Assembly (NCBI RefSeq): GCF_028877475.1
Contig: NZ_CP113528.1
Span: forward strand, 186,001-250,000
Direction of reading: 5' to 3'
Origin: Lysinibacillus irui
GTDB taxonomy: Bacteria > Bacillota > Bacilli > Bacillales_A > Planococcaceae
DNA length: 64,000 bases
The position numbers and the translations under genes are program-made. Positions 1-64,000 of the stretch are shown in pieces; within the stretch, counting starts at the first letter, position 1, and the number at the start of each line of letters is the position of its first letter. The notes under the pieces are model-generated. The model worked only from the letters and a program-made list of their open reading frames with translations, had not been told where the DNA came from and did not search any database.

Positions 1-1
1 C

Positions 2-670
2 GAAATTTTAAAGCGATTCTTAAGGGAAAACAGTAACAAGGAACTTGAACAGAAAAAAGTTCAAATATTTGAGGCTATTATTTCAACTTTATCAAGTGAA
101 CAAAAAGACGAATTACAAAATGTAATTTCACAACTTACTCCACATATGGATGATGAATGGTTTAAACAAATGATAGAAAAGTCTACAGCTATAAAACAGA
201 AAATAACTTACTTTAGCGGGTCACTGCCACCAGGACTATCTTATATGGGTGTAAATACGTTGGGTACGAGCTATGTTTATGAGGTACCTAAATCAAAGTT
301 CCGTGTTAAATACCATGGAGCACCGATTGAAGATGTAGGGCATCCTAGATTATTAGCTATATATAAATTAAAAAACGAGGAACAAGTTTCATCAATGAAG
401 CTTGTAGCGGTTAAAGAGAATGAAGAAATTCATGACTTAATGGATGTATATCATTATCCTTACTCACATGTGTTTTCTGATGGAAAAGTATGCTGGTACG
501 AGTATGGGAACTTTAAAAAGAGTGATTTGCCACAAATGGCAAATTTATTCTTATCTACAAGTAACTCAAACCATGGTGTTGATTGCTTAAAATTATATAA
601 AGAAAACGAGGGCAAAGATTTTGATGACTCAAAACTGAAACCACTCGGGAAATTAAAGGAATTGCTATAA
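2..670 (+). CDS. E2-like (PRTRC protein B-like) protein, 5' end outside window
   Basis: The reading frame is open from the first bases of the window, so the gene starts upstream; the ATG at 146 is probably internal. The protein is a paralog of the product of 1585-2670. Its C-terminal half carries an E2-like signature: HYPYSHVFSDGKVCW, with the cysteine at residue 116 counted from the 146 ATG, matching the HPN...G.(I/V)C active-site region of ubiquitin-conjugating enzymes and PRTRC system protein B. By homology it would take an activated ubiquitin-like protein from the E1 encoded at 7237-8079. The next gene follows after a good Shine-Dalgarno. The family call comes from motif and paralogy only; the chemistry is inferred. 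Confidence 0.7.
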   Translation, partial: EILKRFLRENSNKELEQKKVQIFEAIISTLSSEQKDELQNVISQLTPHMDDEWFKQMIEKSTAIKQKITYFSGSLPPGLSYMGVNTLGTSYVYEVPKSKFRVKYHGAPIEDVGHPRLLAIYKLKNEEQVSSMKLVAVKENEEIHDLMDVYHYPYSHVFSDGKVCWYEYGNFKKSDLPQMANLFLSTSNSNHGVDCLKLYKENEGKDFDDSKLKPLGKLKELL

Positions 671-705
671 CTATAGCAATTCTTTTCTTTTAGGAGGAAA
701 ACATA

Positions 706-1044
706 GTGATTAATATTTCTGACGTAGCAGACACTTTAGAACAAATGGAGCTCCCAGATGAGATGGAAAAACTATCAAAATTACTACAAGCAATATATTT
801 TAATCAATTTGATAGTTTAGGGCAAATAAGAGAGGTATTTGATGCGACATCAAAAGAAGAACTCATGAAATTGTTCAAGGCCATAAATGAGGAAAAATCA
901 CTTTCATTTGATGATGACGATTATGAGAGTAAGACACTAGGTGAAAAAGTAACATCTAGTGTATTTAAAAATAGTTACTGGAACGGATTAAGTTGTTCTT
1001 ACTATTGGAATAAATTGAAAAATAATAAAAAGTTATTTATATAG
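706..1044 (+). CDS. Unknown 112-residue protein between E2-like paralogs
   Basis: GTG start with AGGAGG at 692-697, 36 bases after the preceding gene. I do not recognise a family. The N-terminal two thirds is acidic and predicted helical, with a DDDD stretch; the C-terminal third is basic and aromatic (SYWNGLSCSYYWNKLK). It lies in one apparent transcription unit with the two E2-like genes and the next unknown gene, so it could be a substrate, adaptor or immunity-type partner of the ubiquitin-like pathway, but nothing in the sequence proves this. Confidence 0.6.
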   Translation: MINISDVADTLEQMELPDEMEKLSKLLQAIYFNQFDSLGQIREVFDATSKEELMKLFKAINEEKSLSFDDDDYESKTLGEKVTSSVFKNSYWNGLSCSYYWNKLKNNKKLFI

Positions 1045-1054
1045 GAGATATGTT

Positions 1055-1567
1055 ATGTATTTCGACATGAAAATTACATTTGAACAGATGTTTACATCAC
1101 TTTATATGATTGATTCACTGATAATTTTTAAGTTAATAGAAGAGTATACAAATAGTAAATTACCAGACCAAAAGAAGTTTTATAATTACGTCAATAATTT
1201 AGAATATGTATCATATGATGATTTTTATTGGCCTTTGGATTCTTTTCTATATCATACGGAAATTGGTGAAATAGTGTATGACGGGGAAGAATTTAATCTG
1301 ACACTTTATTCTGTATGTGCGGCGTTTTTAAAAAAGACTAATTTGGAACCCGATTTGCAAATCGAATTAAACACTCTCATTGATGAAGTTGGTGAGAAAA
1401 TTACGAATGTTGAGGATGGTATTTGTTTTTCAGTACATTGTCACTTCAACGAGAATAAACAAATATTTGAGGGTTTCCTATCGTTTGATAGAGAAGGAGC
1501 TATTTGCTGGCATAGTATATGTAAAATTCTATTAGATACTCATATCGAATGCCAAAAATATTTGTAA
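1055..1567 (+). CDS. Unknown 170-residue protein of the E2-like operon
   Basis: ATG start with AGGAGAT at 1043-1049, 10 bases after the previous stop. The protein is acidic and rich in Tyr and Phe, with no signal peptide or clear membrane segment and no motif that I recognise. A segment near the C-terminus (CFSVHCHFNENKQIFEGF) looks like paired beta strands. The 17-base gap to the second E2-like gene indicates co-transcription. Function unknown. Confidence 0.6.
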   Translation: MYFDMKITFEQMFTSLYMIDSLIIFKLIEEYTNSKLPDQKKFYNYVNNLEYVSYDDFYWPLDSFLYHTEIGEIVYDGEEFNLTLYSVCAAFLKKTNLEPDLQIELNTLIDEVGEKITNVEDGICFSVHCHFNENKQIFEGFLSFDREGAICWHSICKILLDTHIECQKYL

Positions 1568-1584
1568 TAAAGGAATGAATATAT

Positions 1585-2670
1585 ATGACAACAAAATTAG
1601 TATTCACAATGGAAGAAGGGAATTTCCCATTAATGGAAAGGTACGAAAACGATGTTAAAGTAGGGAATCGTAAAATTACATTGGAAATGTTGTTACGATC
1701 CTTTATCAAAGATGCATCGGTTGACTTGATATTTGATGAATTAATCAATAATAGAACAGATGATATAATAGATTATTTTGAAAATGTTAATGCAGCAAAT
1801 GATAATGGCTACCTGTTTCTTGTCATTCTTTTTAATCAGATACAAGATGGGTTGCTCGATAACTCTAATTTCTCAGAATTAGCAAAGCTTGTTATTGATA
1901 AAGCTGCAGATGATGCTCTAACAGAAGAAGCATTAACTACAGTATTATCATCTTGGATTAATAAAATAAAACGGGTACCGTGTAATGCAAGATACGCGGA
2001 GTTATATAAGGACCTGCTTCAATATTTTTTAGGTTCACCAAATGAAACTGATTTAAGCGTACAAAAAGAACTATTAAAAACTATATATAAATATCTAAAA
2101 GGGTTGAAAGAAAAGAAGGAAATAGATAAATGGGTTGCAATGCATATTGAACATTTACCTACCTCTATTTTGCTTGATGAAATAAGAGCAAAAAGTGAGG
2201 GAAGTAAAATGGTATATGGATTCAGCAAAGTACCTAAAAACGCTTCTTTTGTAGCAACAACTTCAGTGGGAACAACTTATTTTTATGATATCCCTAAATC
2301 AAAAATACGTGTCAAGTTTCAGGATGTGGCCTTTGAAAACGTTGGACATCCTAGACTTTTATTCGCTATTTCCTGTGTAAATAATCAAGTACAACAGGTA
2401 AAATTATGTGCTTTAAAAGGGAAAGCAGAATTAAATTTAGAAACGGAATTGTACCATTATCCATATTCAAATGTTTTTTCAGACGGAAGAATATGCTGGT
2501 CCCAATGGGATGAGCTTCCTATTGATCAGATACCAATAATGTTTTTAAGTACATCAAATAACAGCCATTTAAATAAGGATACTTTCTCATTATTTCAGAA
2601 GTATCAAAATAAGAATTTTAATGATAGAAGTTTAAAACCTATGCAGCTAACCATAGAAAACTGGTGTTAA
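1585..2670 (+). CDS. E2-like (PRTRC protein B-like) protein with helical N-terminal extension
   Basis: 361 residues. Residues 1-200 are mostly helical and acidic, without a recognised fold. Residues 210-345 match the upstream partial paralog closely, sharing 'PKSK.RVK', 'VGHPRLL', 'YHYPYS.VFSDG..CW' and 'FLSTSN.'. The block around H291-N296-C304 resembles the E2 active-site loop and PRTRC protein B. E2-like proteins carry an activated Ubl as a thioester; here the Cys is present, so activity is plausible rather than lost. It is the last gene of its unit: a strong hairpin follows the stop. Having two E2-like copies in one operon is unusual. Family call by motif; substrate unknown. Confidence 0.7.
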   Translation: MTTKLVFTMEEGNFPLMERYENDVKVGNRKITLEMLLRSFIKDASVDLIFDELINNRTDDIIDYFENVNAANDNGYLFLVILFNQIQDGLLDNSNFSELAKLVIDKAADDALTEEALTTVLSSWINKIKRVPCNARYAELYKDLLQYFLGSPNETDLSVQKELLKTIYKYLKGLKEKKEIDKWVAMHIEHLPTSILLDEIRAKSEGSKMVYGFSKVPKNASFVATTSVGTTYFYDIPKSKIRVKFQDVAFENVGHPRLLFAISCVNNQVQQVKLCALKGKAELNLETELYHYPYSNVFSDGRICWSQWDELPIDQIPIMFLSTSNNSHLNKDTFSLFQKYQNKNFNDRSLKPMQLTIENWC

Positions 2671-2675
2671 CATTA

Positions 2676-2718
2676 AATATAAAGAGCAAAAGCTATCTAT
2701 GCTTTTGTTCTTTATATT
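2676..2718 (+). terminator. Hairpin terminator after E2-like operon
   Basis: Eighteen-base arms at 2676-2693 and 2701-2718 pair with a single G-U, around a 7-base loop. The stem ends in AT-rich sequence rather than a pure T tract and could act in both directions. Confidence 0.7.
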
Positions 2719-2825
2719 GTTAATTTAGGATAATTTTGCTATCTTAAATTTGTGCTAAATAATAAATTCGTAGCGTTATTCGTAACTGGAAATGAACCAA
2801 TTTTATCAAATGTAGAGGTGTGTGT

Positions 2826-3662
2826 ATGAAAAATCGTTCGTATTTTAATGACCAACTAAAAAAAGATATTATAACTAACAAAGTAAAGTGCGAAGGTAAG
2901 CATGTTGAAGAAGAGCCAAAGCTACTGTTAGAGATATCAGAAAGACAATATCAATTAAACAAAGTATTTAATACTTTATCCGTACAAGATGGAATTAGAT
3001 GGATTTATGGATATGCAAATTATGTAAATGTTCTGGCGAAAAAGCCTAGAATTTCAAACTTCCATTATCGTACTTACCCTGTAGGAACTGTTGTGATGCT
3101 AGATTTTTTTGGAGGGTTTGATAAGGAGTTAATCTACGATCATCCAGCTATTGTTCTTCATAGTTCTATAGAAGGGTTGATCATTGCTCCTATTACATCA
3201 AACTCAAAGGTTTATACAAATGCAGTTAACGTTAGTACGCACGTTCGTCTTAATCGCAAAGCTCGTCCATACGGAAACTTACCTAAAGATTCTACAATTA
3301 AGTTAGAGCAATTAAGATTTGTTTCTAAATATCGTGTATTATCACAAATTGGAAGAGTCACAGATAAGCCAAAGCAAAATGAAATCCAAGAAGCTTTAAG
3401 TAATTTATTAGCCGAATTTGTAACTAAGCAGCGTGATAAAAAAATTCAAGATTTAGAACAAGAAAAGACTGTCCTGGAAGGGAAGAATACAATACTTGAA
3501 GATGAAAATCAAAGGTTAGATACATTGAATGCTACCTTAACTGAAGAATTAAGTATTAAAGAAGTTGAAAAACAAGAATTTGAAGACAAAATAAAAATTC
3601 TTGAGGAAAAAAATAAGCAACTTATCAAGGAATTAAATGAAATGAAAGGAGTAAAAAAATAA
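2826..3662 (+). CDS. PemK/MazF-family protein with long C-terminal coiled coil
   Basis: ATG at 2826 is preferred over the in-frame GTG at 2820 because GAGGTG lies just upstream. Roughly residues 75-180 match PemK/MazF endoribonuclease-fold proteins: 'YPVGTVVMLDF', 'HPAIVLHSS', 'LIIAPITSN', 'IKLEQLRFVSKYRV' and 'IGRV'. The last 85 or so residues are a charged heptad-like coiled coil. MazF-type toxins cleave RNA and are usually about 110 residues with an adjacent antitoxin. This protein is more than twice that length, and no short antitoxin gene precedes it. It may be a solitary PemK-like protein in which the coiled coil serves for oligomerisation or control. Confidence 0.75.
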   Translation: MKNRSYFNDQLKKDIITNKVKCEGKHVEEEPKLLLEISERQYQLNKVFNTLSVQDGIRWIYGYANYVNVLAKKPRISNFHYRTYPVGTVVMLDFFGGFDKELIYDHPAIVLHSSIEGLIIAPITSNSKVYTNAVNVSTHVRLNRKARPYGNLPKDSTIKLEQLRFVSKYRVLSQIGRVTDKPKQNEIQEALSNLLAEFVTKQRDKKIQDLEQEKTVLEGKNTILEDENQRLDTLNATLTEELSIKEVEKQEFEDKIKILEEKNKQLIKELNEMKGVKK

Positions 3663-3788
3663 TTTTTATTTATCTCTAGACAACCATTTAATAATAAGGT
3701 AATATTAATATATAATATTTGGGGGCAAATGGTCCCGTACTTTTAAGTACTTAAATTGCAATAAAATGATTTGGCACTTTTGTGTGCT

Positions 3789-3815
3789 GACTCCTTAACA
3801 TTTTGTTAAGGAGTC
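3789..3815 (+). terminator. Perfect 11-bp hairpin
   Basis: GACTCCTTAAC and GTTAAGGAGTC pair perfectly around a 5-base loop and are followed by TATTTATTT. Together with the second hairpin at 3825-3860 it separates the PemK/MazF-like gene from the HNH gene. Confidence 0.6.
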
Positions 3816-3824
3816 TATTTATTT

Positions 3825-3860
3825 AAAAAGCCTTCTAACAAAAAGTTTAGAGGGCTTTTT
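3825..3860 (+). terminator. Hairpin with T tract
   Basis: AAAAAGCCTTCTAAC pairs with GTTTAGAGGGCTTTTT, with one wobble and one bulge; the 3' arm runs into T residues. This is a typical intrinsic terminator, only 25 bases before the HNH gene start, so it could also be an attenuator for that gene. The 3663-3788 stretch before it holds no gene that I can support. Confidence 0.65.
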
Positions 3861-3884
3861 CTATTATATTTTTGTACCTAAATT

Positions 3885-4724
3885 TTGAAATTGAAAATAA
3901 AAAGAAGGGAATGGTTACTCATTAAAGACTTTGCTACAAAATATTCCTGGAATGGAAATGAAGCGTTAGCAATGGCAGCACATATGGTGGATGAGTTGGC
4001 AGGAATAAATGAATTAAGTGTGAGTAATTGGTTGGAATACGATGAGATTGATTGGATAAGAAAATGCTCAAAGCCTTTTAAAAAAACATTACTTCATAAT
4101 TACATAAGTTTTATATTTATTGAACAAAATGAGTACTTGTTGCATAAGCACTTGCCCATAGAGGTGATTATGTGTCTTACTGATATTATGCGGAAATATG
4201 GTATAGACTATTCTCATTTAGGAAATGTGGAGTATAGTGAACTTGAAATCGATGATGTTAATGATGAAATTGAAGATTACGGACGTAAAGTATTTAGTTT
4301 TTTTCTTGAGAAATTAGAAGTTATATTTGTGGATGATGTATTTACAGTGCTATTTGCAAATAAAGATTTTTTATATGATTTTAATAGTCAGATACAGGAG
4401 TTGGTTAGGACTTTAAATCAACGAGAGCATCCCGAATTGTTAAGGAAAAATGGTGTTTTTAAAAGAGTATATTTACCTCAATGGTTAAAAAAAGGTGTCT
4501 TTATGAGAGATAAAGGAAGATGCCAAATATGCGGTACTGATTTAACTAAGATATTCTCTTTAGAAAAAGCTGAAAATTATGATCATATAATTCCATTAGA
4601 AAAGGGTGGAACAAATGACCCTGTAAATTTTCAACTAACATGTGAAACGTGTAATAAGTCAAAGCGAGATAGAAACGAAGATTACAACAGCTTAGGATCA
4701 CGGTATTGGGATATAAATGAATAA
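3885..4724 (+). CDS. HNH endonuclease-domain protein
   Basis: Residues about 205-265 form an HNH/treble-clef module: 'RDKGRCQICG', then 'YDHIIPLEKGGTNDPVNFQLTC' in two parts, and 'CETCNKSKRDR', giving two CxxC pairs and the D-H-I core. The N-terminal 200 residues are acidic, helical and unrecognised. An in-frame stop at 3879 limits the start to TTG at 3885 or 3891; neither has a good ribosome site, so the start is uncertain. HNH enzymes of this size occur as restriction, anti-phage or homing nucleases, but no partner gene is evident here. Confidence 0.65.
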   Translation: MKLKIKRREWLLIKDFATKYSWNGNEALAMAAHMVDELAGINELSVSNWLEYDEIDWIRKCSKPFKKTLLHNYISFIFIEQNEYLLHKHLPIEVIMCLTDIMRKYGIDYSHLGNVEYSELEIDDVNDEIEDYGRKVFSFFLEKLEVIFVDDVFTVLFANKDFLYDFNSQIQELVRTLNQREHPELLRKNGVFKRVYLPQWLKKGVFMRDKGRCQICGTDLTKIFSLEKAENYDHIIPLEKGGTNDPVNFQLTCETCNKSKRDRNEDYNSLGSRYWDINE

Positions 4725-4772
4725 TAAAATAGGATATGTTGAATTAAATTCCACGAAAAGGAGAACTAAATA

Positions 4773-5606
4773 ATGGACTACCCATCTAGAGAATATTTAG
4801 AAGCTATTAGAAACATTCAAACAATGATGAATTCCTTTCAAGCAGATATAGTTAGAACGGGATCAATGTACAATGACCTAGCAAGAAAGGCTAGTACAAT
4901 GCTAACGGAGCCATTAATGAAATGGCAAGAATTTATTAACTCGATGAATTCAAGTATGATTAGAGCACTACAGACTCAACAAAAATTATCTTTGGAGGCA
5001 TCTAATACACTTAAAAGATCTATGGAATTAGCAAATTCATTTGGATATTTAGCCAATGAAATTCGTAATAGTATTCCTTTTGAAGAGCTTGCAGCAATCG
5101 ATTTTGGTTATATTGATGAAATGGATAGTATTGAAAATGATGTGGAACTGGAACTTACAGAAGAATATAAAGCTTATATTCAACAAGAAATTCAGACGCA
5201 ACTAAGTGCTATTAATGAGGAAGAAGAGCCGACAGCTACGACCTACCAAGAATTTTTTGTTAAGCTCTCAAATAGTATCCCTGGTCAGATATTATTCTCA
5301 ATATTACTATGTATCTTTTCTCCTTTTTCAAACGCAGTTTCAGAGGATATACAGGAGTCCATAACTGAGGTATGGGAAGATGAATTTCAAATTGATTTAA
5401 CTGGTGAATATAATGCCACTATTCGTAACGAAACATACTTGCGCCAAGGTAATTCAAAAACCGCTCCTATAGTTCTTCCACAAAAATTAAAGACTGGCCA
5501 GCTTGTAATTGTGAACAGTAGAAAAGGGAGTTGGGTGAAAATAATGGTATTGGTTGGTGAATCAACATACACTGGTTGGGTTGAAAAATCAAAAATCCTT
5601 AAATAA
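4773..5606 (+). CDS. Unknown protein with membrane segment and SH3-like C-terminal domain
   Basis: 277 residues, ATG start with AAAGGAG upstream. Residues 1-120 are amphipathic helices. A hydrophobic stretch near residues 170-190 (IPGQILFSILLCIFSPFSNAV) could be a membrane segment. The C-terminal 70 residues resemble a bacterial SH3 domain: 'NATIRNETYLRQG', 'KLKTGQLVIVNSRKGSWVKI' and 'YTGWVEKSKI'. A similar arrangement is seen in small Bacillus proteins annotated as SH3-domain containing. Function unknown. Confidence 0.55.
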   Translation: MDYPSREYLEAIRNIQTMMNSFQADIVRTGSMYNDLARKASTMLTEPLMKWQEFINSMNSSMIRALQTQQKLSLEASNTLKRSMELANSFGYLANEIRNSIPFEELAAIDFGYIDEMDSIENDVELELTEEYKAYIQQEIQTQLSAINEEEEPTATTYQEFFVKLSNSIPGQILFSILLCIFSPFSNAVSEDIQESITEVWEDEFQIDLTGEYNATIRNETYLRQGNSKTAPIVLPQKLKTGQLVIVNSRKGSWVKIMVLVGESTYTGWVEKSKILK

Positions 5607-5635
5607 AACCTTTTAAAATTTTGTGAGCAGAAAGA

Positions 5636-5857
5636 CTAGTAGACTTTCTTTTTTTCATAAGTAACAGGATTAATTGCTAAAACGTTATCTACATAAAATG
5701 TCCTTTTTGCTCTTCTTATATAACAATAGGCCGTAAATGTATTGTTAGTTAGCTTTAGAATTTTGACTCTTCTTTGAGTAATTGCTCCACTTTTTGAAAT
5801 ATAAATCATAGTAATTATTTGATTTTGCTTCATGACTTTAATTATTGAATTTTTCAT
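5636..5857 (-). CDS. Small WYL-domain-like protein under a LexA box
   Basis: 73 residues; the minus-strand ATG is preceded by AAAGGAGTG. The sequence matches the core of WYL domains: 'ITMIYISKSGAITQRRV', then 'FTAYCYIRRAKRTFYVDNVLAI'. WYL domains sense nucleic acids or nucleotides and often sit in regulators of defence and DNA-damage genes; solitary small versions are common in Bacillus. Its promoter (TTGAAC, 17 bp, TATCAT on the minus strand) contains a near-perfect LexA box, so SOS induction is likely. Confidence 0.65.
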   Translation of the reverse strand: MKNSIIKVMKQNQIITMIYISKSGAITQRRVKILKLTNNTFTAYCYIRRAKRTFYVDNVLAINPVTYEKKKVY

Positions 5858-5884
5858 TAGGTTTCACTCCTTTGTACATATGAT

Positions 5885-5898
5885 AGAACGTTTGTTCT
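5885..5898 (-). promoter_or_regulatory. LexA (SOS) box inside promoter of the WYL-like gene
   Basis: On the minus strand the sequence reads AGAACAAACGTTCT and fits the B. subtilis LexA consensus (CGAACRNRYGTTYC) at the GAAC-N4-GTTC core. It falls in the 17-bp spacer between TTGAAC and TATCAT, the usual position for a repressor blocking RNA polymerase. Confidence 0.75.
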
Positions 5899-5942
5899 TT
5901 TTGTTCAAATTATCAAATGATGGTTAAAATTTTTATATTTGG

Positions 5943-5971
5943 TTGCTCCCACCGTATTTTTTATATATAAT
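5943..5971 (+). promoter_or_regulatory. Promoter for Ubl-JAB/E1/dnaX operon
   Basis: TTGCTC, 17-bp spacer, TATAAT. It points into the family-A leader at 6003 and lies divergent to the SOS-regulated WYL-like gene. Confidence 0.6.
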
Positions 5972-6002
5972 TTTTTATATAACTTGTTTAATGAAATTCT
6001 AA

Positions 6003-6103
6003 GCTTAACCATACGGTGAAAGCATTAACTACACTTCTTAGATAGTGTCCATACTAATCTCTTATCAGGATTGGTCTGCACATTTATCGGAGAAGTGTTT
6101 TTT
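6003..6103 (+). ncRNA. Family A leader RNA/attenuator, copy 1
   Basis: This 5' leader matches two others at 11421 and 58625. Shared blocks, in order, are an ACGGTGAA-type motif followed by GCA, then CACT-loop-AGTG, GG...GTCTG, TTATC and a terminator. Here ACACT (6031) can pair with AGTGT (6044-6048), or ACACTTCT (6031-6038) can pair with AGAAGTGT (6091-6098), which runs into TTTTTT. The two folds exclude each other, the hallmark of an attenuator. It precedes the operon at 6143 by 40 bases. The ligand or protein that sets the choice is unknown. Confidence 0.7.
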
Positions 6104-6142
6104 CATTTCTCAAGATAAATAAATTTTTAGGAGGACTTATTT

Positions 6143-7240
6143 ATGAGTCAGGAACTAACTTTATTTGATCTAGGTGTTGAGGATACAACACAATCAGAAG
6201 AGCAAAAGAAAAAAGAAAGTAGTAAAAAGAGTAGTGTGGTGAAGAGTACACCTGCCCCTAAGAAGAAAGAAGAACCTCTTTTAGTAAATGCCGAATGGAC
6301 AATTCATTTTGCAACAGATCGTTTCTATGTGAGTGACTTCGTAGATGAAATGCCTGAAGAAGGTATTACATTAGAGGTACTAAGAGAAGGCATCGAGAGA
6401 CATTTTCCGCAGTTTAGCGCTGCACGAACAAAATGGGATTATGATAAGGATAAAAAGCAGCTATTCCCTGATGCATTTGCTGGGAGTAAAGGTGCAGATT
6501 CCAAAGAAGGTCGTTTTACGCCTTCTTTTTTTATTTCCGCAGAAGATGCTTTTGAAGCAAACAACTTCTATCGTTATATCCTTAGTGGGGATAATAAGGT
6601 TCTTTCTGTTCACCAATCTATATGTGGGACTATGATTACACCTACTAAAGGGGTTAGTGAAGCGACCAAAGCAAAAGCACTTAAGGATTTAGGATTAAAT
6701 GAAATTACAGAGTGCCCAATAACGCCAGCTACTTTTGAATGGTCATTGCCCAAGATTGAAAACAAGATTTTGAGACAGATCATTGGCTTTTTCCGCTCCT
6801 TTATACATGAAGAAGCGGAGTATGAAGTTGCTTTAAAAATTTATTGGGATTTAAAAAAGGAAAAATATGTAGTAGATTGTCCTAAACAGGTTGTAACGGC
6901 AATAAATATTGAATTGCAGCACAGTGAGGAATTTACTGGGAAAAATGCAACTCGCTATATTCCTGTTATGGAAGTCCATTCTCATAATGTAATGAGAGCT
7001 TTCTTTTCGGAAATAGATGATTCGGACGAACAAGCTTTTAACACAACATTTGGTGTGTTTGGTGTATTTGGTAGACTGAATCGGAAACAGTACGAAATGG
7101 TCTTTAGAGCAAAAATGAGAGACGATGTAATTGAGATTCATCCGGAACAATTATTTGATTTAGAGGAAGATCGAAGGGACTACTCCTATCCTAAACATTG
7201 GAAATCTAATGTTACAACAATGGGAGGGTTTTACCTATGA
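6143..7240 (+). CDS. Ubiquitin-like (PRTRC protein C-like)/JAB metalloprotease fusion
   Basis: 365 residues, ATG with AGGAGG upstream. Residues 1-10 hold a clamp-binding-like peptide (QELTLFDL), followed by a Lys/Ser-rich linker. Residues about 50-117 resemble the small beta-grasp PRTRC protein C and end in AGSKG, where family members end in a GTKG-like tail. Residues about 205-330 are a JAB/JAMM domain with a complete zinc motif: E224, H279-S-H281, S289 and D292, the exact HxH-x7-S-x2-D spacing. JAMM enzymes cleave Ubl conjugates or process Ubl C-termini; here the likely Ubl and its protease are one chain, suggesting self-release after the GSKG. The stop overlaps the start of the E1 gene. 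Domain calls come from motifs. Confidence 0.75.
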   Translation: MSQELTLFDLGVEDTTQSEEQKKKESSKKSSVVKSTPAPKKKEEPLLVNAEWTIHFATDRFYVSDFVDEMPEEGITLEVLREGIERHFPQFSAARTKWDYDKDKKQLFPDAFAGSKGADSKEGRFTPSFFISAEDAFEANNFYRYILSGDNKVLSVHQSICGTMITPTKGVSEATKAKALKDLGLNEITECPITPATFEWSLPKIENKILRQIIGFFRSFIHEEAEYEVALKIYWDLKKEKYVVDCPKQVVTAINIELQHSEEFTGKNATRYIPVMEVHSHNVMRAFFSEIDDSDEQAFNTTFGVFGVFGRLNRKQYEMVFRAKMRDDVIEIHPEQLFDLEEDRRDYSYPKHWKSNVTTMGGFYL

Positions 7241-8079
7241 AAATTCTTTATGGTCAAAATTTAGATATTGTTCTAATTGGTGTAGGAGCGAATGGATCTC
7301 ATTTCCTTCGAAATCTATTACAAGACATGTCATTATACGGTAGGGATATGAGAAAAAATCGATTGCTTATTGCTGACGGTGATAAGACAGAAGAAAAGAA
7401 CATTAAGAACCAACTTTTTACTCCTGAAGATATTGGGGAGTATAAAGTTAATGCACTAGCAGAACGTTATGGTGATCACTATGGAATAGATGTATTAGCT
7501 GTTCCTGATTACATTACGGATTGCGATATGTTAGAACGTCTATTTGCAAATGATGGCCGCTTTAAAATCCTAATTGGATGTGTTGACAATAACCGGACAC
7601 GACAATTAATGCACGACTATTTCAATTATGTAAGTGATTTACTTTACATTGATGTAGGAGTAGAGGGTGTCATTTTAAAAGAAGAGCTAAAAGATTATTC
7701 GTATGATGAGATGAATCGAATGATTATTGGTAGTGGCTTTTCAGGACAAGTAGTTGTTGGTTTTAAAACAAATGGTGAATTAATATTACCACCTATTTGT
7801 GATGTTTATCCCAACGTACTTAGTGATACTGAATCTGTATTTCCTACCCAAAATTGCACTGAAATTTTAAATAATCCTCAAAGATTAGAAACTAATAAAA
7901 TGGCCGCACAGATGGCCAATATCATTATGAATAACTTGTTCCATACAGGTGAAATTTATCAGCATGAAATATTGTTCAATGCTCGATATGGTTCATCCAA
8001 TGCCCGCTTCATTGAAGCTAGGACTGAAAAATATTTTAAAGAATTACAAGCGCAAAGCAAGAGTACGGCAGCTTGTTAA
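7237..8079 (+). CDS. E1/ThiF-family adenylating enzyme (PRTRC ThiF-like)
   Basis: 280 residues, ATG overlapping the previous stop by 4 bases, so translation is coupled. The Rossmann ATP-binding motif is GVGANG (15-20), followed by an acidic residue after the second strand (D47) and the 'KNQLFTPEDIG' stretch corresponding to the E1 'NxxRQ' region, then 'IGCVDNNRTR' (D117). Cys207 in 'PTQNCTEI' occupies the place of the catalytic Cys of PRTRC ThiF proteins. E1 enzymes adenylate the C-terminal Gly of a Ubl and form a thioester. The presumed substrate is the Ubl domain of the preceding gene and the acceptors are the E2-like proteins at 2-670 and 1585-2670. Confidence 0.85.
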   Translation: MKILYGQNLDIVLIGVGANGSHFLRNLLQDMSLYGRDMRKNRLLIADGDKTEEKNIKNQLFTPEDIGEYKVNALAERYGDHYGIDVLAVPDYITDCDMLERLFANDGRFKILIGCVDNNRTRQLMHDYFNYVSDLLYIDVGVEGVILKEELKDYSYDEMNRMIIGSGFSGQVVVGFKTNGELILPPICDVYPNVLSDTESVFPTQNCTEILNNPQRLETNKMAAQMANIIMNNLFHTGEIYQHEILFNARYGSSNARFIEARTEKYFKELQAQSKSTAAC

Positions 8080-8109
8080 AAATAAAACAACTCTATTGGG
8101 GGTAGTAAA

Positions 8110-10131
8110 ATGAACACTTTATTAGAAACTGAAGTTCAAGTAGAACATAAGGCACTTTATAGAAAATATCGTCCTAATGACTTTTCTGGTTTAGTAGGAC
8201 AAGCACATGTTAGAACGACTCTTGAAAATGCTATTGCTAAAGGGGCAGTGTCACATGCTTACCTTTTTACTGGTCCGAGAGGTACTGGGAAAACAAGTAC
8301 TGCTAAACTCTTTGCAAAAGCATTAAATTGTGAAAATCCTAATGGATGTAATCCTTGCGGTGTTTGTTATTCATGTTCAAATGATTCAACTGACATCATC
8401 GAAATAGACGCAGCAAGTAATAATAGTGTCGATGATGTACGTCAATTAAAAGAGAATATTATACTAACTCCAATGCATGGGAAAAACAAGATTTATATTG
8501 TGGATGAAGTACACATGTATACGACGCAAGCATTTAACGCTCTTTTGAAAATTTTAGAAGAGCCACCTGCACACGCTCGTTTTGTTTTAGCAACGACAGA
8601 AGTTCATAAAATACCGGCGACAATTCTTTCACGTTGTCAACGCTTTGATTTCCGTAGAATTTCTACTAAGGAAATCGTTGACCGATTAAAGTATGTCCTT
8701 AAAGAAGAAGGAAGAGCTGCCGAAGATACAGCATTAAACCTAATTGCTCAAGTATCAGCCGGCGGTATGCGAGATGCTTTAAGTCTACTAGATCAAGCGT
8801 TATCAAGAAAAACAGAACTGTCTGAAACGGTTACGTTAAATGATGTATTAGAACTTACAGGGGCAGTAGATGTTCGAGTAATTGGACAATTAATCTCATT
8901 GATAGCCAATAATCAAATTGAAGCCTCATTAAGTCATTTTAATAAATGCTTTGAGTCAGGAAAAGAGCCTAAATTTTTCATCGAGGAAATGATGATTTAC
9001 CTAAGAGATATTTTGATATTTAAAAGACTTGGCCCTGAAGCTACCTTAAAAAAGGCAAATACTGATGAGAACTTCCCTAATATTGCGGCGAGTGTTCAAG
9101 AGGATAAAGTTTATATTTACTTGAATGAACTTCAAGAAACACTAAGCAATTCAAAATTTCATCATGATATACAGCTACTTATGGAGATGACTATTATTCG
9201 AATGGTTCATGGAGAAAAAGCATCTCTACAGGCACAAATTGATGAACTCCGTTCAATGATAATAAATGGAAATATTTCTAATTCACCAAAACTTGCATCA
9301 GAACAAACAGCACCAATAAAAGCTAATGGTAATGATGAGGTAAGAATTGAAAATACTGAAGTCACAAACTTACAAGAACAGCCTAACGATTTTACAAATG
9401 CTGAAAATAATAATCAATCAATTTTCGAAACATCAAATGTTGATTTAACACTACTTCAACCTTCGACGGATATTCTACCAAGTAATGAAGAATCCAATCC
9501 TGAACCTCAAATGGATGAAGGGTTCGTTGAAGTAAATGATCCTTTACAGTTTATTGAAATGGCACGGGAAGCAGAAGCTAATGGCACAGATTGGGCTAAA
9601 GAACTTCCTCCTGAAAATGAAAATTACACTATGGAGTCATCTTCACCAGAAGAAGATCCAAATACAGAATGGCCAATGCCTCAACTTAATGACGATTTAG
9701 TTCCTCCTGAAACTGATAATGAATCAATGATTCTAAGTTTTGAAGAGGAAGTAGTTCAGAATACAAGTAACATTATTTTATCTGAAAAGGAACAAGAGGT
9801 GCTAGGGGTTCTACAGACAGCAAATATTGAGTACCGCGACGCTTTTAATAAAGTTAAGGAATCTATCATTAATGAGTTAGATTCTTTAAATTTATCCTCT
9901 AAACGAGTTTTCAGTGAATTTACAACGAAAGCAGTAAATGAAAAAACTGTTATTTTAGTACATGAACATAAAATTCAAGTTAAGTTAATTGAAAAAGCGG
10001 TTCATAGAAATAAAATTACCGAAGCATTTGAAAATGTTTATAAGGATATGAATTATATAGCTATCACTCAAGAAGAATGGCTAACAGTAGTTGCAGCATA
10101 TAAAGAAGCTAACCCTCAACAGGGTAAATAG
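8110..10131 (+). CDS. dnaX: DNA polymerase III gamma/tau-like clamp-loader subunit
   Basis: 673 residues, ATG with GGGGGTAG upstream. The N-terminal AAA+ domain has 'LYRKYRP', Walker A GPRGTGKT (55-62), a zinc module with Cys 74, 83, 86 and 89, Walker B 'IYIVDEVHM', 'LLKILEEPP' and the 'LSRCQRFDF' sensor. The collar region follows. Residues about 395-560 are an acidic Asn/Pro/Glu-rich linker, and a C-terminal tau-like domain ends the protein. The fold and length fit a full DnaX, so this is a second, element-borne clamp loader motor. It lies in one operon with the E1 and Ubl-JAB genes upstream and HolB downstream. Confidence 0.92.
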   Translation: MNTLLETEVQVEHKALYRKYRPNDFSGLVGQAHVRTTLENAIAKGAVSHAYLFTGPRGTGKTSTAKLFAKALNCENPNGCNPCGVCYSCSNDSTDIIEIDAASNNSVDDVRQLKENIILTPMHGKNKIYIVDEVHMYTTQAFNALLKILEEPPAHARFVLATTEVHKIPATILSRCQRFDFRRISTKEIVDRLKYVLKEEGRAAEDTALNLIAQVSAGGMRDALSLLDQALSRKTELSETVTLNDVLELTGAVDVRVIGQLISLIANNQIEASLSHFNKCFESGKEPKFFIEEMMIYLRDILIFKRLGPEATLKKANTDENFPNIAASVQEDKVYIYLNELQETLSNSKFHHDIQLLMEMTIIRMVHGEKASLQAQIDELRSMIINGNISNSPKLASEQTAPIKANGNDEVRIENTEVTNLQEQPNDFTNAENNNQSIFETSNVDLTLLQPSTDILPSNEESNPEPQMDEGFVEVNDPLQFIEMAREAEANGTDWAKELPPENENYTMESSSPEEDPNTEWPMPQLNDDLVPPETDNESMILSFEEEVVQNTSNIILSEKEQEVLGVLQTANIEYRDAFNKVKESIINELDSLNLSSKRVFSEFTTKAVNEKTVILVHEHKIQVKLIEKAVHRNKITEAFENVYKDMNYIAITQEEWLTVVAAYKEANPQQGK

Positions 10132-10144
10132 AGAGGGGTATAAA

Positions 10145-10369
10145 ATGGAACTAAATATAGCAAAATCAGAAATGATATATAAAGCTATGCTTTGTGTACT
10201 TAAAAATGACGGTGTTCCGTTTGACGAGAAGCACGAAGTATTATGGCACCAAATTGTTGAGTACACAGATACTGAAAGTTCAGACTTATTAGCTTTGATT
10301 GATCCATTCTATGATGAAATTAAAGCTAATACTCAATATGATGAGTTTGATAAAGAGAAAGATGAATAA
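10145..10369 (+). CDS. Small acidic protein between dnaX and holB
   Basis: 74 residues. ATG 10145 with AGAGGGG just upstream is chosen over an in-frame upstream start inside dnaX. Highly acidic (DEFDKEKDE tail), helical and unrecognised. Its place between dnaX and holB suggests a replisome accessory role, but no motif supports that. A terminator-like hairpin follows it. Confidence 0.7.
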   Translation: MELNIAKSEMIYKAMLCVLKNDGVPFDEKHEVLWHQIVEYTDTESSDLLALIDPFYDEIKANTQYDEFDKEKDE

Positions 10370-10383
10370 TATCATCTCTATTT

Positions 10384-10410
10384 AAAAGATAGGCTACGCC
10401 TATCTTTTTT
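10384..10410 (+). terminator. Intrinsic terminator
   Basis: AAAAGATAGGC pairs perfectly with GCCTATCTTTT around a 3-base loop, followed by more T. It may only partly stop transcription before holB, because no strong promoter is visible between it and 10429. Confidence 0.8.
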
Positions 10411-10428
10411 CAAAGGAGGATTTATAAT

Positions 10429-11310
10429 ATGTCAAAGGATCTATTTGAAAATTTAATTAGAACAAATCGACTTAATCATGCTTACTTTTTAGAAGGTGGC
10501 AATGAAAAATTTTCTCTTTGGTTAGCTAGCAAAATTCTATGTGGCGGTCATGATGAAGAGTGTATAACTTGTCGAAGAATATTCAATCATAATCATCCAG
10601 ATGTAATATATATCCGTCCGGAAGGTCTTGATATTAAGGTTGATCAAATACGGGAAATCCATGAGAAAGCAGCATATAAAAGTGCTGATGGAAATGGACA
10701 AGTATTTATCGTCCAAAGTGCTGATAGGATGAATATTCAAGCGAGTAATGCATTTCTGAAGTTTTTAGAGGAACCAAAGCAAGATGTTAAAATTCTACTT
10801 CTGGGCCAATCAAAAGAAGGTTTAATTGAAACCATTAGAAGTCGTGTTCAAGTGGTTAAACTTGATGAAAGTGATGGCTTTATGAATGAAGCGGTTAGTA
10901 GAGGTTTAATGTTTAAAGGTTTAGGAATCTTTGAAGAAATTCATGTTAATGTTGATCAAGCTGAACAATATAAAGATGTTGCTGATGATTGGATAAAAGC
11001 AATAAGAGATGTTCTTGAATCTTCAAAACTTCATGCCATACAAAAAGTACAGTTATGGGAAAAACAATTTGAAAATAAAGAACAACGTAATATTTGTTTG
11101 CGATTAATTCAATCTTATGTAAAAGCTCTTTATGCCGAAACAAAAGGAACTTATCACCTTTGGGGGAATGTTCCGAAATATACATGGCCAGAACTTTTAA
11201 CTTGGGGTAATGCCATTGATGAGTTATCACGAAGTATTTATTCAAATGGACATTTTACCTTGCAAATGGAAAGTTTTTTAAAGAAAGTATGTAAAAACGT
11301 GGGAATATAA
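10429..11310 (+). CDS. holB: DNA polymerase III delta-prime-like subunit
   Basis: 293 residues, ATG with AAAGGAGG. The pattern is that of HolB/delta prime: 'NRLNHAYFLEGG', a degenerate ATP site without Walker A Lys-Ser/Thr, a zinc cluster (C38, then CITC), 'HPDVIYIRPEG', 'IKVDQIREI', 'VFIVQSADRMNIQASNAFLK' and 'FLEEP'. Delta prime is the stator of the clamp loader. With DnaX and the DnaN-like clamp it makes most of a private clamp-loading machine; no delta (HolA) gene is seen in the window. Slightly shorter than chromosomal HolB. Confidence 0.88.
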   Translation: MSKDLFENLIRTNRLNHAYFLEGGNEKFSLWLASKILCGGHDEECITCRRIFNHNHPDVIYIRPEGLDIKVDQIREIHEKAAYKSADGNGQVFIVQSADRMNIQASNAFLKFLEEPKQDVKILLLGQSKEGLIETIRSRVQVVKLDESDGFMNEAVSRGLMFKGLGIFEEIHVNVDQAEQYKDVADDWIKAIRDVLESSKLHAIQKVQLWEKQFENKEQRNICLRLIQSYVKALYAETKGTYHLWGNVPKYTWPELLTWGNAIDELSRSIYSNGHFTLQMESFLKKVCKNVGI

Positions 11311-11365
11311 GACAGGTTTTAGTGATGGAGATGTGTAAAAAGTTATACGTAATTTCCTTGCTTAC

Positions 11366-11394
11366 TTGAAATTACCATAAGAAATAGATATAAT
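11366..11394 (+). promoter_or_regulatory. Promoter for dnaN operon
   Basis: TTGAAA, 17-bp spacer, TATAAT, about 30 bases before the family-A leader copy 2. Confidence 0.7.
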
Positions 11395-11420
11395 GGACTT
11401 ATCTATTTAGAACGATTATC

Positions 11421-11522
11421 AGCTATAACCACACGGTGAATAGCATCTTAAAGCACTCTTGTTAGTGTTCAAACTTTTCCTATATAGGGGAGGTCTGTTC
11501 ATTTATCAAGAGTGCTTTTTTT
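11421..11522 (+). ncRNA. Family A leader RNA/attenuator, copy 2
   Basis: Same architecture as 6003-6103: ACACGGTGAA then GCA, CACT(11454)-loop-AGTG(11464), 'TATAGGGG' with GTCTG, 'TTTATC', and a terminator in which GCACTCTTG (11453-11461) pairs with CAAGAGTGC (11508-11516) before a T run. The CACT/AGTG hairpin and the terminator compete. After the terminator, 'AGATAAATAAATTTTTAGGAGG' (in two parts: AGATAAATAAA and TTTTTAGGAGG) is the same as in copy 1 up to the Shine-Dalgarno, so both operons may be co-regulated. Confidence 0.7.
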
Positions 11523-11560
11523 CGTGCTTATAGATAAATAAATTTTTAGGAGGAACAGCA

Positions 11561-12682
11561 ATGTTCAAAATTAATGTAGAAAGATTACAAAACGAGGTAG
11601 GTAACATAGTTACAGCTGCTAAAAGATCGCGATTACAACAAAGTTATATTTTTGTGTCGGCATCTAAAGAGAAAGGAACTGTGAGTTTTTCTTTTAGTGG
11701 AGAGGTATTATCAGTAGTTAAAACCATTGAAACAGAAGTTACTGAAGATTTATCTTTTGCGACCTCTGTATTGGAATTTCAATTAAAAGTTTCATCATTA
11801 CCAGATGAAGTAGAAATTACCGTAGCTCTTAATCCCAAAGGTCAATTGTTTTTAAAATGGGGTAACGGAAGCGGTATTATTTTACTTACTGTTGATGAAG
11901 AGAGAATTGAACTGAATTCACCTGAGACTATAAAATCTATCTCCTTTCCACAAGGCAAATGGAATTACTTCACGTTGAATTTTGCTACTTTTTGCGCTTT
12001 ACCGAATAGTAAAGCAGCAGATAAATCACCAACCTGTGCTGGTGTCAATTTTAGTAAATCTGAAGCTGGAACAGTGGTGCAGGCAACAAATTCCGTGAAG
12101 GCCATTAAGTCAATCGAAGAAATGGATTGGTTTGACGTTGCATTAACAATTCCACGTGATACATTTTTCGCGATAACTGAAATTGTTCCTTCAAATGAAA
12201 TAATTACAGTGTCTTTGGATCAAACCAAGACAAAGATTATTATTGAGGGTTCCTCAGTTTTTGCGATCTCAAGACTTCTTGACGGTAATTTTCCAAATAC
12301 TGAAAAGTTATTTTGCGATAAAAATTCCTCAATTGTCTGGAGAGCAGATCGAATGGAATTGTTGGAAACAACTCGTCGTGTTAAAAAGTTAGGTGGTCAA
12401 ACGCCAATTATGTCGGTGTTTAAAAAGGATACTAAACATTATGCTGTCCTAAAAGATATTCTAACGGAGAAAATTGGAGCAGTTATCGATTCTGAAAAAG
12501 AAGAGGGTTTTGTTGTGAATCCAAATAACCTTGAGGCCGCTTTAACAGTGCTACGAACAGAAGAGGTTTTACTTGCATTCACGCAAAAAGCTGCACCTAT
12601 TACTCTATTAAGTGGCGATGATGATGAAAGTGAAAACAGTCGTTCTAACTTGAAAGTCATGATTGCTCAAGTAAAACAATGA
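11561..12682 (+). CDS. dnaN: Divergent DnaN-like beta sliding clamp
   Basis: 373 residues, ATG with AGGAGG. Length and layout (three repeated clamp folds) fit beta clamps: N-terminal 'FKINVERLQNEVGNIVTAAK', middle-domain 'GVNFSKSEAGTVVQATNSVKA' in the position of the DnaN 'GV.F...G....ATD..RL' motif, 'LLDGNFPNTEKLF' like the 'RLIDG.FPDY' motif, and a C-terminal tail 'SNLKVMIAQVKQ' in place of 'MPMR'. Identity to chromosomal DnaN is clearly low. It would tether polymerases and partner proteins to element DNA. It has its own promoter and a family-A leader. Confidence 0.8.
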   Translation: MFKINVERLQNEVGNIVTAAKRSRLQQSYIFVSASKEKGTVSFSFSGEVLSVVKTIETEVTEDLSFATSVLEFQLKVSSLPDEVEITVALNPKGQLFLKWGNGSGIILLTVDEERIELNSPETIKSISFPQGKWNYFTLNFATFCALPNSKAADKSPTCAGVNFSKSEAGTVVQATNSVKAIKSIEEMDWFDVALTIPRDTFFAITEIVPSNEIITVSLDQTKTKIIIEGSSVFAISRLLDGNFPNTEKLFCDKNSSIVWRADRMELLETTRRVKKLGGQTPIMSVFKKDTKHYAVLKDILTEKIGAVIDSEKEEGFVVNPNNLEAALTVLRTEEVLLAFTQKAAPITLLSGDDDESENSRSNLKVMIAQVKQ

Positions 12683-12693
12683 ATAAATCATTT

Positions 12694-12734
12694 AAGAGAA
12701 AGAAATGGAGCACATGCGCCTTTTCTTTCTTTTC
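12694..12734 (+). terminator. Probable terminator after dnaN
   Basis: AAGAGAAAGAAATGG pairs imperfectly with CCTTTTCTTTCTTTT, and the 3' arm is T-rich. The next gene's ribosome site follows directly, so leakage into the helicase gene is likely. Confidence 0.5.
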
Positions 12735-12753
12735 ATCTTTGGAGGTTTTTTGA

Positions 12754-14889
12754 ATGAAAATGAAATTAAAAACGAATAAAAATGAGGGCTTTGCTTTCCA
12801 AAATAAAGAAGATTTAAACAGCAACTTAATTCAGTTATCACTATTAAGCTCAGTGGGTTTACATAAACACTACCATATGGAACTTCTAAGAGGTTCGACA
12901 AGGGATCGACGTAGGAAAAAGTCTTACTTAACATACGACTTATTACACCATGAAAATGTCGAATCCATTAAAGAGCAAGGTGCTATAAAAACTCTTCAAA
13001 ATTATGGTGTTGAAATTGAAGGTCTTGATGAGGCTGAACGCATTTATCAAATTCAAAAGAAACGCCATGATTTTATGGGTATTCCTCTTGCTACTTACAT
13101 CGACTCCGAGCATTTTAATAAAGCTAAAGAAAAGGTTTTAGCTAAATATGGGGGAATTTTACCTGATGGTTCAAACTTATTTAGCTATCAAGTTGAATGC
13201 GCCTCTTTAATTGTAGGAAGACGCAGATTACTAAATGCTCTAGACATGGGGCTTGGTAAAACACGAACAACAATTGTTGGTTTAACATCGGATCCTAGAA
13301 ACAAAAAAATTCTAATTGTTACGATGAGCCGAAATTTTTGTGATTGGGAAAATGAATTCAAGTCATTAGGGTTGGCAGATGAGTATGTCATCTTAAAGAA
13401 ACCAATGGACATGAAATCTAAAAAAAGAATACACCTTGTTTCATACGAATCCTGGGCTGATGAAACCATAAAGTTTAGGAAAAAAGATAACAAATCAAAC
13501 AAGAGATATGGAAAAAAGGATTTGCCTTATCGATGTCCAGCTTGTTCAAGAATATGGAACGAAGATAAGTATTTTTGTGAGTGCGGAGAAACAGTGATTG
13601 AAAAAAGAAAGAAAGCACTCTACAAATACCTAGATAAGTCATATGATGCTGCTGCTATTGATGAGGGACATTTCATTAAGAATGGAGAAACAGCGCGTTG
13701 TAAGTCAATAATGGCTATCAAAACTAAAACAAGAGTGTTACTTAGTGGTACCCCAGCAGAGAATGGTGCTTCTGATTTATTTTGGCCTTTAGCTTGGTTA
13801 ATGGGGGATAGTCATCACTTTTGGAATAAAGTAGATCTCACTAAATTTGAAGCTTATGGTAACTTCGGTAAACGTTGTTTCAATCACGTTTATGGGGGAG
13901 TATCAAAAGTTGCTTTGGTGGATAGTTCAAGTATTTCCAAACGAACAAGTAATGAAAAAGCACTATGGGCAATGCAGGACATTATTATGTATAGGAAATT
14001 AAAGAAAGACCCTGAAATTGAACGTACTATCCGTGTACCTAAACCTACCCATATACGTTTGCATCTTGAGCAAACTGATGCCGAGAAAGAGCTGTATAAG
14101 AAGGTTTTGGCGGATTTTTCTCAATGGTACAATGAAACGTTGCGACAAAGAAAACTCGCATCTAGTCGAGAAGAATCGTATAAATCAACAACTATTGAAA
14201 TATGTGGTTGGTTAGACAAACTACGATTAGCAGCAAGTTGTCCGTGGATACATGAGGATTATGCTAAAAATGCAGTCGTACCCCCAAGCAAATTGACATT
14301 TATACGAGAAAAAATGCAACAGGAAGCTCGTTTAAAGAGAAAGATGCTTATATTCACGGCTCATAAAAAAACATGTGAAGAGTTAGGTTCCCTTTTAGAT
14401 GCTTATATCCCAGGTTATGAAGTTGGATATATTCATGGAGGGGTACCGATGTCTCGTAGGTTTGAACTGTTAACCCGCTTCCAGGATGAAGAAGATCCTT
14501 TAAGTGTTTTAATCATGACTATGAAAACTGGTGCGGAATCATATACATTAACTCAAGCAAAAAGCGTTATCTTACATGACTTAGATTACAATGCTAAAAA
14601 AATTGAGCAATGTTACTCACGTGCTGTTCGCTTAGGACAAAAAGAAGTTGTAGAAATCACGTGGCTAATAAGTGTAGATACAATTGACGCGAATATGCAT
14701 AGCTTAATACTCTCCAAGCAAAGCAGTGTTGATTTAGCGATAGACCGCCAGGAACTTGATTTTGCACAAGTGGCAAAAGAGTTTGAAGGACAAGGTATTT
14801 CAGGCGTAGGAAGCTTAGATTATGAGGAGTTTGCTAAAGAAATGTTAAGTCGTGGTACAAGTCGGAACCAATATGAAAATGTTGGATAG
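12754..14889 (+). CDS. SNF2-family (SF2) helicase/translocase with zinc insert
   Basis: 711 residues, ATG with TTGGAGG. Motif I 'MGLGKTRTT' and 'LIVTMSRNFCDWENEF' (Ia), then a zinc ribbon insert 'CPACSRIW...CECGE', motif II 'IDEGH' and motif III 'LLSGTPAENGASDLF'. The second RecA lobe has 'MLIFTAHKKTCEEL', 'YIHGGVPMSRRFELLTRFQ', 'MKTGAESYTLTQA' and motif VI 'QCYSRAVRLGQ'. The D-E-G-H box and motif VI place it with SNF2/RapA-like translocases that move on double-stranded DNA and displace proteins. It lies directly after the clamp gene; the next gene starts 14 bases on. A role in replication restart or protein clearing is inference. Confidence 0.85.
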   Translation: MKMKLKTNKNEGFAFQNKEDLNSNLIQLSLLSSVGLHKHYHMELLRGSTRDRRRKKSYLTYDLLHHENVESIKEQGAIKTLQNYGVEIEGLDEAERIYQIQKKRHDFMGIPLATYIDSEHFNKAKEKVLAKYGGILPDGSNLFSYQVECASLIVGRRRLLNALDMGLGKTRTTIVGLTSDPRNKKILIVTMSRNFCDWENEFKSLGLADEYVILKKPMDMKSKKRIHLVSYESWADETIKFRKKDNKSNKRYGKKDLPYRCPACSRIWNEDKYFCECGETVIEKRKKALYKYLDKSYDAAAIDEGHFIKNGETARCKSIMAIKTKTRVLLSGTPAENGASDLFWPLAWLMGDSHHFWNKVDLTKFEAYGNFGKRCFNHVYGGVSKVALVDSSSISKRTSNEKALWAMQDIIMYRKLKKDPEIERTIRVPKPTHIRLHLEQTDAEKELYKKVLADFSQWYNETLRQRKLASSREESYKSTTIEICGWLDKLRLAASCPWIHEDYAKNAVVPPSKLTFIREKMQQEARLKRKMLIFTAHKKTCEELGSLLDAYIPGYEVGYIHGGVPMSRRFELLTRFQDEEDPLSVLIMTMKTGAESYTLTQAKSVILHDLDYNAKKIEQCYSRAVRLGQKEVVEITWLISVDTIDANMHSLILSKQSSVDLAIDRQELDFAQVAKEFEGQGISGVGSLDYEEFAKEMLSRGTSRNQYENVG

Positions 14890-14903
14890 AGGAGGGCTAT
14901 GTT

Positions 14904-15920
14904 TTGATTACTTACGACGGTAAATATGCTTATGTGACTTTTCATACTATGAGTGGTCACTCAAAAAAGAAAGAAAATTTTGTTGCAGAGCCAAGTCTAT
15001 TGCAACTTCATCCAAAGAATAGCAGTAGCAAAATAGTTAAAATCCATTTTGCTGAACAAGCTCCAAAATGGATGAAACACTTTGCTCAGAAGCATTCATA
15101 TACAATAGATGAATTTCAGAATGGGGAACAAGTAGGGTTTTCACTTACTTTAGAAAGAACGTCAGAGAAAGTAACTGTTAGTCCTTTAATTAAAGGGATG
15201 ATCCATGAATGGTTTAATAATCTGAATGAATCGATGAATCACCTTAAAGATACATTACTAAGTAACTCTGAAGTTGTTGAATTTAATTTATATAATAGAA
15301 CATCGTTTTTTGAAGAATTAGGATTATATTTTTGTTTAGAAGAATTTGAAAAAAAGACTGGTGCACTATGCTATGAAAATTGGGTTCCTCCTTATCATGT
15401 TGATTTTGAAGACATGGCTTTAGATAAGCAGGAAGAATGGCTAACGCTAATTCAGCAGTTAACATTACCAGGAGAAATACCACCAATAGAAAATGAAAGT
15501 GGGAAAGAGTACAGAGTAAATAATGAATGTAAAGATGGAAACAATTTCGAAGATGAACACAATGATAAACGGGCTCATAGTGATGGATATCTTGTGACTT
15601 CAGAAGAAATAAAAATTGAAATTGAAGAAGCTGAAAATGTTATTGAAAATCATTTGGGGTTGAGCAATGAATCAGTTAATTTATCCAATGACATAATTAT
15701 TGGAGTTTCTAATGATGTAACACTACTTAATTTGGATAATTTAGATATTGAAATAATAGATGAATATCCTGTAGAAGTAGATATAGTTGTTGAAACAGAG
15801 CAGCAACATGCTGAACCTGTCATCGAAATCATTGAAGATACTAAAGAAATTGATCTAAATATTGCAACCTTTACGAGTAAAAAAGAAGGAATTGTCGAAG
15901 GACAAACTTTGCTATTTTAA
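14904..15920 (+). CDS. Unknown acidic protein ending in a clamp-binding-like peptide
   Basis: 338 residues. TTG start with GGAGGG seven bases upstream. Residues 1-180 form a mixed domain with no recognised family; residues 190-325 are a very acidic, low-complexity linker. The protein ends exactly in GQTLLF, matching the QxxLF type of sliding-clamp-binding motif at a C-terminus, where polymerases and repair proteins often carry it. It sits two genes after the DnaN-like clamp and directly after the SNF2 helicase, which may link helicase and clamp. Function inferred only from the tail and context. Confidence 0.65.
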   Translation: MITYDGKYAYVTFHTMSGHSKKKENFVAEPSLLQLHPKNSSSKIVKIHFAEQAPKWMKHFAQKHSYTIDEFQNGEQVGFSLTLERTSEKVTVSPLIKGMIHEWFNNLNESMNHLKDTLLSNSEVVEFNLYNRTSFFEELGLYFCLEEFEKKTGALCYENWVPPYHVDFEDMALDKQEEWLTLIQQLTLPGEIPPIENESGKEYRVNNECKDGNNFEDEHNDKRAHSDGYLVTSEEIKIEIEEAENVIENHLGLSNESVNLSNDIIIGVSNDVTLLNLDNLDIEIIDEYPVEVDIVVETEQQHAEPVIEIIEDTKEIDLNIATFTSKKEGIVEGQTLLF

Positions 15921-15924
15921 ATTT

Positions 15925-15946
15925 TGGGGCGCATTTTTTGCCCCCA
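15925..15946 (+). terminator. Short GC-rich hairpin
   Basis: TGGGGC and GCCCCCA pair around GCATTTTTT. Probably a terminator or an RNA stability element at the end of the preceding gene; the next gene's AGGAGG follows closely. Confidence 0.45.
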
Positions 15947-15969
15947 TATTTTAAGGAGGCTAACATTCA

Positions 15970-16680
15970 ATGTTAGAAATAATCGTACTAGTGGGGACAT
16001 TTTTATTACTAATAGTAATAGGTGCATTAAGTGCTTTCAGCGAAAGTTTTTCACGTAAAAGGGAATCGAAATGGGCGTTCCCAGCTGCAGGTACTGTACA
16101 AAACGCTAATAGAACTATACAGCCAATTGACGAAGCATCAAGCTTTAGTACTACTGTACCTGTAAACGATATTATTCCAGAAGTTCAACTAGAGGATAAT
16201 ACAGCTCTGTATAAGCAATTAGTTGATAATAGAGAAGTAGTAAATTTTTCACATTCAGAAATTACAAATGAAGTAAGTAATAATCTTAATCAATTAGTAG
16301 AAAACATTAATTTAGAATTGAATGATTATGCATTCGAATGTAATGAATCAAAATTAAATAATGAAATTAAAGACAAAATAAAGGGATTGGTTGGTGAAAA
16401 AACAGCTAATTTAGTTACAAATAATTTAACAGATTTAGAAGAGAATAAACAGTCAGTTATTATAGGTTTATTTAATTCTGAAGACAATACAATTCACTTT
16501 GAAAGCTCTAAATTAAAGCTTTCCTTAACTGAACCAATAGTCTCTGGAGAAGATGATTTTGTATTGTTAAAGGGTACTTTACTACCGAATGGGGAATTTC
16601 GTGTGATTCATTTTGACGATGCTGAAACAGTTGAGCATGGTTATGGAGTAGAGTCGTTTGTATTAGATAAAACAGCATAA
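15970..16680 (+). CDS. Membrane-anchored unknown protein
   Basis: 236 residues, ATG with AAGGAGG. The first 25 residues are one hydrophobic segment (IIVLVGTFLLLIVIGAL), followed by a basic SFSRKRESK stop-transfer; the rest is acidic, Asn-rich and helical, with a beta-rich C-terminal domain. The topology should leave the body in the cytoplasm. It is the last gene of the replication block. No family recognised. Confidence 0.6.
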   Translation: MLEIIVLVGTFLLLIVIGALSAFSESFSRKRESKWAFPAAGTVQNANRTIQPIDEASSFSTTVPVNDIIPEVQLEDNTALYKQLVDNREVVNFSHSEITNEVSNNLNQLVENINLELNDYAFECNESKLNNEIKDKIKGLVGEKTANLVTNNLTDLEENKQSVIIGLFNSEDNTIHFESSKLKLSLTEPIVSGEDDFVLLKGTLLPNGEFRVIHFDDAETVEHGYGVESFVLDKTA

Positions 16681-16694
16681 ATATACATGGAGGA

Positions 16695-16768
16695 GTGTGG
16701 TTACACACCCCTTCCTTAAATGATTCAAATGCACAAATTATAAAATTTGAATCATTTAAGGGAGGGGT
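16695..16768. repeat. Long inverted repeat (24-bp arms) with adjoining small palindrome
   Basis: Arms 16707-16730 and 16745-16768 are complementary at 23 of 24 positions around a 14-base AT-rich loop; a second palindrome, GTGTG-GTTA-CACAC, abuts it at 16695. There is no T tract, so a plain terminator is less likely than a protein-binding or cruciform site, or a boundary between the replication and transfer blocks. Confidence 0.75.
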
Positions 16769-17091
16769 ATAGGTTCACTAATAGTCATTCTTACTTATTG
16801 TCATGCCGTGTCTATTGTCGTACTCTTTTTGTTAATATATAATTAATAGATGTTAAAATTTAAAAAAACAGGATTTTTTTATACCTATTTATTCAACATC
16901 GACATCAAAAGTATGCAAAGATATAGTTTTTTTGGACAATATGCTATAGAATGAGTGGGTCTTCAGAACCGTTTGCAATAACTACCAAGTATTAGTGACG
17001 TTATCAAGGGAGATCTATACCGGGGGATATTTACATCGCTCCTTTTTTGACACATATTAATTTTAAAAGTACGTACACGGAGGCAGGAAAA
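16769..17091 (+). other. Non-coding AT-rich leader region before the 17.1-kb gene
   Basis: No gene is seen. Near the 3' end, GGGAGAT (about 17009) and ATCGCTCC before TTTTTT (about 17034-17047) could form a weak intrinsic terminator 45 bases upstream of the next start. This is reminiscent of the attenuator leaders elsewhere in the window but too divergent to assign to a family. Confidence 0.35.
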
Positions 17092-17535
17092 ATGGAGAAT
17101 ACACTAGTACCAACATACAATGAACAAATCGCAGAACAACTTAGAAAAGCGATGTTAAAAAATAACGACATATTAGAAGCAGTTTGTGCCCACGAACAGG
17201 GTTATCTGGATGTTTTCATTAGGAAAGGTAATGTTTCCAAATTATTGTATCCCAAATTTCATTTTAATTCCATGAGTGTCAACTTTGACAAGTTTGATGA
17301 TGATTTTAAGTTGGAAGCTCAAAATGAATTTAGAGTACCAATGACCGTATATCGTCGTTTTGTATATTTGCTAACAACAGCAATACTATACGTTCCTAAA
17401 TTAGAGCATGGTCACTTACGTTTTGCGTTTGAATTTAAGGAGAATGAAGATGGGAATTGGCAGGATAAATTTGAAATGGACTTTATCGCAGAAAAGCCAT
17501 TCCGCGACGGTGAAGTGATTAAGGAGTATGAATAA
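17092..17535 (+). CDS. Unknown 147-residue soluble protein
   Basis: ATG 17092 with GGAGGCAGG upstream is preferred over the in-frame 17047 start, which lies in the terminator-like leader. Acidic and aromatic, without signal or membrane segments; alternating beta pattern in 'GYLDVFIRKGNVSKLLYP' and 'HLRFAFEFKENEDG'. It is a single-gene unit between the replication block and the conjugation operon. Family unknown. Confidence 0.6.
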   Translation: MENTLVPTYNEQIAEQLRKAMLKNNDILEAVCAHEQGYLDVFIRKGNVSKLLYPKFHFNSMSVNFDKFDDDFKLEAQNEFRVPMTVYRRFVYLLTTAILYVPKLEHGHLRFAFEFKENEDGNWQDKFEMDFIAEKPFRDGEVIKEYE

Positions 17536-17543
17536 AAAACGCG

Positions 17544-17571
17544 TTGACTTTTATATCTAAATTTGTAATAA
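17544..17571 (+). promoter_or_regulatory. Promoter of conjugation operon
   Basis: TTGACT, 16-bp spacer, TAATAA, about 30 bases before the family-B leader. Confidence 0.6.
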
Positions 17572-17600
17572 TTTAATTAAATTTATAAGACTAAAATTGA

Positions 17601-17675
17601 CACGGAAGTACCGTGAAAGTTATAAGGCGAAAACCTATATAGGTTTATGCGCCTTGCTTTCACGGTGCTTTTTTT
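17601..17675 (+). ncRNA. Family B leader RNA/attenuator, copy 1 (conjugation operon)
   Basis: CACGG-AAGTA-CCGTG (17601-17615) is a small hairpin. Its 3' arm is also the 5' arm of a long terminator, ACCGTGAAAG (17610) with CTTTCACGGT (17657-17666), closed by the inner pairs AAGGCG/CGCCTT and AACCTATATAGGTT and followed by a long T run. The folds are mutually exclusive, so this can act as an on/off switch for the whole transfer operon. The GG-AAGNA-CC motif recurs at 31427, 40756 and 45418 with covarying outer pairs. Confidence 0.75.
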
Positions 17676-17713
17676 TTTCGTTCTTTTGGTCTTAAAAGGA
17701 GGTGATAGTCTAA

Positions 17714-18028
17714 ATGAGTCTCATGACATCTTTAAACTTACTAGCTATCGAAATAGCTGCTGACCCGGAGTTTGGTAAAGAAATCTATACCAAAGGTGAT
17801 ACAAAACTATCGGAGATTATCGAAAATGTCATTAAATTAGTTGGTGGTATTGGGGGAGCTTGCTTCACATTAGCTGTGTTAATTATTGCTTTGGTAATTA
17901 TTTTTGGTTCTATTTCTCCTAAAAATATTGGTAGATGGTGGACAGCACTTTTCTCATGTGTAGCTGGAGCGGCACTATTCTTTAGTGCGTTCATGCTATC
18001 AAGTGTTCTATCCAATTTATTTAGCTAA
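17714..18028 (+). CDS. VirB2/TrbC-like small membrane protein (pilin-like)
   Basis: 104 residues, ATG with an ideal AAGGAGGTGAT. Two hydrophobic segments (about residues 45-68 and 78-102) are separated by a short basic loop, with a polar N-terminal 35 residues. Size, topology and first position in the operon fit the pilin-like TrbC/VirB2 component of Gram-positive conjugation systems. Sequence motifs for the family are weak, so the call rests on topology and context. Confidence 0.6.
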   Translation: MSLMTSLNLLAIEIAADPEFGKEIYTKGDTKLSEIIENVIKLVGGIGGACFTLAVLIIALVIIFGSISPKNIGRWWTALFSCVAGAALFFSAFMLSSVLSNLFS

Positions 18029-18042
18029 TAATTTAATCATTT

Positions 18043-18078
18043 CAAAAAATGAGTGACAAATGAGTCACTCATTTTTGA
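18043..18078 (+). repeat. 16-bp hairpin between pilin-like and PrgI genes
   Basis: TTCAAAAAATGAGTGAC pairs with GTCACTCATTTTTGAA with a single bulged A. Its place right after the first gene suggests differential expression by partial termination or mRNA protection of the abundant small subunit. Confidence 0.6.
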
Positions 18079-18091
18079 AAGGAGTACAAAA

Positions 18092-18394
18092 ATGATTAAA
18101 ATACCTGTGGATCTTACACAAGAACAAAAAACAGTATTGGCATATTTTTCGATTAGACAATTAATGTTAGTTGGTCCGATTGCAGTTGTTACTGTAATGC
18201 AACTTGTTTTATTTAATTGGCCATTTATTGGTGGCTGGCTTGAATTTTTATGGAAGATTCTAATCGTTCTGATTTCAAACGGTATATCTGTTTCTCTAGC
18301 TTTTATTTATCTGGAGAAATATGACTGCTATTTATCAGAATTTGTCATACGTCGTTATAAATTCTGGAGGTCACAAAAAACTTATACAAACTAG
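18092..18394 (+). CDS. PrgI/VirB3-family conjugation protein
   Basis: 100 residues; ATG 18092 with AAAGGAG is preferred over an upstream in-frame start lying in the hairpin. It begins 'IKIPVDLTQEQKTVLAYFSIRQ', typical for PrgI family proteins, and has two membrane segments (about 30-50 and 57-75). PrgI/TcpE/VirB3-type proteins dock the VirB4 ATPase at the membrane; the VirB4 gene lies two genes downstream. Confidence 0.8.
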   Translation: MIKIPVDLTQEQKTVLAYFSIRQLMLVGPIAVVTVMQLVLFNWPFIGGWLEFLWKILIVLISNGISVSLAFIYLEKYDCYLSEFVIRRYKFWRSQKTYTN

Positions 18395-18397
18395 GAT

Positions 18398-19303
18398 GTG
18401 AACCAATTGAATGTTTTAGATTTACTTGTGCTCTTTTGCGTGATAGCTATTGTAGCCGTATTCTTGTTGCTAATGGTGGCAAAAAAGCGCATGGATCGAA
18501 ATGAGCCAGTATTCGGATGGAAACGAAAACAATTTCTTGAAGAACAGAAAAACGGTAGCTCACCAACATCCAATACTGAAAGGAAAGTAGATACCACACA
18601 TGAGGATAAAGAACATGAGTCTATTCTTGATTTATTAGAATTGAAGAAAATTGAACAAGGTGTTGTGGAACGCGAACGAAATGAACATTTAGTAGTTTTG
18701 AGTTCAGATTTTGTAAACTTTCACTTACTGCAAGATCGAGAGCGAATTGCAATTTTAGAAGGTTATCAACAACTTTTCAATGTTATAAATTTTCCAGTTC
18801 AACTACAGGCTCAGGCAGTACGTCAAGACTTCACTAAGGATCGTCATAGATTTGAACAGAACTTAAGTAGAGTAAATGACCACGCAGCTAACTATAATCG
18901 AGATGTTCTCGACCATATCCAAACTGTGACTGAGAAAAATTTCAGAATTACCCTTCGTATTTATTACATCGTTAAATACATCTATGAGCCATCAAAAATG
19001 GCAAAGTTAAACAAAGCTCAAAGAGAAAAAAATATCATTGATAACATTGGATTGCGAGCTGAAATAGTTAGACGTGCTTTACGTAGAGCGAAAGTAGATG
19101 CAACTATTCTAAGTTCGGTTGAAGCTGCTGAAGTTTTAAAACGAGCTCTAAATCGTGATCGAATTGTATTACACCCAATTGAAGATGTTCAAGAAAAAGA
19201 AAAGCTAAGTGCTTTTGTAACGATGGACTTCTCAACTATTCCTGACTTTGAGAATCTTGTAAATAACCTAGAGGAGGCGATGGACATTGTTGGGACTGCT
19301 TAA
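18398..19303 (+). CDS. Membrane-anchored conjugation protein resembling VirB4 N-terminal region
   Basis: 301 residues. GTG start at 18398, right after prgI; the ribosome site is weak. One N-terminal membrane segment (residues 8-28) is followed by a cytoplasmic body with 'LVVLSSDFVNFHLLQDRERIAILEGYQQLFNVINFPVQLQAQAVRQD', a pattern like the N-terminal domain of TraC/VirB4 proteins. It has no Walker motifs. It overlaps the start of the VirB4-like ATPase gene, so the two may form a split VirB4 with the docking domain in a separate membrane protein. Alternative: a VirB4 accessory of unknown origin. Confidence 0.6.
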   Translation: MNQLNVLDLLVLFCVIAIVAVFLLLMVAKKRMDRNEPVFGWKRKQFLEEQKNGSSPTSNTERKVDTTHEDKEHESILDLLELKKIEQGVVERERNEHLVVLSSDFVNFHLLQDRERIAILEGYQQLFNVINFPVQLQAQAVRQDFTKDRHRFEQNLSRVNDHAANYNRDVLDHIQTVTEKNFRITLRIYYIVKYIYEPSKMAKLNKAQREKNIIDNIGLRAEIVRRALRRAKVDATILSSVEAAEVLKRALNRDRIVLHPIEDVQEKEKLSAFVTMDFSTIPDFENLVNNLEEAMDIVGTA

Positions 19304-21314
19304 TAAAAGAAAAGCAAAAAATGATGTTGATTCAAATAAGCGTGAATTTAAAAAGACAATACCTCCTAAACCTGTTAAAGGGGAAAACAATGTTGTAGAG
19401 CCCACTCTAGTTGATAACATTTCAAATGAAGGTATAAAATTCCAGTCTGATTTTTTTGAACAACAAACAGCTTTAGGTACAAAAAAGTATGGAAGATCGT
19501 TTTATGTAAAACCTAGCGGTTATCCAGCTAATGTTCGGATAAATTGGTTAGAAGGTCTATTTACAGGGGATGATATGGACGTTTCAGTACATATTGAACC
19601 TTATGATAGAACCGATGCGGTAAGGAAATTAAAAGATAAAGCGGATGAATATGAAGCTGTAATGTATTCTGCTGAAAAACAAAATGATCGAAATAAGATT
19701 GAAGCGGTACAACAAAATTACTGGGATGCTAAAGCATTACGTGATGAAATCCGTAATAACTCAAATGGTTTATTCTATGTAAGTATATCCGCAACAGTTT
19801 ATGCTGATAGTCTTAGTGAACTTAATGATAAAAGTGTTGCCATAGAACGTCAACTTGCTGCCGAATCTATTGAGTTAGTTAACGCATTTGACCGTCAACG
19901 TGAAGGTTGGTTATCGACTTTACCTCTTGGTTCCAGTTATTTAAAAAAATCGTATCGAAATCTTGACCGCAACTCTTTAACGGCAATATTCCCTCATATG
20001 TCATCTAAACTTAATCATGATGGTGGTATGCCAATTGGAATTTACGGCCGGGAGTACATCTATTTTAATAATTTTGATAAGAAACTAACCAATTATAATC
20101 TCGGTATTTTTGGAGAATCTGGAGCCGGTAAAGGGGTTTTTGTAAAACAACTAATTGGCCGAGGTTTTATGGATGGTATTGAGAAAGTAGTTATTATGGA
20201 TGTTGAGCCAGAATATGTGGGTTTAACATATGCACTTGGTGGCATTGTAGTTGAACTTCGTTCTGATGGTGTAGAATCGGCAAGTCAGATTAATCCACTT
20301 GATATTTACGTAGAAAAAGAGGTTATTAATCGTTATCAACCTGATGAGTATGTGGTTGAACGAGTAAATGTTAATGAAAAAGTAAAAGAAGCTATTGAAT
20401 TCTTTAAAGTTATGAAAGAATCTACCTCTCATGACAAGCCTCATTTAACACCATACGAATTAAATGCTCTAGATCGTATTTTATTAAGGCTTTATAAAGA
20501 AGAATGCAAAATTACTGAGGACCCAGAGTCCTTGTACGAGACAGTGGATTCTGTAAACGACAAAGGTGAAATTGAATACATCAGAAAATATAAAAGAATG
20601 CCACAGATATCAGATGTTGACCGAGAAGTTACAAAACTGATAAATGACGAAAAAGAAAAAGGACTAGAGGAACTACAAAGTGTTATTGCATTATTTGTAA
20701 AAGGCCGAGCTTTTGGGATGTTTGACTGCCAAACAAAAATTGTTGATAAGGAAGGCAATTTACTGCCCGAAGAAATGCTAGATAAAGCTCAAATTGTAAA
20801 CTTTAATATTTCTAATTTGAGTAAATCGAGTAGTGAGCGGCCACTTGCACAACATGTTTTAATGACTTGGATCTGGAACAGATTCATTGTAAATAATCCT
20901 AAGCCAAAGAAACGAGTAATTCAGGACGAAGCTTGGATGATGTTAGAGTATCCATCAATGGTAAAGTTCTTTAAAACGCTTTCTGCACGTGGACGAAAAT
21001 GGAACGTTTCATTAACGTTGGTTTCTCAACGATATGAGATGTTTGATAGAACAAAAGAAGCGCAAGACGTTGTAGCTCAGCTACATTCATGTGCATTTAT
21101 GAAACAACCTGATCAGGATGTTGAGCCTATACTAAGAACTTTCCGCTTCTCTGATGAAGTGGGACGTATGATACGAACCGCTGACACGGGAGAAGTCATC
21201 TTGAAGGCAGGGAAAGAAATTGTTTCATTCCAAAGTTCGCCTACACCAAGTGAATGGAAATACATTAATACAAACCAAAACGTGTCTGTGGATTCCTTAG
21301 TAAGAGGTGGTTAA
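19287..21314 (+). CDS. VirB4/TraE-type conjugation ATPase
   Basis: 675 residues; TTG start with GAGGAGG, overlapping the upstream gene by 17 bases. Walker A is 'GIFGESGAGKGVF' (about residue 272), 'VVIMDVEPEY' follows as in VirB4, and Walker B is 'KKRVIQDEAWMML'. Also present are 'LSARGRKWNVSLTLVSQRYEMF' (two adjacent blocks) and 'ALFVKGRAFGMFDCQT'. These features define the energising ATPase of a type IV secretion system, acting at the cytoplasmic membrane. The long stretch between the Walker motifs carries the usual helical lid. Confidence 0.92.
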   Translation: MLGLLNKRKAKNDVDSNKREFKKTIPPKPVKGENNVVEPTLVDNISNEGIKFQSDFFEQQTALGTKKYGRSFYVKPSGYPANVRINWLEGLFTGDDMDVSVHIEPYDRTDAVRKLKDKADEYEAVMYSAEKQNDRNKIEAVQQNYWDAKALRDEIRNNSNGLFYVSISATVYADSLSELNDKSVAIERQLAAESIELVNAFDRQREGWLSTLPLGSSYLKKSYRNLDRNSLTAIFPHMSSKLNHDGGMPIGIYGREYIYFNNFDKKLTNYNLGIFGESGAGKGVFVKQLIGRGFMDGIEKVVIMDVEPEYVGLTYALGGIVVELRSDGVESASQINPLDIYVEKEVINRYQPDEYVVERVNVNEKVKEAIEFFKVMKESTSHDKPHLTPYELNALDRILLRLYKEECKITEDPESLYETVDSVNDKGEIEYIRKYKRMPQISDVDREVTKLINDEKEKGLEELQSVIALFVKGRAFGMFDCQTKIVDKEGNLLPEEMLDKAQIVNFNISNLSKSSSERPLAQHVLMTWIWNRFIVNNPKPKKRVIQDEAWMMLEYPSMVKFFKTLSARGRKWNVSLTLVSQRYEMFDRTKEAQDVVAQLHSCAFMKQPDQDVEPILRTFRFSDEVGRMIRTADTGEVILKAGKEIVSFQSSPTPSEWKYINTNQNVSVDSLVRGG

Positions 21315-24092
21315 ATGAGTAAAGTAAAAATGCTTCTTTTACTTTTAATCAGTACATTTTTACTAAGTCCCATTACTGCCTATGCAAATACAGAAACAAA
21401 TGGAATAGATACTAAATATTCTCTTGGCTCATTTCCTTGTGGTGATCCACTAATATCTAAAGATGTCAAAGATCAGATTGAAAAATATAAAGAAGATGAA
21501 GCTAATATGGCCGAAAAGTTTTTAACTAGTCAGGTTGAAAATGTTTTCAATATTGGTGACATCAACGGAATGTCAACATTAGTCTTTGGTAATCCGTACT
21601 GTATATGGGCAGGTAAAAAAGCCGAAATGTCTGCTGACGGAATATTTACTATTGACGAACGAAAAAAAATTATAGACCCATTGTTAAAGCTATTTGGCTC
21701 TGTATTCTTCTTAGTATTAACTCTAGCAATGTTACTTACAGGGTTGAAAACAATGGGGAATAGCGTTCGAGGACAAGCTATGGATGAATTTTGGTCCGAT
21801 GCGAAAATGTGGATTGTAGCTTTGTTTTTAGCGTTTTTCTATAATGATTTGACCAATTGGCTATTCCAAATCAATGCTGCAATAGTTCTTGATATTAAAG
21901 GCTTACTGGAAGCCCAAACAGATAATCTTGATAATATATCCACCATGAGTTCTGTAACTGATTTTTTCCCAGGTTTAATGGGATCATTTTTAATCGTTGC
22001 TTTAGGTGAATGGGTATTAGCAGGTATATTGAATGTTGTTTATCTTGCTCGAAAGGTAATCATTCTCTTATTACTCATTCTTGGTATGGTAGCAATTTAT
22101 AGTTTAATGTTTGCGAAAACAAGAGCTTTCTTTGGGAATTGGTTCCGAGAAATATTAGGCAACGTATTCTTACAATCCATCCACGCTATAGTTTTCTATG
22201 GGATGATCATGTTTGCAGAATTAGGAGCAAGCCCATTCTTTAAAATTGGTTTAATGATTATGTTTATTCCTATCTCTGGAATGATTTCGAAACTATTAAA
22301 TATAGGCGATAGTTCTACTAAAGTTGGCTCAGCTTTAACAATGGTTGGACTTGGAGGAATGGTTTCTACTATGATGTTAGCTTCACAAGCTAAAAGTGTA
22401 ATGTATGGAGGTTCTTTGAGTAACGGTGGGTTATTTAACAATAATAACTCGACAAGTAGCTCAGGAGGCGATTCGCTAACAAGTTTAGCAAATAGTTTAG
22501 CTAACGATAGTGCAAGTACATCAATATCTTCTTCCGCTGCTGGAACAAACTCATCCCTATTTAATATGGCTAAAGAAACTAGTTCAAAACTAGGTGGTTT
22601 TGTTGGAGCAGGTGCTGGAGTAGTAGCTGGACCAATGGGTGCCGGTATAGGGGCGAAAGTAGGCGGAGCCGTTGGTGGTGGTCTTGTTCAGATGGGGAGA
22701 AATATGGGTGTAGGTATAAGCAACATTCACTCTAATTTCAATCAAGCGAGAAAATTTTCGAATGAGAATGGGACAGGTTTCAAAGCCCTGTTTGGAAGTA
22801 ACGCAAACTTTGATACCTTAAATGCTCGTCGTCAAACAATGGGTAATTTTGGAGAGTCTATTGGCGTAATGCTTGCTGGTCAAAGAGGTGCCGCAATAGG
22901 AAGAAATGCAGGATTTGCGTTAAGTGGCGTTTCTCGTCAACGACTAGCTACTGAAATGTCATCTTCTTTCAATATGAGAGATGCTTCAGGAAACTTACAG
23001 GCAACCACATTTAATGCATTAGCTCAAAAGTATCCAAATGCGGATATGAAATGGATGCAAACAAATCAAGGTAGTGGATTCTATGTAAGTACCAATGATG
23101 GTTGGAAGCAAGTTGGGTTAACAGGGGCCGCTGATTCTTCATTAAAAGATGGGCAAGCACGTGTAATGGACTATAAATTAGCTGATCCATCTTTAAATTA
23201 TGAGTATCAATCGAACGGAACTTATAAAGCACCTTCGCATTCATCATCATTATCAGAAGCAGCAATTACAAGCCCTGTAAATACTACTTTTGATAGTTCA
23301 TTGGCGTCGAATATATCTTCAGTTCCAACATTTGAAGAAGCAATGGCAGGTGGCCATGTTGCTGCTCCATTAGGTAGCTCATTCAATGGTTCAGTTTCAT
23401 CAGTAGATAGTGTTGTTTCAAGTAGTTCTTCGACTCAAGGTTCTGTATCTATAAATCAACCAGCTACAAGTGGAGTAACAGATACATCAGCTGTATTTAA
23501 TCAGCAATCTACAACTGGTTTCACTGATTCTGTTACTTCAGTAAGTGGATCTAATGTTAATGCTACAACAGATAGTGTTGCAAGGATTGATAGTTATACA
23601 CCTATGAGTGATGTTTCTCAACCGAGCGTAACTAGAAACGTAGATAATGGTAATCCGGGAACGGTTCAATCTCAAAGTACAACACAAAACCATTCCGATT
23701 CATCATTAAATACGTTACCACCTCAATCGGTTCAAGGTACAAATGCTCAAGAACAAAGGATGGAAACGGTTGGCCTTCAAGGGTCTACTCCATCTGTGAT
23801 GAGAAAATCAGAGGCGTACATTGTAAATACTGGTGAGTCTAATTTAGCGATGAACCCAAAAACAGTTCAACAAGTTGCTTCTACTAATGTGGCTAAACAT
23901 CAAGATCCAGGTTTCAATGCTAAAAAAGTGAATCCAGATGCTTATGTTTATCATAATGTTTCAGGGGCTGATACACGAACAAGCTCCGATAGAGCAGCTG
24001 ATAAAGTCCATGGTGTTAGTAAAATTTCGAATGTATGGAAATCGAAAGCGCAAAATCAAGCTAAATCTCAGCGTGTTAAGAAAATCGTCTAG
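21315..24092 (+). CDS. VirB6/TrbL-like polytopic membrane protein, first copy
   Basis: 925 residues, ATG directly at the VirB4 stop with AGAGGTGG upstream. There is an N-terminal signal (MLLLLLISTFLLSPITAYA), then about six membrane segments between residues 120 and 360, a Gly/Ala-rich hydrophobic stretch near 430-460 (VGAGAGVVAGPMGAGIGAKV) and a long Ser/Thr/Asn-rich soluble tail to the end. VirB6/TrbL proteins form the inner-membrane channel. The next gene is a paralog: both share 'NPYCIW' after the signal and a 'SGFY....G' block in the tail. Confidence 0.8.
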   Translation: MSKVKMLLLLLISTFLLSPITAYANTETNGIDTKYSLGSFPCGDPLISKDVKDQIEKYKEDEANMAEKFLTSQVENVFNIGDINGMSTLVFGNPYCIWAGKKAEMSADGIFTIDERKKIIDPLLKLFGSVFFLVLTLAMLLTGLKTMGNSVRGQAMDEFWSDAKMWIVALFLAFFYNDLTNWLFQINAAIVLDIKGLLEAQTDNLDNISTMSSVTDFFPGLMGSFLIVALGEWVLAGILNVVYLARKVIILLLLILGMVAIYSLMFAKTRAFFGNWFREILGNVFLQSIHAIVFYGMIMFAELGASPFFKIGLMIMFIPISGMISKLLNIGDSSTKVGSALTMVGLGGMVSTMMLASQAKSVMYGGSLSNGGLFNNNNSTSSSGGDSLTSLANSLANDSASTSISSSAAGTNSSLFNMAKETSSKLGGFVGAGAGVVAGPMGAGIGAKVGGAVGGGLVQMGRNMGVGISNIHSNFNQARKFSNENGTGFKALFGSNANFDTLNARRQTMGNFGESIGVMLAGQRGAAIGRNAGFALSGVSRQRLATEMSSSFNMRDASGNLQATTFNALAQKYPNADMKWMQTNQGSGFYVSTNDGWKQVGLTGAADSSLKDGQARVMDYKLADPSLNYEYQSNGTYKAPSHSSSLSEAAITSPVNTTFDSSLASNISSVPTFEEAMAGGHVAAPLGSSFNGSVSSVDSVVSSSSSTQGSVSINQPATSGVTDTSAVFNQQSTTGFTDSVTSVSGSNVNATTDSVARIDSYTPMSDVSQPSVTRNVDNGNPGTVQSQSTTQNHSDSSLNTLPPQSVQGTNAQEQRMETVGLQGSTPSVMRKSEAYIVNTGESNLAMNPKTVQQVASTNVAKHQDPGFNAKKVNPDAYVYHNVSGADTRTSSDRAADKVHGVSKISNVWKSKAQNQAKSQRVKKIV

Positions 24093-24109
24093 TAAAGGGG
24101 GAACAAAAT

Positions 24110-26038
24110 GTGAAAACTTGTGTGCGATTGCTACTTGTCTTTCTCATCTTGATCCCTTCTTTATTCCAAAATGTTTCATTAGCCTATGCAAATAACGATG
24201 AAGAAGACTCCAAAAAAGCTTGTGTAGGAGCATTAAAGGATAAAGAAACGACGGATAAAGTGGATGATTTTAGAGATGAACGAGCAACGTTAACTGAAGA
24301 ATATAGCTTAGATTTAGCTCAATTAGCATTTAATGCAGTTAACTTGAACACCCTTAATCAATTAATTTTTGGCAATCCATATTGTATATGGTATGAGAGT
24401 GAAGAAGAAGAGCCTGCCTTAACTTTTGGTTTATTTCCTACATCGATAAAAGAAAAAGTTATTGATCCAGTTTTCAACATCATTACATTTCTTTTTGCTT
24501 TAGTTTTGTGCTTAAGCATTTTGATAAGCGGTCTTAAGATGATGTATTCGTTTACCTTTGCTAAACGCTTTAATATCGGTGAAGAACTTTTTATGTACTT
24601 TTTAGCCGCAGTATTACTTATAACATATTGGACAAGCGTCGATTATATTTTTATTTTTAATCACGCAATTGTCTCTTCAGTTGTGGAAGTTCTTGAAGGA
24701 CAAGGGATGAAGCTAGGTAGTTTAAGTATACTTGCCACCCAAGATGAATTTCACTTTAGTGACATTCTAGTCTTATTTGCAGAGTGGGTTATGTTACTGT
24801 TTCTAAATTTAGTATACATGTACCGGCTATTTCTTATAACGGTTCTTTTACTAATAGGTGGTTTAGTAATTGTTGGATTAATCTTTGAAAAAACAAGAAA
24901 ATACTTTGGTATGTGGTTGATAGATTTCCTTGGTGCTGTTTTTATGCAAAGTATCCATGCAATTTATTTTGCTGTATTTATGATGTTTATCAATCTAAAC
25001 TCAATAAGCATTGTTTTTAAAATGATTCTATTATTCTTGTTTTTACCTTTAAGTTCAATGTTGCTAAGTATTATGGGAATGTCAACTGCTACAATGACCA
25101 CACGTACTGCTCAATCAATGGTTAACACAGCAGCTATGGCTTTAAGAGCAAGGAAAATGTATAAAGGTAAGCCAGGTTTTGGGCAACAACCCGGCGGTAA
25201 GACGGCCATTTCAGCTTTGGCAGAAGGTTCAAACTCTAGTTCTTTTAGTAAATTTAAGGCAGGTGCTCAACTTTCAGGAGCGGTTCTTGGCAGTACAGCT
25301 GGAATGGTAATTGGTCCAGGGGGGTCTTCATTAGGTGCTTCATTAGGATCTGGTTTAGTAGGTAGTACCCTTCAGGCTCCAAGAAATATTGCAGCAGGTG
25401 TAAAAGGGGTCATGGATACACGAGGTAAAGTAAAGAACAACTCTTTAAATCTAAACAATATTTCTGATAAGCGACAGTACTTTGGATCAATGGGCGAATC
25501 TATCGGAACTATGGTAGGAAAAGGGCAAATAGGTAGACAAATAGGATATCGATTAAGTGGTGTAAGTAAAGATAGAATTTTAGGTTCTACAGAGCTTGGG
25601 GGATTAGGGTCCGTTACCCTTAGTGATATAGCTACAAAGTACCCTGAAGCAAAAATTCAATTTCAACAAACAAATGAAGGCAGCGGTTTTTACTTAGATG
25701 ATAATGGAGATATGAAGTTAATCTCTCCAATTGGTGAAGCTGATACTAGATTAAAAGATGGTATGACACGTACTGTGGATTATATACCTACAGATTCTAT
25801 AAACAAAATTGAAGTAGGTAATTCCTTGCCAAATACTCAAATGTATTCTCAAGTAAGTGATGCAATGTTAGCAGACAAAAGTGGAAACTCATTTGTTGAT
25901 AGTGGTTTTGATTCTGGTCTGTTTCGCCCAGAGCAACACTGTAATGTAGGGCAAATGCCTTCACCTATTAAACCATTAGAAACAAATTCACCATTTGATT
26001 CTAGTATTTCACCTGAAAAGGATGGTGAGGTAAATTGA
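24110..26038 (+). CDS. VirB6/TrbL-like polytopic membrane protein, second copy
   Basis: 642 residues; GTG start at 24110 with AAGGGGG, since the ATG at 24108 is followed at once by a stop. Signal peptide, about six membrane segments and a Gly-rich stretch in the same order as the first copy; shared blocks include 'LIFGNPYCIWYE', 'GMSIGTM'-like and 'QTNEGSGFYLDDNG'. Its tail is about 280 residues shorter. The stop overlaps the start of the lytic gene. This is a clear ancient tandem duplication with divergence, so the two may build a hetero-oligomeric channel. Confidence 0.8.
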   Translation: MKTCVRLLLVFLILIPSLFQNVSLAYANNDEEDSKKACVGALKDKETTDKVDDFRDERATLTEEYSLDLAQLAFNAVNLNTLNQLIFGNPYCIWYESEEEEPALTFGLFPTSIKEKVIDPVFNIITFLFALVLCLSILISGLKMMYSFTFAKRFNIGEELFMYFLAAVLLITYWTSVDYIFIFNHAIVSSVVEVLEGQGMKLGSLSILATQDEFHFSDILVLFAEWVMLLFLNLVYMYRLFLITVLLLIGGLVIVGLIFEKTRKYFGMWLIDFLGAVFMQSIHAIYFAVFMMFINLNSISIVFKMILLFLFLPLSSMLLSIMGMSTATMTTRTAQSMVNTAAMALRARKMYKGKPGFGQQPGGKTAISALAEGSNSSSFSKFKAGAQLSGAVLGSTAGMVIGPGGSSLGASLGSGLVGSTLQAPRNIAAGVKGVMDTRGKVKNNSLNLNNISDKRQYFGSMGESIGTMVGKGQIGRQIGYRLSGVSKDRILGSTELGGLGSVTLSDIATKYPEAKIQFQQTNEGSGFYLDDNGDMKLISPIGEADTRLKDGMTRTVDYIPTDSINKIEVGNSLPNTQMYSQVSDAMLADKSGNSFVDSGFDSGLFRPEQHCNVGQMPSPIKPLETNSPFDSSISPEKDGEVN

Positions 26039-28215
26039 GTAAATCAGATAATAACAATAGTAGTACAGATGTAGGTAAAGGCGCGATTACGAACCCCTTA
26101 AAAGCAGGAAAGAAAGGTCTTGGTCTTTTACGTGGGGCTCGAAAGCTTGGAATGTTTGCAAAACTTCTAAAATCAATAATTTCAAAAGTATTGATGAGCT
26201 GTATCAAGTGGCTCCTTGGAGTTCTGGGACCATATGTACTAATAGTAATAATTTTAATCATCTTATTACTTTTAGTTCTACAAAGTGTTGCAAGTTTTGA
26301 TTTATTCCAAAAAGCATCTACCCGTTCAGAGACAGAAGTTGTTTTTGATAATGCTGTAAAAGAGGTATTCGAACTAAGGTTAGAAGCTGGACCAGCTGAA
26401 ATTAGAGATAGACTAAGGAGTACTCAATCAGAATATCCTTATCCACCTGTCTCTGAGTCTTGGTTAATACTAGTAGGTGAAATGCTTAAACAAAGTATTG
26501 CTATTCCAACAATTCATCATTATTTCAAAAACATCGAAAATGAGAACTATAAAGCTTGGCATGAGAAATATAAAGATTACTCTGCTGATAGCAAAGAATT
26601 ATTACTAAAAAAGTTCATCGAAATAATAGATAAGGAAATGGCTTATTATTTTGAAGGCTCCCCTAACTATAAGCCAATTTTTGTGGAAGGTTCTTCTCCT
26701 ATCGATGAGTTTGTAAAAATTACTACTACCACTACTTGTACTCATACAGATGAAGATGGTAATACAACGACAACTGTGTCAGGACCAACTACTACCAAAG
26801 AAAATGTATCTCATGAAGTGATTGACGAAGTTCAAATGGGTTACTTAAAAGCAAAAATACCATATAAAGAACTTCACACTATTACTGACAGTACCTCATC
26901 TAGCGGTGATTGCGTAAGTGATATAACAACAGAATTGAAATTATGGGTTATTGATGATGGATCTCCACCGAGCGTAGAATTAATTCCTGAAGAACTAGTG
27001 CGTATCTTAACTTCAACAGCAAAAGAAGGGGATTATACAAGATTAGTTCAAGTGCAGGACTTAGAGTACTCTATAGATTTAGGACAAGAGATAGACGAGA
27101 AGTTCCCTAAACCAGATATTGATTATGAAGGGCTTAAAAAATGCTACTTTAAGCACAAGTCCATAGATCCTTGTATTGATGAGTTTGTTTTGGGTGGAAC
27201 ACTCGGAGATTATGGAGGTTTATTAGAAGGTTGGTATCCAACAGAGTTTGAAGATATTTATAAAAAGGCTGCAGATGCATGTGGGATCGATTGGTTTATT
27301 CTAGCAGCAGTACATGGGAAAGAATCAACATTTAGTAGTAACCCTGTAGCTTCTGATCCATCTTTAGGTTCTCGCAATAAAGAAGGTAAACTCGTTGGTG
27401 CTGTTGGGCATTTCCAATTTATGCCATTGACTTGGCTTGGATGGGCAGCCGCAAGAGACTACCCTACGACATCAGCAGGTAATATTCTAGTTGATGATCT
27501 TACATTTATAACTGTTCCAGCAAATATCAAAAAGTATGGTGGAAGAGGTATGGACGGTAATAATGATGGAGTTGCGAGCCCATGGGATTTAATAGATGCG
27601 GCAACCACTGCAGCATGTTACTTAAAAACTATTGGTTATCAAAAAGGAAGTGAAACAGCCATTAAAAATGCTTTAGCAAGATATAATGGTGGGAATAAAG
27701 CTTGGCAAAGTAGTGAAGCCCAAAAATATGCACAAGATGTATATAATAACGGAAAACAATATGAATTAGGTAACGCTTCAGCACCAATCTCTGTTGCTCC
27801 TGGTGATACTACATATCCAACTACCGGTAGGATTACATCACCATATGGAGGACGTGATGATGGCTTCCACTATGGGCTTGACATTGGTGCAGGTGGAAGA
27901 ACAAACGTACCTATTGTTACTATTGCAGATGGTGTTGTGTCATATGTCGGACCTCTAAGTACTTATGGAAATATTGTAAGGGTAAAACATGTAATTGGTG
28001 GCAAAGATGTAGAGTCTTTATATGCTCATTTAGCTTCATACAAAGTTAAGGTAGGACAAACTGTTAAAAAAGGACAACAGATTGGTATTATGGGTGAAAC
28101 GGGAAGGGCATTTGGTGTACATTTGCACTTCGAAATTCACGAACCAAAATTTGTTAGGCAAGCAACAAATCCTCGAAATCCGATAAAATGGATTCCAACA
28201 CCACCATTAAAATAG
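26035..28215 (+). CDS. Bifunctional cell-wall hydrolase: lytic transglycosylase plus M23 peptidase
   Basis: 726 residues; TTG start overlapping the previous stop. One membrane segment near residues 62-82 anchors it with the body outside. Residues about 405-570 are an SLT-type transglycosylase: 'AADACGIDWFILAAVHGKES' with catalytic Glu, 'VGHFQFMP' and 'ALARYNGG'. Residues about 600-715 are an M23 endopeptidase: 'ITSPYGGR', 'FHYGLDIG' (zinc His and Asp), 'YAHL' and 'VHLHFEIH'. Such VirB1-like enzymes open the peptidoglycan for the conjugation channel. The region between the anchor and the SLT domain is Thr-rich and of unknown fold. Confidence 0.92.
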   Translation: MSKSDNNNSSTDVGKGAITNPLKAGKKGLGLLRGARKLGMFAKLLKSIISKVLMSCIKWLLGVLGPYVLIVIILIILLLLVLQSVASFDLFQKASTRSETEVVFDNAVKEVFELRLEAGPAEIRDRLRSTQSEYPYPPVSESWLILVGEMLKQSIAIPTIHHYFKNIENENYKAWHEKYKDYSADSKELLLKKFIEIIDKEMAYYFEGSPNYKPIFVEGSSPIDEFVKITTTTTCTHTDEDGNTTTTVSGPTTTKENVSHEVIDEVQMGYLKAKIPYKELHTITDSTSSSGDCVSDITTELKLWVIDDGSPPSVELIPEELVRILTSTAKEGDYTRLVQVQDLEYSIDLGQEIDEKFPKPDIDYEGLKKCYFKHKSIDPCIDEFVLGGTLGDYGGLLEGWYPTEFEDIYKKAADACGIDWFILAAVHGKESTFSSNPVASDPSLGSRNKEGKLVGAVGHFQFMPLTWLGWAAARDYPTTSAGNILVDDLTFITVPANIKKYGGRGMDGNNDGVASPWDLIDAATTAACYLKTIGYQKGSETAIKNALARYNGGNKAWQSSEAQKYAQDVYNNGKQYELGNASAPISVAPGDTTYPTTGRITSPYGGRDDGFHYGLDIGAGGRTNVPIVTIADGVVSYVGPLSTYGNIVRVKHVIGGKDVESLYAHLASYKVKVGQTVKKGQQIGIMGETGRAFGVHLHFEIHEPKFVRQATNPRNPIKWIPTPPLK

Positions 28216-28227
28216 AAGGTGTATAAC

Positions 28228-28896
28228 ATGCGGGAAATAAAAGAGGCAATTTGGTTAGCAATAAGAGAGAATATTATTAAGAAGACATGGTTTAAAGTAC
28301 TTTCAGTTTTACTTGTTTTATTAGTAGGTTTTGTTATTTACAAGGCCTACTTTACACCTGAAATAACGAAAGGTGAAATTGGAAATAAAACCATTTGGAA
28401 AGACTTTGAATTACAAACTGAAGAGTTTGAAAAAAAATCAAAGACACTGGATGGAGTCAAGGAAATTGAAAATACAGTTCCCACTATAGATGGAAGCAAA
28501 ATAGAAAGTGTTATTAATTATTTCTTCTTTACTGCAAACACCAACAATGCAGACTTATTCATTTCAACGCTAAATCCTGAATTGTTAAACAAGGATTTTC
28601 CAGAATTGAATTTACAAGAGAAATTTAGAAAAATAGATGAGTCGATGAATAGAATCTCAAGAAATGGACAAATCGAAAAAATTGAAGTAATTAGAAGTTT
28701 GTGGGTAATGGAATCAAAAGCAGTTCGAGTGGTCCTTGATATTTACTATAAAGACTTAAAAAAACCAGTACGCATAAATTTAATTGTTAAAAAGATAGAA
28801 CAGTCACATAATCATTCAGACAATGAAAAAGAAAATGATTTACCTTATATCCACTCTTCAGTATGGGATATTATAGAATTGATTGAAGACAAGTAG
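28228..28896 (+). CDS. Bitopic membrane protein, VirB8/TcpC-like candidate
   Basis: 222 residues; ATG 28228 with GAAGGTG upstream is preferred over GTG 28219. A short cytoplasmic N-terminus and one membrane segment (about residues 28-48) are followed by an external alpha/beta domain of about 130 residues that ends in an acidic tail. Topology, size and operon position fit a VirB8/TcpC-type scaffold, but there is no diagnostic motif, so the call is contextual. Confidence 0.55.
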   Translation: MREIKEAIWLAIRENIIKKTWFKVLSVLLVLLVGFVIYKAYFTPEITKGEIGNKTIWKDFELQTEEFEKKSKTLDGVKEIENTVPTIDGSKIESVINYFFFTANTNNADLFISTLNPELLNKDFPELNLQEKFRKIDESMNRISRNGQIEKIEVIRSLWVMESKAVRVVLDIYYKDLKKPVRINLIVKKIEQSHNHSDNEKENDLPYIHSSVWDIIELIEDK

Positions 28897-28903
28897 GTGA
28901 ATT

Positions 28904-29398
28904 ATGCTAGATCGCATTGATGCAACAGAGCCTTTACTAATAGGAGTTTACTACATCCAATTAATTTTTATATTTATATGCGGTGTCGGATTTTTATTTG
29001 GAATCTTTATGTTCATATATGCTTTTAAGAATCCTCATAAACGTAGACTAGCCTATGTATTAACTGTATTTATGCCAATCGGATTGTTAGCTGTAATCCA
29101 TGGACCGGTTCTACTCCTGTATTATGTATTTAAACAACCTGCTACACCAGATGCAGAACTTGGTTTGATGCTTTTTGTTCCATCGCTTGAAATTGCTGGA
29201 ACAAAACTATATGAAGGTATTGTTCGAGTTACACAACCTTTATTAGTAGCAGTTTTCATAATTGGAGTAGCAGTTTTACATCATGCCAGCAGTATACCAG
29301 GTAGAAAGCGTATAGGTTATGGGATATTCTTAGGCGTTCCGCTTCTCTGGTGTTTAATGAAGGTTGGCCCATCAATAATTAAAGTACTGACTTCTTAA
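28904..29398 (+). CDS. Four-segment membrane protein at end of conjugation operon
   Basis: 164 residues, ATG with GTAGGTGA, 7 bases after the previous gene. Hydrophobic segments lie near residues 10-32, 44-68, 95-120 and 130-155. No family recognised. The strong terminator immediately after it marks the end of the transfer operon that began at 17714. Confidence 0.65.
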   Translation: MLDRIDATEPLLIGVYYIQLIFIFICGVGFLFGIFMFIYAFKNPHKRRLAYVLTVFMPIGLLAVIHGPVLLLYYVFKQPATPDAELGLMLFVPSLEIAGTKLYEGIVRVTQPLLVAVFIIGVAVLHHASSIPGRKRIGYGIFLGVPLLWCLMKVGPSIIKVLTS

Positions 29399-29439
29399 AA
29401 TAAGGTTATTCCCTAAATATGGGGAATAACCTTATTTTT
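29399..29439 (+). terminator. Strong terminator of conjugation operon
   Basis: AATAAGGTTATTCCC pairs with GGGGAATAACCTTATT around a short loop, ending in TTTTT. It directly follows the stop of the last transfer gene. Confidence 0.88.
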
Positions 29440-29484
29440 GAAATAATTGTAGCAGTAAATGTATATTTCTGCTACAATTATTTC
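29440..29484. repeat. Perfect 16-bp inverted repeat abutting the TnpA-like start
   Basis: GAAATAATTGTAGCAG (29440-29455) and CTGCTACAATTATTTC (29469-29484) are exact complements around a 13-base loop; the ATG of the TnpA-like gene follows without a spacer. IS200/REP-type TnpA proteins bind subterminal hairpins, and IS200 mRNAs hide their start in hairpins. Either role is possible. Confidence 0.8.
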
Positions 29485-29859
29485 ATGAACTTAATATATG
29501 AACCCAATCAACTGATTTATTACATGGTATTTGTAACGAGATATAAAAGGAATATATTTGAGGATCGTGAAGCTGCTGAACTAGTAAAACAGTCATTGCG
29601 AAATATCCAAGAGAACGGGATCATGAAAGTTGAGATTGAGGAAATTGGAAGGTGTTATATAAGTTTAAAGTGCATAGGTGATCCTTCTAAAAGCCCTAAT
29701 CAAATTGTCTCTTATTTAAAAAGAAGGTGCTATCAAGCGATGCTTGAAAAGATGCCTCATCTAAATTCACTCTGGTCTAGAGACGTAATTATTAGTACAT
29801 CTCCAATTTCTAATACAATTATCATTGAACTTCTACAAACTTTAAAAAGGAGGGGTTAG
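29485..29859 (+). CDS. IS200/TnpA-fold protein lacking HUH and catalytic Tyr
   Basis: 124 residues from ATG 29485; a longer frame from 29419 would start within the terminator and is rejected. 'IYYMVFVTRYKRNIFED' matches the 'Y..VFVTKYRR.IF' opening of IS200/IS605 Y1 transposases, and 'SPNQIVSYLKRRCYQAM', 'LWSRDVIISTSPIS' match later blocks. The HUH position (usually DHVHLL) reads RCYISLK, and the region of the catalytic Tyr (usually YI..Q) reads LLQTLKRR, so it cannot be an active nickase. It precedes a Rad52-like gene by 4 bases and may be a domesticated hairpin-binding protein. No Shine-Dalgarno is visible. Confidence 0.65.
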   Translation: MNLIYEPNQLIYYMVFVTRYKRNIFEDREAAELVKQSLRNIQENGIMKVEIEEIGRCYISLKCIGDPSKSPNQIVSYLKRRCYQAMLEKMPHLNSLWSRDVIISTSPISNTIIIELLQTLKRRG

Positions 29860-29863
29860 AAAT

Positions 29864-30481
29864 ATGAAAACCTACGCAGAGATTGCAGAACAATTAAGAA
29901 TGCCCTTTCCTCCTGGGACAGTTAAAGTAAGTAACGACGGAAAACGAGGTCATATTCCTGTCCAAGTTTATATGTCTCGTTTAGAAGAAGTTGCTGAATC
30001 ACAATGGCATTGGAGAATAATTGGTGACCCTGTATTTAATTTTGAAAAATATTTCGTAGTTGTTAAAGGTGAAATAACACTTGTAGATGCAATAAGGCAG
30101 GGAATAGGGATAGCTAAAATTACAAAAAATGAAACTACATCGATTAAAAATGCTCTTATGACTGCTGAGTCAGAAGCTTTTAGAGATGCTTGTGATAAGT
30201 TTAAAATGGGATGGTATGATTTAGCGCAATACAGAGATTGGTCGTCAAATCCTGGAATAATGCAATCGAATGATGTACCTCCGTTTACTGAAAGCATAGT
30301 AATTGAAGGTTTTGATCCTAATGTACACAGTGTAATGCCATCAGAGGGTAGAAGTTGTATAAAATGCAAGAAACCTTTATCTCAAAATGAGGAACTACTA
30401 TTGAGCATAAACGGGATTAAGTTTGCTTATTGCAAGGAACATGTACCTCAGCAGCTAGTAAAGAATCGAACGGAGATATAA
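29864..30481 (+). CDS. Rad52/Rad22-like single-strand annealing protein
   Basis: 205 residues, ATG with AGGAGGGG. Residues 1-125 show the Rad52-like pattern: 'RLEEVAESQWHWRI', a beta sheet region, 'ITLVDAIRQGIG', then 'SIKNALMTAESEAFRDACDKFKMG', corresponding to the conserved 'A...AL..AFR..FG' helix. The C-terminal 45 residues carry a possible zinc knuckle (CIKCKKPL...FAYCKEH). Annealing proteins on plasmids help repair or recombine incoming single strands, which fits a conjugative element. The coupled TnpA-like gene may act on the same DNA. Confidence 0.7.
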   Translation: MKTYAEIAEQLRMPFPPGTVKVSNDGKRGHIPVQVYMSRLEEVAESQWHWRIIGDPVFNFEKYFVVVKGEITLVDAIRQGIGIAKITKNETTSIKNALMTAESEAFRDACDKFKMGWYDLAQYRDWSSNPGIMQSNDVPPFTESIVIEGFDPNVHSVMPSEGRSCIKCKKPLSQNEELLLSINGIKFAYCKEHVPQQLVKNRTEI

Positions 30482-30550
30482 ATAGATTGTGTTTGAACTA
30501 ACTACAAATATGTAATCTGAATGGTCTTATTTTATTAATCTAAGAAGAAG

Positions 30551-31066
30551 GTGTTGAATATTCGCCAAATTATATATACATGTTCATTATGTAATTATTT
30601 TGATTCTAATCAATCTAAATGCATGAGCTCTAATAAAGAAACATATCCTCAAAATTCAACAGATGCAATGGCCTGTAAATCAGAGGGTCTATTTGTTAGA
30701 AATATTAACGTACAATACAGTTATTATAACTACGTAGAGCAGCCGACTTTTTCTTCAGAGCCACTAGAAGATTTATCAAGGTTACCAAAAGATAAGAATG
30801 GTATCCCTCTTTTTGTCTTTACAAAGAGAGGGGTTGAACGAGCAGTACCAGCATACCCTGGTCTTGAACTTGTGAGCCATCATTTATTTGGAGTGAAAAA
30901 GGAGTTTACTTTTCAAGGTCAAAGGGAGCTTATCTATGATATAGGCGTTAACTTAGCGGGTAAAGTATGTGAAGGTCTTGGAATCAAGTTACTTGTGCTA
31001 GATAATGAGAGAGGTATACAAGGTAAAGAAGAATTAAGAAAACCATACCTTGTTTATGGAAGATAA
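30551..31066 (+). CDS. Unknown protein with N-terminal cysteine cluster
   Basis: 171 residues from GTG 30551; TTG at 30554 is an alternative and the ribosome site is only fair. The first 45 residues hold CSLC and two further Cys (KCMSS, MACKS), a likely zinc or Fe-S site. The rest is alpha/beta, with 'GIPLFVFTKRGVERAVPAYPGLELV'-type strands and 'GKVCEGLGIKLLVLDN'. No family recognised. The following gene starts 3 bases after its stop. Confidence 0.55.
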   Translation: MLNIRQIIYTCSLCNYFDSNQSKCMSSNKETYPQNSTDAMACKSEGLFVRNINVQYSYYNYVEQPTFSSEPLEDLSRLPKDKNGIPLFVFTKRGVERAVPAYPGLELVSHHLFGVKKEFTFQGQRELIYDIGVNLAGKVCEGLGIKLLVLDNERGIQGKEELRKPYLVYGR

Positions 31067-31069
31067 GCC

Positions 31070-31318
31070 ATGGACAATAATGAATATCGAACTATGTTAA
31101 TTGTAAAAGCATATGAATTTTCTGAATGTGTCCCCACGGTAGCAAAGCAATGTGAAGATTGGACACTAATCACAACTAATGGTGATTTTGAACTTAGGCA
31201 TAAAAATAAGATTGTCTTATCTATTTCTAATAAGAATACTAATTTATCTTCAAACATTAATTCATTCAATAGACTTCCCTTTTTTGTTGAACAATGGTTT
31301 GTAAATTGTTGTGACTAA
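31070..31318 (+). CDS. Small unknown protein
   Basis: 82 residues, ATG 3 bases after the previous stop, so probably translationally coupled. Mixed composition with four Cys residues and no signal peptide. Nothing is recognised beyond its operon position. Confidence 0.45.
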   Translation: MDNNEYRTMLIVKAYEFSECVPTVAKQCEDWTLITTNGDFELRHKNKIVLSISNKNTNLSSNINSFNRLPFFVEQWFVNCCD

Positions 31319-31426
31319 ATCATCTAATGATAAAGTGTAAATTTTCTAAAGTAATTAAATAATTGACTATAGACAATATATGATATAAGTAATATAATTA
31401 CATTAACTAAAGATAACGAACGATAT

Positions 31427-31479
31427 AAAGGAAGAACCTTTAACGTCTAGGAAACTAAACGTTTGAGGTTCTTTTTTTT
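31427..31479 (+). ncRNA. Family B leader RNA/attenuator, copy 2
   Basis: AAAGG-AAGAA-CCTTT (31427-31441) forms the small hairpin; GAACCTTTAACGT (31434-31446) alternatively pairs with ACGTTTGAGGTTC (31459-31471) before nine T residues. The GG-AAGNA-CC core is as in copy 1, but the outer pairs changed from CAC/GTG to AAA/TTT, a compensatory change. TTGACT at 31363 and TATAAG/TATAAT-like boxes upstream could be the promoter. Confidence 0.72.
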
Positions 31480-31500
31480 TATTCTAAGGAGGATAACTAA

Positions 31501-31833
31501 TTGGAGAAAAGAGCTTTTAAAGTGGTTGGTGTTCAACTAATTCCAAAAAAGACTGTCGGTAAATTACCTATGATGCAACAAATTGCGGATAAAAATCTAC
31601 AACAATCCAATCAATTAATTGAAAAACTTGTAAGGCCGGTAAATAAAGATTTCGAGGAGCAATTAAGATATGAAGAGAGTAAAAGCAAATCCACTAGAAA
31701 GTTTATGATTATCGGGTTAATGGATTTCCAACCTAAAGGCGAAACAGCTGGAAAAATAGTTTTTAATCCTAATTTGCATACAAGTCTAAACGTTATGAGT
31801 GAATTACAATCACTCGTTAGGACTATTCACTAG
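31501..31833 (+). CDS. Unknown 110-residue basic protein
   Basis: TTG start with an excellent AAGGAGGATAA. Basic and helical in the middle (QQSNQLIEKLVRPVNKDFEE), with a beta-rich C-terminus. First gene behind the family-B leader copy 2, followed after 9 bases by a membrane protein gene. No family recognised. Confidence 0.55.
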   Translation: MEKRAFKVVGVQLIPKKTVGKLPMMQQIADKNLQQSNQLIEKLVRPVNKDFEEQLRYEESKSKSTRKFMIIGLMDFQPKGETAGKIVFNPNLHTSLNVMSELQSLVRTIH

Positions 31834-31842
31834 GAACTGATC

Positions 31843-32355
31843 ATGAAAAAAGCTAAAGTGTATTTTACTATTCCTTGTCGCAATAAAATCTGGTTGTTTA
31901 GAAGTTTATTACTGGGGAAGGCATCTATATTTTTAATAGAGATTTACATTTTATCCCTATTAAAACTAGGTTATTTAGTTTCTACAGTAATTATATTTTT
32001 AACATTCTTTTTACTGAAATTTGTTCCAATGCCTTATAAAGATACTATTGATGTTTACTTTGATCGTTTAATTTATAAATCAAAGTATAAGGAAATTGAA
32101 CTGAACTTTAGTGATATTGCATTTATCGATCAGGATGTTGTAGATGAACAAAAAAGCCACTCATATTACAAAAGTATTGAATTCTTAGATGAATCTATGA
32201 ATTCATTATTATTTATTGATGGAAGCGGTTATGCATATGATGACTTAGTTGTTTTATGTAACCGAATTTGTACTATAAATCAAGAGTATCTCCCCTTCAA
32301 AAAAAGTTCTAGCAATCCTTTAGAAATTAACTTTAATGAAAATGAGATAGTCTAG
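31843..32355 (+). CDS. Membrane protein with two N-terminal segments
   Basis: 170 residues, ATG with AGGAACTGATC upstream. Two adjacent hydrophobic segments (about residues 18-42 and 44-66) are followed by a soluble cytoplasmic domain of about 100 residues ending in a Ser/Asn-rich tail. Topology resembles PrgI- or YcxB-like proteins, but no motif is convincing. Second gene of a three-gene unit. Confidence 0.5.
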   Translation: MKKAKVYFTIPCRNKIWLFRSLLLGKASIFLIEIYILSLLKLGYLVSTVIIFLTFFLLKFVPMPYKDTIDVYFDRLIYKSKYKEIELNFSDIAFIDQDVVDEQKSHSYYKSIEFLDESMNSLLFIDGSGYAYDDLVVLCNRICTINQEYLPFKKSSSNPLEINFNENEIV

Positions 32356-32371
32356 AAAAGCGGGTGATTAG

Positions 32372-32950
32372 ATGAATATTGTTACAATAATTGGAGTAAG
32401 TGTTTTAGGATTAATTACAATTCTAAGTGCTTTTCATGGTTATAAAGCATATCGGGGACATAAATTACGCCAATTTGAAGATTATTCAGAAGAGGCTTCA
32501 ATTTTGAAGGCGTTAGATAATGAGGATTTAAATGTTGAAGATAGCTCTTTTAGTAAAATTGTTAGTTCAATGAATAGTAGTAAAAGTAGTGAGGAAATAA
32601 CGAATCAACAATCAACTAATGTTATGAAGAGTGCTGTAGATGAATTTAGTAAAATGGATAATGAGAGTAAAAATATCAAAAGCACTCAAAGCCCAGGTTC
32701 TCAAAGTTCTCTAAGAAGTGCTGCTATTGCATTTAATAAGAGAGAGAATGATAGAGTAAAAGGCGGAAGTACTGATATATGGAGTCCAACAACTAGTCAT
32801 CTATTTACTTCAACAGTGAGTATGGATAATAACAATCGATGTGATGAAAGCTCTGTTTTTGATACTGGGAATTCTAGCTTTGGAAGTAGTTTTTCATCAT
32901 CTAATGATAGCAGTTTTTCTGGAGATACTGGCGGTGGGGGATGTGACTAA
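32372..32950 (+). CDS. Membrane-anchored Ser-rich protein ending GGGGCD
   Basis: 192 residues, ATG with GCGGGTGA. One membrane segment at the N-terminus (IIGVSVLGLITILSAF), then a polar Ser/Asn/Lys-rich body and a Ser/Gly tail (SSFSGDTGGGGCD). The same frame continues past the TAA for 23 more sense codons to 33022 (FTEEEYIKEAADQKY...). The extension is charged and helical, unlike random sequence, so the stop may be a recent nonsense change or a readthrough site. Confidence 0.5.
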   Translation: MNIVTIIGVSVLGLITILSAFHGYKAYRGHKLRQFEDYSEEASILKALDNEDLNVEDSSFSKIVSSMNSSKSSEEITNQQSTNVMKSAVDEFSKMDNESKNIKSTQSPGSQSSLRSAAIAFNKRENDRVKGGSTDIWSPTTSHLFTSTVSMDNNNRCDESSVFDTGNSSFGSSFSSSNDSSFSGDTGGGGCD

Positions 32951-33109
32951 TTCACAGAAGAAGAGTATATTAAGGAAGCAGCTGATCAGAAATACAAAGA
33001 AATTATAAAAAATAGGAAATAAAAGTTAGACCAGTTTAGTTTTGATATGCTCCCTATTAGGTAGACAGATGAAAAAATAAAATCTGTTTATCTAAGGGGA
33101 GTATTTTTT

Positions 33110-33790
33110 ATGGGGCGAAGCAAACATTCACTCGAGTTGAAACTATATATCCTTCAATTGTTCGAAGAAGGTCACTATTCTATCAATGAATTGTGTGAAA
33201 GGTTTTCAATAGATCATCAAACTTTTCATAGATGGAAAATGAAATTTGAGGCAGGTGGACGTGAAGGATTACAAGAAGCTACTTCATGTAAGTTCTATTC
33301 AAAAGAGTTAAAATTAGCGGCTGTGGAGGACTACATTCAACGAAATTATTCACAGATGGAGGTGTTGGCGAAATACGAGATTAGCAGTACCTCCGTTTTA
33401 AAAAGCTGGGTAAAAAAGTATACTAGTCATAGTGAAATAAAAGATTCAGGTAAAGGAATGAGTCAAGCTATGACCGAAGGAAGAAAGACAACTTTTGAAG
33501 AACGTATTGAGATTGTCGAGTACTGTTTGAAGCACCAGAAAAATTATCAGTTGGCAGCGCATACCTATGGTGTTTCGTATCAACAGGTATATCAATGGAC
33601 GAAGAAATTTGAAACGAATGGTGAAGAGGGATTACGTGATCGTCGTGGTCGCACAAAAGATGAAGTCGAATTAACCGTTGAGGAGAAATTGAAATTAGAG
33701 ATTCAACGTATTGAACGTGAAAATGAACGTTTACGTGCAGAAAATTTATTTTTAAAAAAGTTAGAGGAAATCGAAAGGAGGCATCGTTAA
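33110..33790 (+). CDS. IS3-family OrfA (helix-turn-helix)
   Basis: 226 residues, ATG with AAGGGGAG. Two helix-turn-helix repeats (ELCERFSIDHQTFHRWKMKF and YGVSYQQVYQWTKKF) are followed by a leucine-zipper-like C-terminus (ERENERLRAENLFLKKLEE), as in IS150-type OrfA. Near the end, A-AAA-AAG at 33754-33760 is the standard slippery heptamer, and orfB lies in the -1 frame. Confidence 0.9.
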   Translation: MGRSKHSLELKLYILQLFEEGHYSINELCERFSIDHQTFHRWKMKFEAGGREGLQEATSCKFYSKELKLAAVEDYIQRNYSQMEVLAKYEISSTSVLKSWVKKYTSHSEIKDSGKGMSQAMTEGRKTTFEERIEIVEYCLKHQKNYQLAAHTYGVSYQQVYQWTKKFETNGEEGLRDRRGRTKDEVELTVEEKLKLEIQRIERENERLRAENLFLKKLEEIERRHR

Positions 33791-34683
33791 GCCAAATACG
33801 TCTACAGCAACGCTATTTAGCGATTCAAGATTTACATCGAGAGGAAGAACTTTCGATTCTTTTACTATGTGAAATAGCTGATGTTTCGCGTGCAGCTTAC
33901 TATAAGTGGTTAAGTCGCAAGCCTTCTAACAGAGAAGTTGAAAATGAAGCCATTTTAAAGGACATTCATCTCCTTTACCAACAAGTAGATGGTATTTACG
34001 GCTATCGTCGTACAACGTTGACAATCAATCGTCAGCGAAAAGAAAATAATCAAACGATGGTTAACGAAAAGCGTATTTATCGTTTAATGCAGATTAGTGG
34101 ATTGAAGTCTGTTATTCGTAGAAAGCGCAAGCCTTATCGTAAATCCCCAGCACATCATGTGGCGGAGAACGTATTAAATAGAGCATTTACATCGAAAAAG
34201 CCCAATGAAAAATGGTGTACAGATGTCACAGAGTTTAAGTATGGAAACGGGAAAAAAGCTTATTTAAGTGCAATTATCGATTTATATGATGGTTCAATTG
34301 TGAGTTATGTGTTAGGTCATTCGAATAATAATTCCCTTGTTTTCAAAACAATCAAATCAGCTATTCAATCATTACAATCAGGCGAACAGCCATTAATACA
34401 TAGTGATCGAGGTTTTCAATATACATCGAAGGAATTTAAGCGAATTGTGGATACAGCCAATATGACACAGAGTATGTCCCGTGTTGGTCGATGTATTGAT
34501 AACGGACCAATTGAATCATTTTGGGGCACATTGAAGTGTGAGAAGTATTATTTACATAAGTACGATTCATATGAAGAGTTAAAACTAGCGATTGATGAGT
34601 ATATTCATTTTTATAATTACTATCGTTATCAGAAACGATTAAACGGCTTGAGTCCGTTAGAATTCAGGACTCAAGCCGCTTAA
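33754..34683 (+). CDS. IS3-family OrfB transposase (DDE), expressed by -1 frameshift
   Basis: The frame is open from the slippery site to 34683, about 309 residues, with no good independent start; the ATG-like start at 34018 would miss the N-terminal region. The catalytic triad is complete: D in 'KWCTDVTEF', D in 'LIHSDRGFQY' and E in 'GPIESFWG'. 'YGYRR' and 'YRYQKRLNGLSPLEFR' are typical of IS3 OrfB. No internal stop, so the element looks potentially active. Confidence 0.9.
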   Translation, partial: KKVRGNRKEASLSQIRLQQRYLAIQDLHREEELSILLLCEIADVSRAAYYKWLSRKPSNREVENEAILKDIHLLYQQVDGIYGYRRTTLTINRQRKENNQTMVNEKRIYRLMQISGLKSVIRRKRKPYRKSPAHHVAENVLNRAFTSKKPNEKWCTDVTEFKYGNGKKAYLSAIIDLYDGSIVSYVLGHSNNNSLVFKTIKSAIQSLQSGEQPLIHSDRGFQYTSKEFKRIVDTANMTQSMSRVGRCIDNGPIESFWGTLKCEKYYLHKYDSYEELKLAIDEYIHFYNYYRYQKRLNGLSPLEFRTQAA

Positions 34684-34792
34684 TACATTTTTTATTATTT
34701 CCACTGTCTACTTGACGGGGTGCAGTTCATTTGTAGGCTGGCCTAACTTTTTTAAATTGAATAAGAATAGTATAATTTCTTTCAGAACTAAG

Positions 34793-35100
34793 TTATTTAT
34801 CTAACTCATTTATCAGTAATTTTTCTACTTGTGTTTTTAAAGCTTGATTAGCATAACGAAGTATTACATCATTGCCAGCAGTTGCGATTTGAACATCACT
34901 AAAGTATTCATCCACGGGATGCCAACCTACTACTCGTATACGAAGTTGAGCAAGTTGCCGTTTATGGTTAAATAAATCTTGTCTTAGATCCTTTAACAAA
35001 GTATCCATCAATGGCTGAAAAACCTTTTTCATCTTAAATTGTTCTATTTTCATATAATCAATCTGCAAAGATTTCACTGCTAAATCTAACAATAAATATT
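34793..35100 (-). pseudogene. Second gene of YolD SOS cassette, split by ISL3-family IS
   Basis: The 3' 102 codons lie here; the 5' 11 or so codons lie at 37129-37170 on the same strand, beyond the IS. Removing 35101-37136 (the IS plus one 8-bp repeat) restores one 113-codon frame: ATG at 37170 (MIKPDERQLLHKY) runs directly into LLLDLAVKSLQIDY. The restored ATG overlaps the YolD-like stop, as expected for an operon partner. Small YolD-linked proteins of this kind are found in Bacillus SOS operons, but their function is unknown. The TTG at 35092 has no ribosome site, so the remnant is probably silent. Confidence 0.8.
35093..35100. repeat. Target-site duplication, left copy
   Basis: TAAATATT at 35093-35100 is repeated exactly at 37129-37136, directly flanking the ISL3-family ends. 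An 8-bp duplication is the standard for ISL3. Confidence 0.9.
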
Positions 35101-35161
35101 GGGTCTTCGGATTATATAGTGGAATTACTATTTTAAATGCTTGATAAAAATCACATCAAAA

Positions 35162-35180
35162 ATCGGATTATATAGTGGAA
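35162..35180. repeat. Internal duplicate of ISL3 left end
   Basis: TCGGATTATATAGTGGAAT occurs at 35107-35125 and again from about 35162. It may be a remnant left when the passenger gene was captured, or a second transposase-binding site. Confidence 0.75.
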
Positions 35181-35281
35181 TAATGGATTAATTAAACTAT
35201 ACTATAATCAGAATCTTTTAAAAAAGAACTTGAAAAACATTTTAAATCGAATTACCTTATCTAAGAAAGGAGGATTAAAAT

Positions 35282-35731
35282 ATGAAAATAACTATTGAAG
35301 AATTACCTGAATCAAGGATTGCTTATTTCCGAAATGTTGGGGAGTATGGTGAAAAGCAAAACAAAGAATTAATGGAGAATTTTAAAAAGTGGGCAAAATC
35401 GAATGGTGTATTTGATAATTCTACAATTTTAGGCATACCGCAAGATAACCCAGAGAGTACTCCTAAAGAGGAATGTCGTTATGATGTTTGCGTTGTTATA
35501 AATAAAGATTTTAATGTGGAAAAACCAGCTCATGTTGGTGAATTTTCTGGTGGGAAATACGCTGTTTTCTTGCTTGACCATACAAAAGAGGCAGTCAGTG
35601 AATTTTGGGTCAATATTTTTTCTGAGATAGAAAGAAATAATCTATCAATAAGAGAACAACCAATTATAGAAAGATATACTTCACAAATGATTGATAATCA
35701 TTTGTGTGAAATATTAGTTCCTATACAGTAA
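35282..35731 (+). CDS. GyrI-like/AraC effector-binding-domain protein (IS passenger)
   Basis: 149 residues, ATG with AAAGGAGG. The sequence fits the SOUL/GyrI-like ligand-binding fold: 'ESRIAYFRNVGEYGEKQN', 'LGIPQDNPESTPKEECRYDVCVVI', 'GGKYAVFLLDH' and 'PIIERYTS', ending in '.CEILVPI'. Stand-alone GyrI-like proteins bind or hydrolyse small toxic molecules, or inhibit gyrase. It lies between the IS left end and the transposase and therefore moves with the IS. Confidence 0.8.
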   Translation: MKITIEELPESRIAYFRNVGEYGEKQNKELMENFKKWAKSNGVFDNSTILGIPQDNPESTPKEECRYDVCVVINKDFNVEKPAHVGEFSGGKYAVFLLDHTKEAVSEFWVNIFSEIERNNLSIREQPIIERYTSQMIDNHLCEILVPIQ

Positions 35732-35766
35732 CGAAGCAGGGACATTTCCTACCTTCTGTTTAAAGG

Positions 35767-37098
35767 ATGAACAACATGACAGACCTACTATGTATTTCAG
35801 ATCTAACTGCAATTGAACCACCACAAGAAAATGACACCGATATGATGTTTAAAGTTGAAGCAGTCGAGCCACCTGAACGTTGTCCTGAATGTGGTTTTGA
35901 CAAGTTATACAAACACAGTTCAAGAAAGCAACTAATTATGGATTTGCCCATTCGTTTAAAGCGAGTGGGCTTACAATTGAACCGCAGACGATACAAGTGT
36001 CGTGAATGCGGATCTACCTTCTGGGAACGCCTAATATCCGTTGATGAAAAGCGTAGTATGACCAAAAGGCTTTTAAAGTCCATTCAAGAGCAATCCATGT
36101 CTAAGACCTTTGTAGAAGTCGCAGAAAGCGTTGGTGTTGACGAGAAAACTGTTAGGAACGTCTTTAAGGATTATGTGGCACTCAAAGAACGTGAATACCA
36201 GTTTGAGACTCCTAAATGGCTTGGGATAGACGAGATACATATTATTCGTAAACCTCGGCTTGTATTAACTAATGTTGAACGCAGAACTATCTATGACATA
36301 AAGCCTAATCGTAACAAGGAAACAGTCATCCAACGTCTTTCAGAAATCAGTGACAGGACTTATATTGAGTACGTCACAATGGATATGTGGAAGCCTTACA
36401 AAGACGCAGTGAACACTGTCCTTCCACACGCTAAAGTTGTCGTAGATAAGTTCCATGTAGTTAGAATGGCTAATCAAACCTTAGATAACGTCAGAAAGTC
36501 TTTGAAAGCCCAAATGAGCCAAAAAGAAAGACGTACCCTTATGCGTGAAAGGTTTATCCTTCTAAAGCGTAAACACGATCTAAATGAACGTGAATTATTC
36601 CTCTTAGAGACTTGGTTAGGTAATCTTCCTGCTTTGAAAGAAGCCTATGAACTCAAAGAAGAGTTTTACTGGATTTGGGATACTCCTGATCCAGATGAAG
36701 GTCTACTTCGTTATAGTCAATGGAGACACCGTTGTATGTCCAGTAACTATAAAGACGCTTATAAAGACCTTGTGAGAGCCGTAGACAACTGGCAAGAAGA
36801 AATATTTAACTACTTTGATAAAAGGCTCACTAACGCTTATACGGAGTCAATTAATAGCATTATTAGGCAGGTAGAGCGAATGGGTAGAGGTTACTCTTTT
36901 GATGCCTTACGAGCCAAAATCCTGTTCAATGAGAAGCTCCATAAGAAACGTAAACCACGATTTAATTCAAGTGCTTTTAACAAAGCTATGTTATACGATA
37001 CTTTCAATTGGTTTGAAGTGACTGATCACGACATTACAGACAACTTTGGTGTCGATTTTTCCACACTTATTAAGAATTTGGAGAAGGGTGATTTATAA
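35767..37098 (+). CDS. ISL3-family transposase
   Basis: 443 residues; ATG 35767 follows the passenger gene by 35 bases. The N-terminal zinc finger is 'CPECGF...CRECG'; 'RVGLQLNRRRYKC' and 'FWERLISVDEK' are typical of ISL3. The DDE core includes 'LGIDEIHIIRK', 'VTMDMWKPYK', 'VVVDKFHVVRM' and the late 'NAYTESINSIIRQVERMGRGYSFDALRAKIL' (two blocks, with the catalytic Glu). Full length with no internal stop. Confidence 0.93.
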   Translation: MNNMTDLLCISDLTAIEPPQENDTDMMFKVEAVEPPERCPECGFDKLYKHSSRKQLIMDLPIRLKRVGLQLNRRRYKCRECGSTFWERLISVDEKRSMTKRLLKSIQEQSMSKTFVEVAESVGVDEKTVRNVFKDYVALKEREYQFETPKWLGIDEIHIIRKPRLVLTNVERRTIYDIKPNRNKETVIQRLSEISDRTYIEYVTMDMWKPYKDAVNTVLPHAKVVVDKFHVVRMANQTLDNVRKSLKAQMSQKERRTLMRERFILLKRKHDLNERELFLLETWLGNLPALKEAYELKEEFYWIWDTPDPDEGLLRYSQWRHRCMSSNYKDAYKDLVRAVDNWQEEIFNYFDKRLTNAYTESINSIIRQVERMGRGYSFDALRAKILFNEKLHKKRKPRFNSSAFNKAMLYDTFNWFEVTDHDITDNFGVDFSTLIKNLEKGDL

Positions 37099-37128
37099 GC
37101 CCTTTTCCACCATAAAATCCGAATACCC

Positions 37129-37170
37129 TAAATATTTATGAAGCAGTTGCCTCTCATCGGGTTTAATCAT
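37129..37170 (-). pseudogene. 5' fragment of the IS-split SOS-cassette gene
   Basis: On the minus strand the ATG at 37170 starts MIKPDERQLLHKY and then meets the IS end. It belongs with 34793-35100. Bases 37129-37136 are the right copy of the TAAATATT target duplication. Confidence 0.75.
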
Positions 37171-37501
37171 AAAACTCATTATCCAATTGCGCTGAATAAA
37201 TGTCTTTTAATGGTATGATTTTTGTTTTTAGTAGACCCTCAAGAATAAGTTCGTTTGTATTATTATTTATTGAATTAATAATTCCTACCCATTGGATGAT
37301 TTTACCTTCAGTCCAAACGTTTAATTTAACCTGTTTTCGCTGATTAAAAGCTAGATCAATTGTTTGTTGTAATTCTTCTAGTTCCCACTCGGAAAGTTCT
37401 CTCTGTGTTGCACATTCCTCCTGCTTCCATTCCCTAAGAAACTTTAAATGTTCAGGTAACATCATTGAACCCCATTTAATATTGCCTCTGTCTTTAATCA
37501 T
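37163..37501 (-). CDS. YolD-like protein
   Basis: 112 residues; minus-strand ATG with AGGAGTG. It begins 'MIKDRGNIKWGSMMLPEHLKFL', the YolD family signature ('RDRGNIKW..MMLPEH'), and has the small beta-rich C-terminus ('GKIIQWVGIINSIN'). YolD-like genes accompany Y-family polymerase or UV-repair genes in Bacillus and are induced by DNA damage. The double LexA box upstream supports SOS control. Its downstream partner was inactivated by the ISL3 insertion. Confidence 0.88.
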   Translation of the reverse strand: MIKDRGNIKWGSMMLPEHLKFLREWKQEECATQRELSEWELEELQQTIDLAFNQRKQVKLNVWTEGKIIQWVGIINSINNNTNELILEGLLKTKIIPLKDIYSAQLDNEFYD

Positions 37502-37526
37502 CTAATCACTCCTATGCCACAATGAA

Positions 37527-37565
37527 CGAACGTCTGTTTGATATAATTTTACGTACGAATGTTCT
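37527..37565 (-). promoter_or_regulatory. Two LexA boxes and promoter of the YolD cassette
   Basis: On the minus strand, AGAACATTCGTACG (37565-37552) lies in the 17-bp spacer between TTGCTA and TAAAAT, and CAAACAGACGTTCG (37540-37527) lies just downstream. Each departs from the B. subtilis LexA consensus at one or two core positions. Tandem boxes suggest tight repression. Confidence 0.65.
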
Positions 37566-37826
37566 GTATAGCAAGTGGAATTTTTCCCCTGTTTCACAAT
37601 TCAGAAAAATCGAATAATTGAAAATCAACCATCTTATTTTTACTTTTCGGAATTACACAAAGAAAAATAATACTCGAAAAAATATGAAAACATATTAATC
37701 AACCACTAAAAACGTTCCTTTTCAGTGGTTGATATTGATGGTATAATTGGAATAGTAAATATTACTTATTAATATAAAATAATCAAAATAAACAATATTT
37801 AAACATTACAATTGGAGAGTTGCTAT
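37566..37826. other. Intergenic region with hairpin at 37699-37732
   Basis: There is no gene. TCAACCACT and AGTGGTTGA form a 9-bp hairpin with a 16-base loop; no T tract follows. The remaining AT-rich sequence must hold the promoter of the zinc-knuckle gene. Confidence 0.5.
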
Positions 37827-38954
37827 ATGAATGATCTAATTAAGAAAAATCAGATATTCGGATACTGGAAAGTTTTGGGGGAATCTGAAGATAATCCACT
37901 TCCTGACGAATTTAAGTATTATAGATGTCGTTGTACTTGTGGTAATGAGAAAGATGTGAGAGCGGAATCACTAATTAATAAATTATCAACCTCTTGTGGA
38001 TGTAGAAGACAGAAACGACGTAAAGAGTTTAATGTTGGCACAAAATTTGGAAGTTGGGAAATAGTTAATTCTATATTTAATAGTAATAAAAATGATATGT
38101 ACTATTATTGCGAATGTAAGAACTGTGGTGCTGAGATAGAAGGTTTCCATTCCCAATTGTATAAACTTATGAAAAATATTTGTTCGTGTAATCTGGGTTC
38201 TGAGGGATTTAAGAAGGGTTGTAGATATGGAAACTGGTCTATTGTTGGACCAGGGAGTAAGGGCGCAAAAAAATCTGGTGATAGGTATTACCTTTGTAGA
38301 TGTGATTGTGGAACAGAACGTGAAGTTGTAGATAGTAGTTTAAGGAAAATGTTATCTACCTCCTGTGGATGTTCAAGAGTAAATTCTCAGAAAAAGGTAG
38401 TATCTCTTATAGGTTGGATCCAACCTCTTCAATTTTCTGGGGATATTACTGGTAATTGGAGAGTTATTCGAAAGGACAATGACAAAAAGATATATGAATG
38501 TATAAACTGTGCAATTAAATTAGAAGTTAAATTAGGTACAACACATAAAAAATGTCCTATATGTTCACATTCAAAAGATATTGATAAAGAGAAAATGATG
38601 CAAACTATAATTGAAGAACAAAACTTAAGTGGAATTGAAATTGATAAATTATTTTTTGTTTTTTGTATAATAACAGAAAAAGGCCACATGAAGTATATAT
38701 TATCTGATGGAGCAAATGAATTTGAAGGTAACTTAAACTTAGCAAGAAAGAGAAAAGGTCATCCGCTGAAAAACAGTCCTATAATAACAAGTAAAATATC
38801 GCAGGTAATTGATGAACTAAAACTAAACTATGATGAAAAATATATTGTTGAGCATAAGAATGACTTGCATCCTTTATTAAAAGATATGGATGAATGGGAT
38901 TTAACGAAGATCTTACTTCAAGGATACTTTGTTGAAAATAACATATATAAATAG
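37827..38954 (+). CDS. Protein with four cysteine (zinc-knuckle) repeats
   Basis: 375 residues; ATG 37827 with GGAGAG seven bases upstream is preferred over TTG 37812. Three repeats follow the pattern 'Y.CrC.CG......L......SCGC' (residues about 25-70, 85-125 and 145-190), and a fourth has YECINC...KCPIC near 235. Each also starts with a 'G.W.vv' strand. These CxCxCG...SCGC units occur in phage and plasmid proteins, often beside HNH or AP2 domains, and probably bind nucleic acid. The C-terminal 130 residues are unrecognised and helical. No nuclease motif is seen here. Confidence 0.6.
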   Translation: MNDLIKKNQIFGYWKVLGESEDNPLPDEFKYYRCRCTCGNEKDVRAESLINKLSTSCGCRRQKRRKEFNVGTKFGSWEIVNSIFNSNKNDMYYYCECKNCGAEIEGFHSQLYKLMKNICSCNLGSEGFKKGCRYGNWSIVGPGSKGAKKSGDRYYLCRCDCGTEREVVDSSLRKMLSTSCGCSRVNSQKKVVSLIGWIQPLQFSGDITGNWRVIRKDNDKKIYECINCAIKLEVKLGTTHKKCPICSHSKDIDKEKMMQTIIEEQNLSGIEIDKLFFVFCIITEKGHMKYILSDGANEFEGNLNLARKRKGHPLKNSPIITSKISQVIDELKLNYDEKYIVEHKNDLHPLLKDMDEWDLTKILLQGYFVENNIYK

Positions 38955-39038
38955 GAAGAAACTCTAGTTAAAAGAGAAATATATCTAATAGAATATATAA
39001 TCGATAACAAAAATAAATTTTTAGTTAGGAGGGCTCTA

Positions 39039-39317
39039 ATGAAATCAACAGGTATAGTAAGAAAATTAGATGATTTAGGACGAGTAGTTATTCCAAAGGA
39101 GTTGAGAAGAACCTTTGCTATTAATATAGGGGATGCACTAGAGGTTTTTACTGATGATGATAAAATCATTTTAAAAAAATACGAAGCGAATATGGAATGC
39201 TTTGTAACAGGCGATATTTCCGATGAAAATTTTTTATTACAAGGAGGGAAATTAGTGGTAAGTGAAGAAGGGGCAAAAATATTAATAGCTGAGATTGAAA
39301 AATTGGCAAGAAAATAA
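39039..39317 (+). CDS. AbrB/SpoVT-family transition-state-type regulator
   Basis: 92 residues, ATG with AGGAGGG. It begins 'MKSTGIVRKLDDLGRVVIPKELRRTF', the AbrB swapped-hairpin DNA-binding domain, and continues with 'IGDALEVFTDDDKIILKKYE'. The C-terminal half is the usual AbrB multimerisation segment. It is a monocistronic gene that may regulate element genes or interfere with the host AbrB regulon. Confidence 0.92.
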   Translation: MKSTGIVRKLDDLGRVVIPKELRRTFAINIGDALEVFTDDDKIILKKYEANMECFVTGDISDENFLLQGGKLVVSEEGAKILIAEIEKLARK

Positions 39318-39506
39318 GGTAACTATTTTATAAAACAATTCGAGCGCTAATGGTTAGCAGCAATAGAGTATGGTTAAATAGAATAGTAAAAAATGATATT
39401 AATAGGAGGTTCTTAGTGTATTTCTAAAGACCATAAAGACCTTTAAAGGAAAAGAAACAGAGTGGCAACTATCAAGAAGTTAATTTGATAAACAAGAGGA
39501 GAAAAT
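39318..39506 (+). other. Short intergenic region without a supported gene
   Basis: There is an AGGAGG near 39404 followed only by very short frames (GTG-TAT-TTC-TAA), which could be a leader peptide or a gene relic. No hairpin of note. Confidence 0.3.
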
Positions 39507-39686
39507 ATGAAATTTACTATCTTAAATTTGATTACATTCTTAGCGATCTGTGTTATTTTTTCATTGGTTATAGCTCATATTAGGGATGTTATTGTATTGA
39601 AAGTAATATTGGGCCTTGTAACGGGTGTAGCAGCAATGTTATCGATTTGGGTAGTCAAATTAATAAAGAATCAAAGAGTTAGATGA
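39507..39686 (+). CDS. Small two-segment membrane protein
   Basis: About 59 residues, start near 39507 with AAGAGGAG upstream (my base count leaves the start uncertain by one position, and the frame should be rechecked). The sequence MKFTILNLITFLAICVIF is one hydrophobic segment; a second (KVILGLVTGVAAMLSIWVV) follows a short HIRD loop. Ends in a basic tail. Many mobile elements carry such small membrane proteins; no function can be given. Confidence 0.4.
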   Translation: MKFTILNLITFLAICVIFSLVIAHIRDVIVLKVILGLVTGVAAMLSIWVVKLIKNQRVR

Positions 39687-39726
39687 AATTATATTACCTA
39701 TTTACAATAATAATGGGGTGCCCCCG

Positions 39727-40626
39727 ATGAATGAAGAAACAGTTATAAGATTAAATCACTTTCAAGACGAGAAAAGAATTAAAGAAATAAAAGGGCTTAC
39801 TAAAGAAAAAAAGAAGAAAGATTATGAAGGCGAGTTCAATTTATTTAAGAAGTGGTGTTCAACAAACCACTATTCTATTGATTTCCACGGGGCCGAGAAA
39901 TACTTATTAAATGAAGTTGAAATTAAAGGTATTAGACTTAATACCATGAATAGAAAAGTAGCTGCACTCCGCTTCTATTTAAGTGAGTTACACGCTCAGA
40001 TTGAACCTGAAGAATTCAGCGACTCCATTAAAGCTATGCGTGACCTATATAATTTTGAACCTTACTTGGAGAGAAAAGGAATCAATCCTGTTACATTTGC
40101 CATGCAAAAAGAAGAGGCCTTATCCCTTATAGATAAATATGATACTGAAAACCCTGAAGACATTCGTATTTATGCAATTTGTCTAGTTAATTTAATTACT
40201 GCAAACAGACCTTCAGAGATGGTACGGCTTCGTATAAAGGATTTTGATTTCTCCAGGAGAGAAGTAGCGGTTAAATTAGTTAAGCAAAAAACATTACATC
40301 GGAAGCGGTTAACTATGGCAGCATTATTTGCTGTTCAGAAATATATATCAAGTTTTAAATTGACTCCTGAAGACTTTTTTGTTGGGAAAGTTGATAAGTG
40401 GGGAAATTATAATTCAGTTCAAATTAACCCTAATACATATCGACAAAACATAAAGAAGTGGATAAATGTGGCGCCTTATACTCTTAGAAAAACACAAATT
40501 ACCAGTATGCACCGAAATAAAGCTGATCTAGCTACCATAGCAAGACAAAGTGGCCATAAATCAGTCCAAACGATATCGGAACATTACATCAAATTAGATT
40601 CAGCTGATTTAGATGATTATATCTAA
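39727..40626 (+). CDS. Tyrosine recombinase/integrase
   Basis: 299 residues; ATG 39727 with GGGGTG upstream is preferred over the in-frame GTG 39718. The N-terminal SAM-like core-binding domain spans about residues 1-110 and the catalytic domain 120-299. Candidate active residues are R161 (ITANRPSEM), K187 (VKQKTLHRK), R254 in YTLRKTQ where the usual HxxR His is a Tyr, H277 (SGHKS) and nucleophile Y287 (EHYIKL). It could resolve multimers of a large plasmid or integrate the element. I saw no att-type repeat next to it. Confidence 0.85.
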   Translation: MNEETVIRLNHFQDEKRIKEIKGLTKEKKKKDYEGEFNLFKKWCSTNHYSIDFHGAEKYLLNEVEIKGIRLNTMNRKVAALRFYLSELHAQIEPEEFSDSIKAMRDLYNFEPYLERKGINPVTFAMQKEEALSLIDKYDTENPEDIRIYAICLVNLITANRPSEMVRLRIKDFDFSRREVAVKLVKQKTLHRKRLTMAALFAVQKYISSFKLTPEDFFVGKVDKWGNYNSVQINPNTYRQNIKKWINVAPYTLRKTQITSMHRNKADLATIARQSGHKSVQTISEHYIKLDSADLDDYI

Positions 40627-40755
40627 ATTAATTTTCAACATTTAAATAATTTTCTTGAATAGAATAATTATATCTTATATACTAATTGTATATTTGATTC
40701 CATAGTATTGGTTTTTGAAACAAATATATTAATAACTATAACATAACTTACAAAA

Positions 40756-40810
40756 TTCGGAAGTACCGAATAAATGCACTTTTTGTGCGTTTATTTGGTA
40801 CTTTTTTTTG
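40756..40810 (+). ncRNA. Family B leader RNA/attenuator, copy 3
   Basis: TTCGG-AAGTA-CCGAA (40756-40770), overlapped by AGTACCGAATAAATGCAC (40762-40779), which pairs with GTGCGTTTATTTGGTACTT (40785-40803) and runs into eight T residues. It precedes the first SLH surface protein by about 80 bases. The sequence before it is duplicated ahead of copy 4. Confidence 0.75.
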
Positions 40811-40888
40811 TTTCTTGAGGAGGATGAATAGCTAACAACGTAAAAATCAATAAAATTACTAAATAATCGACCAAGAAAGGTGTTTTAA

Positions 40889-43800
40889 ATGTCAAAAAAG
40901 AACAATAAAAAAATAATAACTAATGTAGGTTTAGCTTTTGCGGTTGCGACTAGCGGCATTGTACCATCTATGGTTGTAGGAATTGATACGGTGAAGGCAG
41001 CAGAAAGTACAGCTAAAGAGAACTTTACTTATTCCATTGTACAAGGACAAGTAGTGATTACTAAATATACTGGTACTGATTCAACTGTTGTGATTCCTGA
41101 AGAAATAGATGGTTTTCCAGTTAAGTCATTGTATGCAAATTTATTTAAAGATAATGAAAATATAAGCCAAGTTGTAGTGCCGGATAGTGTTGTAAGTATG
41201 GGGGGATCTATTTTTGAAAACTCAAAAGTAACTTCGGTTGTTTTAGGCAAAGGCATTACAGCTATACCAAGCTCAGCATTCAAAGGTACAAGTAATTTAA
41301 ATTCTTTAGTGATAAGTTCAGAAAATGTTGCAATTGGTGATTATGCATTTGAGTTAAGTGGATTAACTAATTTTGATTTTAACAAAGTTACAAGTGTAGG
41401 TTCCGGTGCTTTTGCTAACTCGCAATTAAAAGAGTTAGTAATTGAGAAACCTGATATTCAGTTTAAGAGCAACGCGTTTAAGGGTGTACATTTAAACAGA
41501 TTAGAATTACCCGAAGGTATGAAAGAAATCCCTATTGGTTTTCTAAATGGAGCTACAATTCCTGATATTGTGATACCTTCTACTATTAAGAAAATCCATG
41601 ATTCTGCTTTTAAAGAAGTTACAAGTGTAAATAAAGAACCTTTTAAAGGGTTAAATTTAGCTGGAAATTCAAATGCAATTGAAATAGATGTAAATGCTTT
41701 TAACAAGGTGCATTTTGAGAAGCTATTCCTTTCTAAAAACCTAAGTTTTAAAGATTCAACTTTTAAATTTGGTAAGTTTGGTACTTTAGAAGTTGAAGAA
41801 GGCTTTAAGGGGTTACAAGGTTTTGGTGGTGTAGAAATTGGTAAACTTATCTTGGGAGAAGGAGTGGAAGTGGTTGGAAGTAGTGCAGCGTTTGGAAGTG
41901 CTATCATCTCAGAATTGACATTACCAAAAACATTAACCAGTAGCGAAGAAGCTTTTTACAGGGCTAAAATTGGCAACTTGATTTTCCAAGCTGAAGATGG
42001 GATGACAGACTATAAACTCCGCTACCCAAATAGTATGGGGTTATTCGACTATGCATCTATAGACAATTTAAATTTAGAGAATGCTAATTATATTCCTAAG
42101 AATACGTTTCTTTATGCACAAATAGGTAATTTACAAATAGGAAATAAACTAAAAACTATTGGGGATAGTGCCTTTAGTCATGCGAAATTTGGAAATTCAA
42201 CATTAGATTTACCTTCTGTTGAATATATAGAGTCTAGAGCTTTTGATTATTCTAATATAAAGAATGTTTCATTTGGTGCTGTAAAACATATAGGGAATAG
42301 AGCGTTTTCTGGAAATGATTTTAGTAAATCAACAATTATTCTACCTAAAAGTTTAAATAGTATTGGGTTAGATGCATTTAGAGATATTCTTTTACCGGAA
42401 ACAACTAAGACGGTAGATAAAATTATTGTTTTAAATAAGTTTCTAAATTATCAAGGATACGTTTCTAATAGCAAAATAGCCAATTTCGGTACTGATGGTA
42501 ATATTTATGGATATGAAGGTAGTACCACGCAACAACAATTTATGGGCAAAGGCTTCGCGCTATTAGATGAAGAATTGAAAATGCCGAGTATAAGCTCAAA
42601 CATAGTCAATGGTACAACATATATGGGCTCCATGACACCTACCTTCACAATCAAAGACGCTGAGTTGGTTGAGTACACATTAAATGGTAAACCTTACGAT
42701 GGTGTTAGTGAAATCACAAATAGTGGTGAGAACATCCTAGTTGTCAAAGCTATAAATGGTTTATTTGAACAAACGAAAACCTACTCCTTCAAGATTAAGT
42801 CAAATAATCCTCCTGTAGTGTTGAAAACAATAGACAACCAAGAAGTAGTTAAAAACGACATTTTAAAAATTGACTTAAATGAACACTTTTCAGATCCTGA
42901 AGGGGATAATTTATCCTTTAGCGCCAAGACATCAGATGATGTGGCCTCAAAAGCTTGGGTTACAGCAGATGGTGAACTTAAGTTTACATCAGCTTATAAA
43001 GACCAATATAGGGTGACTGTATCCGCAACAGATGGTATAGGACGTAGTGAAGAATTATCCTTTACAGTGAATGTTGTAGATGAACAAGTTAAACCACCAA
43101 TTGACCCGCCTACTGAGCCCACAGATCCACCGAAGGTTCCCGTAGATGAAGGGAAATTGCCACCTGTTTTAAATTATAAGTTGGTTGAAAACACACCTTT
43201 AGTTGGTATTGGCACGAAGAAGGTCATTTTTGTGGATGGATTACTCAACGAATTTGATTTAGATAAAGTAATTCCAACTATTAAGACAACCGATGGAAAA
43301 TCCGTTGGAACCGTCTATGATAGCGAAAATAAAACTTTAACATTTGAAGCTTTAAAAGCTGGCTTTAGTAATGTGCAACTCCAAATTCAAGATGAGATTG
43401 GTAATAAAGCGGCACTCTTATTCATGATTGATGTCTTAGAAACGTCCAATACAGCACCTAACTATATTGCGAATGGTTCAATCAAATTGGGAGCTGAAGC
43501 CTATGTGGTGAAGCTAGATGATGTGTATGCGGATGCAGCTAATGGCGAAAGCGTAACATACAAGGTTGACGTAACAAAAGATGGGGAGGGCCTGACAGAA
43601 GAGGTCAAAGTGGAAGAGATTTCACCTGTTGAGGAAGAGCCGGTAGAAATTGAAATTGAAACTGAACTTTCAACTTCCGAAGGTAGTGAAGGAACGTCTA
43701 CAGAAGAACCAAGTGAAAACGGTACCGCTCCAGACTCGGAAGTAGACAACGAGGCAACACTTGTAACCAATGCGACGAATCGTAAAGGCTTAATGGCTGC

Positions 43801-45289
43801 TCTTGATATGATGCCGTTAAGTGTATCAAATAACGATGCAACTGATACATTTGTATTCGAAGTACCTGCAGGCGTAACAACAACTACGCTCCATGATGAC
43901 GCAAACTTAAACATTCGCTTAGTGAATGGCAAGCTGGTGGTCGAAGGAAAACAAGTAGGAATGTACAATATCTCAGTTCAAGCAGAAACAGCAAGTGGAA
44001 CGATTCCATCTCCGGTCAACTTCTCGTTAGCTGTTTTACCGTATGATAATACAGGTGGAGGAAACAACGGCGGTTCTGAAGGTGGCAACACAGGTGGAGG
44101 AGACAACGGCGGTTCTGAAGGTGGCAACACAGGCGGAGGAAACAGCGATGGCTCTGAAGGTGGCAGCACAGGCGGAGGAAACAACGGTGGCTCTGAAGGT
44201 GGCAGCACAGGCGGAGGAAACAACGGTGGCTCTGAAGGTGGCAGCACAGGCGGAGGAAACAACGGTGGCTCTGAAGGTGGCAGCACAGGCGGAGGAAACG
44301 ACGGTGGCTCTGAAGGTGGGAACACAGGCGGAGGAAACAACGGTGGTTCTGAAGGTGGCAGCACAAGCGAAGGACACAACGGCGGTTCTGACAATGGTAA
44401 CACTGGTGAGGGAAATAATGAAGCGGACAAAGATTCTTCAACAACACCGGGCGGTAAGTTAGAAGAAAATGAAAATGGAGACCTAGTTTTAGATATTCAA
44501 CCAGGTAATCCTTCCATCAAAGATACTGTAGATATTGTAGTAGATGAAGATTCCATTCAACTGACGATTGATGGAAAGCAATATGATTCCGCAATTAGTA
44601 ACGGCCTTTCTAGTTATGATAAAAAACGAGTTATTCGTGAAGAAGGAAAAGGGGTTTACTCCACAGTTCCTCACTATAATACGGATGACAATAAGCTTAA
44701 AATCACTACAAAAAATCCGTATGGACTGGTAATTACAGACCGCGTGGCCGTTCCATTTAAAGATGTTAAAGGCTTGTTCAGTTTTGATGAAGTAGAGGAT
44801 CTATATAACTACCTGATTGTTAATGGAACAACCGCTTCCACATTTAGCCCTAATAAGGACTTAAAACGTGGTGAATTCAGTGCAATGCTCGCACGTGCAC
44901 TTGAGCTAAGTCCAGAAAGCAAGAAATATCATTTCAAGGATGTAAATGTGTACAAGAAAGAAGTCCAAGCATTATATGAAGCGGGTATTATTACTGGGTT
45001 CCCAGATGGTTCATTTGGTGAAAGTAAGACATTAACTCGCCAGGAAGCAGCTGCCATGATTGGTCGTATGTTAAATTACATGGATGTTGATACCGAGACA
45101 ACTGAAAATATATCATTAGCAGATATGAACAAAGTAAGTGATTATGCGAAAGACGCAGTTCAGTACCTAGCAAGCCAAGATGTCTTAGTAAGTGGCCAAG
45201 ATACAAAATTCAATCCAATGGATAATTTAACTCGTGCTCAAATGGCAAAAATCTTAATGCGATCATTACGCTTAAGTAATTGGTATTAA
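40889..45289 (+). CDS. SLH-anchored surface protein with BspA-like leucine-rich repeats
   Basis: 1466 residues; ATG with AAAGGTG. Signal peptide (residues 1-37, cut after VKA). Residues about 50-560 are BspA/LRR_5 repeats ('IGDYAFELSGLTNF', 'IGNRAFSGNDF'). Then come Ig/cadherin-like domains (about 610-740), beta-rich segments, a 10-unit Gly/Asn/Ser repeat and three SLH motifs in the last 180 residues ('LVVNGTTASTFSPNKDLKRGEF'-type, 'GIITGFPDGSFGESKTLTRQEA', 'NPMDNLTRAQMAKIL'). SLH domains bind pyruvylated wall polymer. It is likely displayed on the cell; an adhesion or mating-aggregation role is inference. Confidence 0.9.
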   Translation: MSKKNNKKIITNVGLAFAVATSGIVPSMVVGIDTVKAAESTAKENFTYSIVQGQVVITKYTGTDSTVVIPEEIDGFPVKSLYANLFKDNENISQVVVPDSVVSMGGSIFENSKVTSVVLGKGITAIPSSAFKGTSNLNSLVISSENVAIGDYAFELSGLTNFDFNKVTSVGSGAFANSQLKELVIEKPDIQFKSNAFKGVHLNRLELPEGMKEIPIGFLNGATIPDIVIPSTIKKIHDSAFKEVTSVNKEPFKGLNLAGNSNAIEIDVNAFNKVHFEKLFLSKNLSFKDSTFKFGKFGTLEVEEGFKGLQGFGGVEIGKLILGEGVEVVGSSAAFGSAIISELTLPKTLTSSEEAFYRAKIGNLIFQAEDGMTDYKLRYPNSMGLFDYASIDNLNLENANYIPKNTFLYAQIGNLQIGNKLKTIGDSAFSHAKFGNSTLDLPSVEYIESRAFDYSNIKNVSFGAVKHIGNRAFSGNDFSKSTIILPKSLNSIGLDAFRDILLPETTKTVDKIIVLNKFLNYQGYVSNSKIANFGTDGNIYGYEGSTTQQQFMGKGFALLDEELKMPSISSNIVNGTTYMGSMTPTFTIKDAELVEYTLNGKPYDGVSEITNSGENILVVKAINGLFEQTKTYSFKIKSNNPPVVLKTIDNQEVVKNDILKIDLNEHFSDPEGDNLSFSAKTSDDVASKAWVTADGELKFTSAYKDQYRVTVSATDGIGRSEELSFTVNVVDEQVKPPIDPPTEPTDPPKVPVDEGKLPPVLNYKLVENTPLVGIGTKKVIFVDGLLNEFDLDKVIPTIKTTDGKSVGTVYDSENKTLTFEALKAGFSNVQLQIQDEIGNKAALLFMIDVLETSNTAPNYIANGSIKLGAEAYVVKLDDVYADAANGESVTYKVDVTKDGEGLTEEVKVEEISPVEEEPVEIEIETELSTSEGSEGTSTEEPSENGTAPDSEVDNEATLVTNATNRKGLMAALDMMPLSVSNNDATDTFVFEVPAGVTTTTLHDDANLNIRLVNGKLVVEGKQVGMYNISVQAETASGTIPSPVNFSLAVLPYDNTGGGNNGGSEGGNTGGGDNGGSEGGNTGGGNSDGSEGGSTGGGNNGGSEGGSTGGGNNGGSEGGSTGGGNNGGSEGGSTGGGNDGGSEGGNTGGGNNGGSEGGSTSEGHNGGSDNGNTGEGNNEADKDSSTTPGGKLEENENGDLVLDIQPGNPSIKDTVDIVVDEDSIQLTIDGKQYDSAISNGLSSYDKKRVIREEGKGVYSTVPHYNTDDNKLKITTKNPYGLVITDRVAVPFKDVKGLFSFDEVEDLYNYLIVNGTTASTFSPNKDLKRGEFSAMLARALELSPESKKYHFKDVNVYKKEVQALYEAGIITGFPDGSFGESKTLTRQEAAAMIGRMLNYMDVDTETTENISLADMNKVSDYAKDAVQYLASQDVLVSGQDTKFNPMDNLTRAQMAKILMRSLRLSNWY
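44048..44437 (+). repeat. 39-nt tandem repeat (10 units) coding Gly-rich linker
   Basis: Ten 13-residue units of the type STGGGNNGGSEGG follow each other; units 4 to 6 are near-identical in DNA, while the first and last units have diverged. It encodes a flexible linker between the beta domains and the wall anchor and is likely to vary in copy number. Confidence 0.9.
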
Positions 45290-45417
45290 ATAATACCAAT
45301 TAAGGGAAAAACAGTTTGATAAAAAAAGTGAATTAAATTATACTAATTAATATATTTGATTCTTTTGTATTGGATGTAGAGGAAAATATACAAAAAAACA
45401 TAACAGAATTAACAAAA

Positions 45418-45473
45418 TTCGGAAGTACCGAATAAGTGCACTTATGTGCATTTATTTTGGTGCTTCTTTTTTT
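45418..45473 (+). ncRNA. Family B leader RNA/attenuator, copy 4
   Basis: TTCGG-AAGTA-CCGAA (45418-45432) competes with the terminator AGTACCGAATAAGTGCAC (45424-45441)/GTGCATTTATTTTGGTGC, followed by eight T. Nearly identical to copy 3, including about 70 bases of upstream sequence, so leader and gene duplicated together. Confidence 0.75.
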
Positions 45474-45531
45474 TATCTTCAACCTTTGAATAATGTCCAA
45501 TAAAGAGAAAAAGAGAGGGAGCTGAATATTT

Positions 45532-48500
45532 TTGTCAAAAGAAAAAGGAAGTAAGAAGAAAGTGAAAACGAGTAAAAAGGAAAAACTATTTATTTCAGCT
45601 GTAGCAGCAGGAGCTTTAGTAGCAGGAGTCTCAACAGCGGAAGACGTACAGGAAGCGAAAGCGGCTACTCCTAACCCTGTATCTGATTTCACATACACAG
45701 TAAATAACGGAGAGGTAACGATCACTGGATACGTTGGAGCAAGTAAAAGTGTCGTATTCCCATCAACTATCAATGGTATGCCTGTAGTTAAGCTTGGAGA
45801 AGATGTGGGTGATTTAGAAAACGGCTCATTTCAACGCAAAGGTATAACAAGTATTGTCATTCCAAACACAGTAAAAGAAATTGGAATCAGAGCATTCAGA
45901 GGAAACGAAATATCAAACCTAACTATACCCAGTAGCGTAGAGAAGATTGGAAAAATGGCTTTCTACGAGACGGGTTTAAAAACAATAAATCTTACTGAAG
46001 GTCTAAAGATAATTGATGACTATGCATTTATGAATAACTACGAAAGTAAAACTCTAACATTACCTTCTACTTTAGAATCAGTAGGGGTATCCGCATTTTC
46101 TCAATGTGGGTTAGAAGGGACTCTAACTGTACCTAAAGGTGTAAAAAGCATGGGGACTGAAGCCTTTTCACGTGGCAATCTAACAAGTGTTACTTTCGAA
46201 GACGGTCTAACTTCTATTGGACGATGGGCTTTCATGGGTAACTTACTAACAAGCGTAAGCATCCCAAAAAGTGTAACAACTATTGAAGACCATGCCTTCT
46301 CGAATAACCGACTTGTAAACGTTGAGATTCCTGAAAACATCATATCTCTAGGAGATGGGGCGTTTGGAGCGAATAATGGGTTAAAAGAAGTTGTTTACAG
46401 AGGCAAGAGCACTACTGCGACATTTGGAGACTGGAAAGGGATATATGGTCTTAACACTTCTGTCATCTTCAAGGGGTATAACGGAACAACTTTTGAAACA
46501 GCAGTAAAAAGTCAAGGATTTATATTCGAGTCACTAGTTAACTGGATTCCTGCAGAAATAGAAGGTGTTAGTTGGTCAGTAAACACTAATAAAACTTCAG
46601 CAGTAATACTACCTAGTATTAATGGTGACGTAGCTAAAGTTATGTTTGCAAAGGGCGAAAATCTGACAGCCGACTTCTTTACTAATATAGCGAATAAAAA
46701 CAAAGTTGTTGATATCACAGCGAATTTGAACTACGAGTTTACTGTATCAGAGGGTACACCTTATACCCTTTACGTTGAGGACAACTTAGGGAACAAGCTA
46801 GTACAGACTTTTGACCCTTCATTTGCCTATGCACTTGATTCAGTAAGTGGAAACATGATACTTGAGGGATATTGGGGAACTAAAAAAGATGTGGTTATTC
46901 CTTCAACAATTGATGGGAAACCTGTAGTACAGATTGGTATTGACACAACTAATTCTACTAAGGGTGCTTTTGCTGATTCTAACATCATAAGTGTAGAAAT
47001 ACCAAATAGTGTGAAAAAGATTGGAGGCTATGCTTTCCATAATAACAGCCTAACAAGCATAAACATTCCAAGCAGTGTGACTCACATAGGAAATTCTGCA
47101 TTTTCTTGGAATCCCTTAACACACATAGAAATTCCTAACGGTGTTGAAAGTATAGGGGACTTTGCATTTGAGGCTACTGGAAGAGATACTGGTTTAAATG
47201 GAGTTAGCTATGTATTTATTCCTAGAAGTGTTAAACACATTGGTATGTATGCTTTTTCAGGACAGACAGGTTTTTCAGGTGAAAAAGTATTCTTTGTTTA
47301 TGATAACGATGGTACAGAGCAACTTGGTAACGAAGCATTCGCTGTTGGGGGTACTTACCTAGGAAACGATGGTAATTTTAAAAAACATTTAGAGGGTTAT
47401 GATTTCCCTAGAGGTTACAAGTACAATCCTGATTTAAAAATAATTCTAGATAAAAAGAACCTAACAGTGGAACGTGAAAATGCACCTTCAGAAATAGCAC
47501 CTGAATTTACTGTGAAATACAGTGTAACTACAAGCCCAACTAAGCCTAGTAGTTACGATAACACACTGAATGGTAGTAGTCATACTTTAGATTACAACCC
47601 TTCTGATGAAGGAAAATACCTACACCTTAAAGTTGAGGAAAAATACACTTCATCAGTATTCTCTTATATACCTGACAGTGCTTATACAAAGGTTACAGAA
47701 AAAACACTTCCACTTGTTGCGCCTGGGTTAAAGGTAAAATATGAAGTAAATGAGGAAAAGACATCAGCATTAATCAAACCTTTGATTGCGGATAGCCTAG
47801 AAGGTTTAAAGTACAAAGTAAAATATGCAAAGGGTAAAAATTTAACAACGGACTTCTTTACTAACCCTTCAAATGCTAGTTCAATAACAGATGTTTCTTC
47901 AAAAGCAAACTATGAATTCAACGTATCAGAGGGTACAGCCTATACTCTTTATGTAGAGGATGAGTATGGTAATAAAACAGTACAAACATTTGATCCTTCA
48001 TTCGTTTACACAACAATGGACAACAATATCAGCATTCAGGGGTATTGGGGTTCTGAAGTAGACGTTGTAATTCCTCATACTATCGAGGGGTTACAGGTAA
48101 CACGAATTGCACCAAATGCATTCCAACCTGTGAGTGAGAGTACACAATTGGCACAAGGTCAATCAACTGTAAAGCTAAACAGTGTTGTAATTCCTGAAAC
48201 AGTAACGCATATTGGTAACAGTGCGTTTTATAAGAACAACTTGCAGTCTATTACTCTACCACAAAACCTTACTTCGTTAGAAGGGTACGCATTCACTGGC
48301 AACAAACTATCGAATGTAGTATTACCTGTGGGTATCACTTCTATCGCAGATGGGGTATTCCTAGGAAACAGATTAACTTCTATTGATATCCAAGGAGTCA
48401 TCACTCAAATCGGAGCAGATGCTTTAAATGGTAATAAGTTGACTTCTTTTGTTGTACCTGACACAGTTACAAAAATTGGAGCAAGAGCGCTTCAGTCTAA

Positions 48501-51500
48501 TCTTTTATCAACGGTTGCATTGAATGACGGCTTAATATCTATTGGTTCAGATGCATTTTCTTTAAACAGCATCACAAACTTAGTTATCCCATCAACTGTA
48601 ACTAAGATTGATACTAGAGCGTTTAACGTAAACCCTCTAACATATGTAGAGTTCAAAGGGGCTGACGTATCAACAACAATTAGCGAAGAAGCATTTAACA
48701 CTCCTTCGGCCAAGTATTACGGGTTACAAGGCACTATATTTGAATCGTATATTACAGATAAAGGGTACAGCTACAACAACTTCTACACACTAGCAGGTTA
48801 CTCAGACCAAGTGAAAAAGACTCACTCTTTAACAATTACACCTACAGCGGGTAACCCTAGCGATGGTATTTACTACGCTTTCAGTAAAGAAGCAAATGCA
48901 AAGGACGTACAAAGTGCTGACTGGGTTGCAGTTCCAAGTGAGGGAGCAACAGCGTTATTAGACGAATCTTTCGAAGATGGAACGTACTATCTTCATACAA
49001 AAGTAGTATGGGGTACTGACACACTTTATACAACAAGTAACCCACTTGAATTGGATAACGTACCACCTGTAGAACCAACTCTTTCTGTAACAGTTGATGA
49101 GTCTAACAATAAAGCAATAGCGGTATCAGTAGACTTCCCAACGGATGCGAATAAGAAGGAATATCGTATTGACGGTGGCGCTTGGACTGAGTACACCGCT
49201 CCAATTACTCTAACTGAAAATAGTACAATCGAGGCACGTGCAATTGACACAGCGGGTAACGAAACTATCTCAAGTCCGTTAGAAGTAGACGTACAAGCAA
49301 TCAAGTTGAAGTGGTTATTAGATAACTACACAACTGCTACTACAGACGATTTTGCTTGGGCAGGGGTAACAGGCGTATCATCTGAAAACATTGACCGATT
49401 AAGGTCTATCGTAACGGATTACATCTCTACATTTAATGGTGGAGAGGTAACAGTTCCAACAGTTGCTGACTATGAAACTTGGTTAACATATATCAGTGCT
49501 TTAACAAGTATCCAAACTAGTATTGAAAATGCTAAGAGTATCGCTATTCCATCTGAATTAACTAAAGCAATTCAAGATATAAACGATGCAATCAACGCAT
49601 TACCTGACTGGGTAACAGGAAAAACATCCTTTAACGAAGGGGTATCATTACTTGAGCGTTATGCGACAGCACTAGAGGCTGTTATCGATGTAGAAATTTC
49701 ATTAAAACAAGCGGATAAAGATTCAGCTCAGTCGCTTGTAGATGTAATCGGTGACGCCCATATAGAGAAACAATTATCTGGCAGATTAGAAATAGTTCAA
49801 GAATTCATTGATGCAACAACTTTTGTTGAAAATGCAGAGTCATCACGCAATGAAGAAGATATCCTAAAAGCGCAAACAAAAGTAGCAGCTTTACCTGACC
49901 ATACAGTTAAGACTCAATTACAAAAACGTTTAGATGCTCTTATCCACCTAATCGGGGTGGAACAGGCAGTATCCAAGTCTGAAGAAACATTAGTACAAGA
50001 AGATAAGGACAAAGCACAAAATCTTGTAGATACACTTCCTAACGGTGATAAGAAGGATTCATTACAATCTCGACTTGATTTAGTTCAGGATATCATCAAT
50101 GCATCAAACGCAGTGAATCAAGCAGAATTAACATCGTCTGATGAGGATATTGCTACAGCCCAAGATGCTATTGATTTATTACCTGCAGGTGAAAAGAAAT
50201 CGGAGTTACAAAACCGTTTAGACGCGGTGAAAAACCTTGGTGATGCTTCAAAAGCTGTAGTAACTGCAGAAACGAATTTAACACAGGTTGATCACGATAA
50301 AGCCAAACAATTAGTTGAAGCTTTACCTAACGGGGCGGTTAAGGATAACCTAATTTCTCGACTAGACGACGTACAAAACATCATCTATGCGACTAAGGCT
50401 GTAGAGGATGTGGAAAGTTCTCTTGATAAAACGGGAATAGAAGATGCTCAACCGTTAGTAGATGCTATCGTAAACGAGAATAAGAAAGATGAACTGCAAA
50501 AACGTTTAGATGAAGTATCGAAAACAATTTCTGCTAAGGATGGGGTGGCTACTGCAGAAGTCTCTTATTCTATATCTGACAAAGAGGCAGCGCAACAGTT
50601 GGTAGATGTTTTATCACCTGATAACCCACATAAGAAGGATTTACTTGACCGACTAGAGCAAGTACAAGCAGTAATTGATGCAACAGTGGCCGTAGACAAT
50701 GCTAAAGATTTTCCTACAGTGGAACACATTCAAACAGCACAAGAAGCAATCAATAAAATCAATGATTCTAACCCTAAGAAAGATGAGTTGCAATCGATCT
50801 TAGATACGGTAACAAACTTAAAGGCTGTCGAGGACGCAGTATCAAAATCTGAAACTTCACTAGAACAGGAAGATGTAAATACTGCAAGGGGCCTTGTAGA
50901 TGCTTTAGATGAGTCGGATGTTAAGGAAGTATTTATTGAACGACTTGATGAGGTACAGCGTTTAATCGATGCTGAAAAAGCAGTATCTAACTTAGAACAA
51001 TCTCTATCAAAAGACAACTATGATGGAGTAAAAGCTCAAGTAGATGCTCTAAAAGATCATCCAAAGAAAGTTGAACTTTTAGACCGTTTAGAAGCTATTA
51101 AGGATAAAATAGACAAATTGACTGCCGAAGAGGAAGCGGAAAATGCAGTAGATAACGCTGGAATTAGTCTTGACAGAAATGATTATGACAAAGCTAAGGA
51201 TCTAGTAAACAACCTTGAGGATGGTTCTAAGAAAGAAGAGCTCCAAGATCGGTTAGATGAAATAGGTAAAATCCTAGATAAAATCGACGAGATTGAAGAA
51301 GACCTGAAAAATGCCGAAAACACTAATTCTACTGATTTAGACGACATTCAGAATAAAATAAAGGAACTTCCTGAAAGTGACAAGAAGGACGAACTTCAAA
51401 ACAAGCTAGATGAAATTAAGGAAAATAACGGTGCTGAGAAAGCGGTAGAAACGGTTGAAGAAACTCTTGATAGAGACGACTACAATGCTGCTAAGGATTT

Positions 51501-54500
51501 AGTGGACAAACTAGATGATGGACCGAAGAAAGATGAACTCCAAGGCCGTCTAGATGATGTTCTAGAAAAGATTGAAGCACTTGAGTCAGTTGGAAAAGCT
51601 GAGGAGTCTAAGTTGCAACCTGACGTAGACAATGCAAAGGATATTGTAAACCAACTACCTGATAGTGAATTCAAAAATGAGTTGCTGGAGCGTTTAGAGG
51701 AATTACAAAAAGAGCTGGACAAACAAACTTCCGAAACTGATGCTGAAAAGGCTGTTGAAAAAGTAGAGGATTCTTTAAAAAGAGCAGACTATGATCAGGC
51801 AAAAGACTTAGTTGATAGACTTGTAGATGAGGTAAAAAAAGGTGAGCTCCAAGAGCGATTAGAAAGTGTCCTAGAGAAAATCGATGCTATTGAAGCCGTA
51901 GATAACTCTGAAAAAACATTAACGCAGCAGGATAAAAATGATGCTCAATCTAAGGTAGATAAACTTCCTGAAGGTGAATTGAAGGACGAACTTCAAAACC
52001 GTTTGGATGAAGTACAGAAGATCATCGACAATCTCTCTGCTGAAGAACAGGCTGAAAAAGCTGTGGAGAAAACGGAGTCCACTCTAGACAAAGGCGAGTT
52101 TATTATTGCTCAAGATTTAGTAAATGCCTTAGAGGACGGTAGTAAGAAAAATGAGCTGCAGGATCGTCTAGACAAAGTTAAAGAGTTCATCGGCTTAATT
52201 GATGAGATTGAAAAAACCTTAAAAGAAGCTGAAGATACTTTAAATACAGATCACCTGGGGAGCGTTCAAGACCAGATTACCTCTTTACCTGATAGTGTAA
52301 TCAAGGGTTCTTTGCAAGATCGTTTAGATGATTTACTAGCTTACAGAGAAGCCGAAAAGTCTGTATCAAAAGCTGAAGAATTAGCAGTACAGTCCTACAA
52401 AGATAAAGCACAAGAATTAGTCGACCAATTAAAACCTTGGAAGGGTAAAGATCACTTACAAGAGCGTTTAGATAAGCTCCAAGATGTGATTGACCAAAAA
52501 GAGGGTGACTTAATTGACAAAATTTTAAATGACCCTGACCATGTTACATCGCAAGAATTAGCCGACTACACAGACAATGATGTAGTAGATGAAAAGCTGA
52601 AAGACTATATTGAAAACATCCTTGAAGAAGCCGAAAACGGTAACATTACAAAGGATGATGTTGTACAAATTGTACGTTTAATCACGTTCTTAGAGAGATC
52701 AAAGCGATCTATGGCCGAGGGAGACATCACAAAATACGAAGCGGAGTACTTAAGTGCAACAGTCTCTGTAAAATCTAAGTTCCCTAATGCCTCTGTATTA
52801 AGAGCCATCCCAGGATACTTAAACGACATTTTAGATTTACCAAGTCTGGCAAAAGAAATCGCAGAACTTTTAAACAGACCTTTAAATGATGTATTAGCTG
52901 AACTAGAATCACTGTTAGGTTCAGATGAAGTTATAACGTTATCTTATTCCGTCCAGTATGTAACAGAAGATGGAGAGGTTATCTTAGAGCAACCGAAAGA
53001 AGCACCAACTGGTACAGTAACTGTCAAAGCCCAAGCTATTGAGGGGTACGAGTTAGTTTCTGAAGGTACACAAACATTTGAATTAACGGAAGATACAAAA
53101 GGCACAGTTATTACTTTTATAGTAAAACCTGTGAAAGAGGTAACAGAGATAACGCAAGGAAGTTACACAATCGAATATGTAACACTTGAAAATGAAGTTG
53201 TCCATACAGAGACAATCGAAGAGGTTGACTTTGGTAAAATCGATGTTGTAGCTCAAGCTCCTGAAGGTTATGAATTACTCGAAACGGAAGAACCTTCACA
53301 AACAATAGAACTATCAAAAGATATTCCTTTTGAATTACTACGTTTTGTAGTAAAACAAAAAGAAGCAGATATAGAAACACCACCGACTGTTGAGGGTGAA
53401 GAAAGTTTAGAACAACCAGAAGCAGAAGAAACAACTACTGACGAACCAATTGTAGAACCTAGTGAAGTAGAAGAGACACCTTCAACTGAAGAAGAATTAC
53501 CTTCTGCAGAACAACCTTCGGTGCCTACACCTGAAGAAACAACTGAAGAACCTTCTGTTGAAACAGTTACGGCACCTACAATAGGGGAAGAGACGGCACT
53601 TGTACGTTCCTTCTTGGTTGCTTCTTTAGATAATGCGTATTTTACATCGACTGCTCAAAATACAGGTGTAGATCACAGTCAATATTTATATGATGTATCT
53701 CAATCAACGGTATTAGTTAAGGCATTCTTAGCAAATCCAACCGATGAGACAAGGTTAGAAGCTAAAAATTTCATCTTAGGGAACTTATATGCAGGTGAGT
53801 TTAAAACAACATTGCTGAAATTGTTAGCATTACCAGGTGAGGAGATTCCTACTGATGGTGAGGATATTACGATTATTCATCCTTCTAAACCGCCAGTAAA
53901 CCCAGAACCACCAACACCAATTGATCCTAACCCACCAGTTGAACCGCCTGTCATTGAACCACCAGTCGTTGAACCGCCTGTAGTTATTCCTAAACCGGAA
54001 CCTCCTACTGTTTTACCAGAAATACCAGGAGGTACTACAGTAGCAGAAACTATTGATTTCAAAGATGGAAAGTGGACAATTAAAAATCCTGCAACGGATG
54101 TAATAGAACTAAAACACAAAGATATTAAAATCAAAGTTCCGCTAGAAACCAATGCAAAACTTTGGGAAGTTGAATGGATCTTGAAATCTAATCAACATTA
54201 TCAACTTCGCATTTGGGCTGATGGTAAGGAAATCACTGTATTTAAGAAGCCAATTGAAATCACAAAAACATCGAAAAAAGCGTATGTCTTCCGATTCGAA
54301 AATGGACAATATACAGCTATTCCATTTACTTTTGCAGTACCAAACCAAATTCAATTTAAGGTGACTAAAACAGGGGAATTCCAATTCTCTACAAAACGTA
54401 TTACATTTAAGGACATTGATGGGGTCTTTAGTCAACGTGCAATTGAGGAGTTAGCAAGCAGACATATTGTTAAGGGTACATCTCCTGACTACTACAGCCC

Positions 54501-54951
54501 TTACGAGTCACTAACTAGAGCACAATTCAGTGCAATGTTAGTAAGAAGTTTAGGAATTGATACATCTGATGTTGTAAACGGAGTCTTTAAAGATGTAAAG
54601 GCGAAAGATTGGTTTGCTAAAGATGTACAAGCCTTATACGAAACGGGCATTATCAGAGGTGTAACTGCTACGAAGTTTAATCCTAATAGCCCGCTAACAC
54701 GTCAACAAGCAGCACTTATGCTAGACCGAGCTCTGGACTATTTAAAGGTTGAGAAAAGTGATTCCACAACGCTTGATTTTAAAGATGCAAATAAAATTTC
54801 AGAAGAGGCAAAACCAGCTGTTGCTACGATGCAAACACTTGGGATTTTTAGTGGTAAAGAAGGTAATAAATTTGACCCACATGCTAATTTAACACGTGCG
54901 GAAATGGCCAAAGTTCTACAAATTACCTTAGAACTTGCAGGATTATTTTAA
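45532..54951 (+). CDS. Giant SLH surface protein: LRR_5, helical repeats, MucBP-like domains
   Basis: 3139 residues; TTG start with GAGGGAG upstream. Signal peptide (about 1-43). Two long LRR_5/BspA blocks (about 50-330 and 430-620), a third at about 830-1075, then Ig-like domains to about 1260. Residues about 1330-2330 hold some 19 helical repeats of roughly 50 residues ('A...VD.LPDG..KDELQ.RLDEV...I'), like the Cry1Ac D-VI-related repeats seen in large adhesins. Two MucBP-like domains follow (about 2460-2610), then a Pro/Glu-rich stalk and three SLH motifs at the end. It shares leader and ends with the preceding gene. Likely a long adhesin. Confidence 0.9.
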   Translation: MSKEKGSKKKVKTSKKEKLFISAVAAGALVAGVSTAEDVQEAKAATPNPVSDFTYTVNNGEVTITGYVGASKSVVFPSTINGMPVVKLGEDVGDLENGSFQRKGITSIVIPNTVKEIGIRAFRGNEISNLTIPSSVEKIGKMAFYETGLKTINLTEGLKIIDDYAFMNNYESKTLTLPSTLESVGVSAFSQCGLEGTLTVPKGVKSMGTEAFSRGNLTSVTFEDGLTSIGRWAFMGNLLTSVSIPKSVTTIEDHAFSNNRLVNVEIPENIISLGDGAFGANNGLKEVVYRGKSTTATFGDWKGIYGLNTSVIFKGYNGTTFETAVKSQGFIFESLVNWIPAEIEGVSWSVNTNKTSAVILPSINGDVAKVMFAKGENLTADFFTNIANKNKVVDITANLNYEFTVSEGTPYTLYVEDNLGNKLVQTFDPSFAYALDSVSGNMILEGYWGTKKDVVIPSTIDGKPVVQIGIDTTNSTKGAFADSNIISVEIPNSVKKIGGYAFHNNSLTSINIPSSVTHIGNSAFSWNPLTHIEIPNGVESIGDFAFEATGRDTGLNGVSYVFIPRSVKHIGMYAFSGQTGFSGEKVFFVYDNDGTEQLGNEAFAVGGTYLGNDGNFKKHLEGYDFPRGYKYNPDLKIILDKKNLTVERENAPSEIAPEFTVKYSVTTSPTKPSSYDNTLNGSSHTLDYNPSDEGKYLHLKVEEKYTSSVFSYIPDSAYTKVTEKTLPLVAPGLKVKYEVNEEKTSALIKPLIADSLEGLKYKVKYAKGKNLTTDFFTNPSNASSITDVSSKANYEFNVSEGTAYTLYVEDEYGNKTVQTFDPSFVYTTMDNNISIQGYWGSEVDVVIPHTIEGLQVTRIAPNAFQPVSESTQLAQGQSTVKLNSVVIPETVTHIGNSAFYKNNLQSITLPQNLTSLEGYAFTGNKLSNVVLPVGITSIADGVFLGNRLTSIDIQGVITQIGADALNGNKLTSFVVPDTVTKIGARALQSNLLSTVALNDGLISIGSDAFSLNSITNLVIPSTVTKIDTRAFNVNPLTYVEFKGADVSTTISEEAFNTPSAKYYGLQGTIFESYITDKGYSYNNFYTLAGYSDQVKKTHSLTITPTAGNPSDGIYYAFSKEANAKDVQSADWVAVPSEGATALLDESFEDGTYYLHTKVVWGTDTLYTTSNPLELDNVPPVEPTLSVTVDESNNKAIAVSVDFPTDANKKEYRIDGGAWTEYTAPITLTENSTIEARAIDTAGNETISSPLEVDVQAIKLKWLLDNYTTATTDDFAWAGVTGVSSENIDRLRSIVTDYISTFNGGEVTVPTVADYETWLTYISALTSIQTSIENAKSIAIPSELTKAIQDINDAINALPDWVTGKTSFNEGVSLLERYATALEAVIDVEISLKQADKDSAQSLVDVIGDAHIEKQLSGRLEIVQEFIDATTFVENAESSRNEEDILKAQTKVAALPDHTVKTQLQKRLDALIHLIGVEQAVSKSEETLVQEDKDKAQNLVDTLPNGDKKDSLQSRLDLVQDIINASNAVNQAELTSSDEDIATAQDAIDLLPAGEKKSELQNRLDAVKNLGDASKAVVTAETNLTQVDHDKAKQLVEALPNGAVKDNLISRLDDVQNIIYATKAVEDVESSLDKTGIEDAQPLVDAIVNENKKDELQKRLDEVSKTISAKDGVATAEVSYSISDKEAAQQLVDVLSPDNPHKKDLLDRLEQVQAVIDATVAVDNAKDFPTVEHIQTAQEAINKINDSNPKKDELQSILDTVTNLKAVEDAVSKSETSLEQEDVNTARGLVDALDESDVKEVFIERLDEVQRLIDAEKAVSNLEQSLSKDNYDGVKAQVDALKDHPKKVELLDRLEAIKDKIDKLTAEEEAENAVDNAGISLDRNDYDKAKDLVNNLEDGSKKEELQDRLDEIGKILDKIDEIEEDLKNAENTNSTDLDDIQNKIKELPESDKKDELQNKLDEIKENNGAEKAVETVEETLDRDDYNAAKDLVDKLDDGPKKDELQGRLDDVLEKIEALESVGKAEESKLQPDVDNAKDIVNQLPDSEFKNELLERLEELQKELDKQTSETDAEKAVEKVEDSLKRADYDQAKDLVDRLVDEVKKGELQERLESVLEKIDAIEAVDNSEKTLTQQDKNDAQSKVDKLPEGELKDELQNRLDEVQKIIDNLSAEEQAEKAVEKTESTLDKGEFIIAQDLVNALEDGSKKNELQDRLDKVKEFIGLIDEIEKTLKEAEDTLNTDHLGSVQDQITSLPDSVIKGSLQDRLDDLLAYREAEKSVSKAEELAVQSYKDKAQELVDQLKPWKGKDHLQERLDKLQDVIDQKEGDLIDKILNDPDHVTSQELADYTDNDVVDEKLKDYIENILEEAENGNITKDDVVQIVRLITFLERSKRSMAEGDITKYEAEYLSATVSVKSKFPNASVLRAIPGYLNDILDLPSLAKEIAELLNRPLNDVLAELESLLGSDEVITLSYSVQYVTEDGEVILEQPKEAPTGTVTVKAQAIEGYELVSEGTQTFELTEDTKGTVITFIVKPVKEVTEITQGSYTIEYVTLENEVVHTETIEEVDFGKIDVVAQAPEGYELLETEEPSQTIELSKDIPFELLRFVVKQKEADIETPPTVEGEESLEQPEAEETTTDEPIVEPSEVEETPSTEEELPSAEQPSVPTPEETTEEPSVETVTAPTIGEETALVRSFLVASLDNAYFTSTAQNTGVDHSQYLYDVSQSTVLVKAFLANPTDETRLEAKNFILGNLYAGEFKTTLLKLLALPGEEIPTDGEDITIIHPSKPPVNPEPPTPIDPNPPVEPPVIEPPVVEPPVVIPKPEPPTVLPEIPGGTTVAETIDFKDGKWTIKNPATDVIELKHKDIKIKVPLETNAKLWEVEWILKSNQHYQLRIWADGKEITVFKKPIEITKTSKKAYVFRFENGQYTAIPFTFAVPNQIQFKVTKTGEFQFSTKRITFKDIDGVFSQRAIEELASRHIVKGTSPDYYSPYESLTRAQFSAMLVRSLGIDTSDVVNGVFKDVKAKDWFAKDVQALYETGIIRGVTATKFNPNSPLTRQQAALMLDRALDYLKVEKSDSTTLDFKDANKISEEAKPAVATMQTLGIFSGKEGNKFDPHANLTRAEMAKVLQITLELAGLF

Positions 54952-54990
54952 GCAATCCTTAAATAGTAGAACAATTCTTCCTTTAGAAAA

Positions 54991-55024
54991 AAGGAAGTAC
55001 CTCGAATAATCGGTGTACTTCCTT
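54991..55024 (+). terminator. Terminator after giant SLH gene
   Basis: AAGGAAGTACCTCGA pairs with TCGGTGTACTTCCTT around ATAA. Upstream CTTCCTTT could instead pair with AAAGGAAG, and the stem contains GGAAGTACC, so it is formally like a family-B leader, but its place after a long gene favours a terminator. Confidence 0.65.
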
Positions 55025-55111
55025 ACTAAGGGGGATGTATTAAATATACTTATACAAATAAGTTATGTCCAAAAATGAGGTATCAAGAATCTGTTTAGGA
55101 GATGAATGTAA

Positions 55112-55345
55112 ATGGTCAAAAAATTTATGGTGTTAATTACTGTTGTTGGAAGTCTTTTTATTTTGCTCCGCAAAGGAAAATTTGAAAATATAAGTAATTC
55201 AAGTAGTTGTAATAGTACGACGTTTAAGAAGGGACAGACAATCGGATCAACTAAATCTATACCTATAACTGGAAAATGTGTAGGGAGTGTAGGACCTATT
55301 ACAACTATAGGAAGAGTAGGATCTACTTCAAACATAAATCGATAG
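55112..55345 (+). CDS. Small secreted or membrane-tethered unknown protein
   Basis: 77 residues, ATG with TAGGAGATG upstream. One hydrophobic N-terminal segment (MVLITVVGSLFILL) is followed by a Ser/Gly/Thr-rich polar tail without charged clusters. Could be a small exported peptide; coding status is uncertain. Confidence 0.35.
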   Translation: MVKKFMVLITVVGSLFILLRKGKFENISNSSSCNSTTFKKGQTIGSTKSIPITGKCVGSVGPITTIGRVGSTSNINR

Positions 55346-55420
55346 CTTTTTGGAGTATAGTACAAGGTAGTTTGATTTTTTCTGTTTATTAAAGTAAAGT
55401 GTAAATACTGATGAAAACCG

Positions 55421-55467
55421 AAGGAAGCACCGATTCACTGTCTTTTAGACATGGATTGGTGCTTTTT
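55421..55467 (+). terminator. Hairpin with GGAAGCACC core; possible divergent family B copy
   Basis: GAAGCACCGATTCACTGTC pairs with GACATGGATTGGTGC before TTTTTT. The 5' arm contains GG-AAGCA-CC, the family-B core, but the outer hairpin pairs are poor. The next gene starts 245 bases later, and no gene lies in 55346-55713. Confidence 0.5.
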
Positions 55468-55520
55468 TATTAATTGAAGTTCTATAAAAAAGAATAACCG
55501 TTTAAAATTAATATGATTTT

Positions 55521-55557
55521 TTGTTCAACAATCGGGCCATAAAATTGAATAACATCT
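55521..55557 (+). repeat. Dispersed palindromic repeat, copy 1
   Basis: TTGTTCAACAATCGGGCC and then AAAATTGAATAACATCTT match, on the opposite strand, the segment at 58461-58504, and partly 56306-56331 on the same strand. Confidence 0.6.
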
Positions 55558-55713
55558 TGAAATAATTTGGAATATTTATGTTAGAATGTTAAGTAATATA
55601 TTTAAACTATATTTTTACCCAATAAAACCCCTTTTCTAAATGAAATTAATCATAAACCCCAAGTTATTTTTTTTCATAAAAACTACATCTGTTTAGGGCT
55701 AGGAGGATATAAA

Positions 55714-56220
55714 TTGTTTGAGAAATTCAGAAAGAAAAAAGAAGAAGATGAGCTACCAGAAGTAATAGAAGTAGTAGATGAAATAAAGCTTAGTGATGAA
55801 GAAATTGAAGACTTAAAAAGCAAAGCTAAAGCTATGGATGAAGAAAAAATTCAAAACTTTAGTAAGCATTATTCAGAAGATGGACTTTGGAAGAAGATAA
55901 AGAAATACTCTAAAAAAGTCGGTTCATCTGCAGTATATGCCATACTACTTCTTTATTTTGTCTTACAAAAGGAAGAGGTACCTATAAAAAATAAAGCGAT
56001 TATATATGGTGCATTAGGCTACTTTATTTTACCTATCGACTTGATTCCAGATGTAGCACTGGGAGTAGGGTATACTGATGATATAGGAGTACTTCTTGCA
56101 GCTTTATGGCAAGTATCAATATATATTGATACTGATGTTAAAAATCAAGCCAAAGAAAAACTCAAAGATTGGTTTGGCGATGATATAGATACCTCAGATA
56201 TAGATGATAAATTAGTTTAG
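55714..56220 (+). CDS. DUF1232/YkvA-family membrane protein
   Basis: 168 residues; TTG start with AGGAGG. The acidic N-terminal 65 residues are helical. The DUF1232 core (about residues 90-130) reads 'IIYGALGYFILPIDLIPDVA' then 'GYTDDIGVLLAALWQV', the diagnostic 'Y..lPiDliPD.....G..DD' pattern, with two membrane segments. Function of the family is unknown. Single gene between repeats. Confidence 0.85.
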   Translation: MFEKFRKKKEEDELPEVIEVVDEIKLSDEEIEDLKSKAKAMDEEKIQNFSKHYSEDGLWKKIKKYSKKVGSSAVYAILLLYFVLQKEEVPIKNKAIIYGALGYFILPIDLIPDVALGVGYTDDIGVLLAALWQVSIYIDTDVKNQAKEKLKDWFGDDIDTSDIDDKLV

Positions 56221-56252
56221 ACAATATAGTAGGAACGTCAATCCAAAAGGAT

Positions 56253-56331
56253 TCCACAAACGGGCGCGATTCTGTAATAAGAATCAGCGCTCAATCTCAT
56301 TATAGGGCCCTATTATTGAATACATTCTTTT
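56253..56331 (+). repeat. Palindromic repeat cluster, copy 2
   Basis: GCGCGATTCT-loop-AGAATCAGCGC forms a hairpin, followed by TAGGGCCCTA and then TATTATTGAATACATTCTTTT, which shares the core of copies 1 and 3. The GGGCGCGATT motif also occurs at 58482. The 56221-56503 stretch has no gene. Confidence 0.6.
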
Positions 56332-56456
56332 AGGTTATTAAGCGAATATAAGGAATAAAAAATAAAATTAATGCATTGGTTCATTAAAAGAATATGATTT
56401 ATAAATTTAATCAAACTAAGTGTAGAATTTAATTTCGTACAATAATTCAATTTTGA

Positions 56457-56485
56457 TGAACATTTTGTGCGTTTTATGTTATAAT
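56457..56485 (+). promoter_or_regulatory. Promoter of XRE/ImmA/PIN module
   Basis: TGAACA, 17-bp spacer, TATAAT. The spacer contains a partial AACATTTTG...TTTTATGTT symmetry that could be the operator for the XRE protein encoded next. Confidence 0.6.
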
Positions 56486-56503
56486 AGTACTGAGGTGAAG
56501 GAT

Positions 56504-56830
56504 ATGGATTACAAACATACAGCAATGACCATTAATCAATGGATGCAAGAAAACAACGTATCTAAGACAAAAATGGCTGAATTAGTTGGTGTTAGTGAAG
56601 GATTATTACGTGCAATTTTAAAAGGTGATCGCCGTATTACATCAGAACGATTAACAAAATTTGCAGAAGTAATGAATATTCCACGTGCTACACTTTTAGG
56701 TTTATCAGATAGTGAATTATTCGCTGGATATAGCGTCATTCCACGTGGTGGGACAGATCTTTCTGTAACTAACAAACATCAAATTCAACAGGTAGCAATG
56801 CTTTTAAATGCATACGAAACCTTCAAGTAA
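56504..56830 (+). CDS. XRE-family helix-turn-helix regulator
   Basis: 108 residues; ATG 56504 with GAGGTGAAGG is preferred because an upstream in-frame start at 56453 lies in the promoter. Residues 8-65 form the HTH: 'INQWMQENNVSKTKMAELVG' then 'VSEGLLRAILKGDRRITSER' and 'FAEVMNIPRATLLGLS'. Followed after 14 bases by an ImmA-like peptidase, the standard pair in which a metallopeptidase controls or accompanies the repressor. Confidence 0.85.
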   Translation: MDYKHTAMTINQWMQENNVSKTKMAELVGVSEGLLRAILKGDRRITSERLTKFAEVMNIPRATLLGLSDSELFAGYSVIPRGGTDLSVTNKHQIQQVAMLLNAYETFK

Positions 56831-56844
56831 GTGGAGGTTATTTA

Positions 56845-57639
56845 ATGGAACAATTATTACAAGAAGTTGAACGATTAGCTAAAGACTATTATTTAAAGTA
56901 TATTTCTGAAGAAACATCATTAATTATTGCTGATATATTGGAAGATATTGTAATACAACAAGGGATAGAAGTAATCTACCTAAAATTACCTAAACTTGAT
57001 GAAGAAAGTCGTTCGTTAAATGGCATGTTTTTAAAACATATCAATCCAAAGGTTCAACCTAAAATTGTTATTAATCAGCTAGATAATGCAAGAACTCAAA
57101 ACTTCACTTTGGCTCATGAATGGTTCCATTATATTTTAGAATCCGAAGATTTAAAGAAATATGAGATTCGAATTGAATCAAATGAAGTATTAGAACGAGC
57201 CGGTGATTATTTTGCTGCAACCATTTTAATGAATAAGGATGCATTCAATCTTTATTTTGAAATTATTAAAAGTCAAGTAATTGAAAAGAAAATCTTTAAA
57301 TTAGCAGATATTTTTAAAGTACCTTATTTGAGTGTTGTTCGACGCATTAAAGAATTAGGACTTTGGGATATTTCAGCTTATGAAGAAATGACTGAGGAAC
57401 AATTAATGAATTTACGTGTAAGTGTAATGGATGATTCTATATTGGATATGCCACCTAAACGTAAGGAATTTGAGCAATTTCAAGAAAAATTAATTACTCG
57501 TGAGGCAGAAGGTACATTATCGAGCCAAGAAGTAGCGAAGATATTAGCCAATATAAATCCAGATTTAGCTGAAGAATATTACGAAAAATCAATAGAAAAT
57601 CAGGATATTAACGCACTTTGGGATGAATTAGAGGATTAG
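56845..57639 (+). CDS. ImmA/IrrE-family metallopeptidase
   Basis: 264 residues, ATG with GGAGG. The zinc motif HEWFH ('FTLAHEWFHYIL', about residue 91) with downstream 'ERAGDYFAATILM' (third ligand region) is typical of ImmA/IrrE. The C-terminal 90 residues are helical and acidic. Such peptidases cleave XRE repressors in response to stress, or serve as antitoxin partners. It is coupled with the PIN-like gene that starts 14 bases after its stop. Confidence 0.87.
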   Translation: MEQLLQEVERLAKDYYLKYISEETSLIIADILEDIVIQQGIEVIYLKLPKLDEESRSLNGMFLKHINPKVQPKIVINQLDNARTQNFTLAHEWFHYILESEDLKKYEIRIESNEVLERAGDYFAATILMNKDAFNLYFEIIKSQVIEKKIFKLADIFKVPYLSVVRRIKELGLWDISAYEEMTEEQLMNLRVSVMDDSILDMPPKRKEFEQFQEKLITREAEGTLSSQEVAKILANINPDLAEEYYEKSIENQDINALWDELED

Positions 57640-57653
57640 ATGGAGGGGATTTG

Positions 57654-58319
57654 ATGAAGGAAGTAACACTACCAATCTCCTCTTCTTGTTTTGTTGATGC
57701 CAATATTATTTTCTATATAGATAAGCTTAAAGATAAAGCTGATTTTATCAATGTTTTGGAGAAAGTATATGAATCTGTTTATATCCATGAAGAAGTTTAT
57801 AAGGAATTAAGCAGTTCTAGTCAAAAGTTTGTAGATAATAAATGTCAGGATCAAAAATGGATACTTCTAAATCCATTGCAGGAGTTTAAAACTACTTATT
57901 CAGACTATCAACTAATGCTTACTAAAATACAAGAAAAGCTTATTGAGGTGGACAAGCGTAGAGGAAAAGAAGGCAGTGTGGGTACAGGGGAAATTGCATC
58001 ACTTGCAGCTGCATATATGTTGAATGCGGAGATTATTTGTAGTAATGATTACTCTTTAGAAGATGTAATTGTGGAAGTACCATTACATATTTTTATTAAC
58101 GGAAACGAGGAAAGTGATCCAGTCTATATAAAGCATCATCGATTACTTGATTTTTGCGAGCTGGTTGTCTTTGGGAATATTTTGAAAAGAAGTGAAGTAA
58201 GAAAGTTTTATCAGATTGCACATATAGAGCTTAAACAGAAAAATTCCGAGGTTTTTAAGTTGTTTTTAACTGAGTTTGATGAAAGAATACCTGCTGAAGT
58301 AACTCTAAAGAATTTCTAA
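57654..58319 (+). CDS. PIN-like domain protein of XRE/ImmA module
   Basis: 221 residues; ATG 57654 with GGAGGGG. Features resemble PIN/VapC-like nucleases: 'CFVDANIIFYI' (first Asp), 'VYIHEEVYKELS' (Glu), 'GTGEIASLAAAYMLNAEIICSNDYSLEDV' in two blocks with acidic residues (E, D), as in the 'GE..a...A......i.tnD' pattern. PIN proteins cleave RNA. The C-terminal 70 residues are extra. With XRE and ImmA genes it makes a likely toxin/antitoxin or defence module; nuclease activity is inferred from motif spacing. Confidence 0.7.
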   Translation: MKEVTLPISSSCFVDANIIFYIDKLKDKADFINVLEKVYESVYIHEEVYKELSSSSQKFVDNKCQDQKWILLNPLQEFKTTYSDYQLMLTKIQEKLIEVDKRRGKEGSVGTGEIASLAAAYMLNAEIICSNDYSLEDVIVEVPLHIFINGNEESDPVYIKHHRLLDFCELVVFGNILKRSEVRKFYQIAHIELKQKNSEVFKLFLTEFDERIPAEVTLKNF

Positions 58320-58348
58320 TGCTTTTATTAAACTTGATAGTATAGTTT

Positions 58349-58384
58349 AAAATCGAATGGATATTAGGTCTATTCGATTTTTTA
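58349..58384 (+). terminator. Terminator of XRE/ImmA/PIN module
   Basis: AAAATCGAAT and ATTCGATTTT pair around 13 bases and run into TTTT. Confidence 0.8.
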
Positions 58385-58460
58385 TTATGTATTATACACT
58401 ATGTAGATATCGTTCCTAATGATAAAGATTTAGATTGACTTGAAAAAAATTTCCTTTATA

Positions 58461-58504
58461 AAAGAATGTTATTCAATTATAGGGCGCGATTGTTGAGCAA
58501 CATA
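58461..58504 (-). repeat. Dispersed palindromic repeat, copy 3 (inverted)
   Basis: Its minus strand reads TTGCTCAACAATCGCGCCC, TATAATTGAATAACATTCTT, closely matching 55521-55557. With 56306-56331 it forms an inverted pair around the XRE/ImmA/PIN module. Confidence 0.65.
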
Positions 58505-58559
58505 CTTTATGTATTGTTTATTAGAATGAAAATTGGTAGATGACGTTTAGAATGAGCGA

Positions 58560-58588
58560 TTGACGCTAAATTTCATATATGATACATT
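58560..58588 (+). promoter_or_regulatory. Probable promoter for family A leader copy 3
   Basis: TTGACG, 17-bp spacer, TACATT, 37 bases before the leader. The -10 box is weak. Confidence 0.45.
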
Positions 58589-58624
58589 AATTTCATATTT
58601 GATTTACGACTTTTATGATGCTCA

Positions 58625-58721
58625 GCCAAACGGTAGAGCAATTTTTAAACACTTTCTTAATGAGTGTTCTAACGATCCTTATAGGGACTCGTCTGAACTT
58701 TTATTTGAGAAAGTGTTTTTT
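58625..58721 (+). ncRNA. Family A leader RNA/attenuator, copy 3
   Basis: Same block order as copies 1 and 2: CCAAACGGTAGAGCA, ACACT (58649)-loop-AGTGT (58663-58667), CCTTATAGGG with GTCTG, TTAT, and the terminator arm ACACTTTCT (58649-58657) pairing with AGAAAGTGT (58708-58716) before TTTTTT. The stem sequence differs from the other copies but keeps pairing, which is strong evidence for an RNA. A 70-codon frame across it is judged spurious. Confidence 0.7.
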
Positions 58722-59113
58722 GTCGTTCTCAAATATTTAACTAAAAGGATGGTTGCACTATCCAATCCTTGAACGTTCTACTAATAGCAACCGCTTCTTG
58801 ATTTATCGATATTAATCATCAAGCAATTTTTAGAGGTTTCGTTCAAGAGAAAAATTAAAGGAGGAACTATATGTATTTTCTTACTGAAGTCTTGTCTTTA
58901 AAGTCCTGCTAGAGCAGGTTATAAGTAGTCGTTGATTACTTTCTCTTATTGACGCAAGAGACAACGGGGCACGGAAATGCTTTGTTGATGTAAAAGGAAT
59001 AAGTGAGGAGTAAACTGACCACTTAGAGCCAGTTGAGAAATTTCGTCACTTTCAACACACGATTTATTCTTATCCTTTTTCGTTTGTGAAAACAATCGAA
59101 AAGGGTTAGGGCA
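58722..59113 (+). other. Long structured leader before the C5 methyltransferase gene
   Basis: After the family-A terminator come AAGGAT...ATCCTT-type and CCTGCT-AG-AGCAGG hairpins, a 13-codon open frame (58871-58912) with a strong ribosome site, and, ending just before the methyltransferase start, CCTTTTTCGTTTGT paired with ACAATCGAAAAGG. No longer gene is evident. The arrangement suggests multi-step control of the methyltransferase. Confidence 0.45.
58871..58912 (+). CDS. Possible 13-residue leader peptide
   Basis: ATG at 58871 preceded by AAAGGAGG at ideal distance; the peptide is MYFLTEVLSLKSC and its stop lies within the CCTGCT-AGAGCAGG hairpin. The strong ribosome site on such a short frame, upstream of a methyltransferase gene, points to a leader peptide, or to a gene truncated at its 5' end. 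Confidence 0.4.
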   Translation: MYFLTEVLSLKSC

Positions 59114-60253
59114 ATGACTGAAGAACTAACAGTAAAAGAAGTATTTTCATTACTTGTAGAGAATGAATTACAAACTAAGAAAGACGTAGTAACTTTAGCA
59201 CCAACATATGATTCAAAGAAAATTAGTATTGTTTCTCTGTTCAGCGGATGCGGAGGTTTTGAACTAGGCTTTGAATGGGCAGGTATTGAAGCGGCTCTAG
59301 GAAGAAATATAGACATTCGGGAAAAAGAACAATTTACTTCTTTAAGAAGTAAAAGTTTATTTAAGACGGTATATGCTTTAGATTTTTTTAAAGAAGCCAT
59401 AGAGACATATACAAACTACTTTCCAGAAACGACTATTCAAAATGCTAATATTCGTCATCTACAATCTTTTCCTGAAGCGGATATATACTCTTTTGGTTTT
59501 CCTTGTCCGGGGTTTAGTGCTGCTGGTCCTAGGAATTTAAAAGATGAGAGAAATTATCTGTATGTACATTGTTGTAGGGCATTAAAGGAGGCGCAGCCAA
59601 GCTTTTTTATAGCTGAAAATGTTCCTGGTATGCTTACTCTTCAAAAGGGAGAAGTTTTTGCCCAAATTGAAAAGGATTTTAAAGATTGTGGTTATCGAAT
59701 ATATACAAAGGTGGTTAATGCTCGAAATTTTGGAGTTGCTCAAGTTAGAGAGCGAGTCATAATTATTGGTGTCAGAATGGACATATCTTTTGAATATGTT
59801 TTTCCGTGCGATACACATGGTGAAAATGGATTACCTTATGTAACATTAAGAGACGCTATAGGAGACTTAGAATCTAATCCTGGAATGTTTTATGAAGGGA
59901 CCTACTCAAGTCAGTACATGTCACGAAATAGGAAGAAGAAATGGAATGAGCAATCATTTACAATTCAAGCTTCTGCTAGGCAGGCTCCAATGCATCCGAG
60001 TGGACTCCCTATGAAACGAGAGAATGGTGCAAAGTGGATCTTTGAAGGTAAGTCTAATCGACGTTTATCGGTTAGAGAGGCAGCCCGTATTCAATCATTC
60101 CCAGACTGGTATGAGTTTTCTCAAGGAGAAAAGAATTGTTCTGTTAATACGCTATTGGAACGCCAATTTAAACAAATTGGGAATGCTGTACCTCCTCTTT
60201 TAGCGAGGGCAATCATTCGGCCAATAGCTGATTTTTATTTAACTAAACACTAG
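59114..60253 (+). CDS. C5-cytosine DNA methyltransferase
   Basis: 379 residues; ATG 59114, weak AGGG upstream. Motif I 'IVSLFSGCGGFELGFEWAG' (39-57), motif IV GFPCPGFSAAG with catalytic C131 (PCPG instead of the usual PCQG), motif VI 'AENVPGML', motif VIII-like 'QVRERVIIIGV', then a target-recognition region, motif IX 'RRLSVREAARIQSFP' and motif X 'QFKQIGNAVPPLLARAI'. No cognate restriction endonuclease gene is adjacent, so it may be a solitary methylase protecting the element from host restriction or marking it. Confidence 0.93.
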   Translation: MTEELTVKEVFSLLVENELQTKKDVVTLAPTYDSKKISIVSLFSGCGGFELGFEWAGIEAALGRNIDIREKEQFTSLRSKSLFKTVYALDFFKEAIETYTNYFPETTIQNANIRHLQSFPEADIYSFGFPCPGFSAAGPRNLKDERNYLYVHCCRALKEAQPSFFIAENVPGMLTLQKGEVFAQIEKDFKDCGYRIYTKVVNARNFGVAQVRERVIIIGVRMDISFEYVFPCDTHGENGLPYVTLRDAIGDLESNPGMFYEGTYSSQYMSRNRKKKWNEQSFTIQASARQAPMHPSGLPMKRENGAKWIFEGKSNRRLSVREAARIQSFPDWYEFSQGEKNCSVNTLLERQFKQIGNAVPPLLARAIIRPIADFYLTKH

Positions 60254-60325
60254 AGAAGAATTTTCTTTTCTGAAAATTGGGAAAATGGTTTAAATTTTCT
60301 GTCAGAGTGCATATTATACGTAAAG

Positions 60326-60361
60326 GGATATTTTTAGCCATTTATTTGTACAAAAATATCC
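60326..60361. promoter_or_regulatory. Perfect 10-bp inverted repeat before the 60.4-kb operon
   Basis: GGATATTTTT (60326-60335) and AAAAATATCC (60352-60361) are exact complements with a 16-base spacer, giving a centre spacing of about 26 bp, a form typical of a dimeric regulator's operator. The nearby TATGAT lies too close to the ribosome site to be the -10 of this operon. Confidence 0.5.
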
Positions 60362-60389
60362 ACTGTAGTATGATAAGGAGGAATACACA

Positions 60390-60815
60390 ATGGCAGAAGA
60401 AAAGAAGGTGAAAAAATTGTTAGAGCTATTGGAGAAAAAAACTAGTATTGATATAACGGAATTGAAAGAAGAACTTCCAAAAGGAAATAGAATTGCGATT
60501 TCTAATTTACGAAATACAAAGAAATGGCTACCTTTGATTGAACAATATTACACAGTTGAAGTTATTTCCGGAGAAGATACTGTAGCACAATTAAATCGAC
60601 CGGAGATAATACCTTCATTAGTTGAAAAATACAACTCCTTACAAGAAAAGTATGAAGATTTATTACGTGAAAATGAAAAATTAAAAATGGATCATCTTTA
60701 CGGCCAGCGTGTAAAAGAAATGGAACCAACGAGTGGAACTGAACTTGCAGCAAAGGCTACGGATGTATTAGATGAGCTCATAGAAGAAATGAGGGGCTCA
60801 GATATAGATGGTTAG
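60390..60815 (+). CDS. Unknown coiled-coil protein
   Basis: 141 residues, ATG with AAGGAGG. Charged helical throughout; residues 75-105 are a coiled coil (SLVEKYNSLQEKYEDLLREN and following). The N-terminal third could be a winged or ribbon DNA-binding part ('IDITELKEELPKGNRIAISN'). The stop overlaps the next gene's start by 8 bases. Could be an antitoxin-like partner; not provable here. Confidence 0.6.
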   Translation: MAEEKKVKKLLELLEKKTSIDITELKEELPKGNRIAISNLRNTKKWLPLIEQYYTVEVISGEDTVAQLNRPEIIPSLVEKYNSLQEKYEDLLRENEKLKMDHLYGQRVKEMEPTSGTELAAKATDVLDELIEEMRGSDIDG

Positions 60816-61185
60816 TCGCGACGTGATGAAGGCAGCAATTAATCAAATTGCAGCAATTGAAGGATTAGAAATGGATCCTTCACATTTAGCTTTGGATGTA
60901 TACGCCTTAGCACAAGTGTTTAGTGATGAAAAAGAATTCAAAGACGTAATAGTGTCTGTAGTTTTGGCTATAAAAGATGTTTTTAAAGATGGGAACATCG
61001 GTGAAGATTTAAAATATAGACTAAAAGGTTTTAAATCATACCATTTTTCGAGTCCTTACCCTGAAATAAAGGGTGATGAGGATATGAGAGTGGTATACCC
61101 AGCCTATAAAAACACAATTATTTTAGCGTTTGGACACAGATATATTCCAACTGATTTTTATCAACGCTTTAAATCACGAGTTTAA
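60808..61185 (+). CDS. Unknown 125-residue protein, weakly ParE/RelE-like
   Basis: ATG 60808 overlaps the previous gene, so expression is coupled. N-terminal 65 residues are helical; the last 45 ('DMRVVYPAYKNTIILAFGHR', then YIPTDFYQRFKSR) resemble the 'R.vy....d.i.il.vG.R......Y.R' ending of ParE/RelE-fold proteins. With the preceding coiled-coil protein it could be a toxin/antitoxin pair or a structural DNA-binding pair. Low confidence in function, good confidence in coding. Confidence 0.55.
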   Translation: MVSRDVMKAAINQIAAIEGLEMDPSHLALDVYALAQVFSDEKEFKDVIVSVVLAIKDVFKDGNIGEDLKYRLKGFKSYHFSSPYPEIKGDEDMRVVYPAYKNTIILAFGHRYIPTDFYQRFKSRV

Positions 61186-61195
61186 TATTCGTCTT

Positions 61196-61229
61196 AAGAG
61201 ATTGCCTATTTAATAGACAATCTCTTTTT
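61196..61229 (+). terminator. Terminator
   Basis: AAGAGATTG pairs with CAATCTCTT and runs into TTTTT. Confidence 0.8.
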
Positions 61230-61263
61230 ATTTTAAAAAAGTTCAATAATAGGAGAGATAAAA

Positions 61264-62151
61264 ATGTCAGAAAACACAGGACAATTACTCCTTTTCGATT
61301 TTGAAGAAACTGTTGAAGTTATCGATAATGGTATGTCACAGTTTAATCTTCTCGATAAATTCAGTGCCATTGATATTAAAGTGGACCAAAGAATTAGTGA
61401 AATTGAAGCAGAGTATTGTAAAAGGCAAGAAGTAATTTTTTATGAAACAAGAGATATTTTGAAGAGGAATCTTTCAGAATTAAACAATCTATATGAAAAA
61501 TACGGAGAGAAAGATAGTTTTAGTGGACGTGAGGAAAGCTTTCTATCAACTTATGATGATTTGAAATATGTAAAAAACCGAATCGATTCGATATACAAGG
61601 GATTTATTAGTCGTATTACTCATTATTTTGCTAGAAGGCACAAGGTTTCACTTTCTTCTAACGAAATAGTTGGAAAATACGATGAAAATTCAATTTCCTA
61701 TACAATCATATTAGATGAGATTTTTGAACAGTTGGGTGGTCTATCTTTTAAAGAAAAGGCCGTTGAAGAGATCAAGGCTGCCAGTAGAAGCATTATCTAT
61801 AATAAAAGCAATTTACACATAGCAAAGAACAAACTCTCTATCATTGACTGTGTATACTGGGATTCTGGTTTTATAGATGATAGTAAATCGATCCGATATG
61901 ATGACAGGCGTGTTAAACCTTTATTTTTAGCCCTGTCTCATTTTATGAATGGCTCTGTTGAAATGATCTACCGTTTGGGAGAAATATATCAACAGCTAAA
62001 TAGAGGATCAAGGGACTATGATATTTTCTCAAAATATGAAATTGGCATATATAATGTCGAGTCTTTAAAAATGTTTAAGAATGGGAAAATTGAAATAGTC
62101 TTTAGAGAACATGAAAATGCTGAGGCATTTAAAAATGAATATTTATATTAA
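61264..62151 (+). CDS. Unknown protein with N-terminal clamp-binding-like peptide
   Basis: 295 residues, ATG with GGAGAG. Residues 6-12 read GQLLLFDF, a good match to the beta-clamp-binding consensus QLxLF, at the very N-terminus as in the Ubl-JAB protein. The rest is mostly helical and charged (coiled-coil-like at 35-75), with a mixed C-terminal domain. No catalytic motif recognised. It sits before the DNA methylase/helicase gene, separated by a terminator. Confidence 0.65.
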   Translation: MSENTGQLLLFDFEETVEVIDNGMSQFNLLDKFSAIDIKVDQRISEIEAEYCKRQEVIFYETRDILKRNLSELNNLYEKYGEKDSFSGREESFLSTYDDLKYVKNRIDSIYKGFISRITHYFARRHKVSLSSNEIVGKYDENSISYTIILDEIFEQLGGLSFKEKAVEEIKAASRSIIYNKSNLHIAKNKLSIIDCVYWDSGFIDDSKSIRYDDRRVKPLFLALSHFMNGSVEMIYRLGEIYQQLNRGSRDYDIFSKYEIGIYNVESLKMFKNGKIEIVFREHENAEAFKNEYLY

Positions 62152-62156
62152 TTGGT

Positions 62157-62191
62157 AAAACGAAGGAGTCTTTATACTTCTTCGTTTTTAT
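62157..62191 (+). terminator. Terminator
   Basis: AAAACGAAG pairs with CTTCGTTTT, with further pairing of AGT and ACT inside the loop, and ends in T residues. Confidence 0.82.
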
Positions 62192-62207
62192 TTTTGGAGG
62201 TTTATGT

Positions 62208-64000
62208 ATGAAATATAAAAATAATATGCAAATAATTCCGCAAGAGCAAAGAAAATCAATAAATGATAAGATCTTATACTTAATCGATAACAATGAAACA
62301 AGCAAATTTAATATTACTCCTGAAGATATTTATAACGCTTATACCGGTGACGGTGGGCTTCATGACTTAGAATTTAATAATTATAGTTCTTATCATGCTT
62401 ATTCTGAAGCTAAAAAAGAGATAGAAAATGGCCAATTTTTCACACCAGCTGAACTTGCGAAATTTTTAGTTGAGTGCATAAGACCGTCTGAATATGACCT
62501 TATAGTTGACTTAACTTCTGGCATGGGTAGCTTCTTTAATTTTTTGCCAAATGAGCTAAATGTATATGGTAATGAAATTGATTTAAAAGCATTCAAAGTT
62601 GCGCGTTTCCTTTATGAAAAGGCAACATTAACTAACCAGGATATTCGTTCATATAAGAGTGAAGTACTGTTTGATGTTGTATTAGGAAATCCACCATTTA
62701 ATCTTAAATGGAAGGTTGGAGAGAACAAGTATTTATCTCAATTGTATTACTGCATGAAGTCTCATGAAGTATTAAAAGCTGGAGGGATTATGGGGCTAAT
62801 AGTACCCATGAGTTTTCTTGCTGATGACTTTACAGATTCAGGCATGATAAATGAGATCAATAGTATGTTTGATTTTATTGGCCAAGTTAGTGTTTCAGAA
62901 GATGCTTTTTCGTCCTTAGGAGTTGCTAACTATCCGACGAAGATTATGTTATTCCAAAAGAAAAGCGATCATCTGCCAGCGCGTCCATATCAACATGATT
63001 TGTTTCTGCCTTATTCCGAAGCAAATGACATCTTTGAAAAGGTAATGAAACCCGTTAAAGAGCAGCTGAAAGAAGTTCGAGTGAAAATTGGATTGGAAAA
63101 TCGTCAGAAAGTAAGTTCTGTTTACGAATTTAAGAAGAGCAAACTTCTCTTTGATATAAAAAGACATCCTAAGCTTCAAAAGCATTATGCAAATTGTGTA
63201 GCATATGCTGAACGATTGATCACACAAGAAAAGCCAAAAGGTATGGATGAAATAGAATGGCAGCAAAAGAAGGTGACGGAAAATAAGGTTTTAAGTTACC
63301 TACGTCAAACATTAAAGAAACAGCATAAAAGTGATGATACACGTCCAATAACACTAGTTAAAACTAAAGTGGGATTAAAATATAAGGCATACACTGCTAA
63401 GGATCGTAAACAACTGAAGGCTAGAAATCTTCCACCAGTTTTATTCGGTACATTGAAGTATCCATTCCCTGAACAAACCTACCGTAAATTGTTCGATAAA
63501 AAAAGAAAAAACCATGAACTACAGGAGACACCTTTTAGCAACGTAACGCCTCATAAAGAAATTGTCGAGTGGTTAGATGAGCTTGTTATTTATGACTATT
63601 CTAATGGCGAGAAAATACGCTTGAATGAGGTACAGAAAGGGGATACTGCCAAAATGCTTATGAAGCGGTATGGTTATCTTCAATGGGGTACGGGTGCCGG
63701 TAAGAGTATTTCTGCTGTAGCTCAAATGAAATATCGCTTAGAGCATAAGCAGGTGCATAACGTATTTATCGTTGCTCCAGCTATTGCAATTAATAACAAC
63801 TGGGATGACATCTTAGGGAATTATGGATTCGATTATATCCGAATTCATAAGATGAGTGATATTCAAAAAATAGAGAGAGGCCAAATTGTAATCCTTACAT
63901 TCGGTATGCTAACAAAATATGAAAAACAACTTAAGCGTTTTATGAAGCTGAAATCTCAAAAGGTCATGCTTCTATTAGACGAAGCGGATGCCATTAGTAA
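62208..64000 (+). CDS. N6-adenine DNA methylase/SF2 helicase fusion, truncated by window end
   Basis: ATG 62208 with TTGGAGG; the frame stays open to the last base, so at least 597 residues. 'NGQFFTPAELAKFL' and motif I 'VDLTSGMGSFF' (100-110) with motif IV NPPF (161-164) define an N6-methylase of the type I/IIG class. After a linker, helicase motif I GTGAGKS (494-500), 'VFIVAPAIAINNNWDDIL' (Ia) and DEAD (591-594) begin a SNF2-like lobe. The order methylase then helicase is unlike type ISP enzymes, where the helicase comes first, and recalls the phage P1 DarB antirestriction protein. Exact role cannot be settled without the C-terminus. Confidence 0.85.
   Translation, partial: MKYKNNMQIIPQEQRKSINDKILYLIDNNETSKFNITPEDIYNAYTGDGGLHDLEFNNYSSYHAYSEAKKEIENGQFFTPAELAKFLVECIRPSEYDLIVDLTSGMGSFFNFLPNELNVYGNEIDLKAFKVARFLYEKATLTNQDIRSYKSEVLFDVVLGNPPFNLKWKVGENKYLSQLYYCMKSHEVLKAGGIMGLIVPMSFLADDFTDSGMINEINSMFDFIGQVSVSEDAFSSLGVANYPTKIMLFQKKSDHLPARPYQHDLFLPYSEANDIFEKVMKPVKEQLKEVRVKIGLENRQKVSSVYEFKKSKLLFDIKRHPKLQKHYANCVAYAERLITQEKPKGMDEIEWQQKKVTENKVLSYLRQTLKKQHKSDDTRPITLVKTKVGLKYKAYTAKDRKQLKARNLPPVLFGTLKYPFPEQTYRKLFDKKRKNHELQETPFSNVTPHKEIVEWLDELVIYDYSNGEKIRLNEVQKGDTAKMLMKRYGYLQWGTGAGKSISAVAQMKYRLEHKQVHNVFIVAPAIAINNNWDDILGNYGFDYIRIHKMSDIQKIERGQIVILTFGMLTKYEKQLKRFMKLKSQKVMLLLDEADAIS

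Follow-up and report, generated by a model that had tools for sequence, protein, structure and literature searches.

Which proteins might a set of ubiquitin-like conjugation genes act on when it is carried by a bacterial plasmid? This question is raised by a locus of Lysinibacillus irui on NZ_CP113528.1, a 251-kb plasmid (C2 coordinates), positions 186,001 to 250,000 of which form the window, that is, the whole 64,000-nt stretch of DNA analysed. The plasmid encodes two Prok-E2_D proteins, a ThiF/E1 protein and a fusion of a ubiquitin-like protein (Ubl) to a JAB protease (Table 1). To our knowledge, no function has been established for plasmid PRTRC-type systems, and the titles found for papers naming PRTRC announce none.

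Table 1. Features of the window discussed in the text (positions in the window)
Feature	Position	Strand	Evidence
E2-like protein a (E2a), Prok-E2_D; C-terminal 222 of 361 aa in the window	2..670	+	Prok-E2_D 1.3e-4, under the Pfam cut-off, scored on the window fragment
Small protein 1b, 112 aa, gene 1 of second E2 cassette	706..1044	+	L016 homologue 2.6e-19
Small protein 2b, 170 aa, gene 2 of second E2 cassette	1055..1567	+	L016 homologue 5.8e-24
E2-like protein b (E2b), 361 aa, Prok-E2_D / PRTRC_B-like	1585..2670	+	Prok-E2_D 6.8e-10, PRTRC_B 1.2e-8
Codon of putative catalytic Cys304 of E2b (YHYPYSNVFSDGRICW)	2494..2496	+	codon read from sequence
Terminator-like stem-loop, 18 pairs, closing the E2 cassette	2676..2718	+	after second E2
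Ubl-JAB fusion, 365 aa	6143..7240	+	PRTRC_A 9.6e-9; Ubl recognised via unfused relatives
Clamp-binding-like motif ELTLF, residues 4-8, Ubl N-terminus	6152..6166	+	F8 invariant 17/17 (A2)
Ubl beta-grasp-like core, residues 45-117, ending ...AFAGSKG	6275..6493	+	alignment A9, relatives' matches
JAMM motif HSH-x7-S-x2-D (H279-D292)	6977..7018	+	invariant 17/17
E1/ThiF-like adenylyltransferase; start overlaps JAB gene end by 4 nt	7237..8079	+	ThiF 8.7e-12, PRTRC_ThiF 4.2e-23
Codon of E1 Cys207	7855..7857	+	codon read from sequence
dnaX-like clamp-loader gamma/tau, 30 nt after ThiF	8110..10131	+	NF004046 1.1e-148
holB-like clamp-loader delta'	10429..11310	+	PF13177 8.1e-42
Divergent sliding clamp dnaN1	11561..12682	+	PF02767 1e-6, 29.4 bits vs cut-off 27
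SNF2-family helicase, recurring neighbour	12754..14889	+	PF00176 1.4e-16; homologues in L015, L018, L022
Protein ending in clamp-motif-like GQTLLF	14904..15920	+	a protein in L022 likewise ends GQTLLF
Further putative clamp client, N-terminus MSENTGQLLLF	61264..62151	+	terminal sequence

Layout of the set

The set opens with two cassettes, each encoding proteins of ~110 aa and ~160 aa followed by an E2, and its beginning lies outside the window, on the upstream side. The whole E2a ORF (C2:185585-186670; L004:15585-16670) starts 416 nt upstream of the window, and its product is 30.5% identical to E2b (BLAST, 1.4e-49). By position and length, the counterparts of small proteins 1b and 2b in the first cassette are C2:184777-185109 and C2:185121-185588, respectively; neither pair shows BLAST similarity at 1e-2. 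The small proteins of the first cassette gave no Pfam match at 0.05, and those of the second no NCBIfam PRTRC match. A cargo block of ~3.5 kb separates the E2 cassettes from the Ubl-JAB gene in the window (2820-5857 looks like unrelated cargo), and together with the terminator-like stem-loop it supports the two transcription units proposed earlier for this locus. In the relatives L015 and L016, the distance from the E2 to the JAB gene is just ~220-250 bp.

The original prediction, a Ubl, JAB, E1 and two-E2 set on a conjugative element, is borne out for the set by profile matches and conserved catalytic residues. The element is conjugative as far as its type IV secretion genes go: profile matches identify a TrbC/VirB2-type pilin, a VirB4-like ATPase and a transglycosylase/M23 protein, and those to PrgI and TrbL/VirB6 fall under their cut-offs. 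The upstream half of the cassette pair, dnaX/holB/dnaN and the clamp-binding-like motif had been missed. The DNA replication genes at 8110-12682, likewise omitted at that time, belong to the same story.

Enzymes of the set

The assignment of both E2-like proteins agrees with the data: the Prok-E2_D match of E2b exceeds the Pfam cut-off, 24 of the 25 aligned family members match this profile at E<=0.01, and the column of Cys304 is invariant (25/25, alignment A3, E2a included). A His downstream of the Cys (H328) occurs in 5/5 near relatives and varies across the 25 aligned sequences. A search of the PDB with the E2 profile found no E2 by sequence. The expected E1-like enzyme with a candidate Cys is likewise present, matching ThiF and having Cys207 as well as the GxGxxG glycines in 18/18 aligned relatives. 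As for the protease, its match to Prok-JAB is under the cut-off (0.0021) and its profile at best finds AMSH-type proteases in the PDB at E 0.1 to 0.25. The JAMM protease described earlier has its motif intact, with E228, H279, H281, S289 and D292 conserved in 17/17 aligned relatives (alignment A2); E228 is probably the Glu of the JAMM motif.

The Ubl core and its N-terminal motif

The beta-grasp domain suspected on the JAB protein appears to be real, judging from the relatives: at E<=1, Prok_Ub is matched by 6 of their 17 Ubl cores (best 3.1e-7), PRTRC_C by five (best 3.2e-5) and ThiS by two (best 7.1e-5). The three profiles gave no match to the core encoded in the window. Gly117, invariant in 17/17 aligned sequences, is the predicted site of processing and conjugation. 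Unfused Ubls also exist in relatives. A core HMM without the motif, built from the same family, scores eight of them below 1e-20; in six the last residue is the very Gly that aligns with Gly117, and two (L026, L077) extend two residues beyond it. The tail mostly ends in KG.

The core is preceded by a K/E-rich linker and, at the very N-terminus, by a motif resembling those that bind the sliding clamp, for which the available text of PMC12309361 gives the consensus QL[S/D]LF or QxxLF. Most Bacillota Ubls carry such a motif (QLSLF, QTDIF, QETLF). The motif was noticed ahead of the choice of patterns, and the position table is anchored on it; read accordingly, Q[LIMFVT]x[LIM]F is found in 13 of 32 Ubl N-terminal regions against a shuffled mean of 0.12, and within the first 40 aa in 12/32 Ubls against 20/1219 other ORFs. 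Qxx[LIM]F occurs in 18/32, and the looser [QE]xx[LIM]F in 26/32 (shuffled mean 1.76), being absent from the other six. The window's ELTLF has the Leu4 and Phe5 of the motif and Glu instead of Gln at position 1, where its near relatives have E or N; according to the same source, as far as available, this Gln matters for clamp binding in E. coli (PMC12309361). In cyanobacteria, it is the protein encoded just before the Ubl that has a C-terminal motif, in 3/3 loci where the gene is seen. QLSLF or QISLF are its final residues in L095 and L104, and in L103 QRSLF lies near the end (QRSLFDLPS, reported as five residues before the last ones).

Linkage to clamp and clamp-loader genes

The linkage of the Ubl set to clamp and clamp-loader genes is well supported by gene neighbourhoods. 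The order ThiF then dnaX-holB-dnaN is found in the window and in relatives, with dnaX overlapping ThiF in L. sphaericus. In a census led by ThiF, 15 of 23 genomes (own included) had a clamp gene no more than 10 kb away, against 0.30 expected, or 13/23 when restricted to Pfam PF02767 matches; these linkage counts, like those that follow, are not phylogenetically independent. Eight genomes have no clamp gene inside 10 kb. It lies farther off on the same contig in G342 (12.7 kb), G246 (37 kb) and G263 (100 kb). In G228, G298, G324, G849 and G928 the contig lacks a clamp gene; some of the hits or contigs are incomplete.

In a ThiF tree of 42 rows, a clamp or loader gene is nearby in 23 and in the other 19 there is none. 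The linked rows form five groups with differing gene arrangements and include L083, related only at phylum level, as well as the cyanobacterial plasmids L095, L102 and L103. Of four cyanobacterial plasmids examined, three have a clamp or loader gene beside the set: dnaN and dnaX in L095 and L102, and holA, 3 nt after ThiF, in L103. The E1 gene abuts a clamp-loader gene in two phyla, the subunits being different (dnaX vs holA). Two Proteobacterial PRTRC sets and one from Deinococcus have neither an annotated clamp gene nearby nor a canonical clamp motif at the termini read. Other neighbours of the set in relatives are genes for an exonuclease, Rad52, ssb and recA. The L. irui plasmid encodes a second clamp (L004:586-1731; PF02767, 74.9 bits). 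It also carries genes for a 5'-3' exonuclease and a DnaE-type polymerase.

Possible role at the sliding clamp

What is observed are the enzyme families with their conserved residues, the Ubl, the linkage to clamp and clamp-loader genes and the motif. From these it is tempting to propose, at about even chances, that a PRTRC-like Ubl conjugation system is coupled to the plasmid's own clamp machinery and that the Ubl serves as a covalent clamp-binding tag. JAB would cut the Ubl-JAB precursor after Gly117, as we infer because unfused Ubls of relatives end there. The conserved residues of the ThiF-like E1 suggest that it would adenylate the C-terminal Gly of the Ubl and take the Ubl on Cys207. One of the two E2s may then receive it on Cys304 and transfer it to a lysine on some protein of the plasmid or the host, and JAB may also be able to remove it. 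Since the Ubl bears the N-terminal clamp-binding-like motif, any protein to which it is attached would be anchored at a sliding clamp, for example the one encoded nearby, the Ubl serving as a covalent and reversible recruitment tag. The traffic of ubiquitin and SUMO on PCNA in eukaryotes, where a ubiquitin-type modifier likewise acts at the sliding clamp, is a functional parallel. However, PCNA is itself the substrate, whereas in the plasmid set the peptide for clamp binding appears to be part of the modifier.

A more ambitious version of this proposal is conceivable, though we lean somewhat against it. The modifier itself, a beta-grasp with an N-terminal beta-clamp motif, its own E1/E2 and removal by JAB, would recruit modified proteins, and together with the plasmid clamps, clamp loader, exonuclease, helicase and DnaE-type polymerase would make up a largely self-contained replisome under Ubl control. 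Bacillota, and cyanobacteria in a form of their own, would then possess a bacterial equivalent of the ubiquitin/SUMO signalling at PCNA. As to the original guess that the set may modify replication or transfer proteins, the clamp linkage and the Ubl motif point to replication; the gene neighbourhood holds no pointer to transfer.

The set might instead be an ordinary PRTRC-like Ubl system that happens to lie in the same block of plasmid backbone as the replication genes; its LF motif would then serve another contact, such as docking to the E1/E2 or JAB of the set. Housekeeping and replication genes of plasmids do cluster, possibly for other reasons, and the additional neighbours (exonuclease, Rad52, ssb, recA), the two Proteobacterial PRTRC sets without an annotated clamp nearby and the absence of Gln1 from the window's motif all fit. 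We nevertheless consider this unlikely, if well short of negligible: many Ubls fit the clamp consensus position by position, for which composition is no explanation, the cyanobacterial motif sits on another protein of the set, and different loader subunits adjoin the E1 gene in the two phyla. The same linkage is also consistent with the clamp or clamp loader being the substrate: the Ubl would be joined to DnaN or DnaX and kept at the clamp by its motif, so that the E2 acts there. A clamp-bound E2-Ubl would presumably first meet the clamp or its partners; however, a Ubl that already bears a clamp motif would not have to be attached to the clamp, and this arrangement strikes us as distinctly unlikely.

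We give little credence to a sulfur carrier (a ThiS/MoaD-like thiocarboxylate for plasmid-specific thiolation) in place of a protein modifier. The ThiF-type E1, the few ThiS matches among the cores and PAPS-reductase-family genes in 6/28 annotated spans (L017, L018, L019, L026, L027, L096) are in its favour, but the set includes a dedicated E2 with an invariant Cys plus a JAB protease, and the mostly KG tail is unlike those of ThiS and MoaD, which end in GG. A plasmid-borne module for defence against phages, akin to bacterial E1-E2-JAB systems, is equally improbable. Similar enzymes are described for Bil and CBASS systems in the available text of PMC11354881, and PADLOC E1-E2 models give weak matches to the ThiF protein (best 1.4e-5), but mainly over the shared nucleotide-binding part. 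E2b and Ubl-JAB matched no PADLOC model at 0.01, and the match of E2a is limited to a helical part of LmuA (6e-4). Neither a nucleotidyltransferase nor an effector was recognised among the proteins of the set, and the recurring neighbours are replication genes.

Linkage and motif give the set a concrete and testable role at the sliding clamp, either recruiting proteins to it or modifying them there. If this is the case, bacteria too have ubiquitin-type control of the replication clamp, and a Ubl that brings along its own peptide for clamp binding would be unusually designed. The plasmid set suggests that bacteria, like human cells, may place ubiquitin-style tags at the replication clamp. Our literature search, to which bioRxiv and most subscription journals were external, found nothing joining bacterial Ubl conjugation with the clamp.

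Relation to known systems

Judged by its sequence, the set is a divergent PRTRC-like system of the operon type 6d of Iyer 2006. What it shares with PRTRC (NCBIfam PRTRC_A, B, C, ThiF) is a homologous JAB (A), E2 (B) and ThiF and probably also the Ubl (C), and the PRTRC locus of Cupriavidus pMOL28 (L094) likewise has E2, JAB and ThiF in that order. The PRTRC relation suggested originally holds for homologous JAB, E2 and ThiF but not for PRTRC proper, the scores of these three being far under the curated cut-offs (PRTRC_ThiF 81.9 bits vs 144.75, E 4.2e-23; PRTRC_A 35.1 vs 101.8 bits; PRTRC_B 34.6 vs 131.45 bits). No ParB/E gene was recognised adjoining the window's set. Unlike in PRTRC, the window's Ubl has an N-terminal motif and linker and is fused to JAB, and the set has two E2 cassettes and is linked to dnaX-holB-dnaN.

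According to the available text of Iyer, Burroughs and Aravind 2006 (PMC1779556), operon type 6d comprises a small Ubl with a conserved C-terminal Gly, a JAB with an extra N-terminal domain, an E1, a helical protein and an E2 in which the Cys is present and the usual His absent; its table row includes Bcer, Bthu, Ana and Avar among others. The window's invariant Gly117 and E2 Cys agree with this description, as do the adjacent, overlapping JAB and E1 genes. In that text 'replication' occurs 0 times and 'clamp' just as an author name, so that, as far as available, it draws no connection between the system and the clamp. Bil (BilABCD) and the CBASS E1-E2-JAB systems are also bacterial Ubl or Ubl-like conjugation systems with E1, E2 and JAB, and BilA has two tandem Ubl domains (PMC11354881, available part). 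The window protein, by contrast with Bil, has one recognised Ubl core, a clamp-binding-like motif and replisome neighbours. Relatives of the E1 are found in 149 of 72,556 PLSDB records at 1e-3, many of them large plasmids, and records annotated as PRTRC ThiF occur among them.

Clamp-binding-like motif of the Ubl

PMC12309361 gives QL[S/D]LF or QxxLF as the bacterial clamp-binding consensus and xxxLF as a variant in some DnaE3 polymerases. Ahead of the Ubl core, 31 of 32 non-redundant Bacillota Ubls carry xx[DSTNA][LI]F (shuffled mean 2.24), mostly at the extreme N-terminus and next to a K/E-rich linker. The Q-type forms are QLSLF, QLNLF, QIDLF, QLALF, QMDLF, QTDIF, QETLF and QMSIF, the E-type forms are ELTLF, ELSIF, EMSIF, ETTIF and EMDLF, and others include NVSIF, GPDLF and VTNLF; Metabacillus has QLSLF and Virgibacillus QTDIF, and the ELTLF of the window Ubl lacks Gln1. 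With patterns picked after the motif was first noticed, Q[LIMFVT]x[LIM]F was found in 13/32 Ubls (0.12 when shuffled), Qxx[LIM]F in 18/32 (0.48) and [QE]xx[LIM]F in 26/32 (1.76). Within the first 40 residues, Q[LIMFVT]x[LIM]F is present in 12/32 Ubls versus 20/1219 other ORFs of the same loci and [QE]xx[LIM]F in 24/32 versus 47/1219, the control ORFs being mechanical, non-overlapping and at least 100 aa long.

The counts used a core HMM without the motif. The initial 42 rows were reduced to 36 by removing those of L021 (the phage locus), L088:17520 (spurious), L085, L090 and L074 (genome/plasmid duplicates) and L079 (start unresolved), and to 32 by 90% de-duplication; L079, left out in this way, contains QSSLF. 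Six of the 32 Ubls are without [QE]xx[LIM]F (L017, L020, L027, L078, L088 and L089), and in L088 this may be because a group II intron ORF directly precedes the remaining exon.

Terminal clamp motifs also occur elsewhere on the plasmid, in 5/244 ORFs versus 0.38 after shuffling, including QISIF in the exonuclease directly upstream and QLSLF at the end of an 83-aa protein. The motif is absent from the cyanobacterial Ubls that we read. At the three cyanobacterial loci where we read the gene directly before the Ubl, the encoded protein ends in QLSLF (L095), in QISLF (L104) or in QRSLF plus four residues (L103). In our judgement, this placement of a clamp motif on different proteins of related systems in two phyla is the best indication of a role for the clamp.

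Linkage to replication genes

The dnaX gene starts 30 nt after the E1 gene; next come holB, a dnaN of divergent sequence and a gene for an SNF2 helicase. In L. sphaericus, dnaX overlaps ThiF. The order ThiF-dnaX-holB-dnaN recurs in L015, L017, L022 and L086. It is also present in L018 and L025, where genes hold group II introns; in L025, dnaN is represented by no more than a fragment of 138 aa. The same set has a different clamp upstream of it in a second lineage (Virgibacillus, Terribacillus, Niallia, Sutcliffiella, Halobacillus and others), and L083, from a genome related at the phylum level only, has a clamp downstream of it. Among the four cyanobacterial plasmids compared, those of Trichormus and Chroococcidiopsis have dnaN and dnaX after the set, of which JAB and ThiF are the sole members recognised in Chroococcidiopsis; in the Leptolyngbya plasmid holA begins 3 nt past ThiF, and Nostoc p057_B has no clamp or loader gene annotated within 10 kb of the set.

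To put a number on this linkage, we queried 398 class-level, 398 phylum-level and 200 family-level genomes by ThiF, blind to the clamp. Of 27 matching genomes, the weak or partial G262, G338, G359 and G786 were dropped, leaving 23, the window's own genome counted. A clamp gene lies within 10 kb of ThiF in 15/23, where the number of clamps and the size of the genomes predict 0.30; P is 7e-24 under independence, a condition that these genomes do not satisfy, their counts being correlated by descent. The clamp genes of two of the 15 (G867 and G902) come from a local HMM, and Pfam clamp matches alone give 13/23. In a 42-row ThiF tree, a clamp or loader gene is nearby in 23 rows, which fall into five groups with differing clamp types and gene orders, and 19 rows are without one. 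In the two Proteobacterial PRTRC sets and the one from Deinococcus that we read, no clamp gene is annotated in the vicinity and the termini read lack a canonical motif; therefore a clamp role, if real, may be confined to the Bacillota and cyanobacterial branches.

The genome has two clamps on the plasmid and two more on the chromosome contig. The second plasmid clamp is more canonical, with three Pfam clamp domains. A DnaE-type polymerase of ~1000 aa is likewise plasmid-encoded and contains one weak clamp-motif-like string (QQAIF at 677). Given this polymerase and the second, more canonical clamp, the plasmid may run a largely private replisome.

Components and proposed mechanism

The original prediction of a ubiquitin-like conjugation set is borne out in its main parts. 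Its small beta-grasp-like domain fused to JAB corresponds to residues 45-117 of the JAB protein, which we assign as the Ubl from relatives' profile matches and unfused counterparts. Ubl cores of relatives match Prok_Ub in 6/17 cases (best 3.1e-7), ThiS in 2/17 (7.1e-5) and PRTRC_C in 5/17 (3.2e-5) at E<=1, a threshold at which the core of the window Ubl gives no match to any of these models. The hhalign comparison of Ubl cores with six PRTRC_C-like Ubls is weak (probability 20, E 0.0011), yet the terminal KG is aligned. Gly is the constant letter of the Ubl tails, the endings other than KG that we read being KNG (L031), KMG (L083), SNG (L096) and QNG (L103). The Ubl occurs as a protein separate from JAB in eight cases, those of Peribacillus, Cytobacillus, Metabacillus, Rossellomorea, B. 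halotolerans, B. velezensis and two other genomes (L025, L023, L024, L026, L029, L100, L077 and L078). Six of these eight proteins end at the Gly aligned to Gly117, L026 and L077 being two residues longer; Gly117 is therefore a likely processing site.

The predicted catalytic features of the enzymes are conserved in the aligned relatives. For the two E2-like proteins with an active-site-like loop, Cys304 is invariant in 25/25 within xPYSNV..xG.vCW; E2b scores above the Prok-E2_D cut-off, and 24/25 aligned family members match that model at E<=0.01. The setting of Cys304 resembles the HPN...C active-site loop of E2 enzymes. The candidate Cys of the E1-like enzyme, Cys207, is constant in 18/18, as are the GxGxxG glycines, D49, E52, N55, Q59, K70 and D117. 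The JAMM motif of the JAB protein is intact, with E228 and HSH-x7-S-x2-D kept in 17/17, all of which match Prok-JAB at E<=0.01. In PDB sequence searches the E1 profile found MccB as well as eukaryotic E1s with E values near 1e-8, and the JAB profile found proteases of the AMSH type (E 0.1 to 0.25). The E2 profile returned helical-bundle and other unrelated matches.

From these parts, their conserved residues and their linkage, we infer a cycle in which JAB would release the Ubl for attachment to a substrate by E1 and E2, the N-terminal motif would hook the conjugate onto the clamp, and JAB would undo the attachment. The modified protein might be a clamp client or the clamp itself.

Relation to known systems and phages

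The set resembles operon type 6d of Iyer et al. 2006 (PMC1779556); in a text search of that paper 'replication' was absent and 'clamp' occurred as an author name only. Nothing relevant joining bacterial ubiquitin-like systems with clamps was found in the literature covered, preprints being outside that coverage. As for the proposed PRTRC kinship, the set is a homologous cousin of PRTRC, but membership proper is rejected because scores fall below the PRTRC cut-offs.

Three scans of viral contigs (with the window Ubl-JAB and alignments A5 and A6) gave no relative. In phage records the E1 matched 13/50,697, one match spanning at least 80% of E1. Genes for a poly-Ubl, an E2-like protein, JAB and ThiF are present in Bacillus phage KLEB27-3 (L021), and no gene is annotated as a clamp in the 40-kb span covered. 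Its poly-Ubl consists of four near-identical repeats, each of which terminates in VKG, and is encoded close to the other three genes.

Location, E2 cassettes and neighbouring genes

The genome measures 4.7 Mb and is assembled as two contigs, of which the plasmid contig C2 is 251,206 bases long; the window covers its bases 186001-250000. The nearest named E1 relatives found are from Candidatus Kurthia equi and Lysinibacillus composti (best-segment identities of 64% and 71%) and Lysinibacillus plasmids (57%). Sequence upstream of the window reveals a pair of cassettes in a row, [110 aa, 155 aa, E2a 361 aa] and [112 aa, 170 aa, E2b 361 aa], with a 5'-3' exonuclease gene ahead of both. Base 2, originally taken as the start of the set, is therefore in the middle of E2a, a gene that begins upstream of the window.

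E2a and E2b are clear homologues (30.5% identical, 1.4e-49). The closest counterparts of the two in L015 and L016 are distinct, one for each E2, so the pair predates the split of these hosts; L086 has another E2 pair. The small proteins of the cassettes are paired solely by place and length, with no similarity between copies by BLAST at 1e-2. The small1 and small2 HMMs were built from both copies, and their self-matches are thus no proof of homology.

The cargo that separates the JAB gene from the E2 cassette was considered as part of the system and rejected, given its PemK-like, HNH and SH3-like content and its absence from the corresponding gap in L015 and L016. In L. sphaericus an S-layer-type gene occupies the same gap. 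Group II introns recur within or beside genes of this block. By eye, two long ORFs of 1466 and 3139 aa resemble surface proteins, with repeats and SLH-like ends. PAPS-reductase-family genes are annotated in 6/28 annotated spans around this system.

Coordinates of features in the window, on plasmid contig C2 and at related loci (L numbers)
Feature	Coordinates	Placement	Basis
Group II intron	L016:8256-11204	in ThiF between residues 204 and 222, Cys207 region	Rfam group II match
Group II intron	L018:21399-24260	in dnaX	Rfam group II match
Group II introns	L025:9047-12139 and 13112-15637	in ThiF and dnaX	Rfam group II matches
Group II intron	L088:6747-8558	upstream of remaining Ubl exon	reverse-transcriptase-like ORF
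PAPS-reductase-family genes	L017:2848, L018:1240, L019:25042, L026:19828, L027:15064, L096:13641		annotation
Second plasmid clamp	C2:170586-171731 (L004:586-1731)		Pfam clamp domains
DnaE-type polymerase	C2:38777-41812, minus strand	outside window	match C2:40202-40975, 1.1e-96
Poly-Ubl of KLEB27-3	L021:14676-15425		
Cargo: PemK/MazF-like protein (coiled-coil-like tail), HNH endonuclease, SH3-like protein	window 2820-5857		
Surface-protein-like ORFs	window 40889-54951
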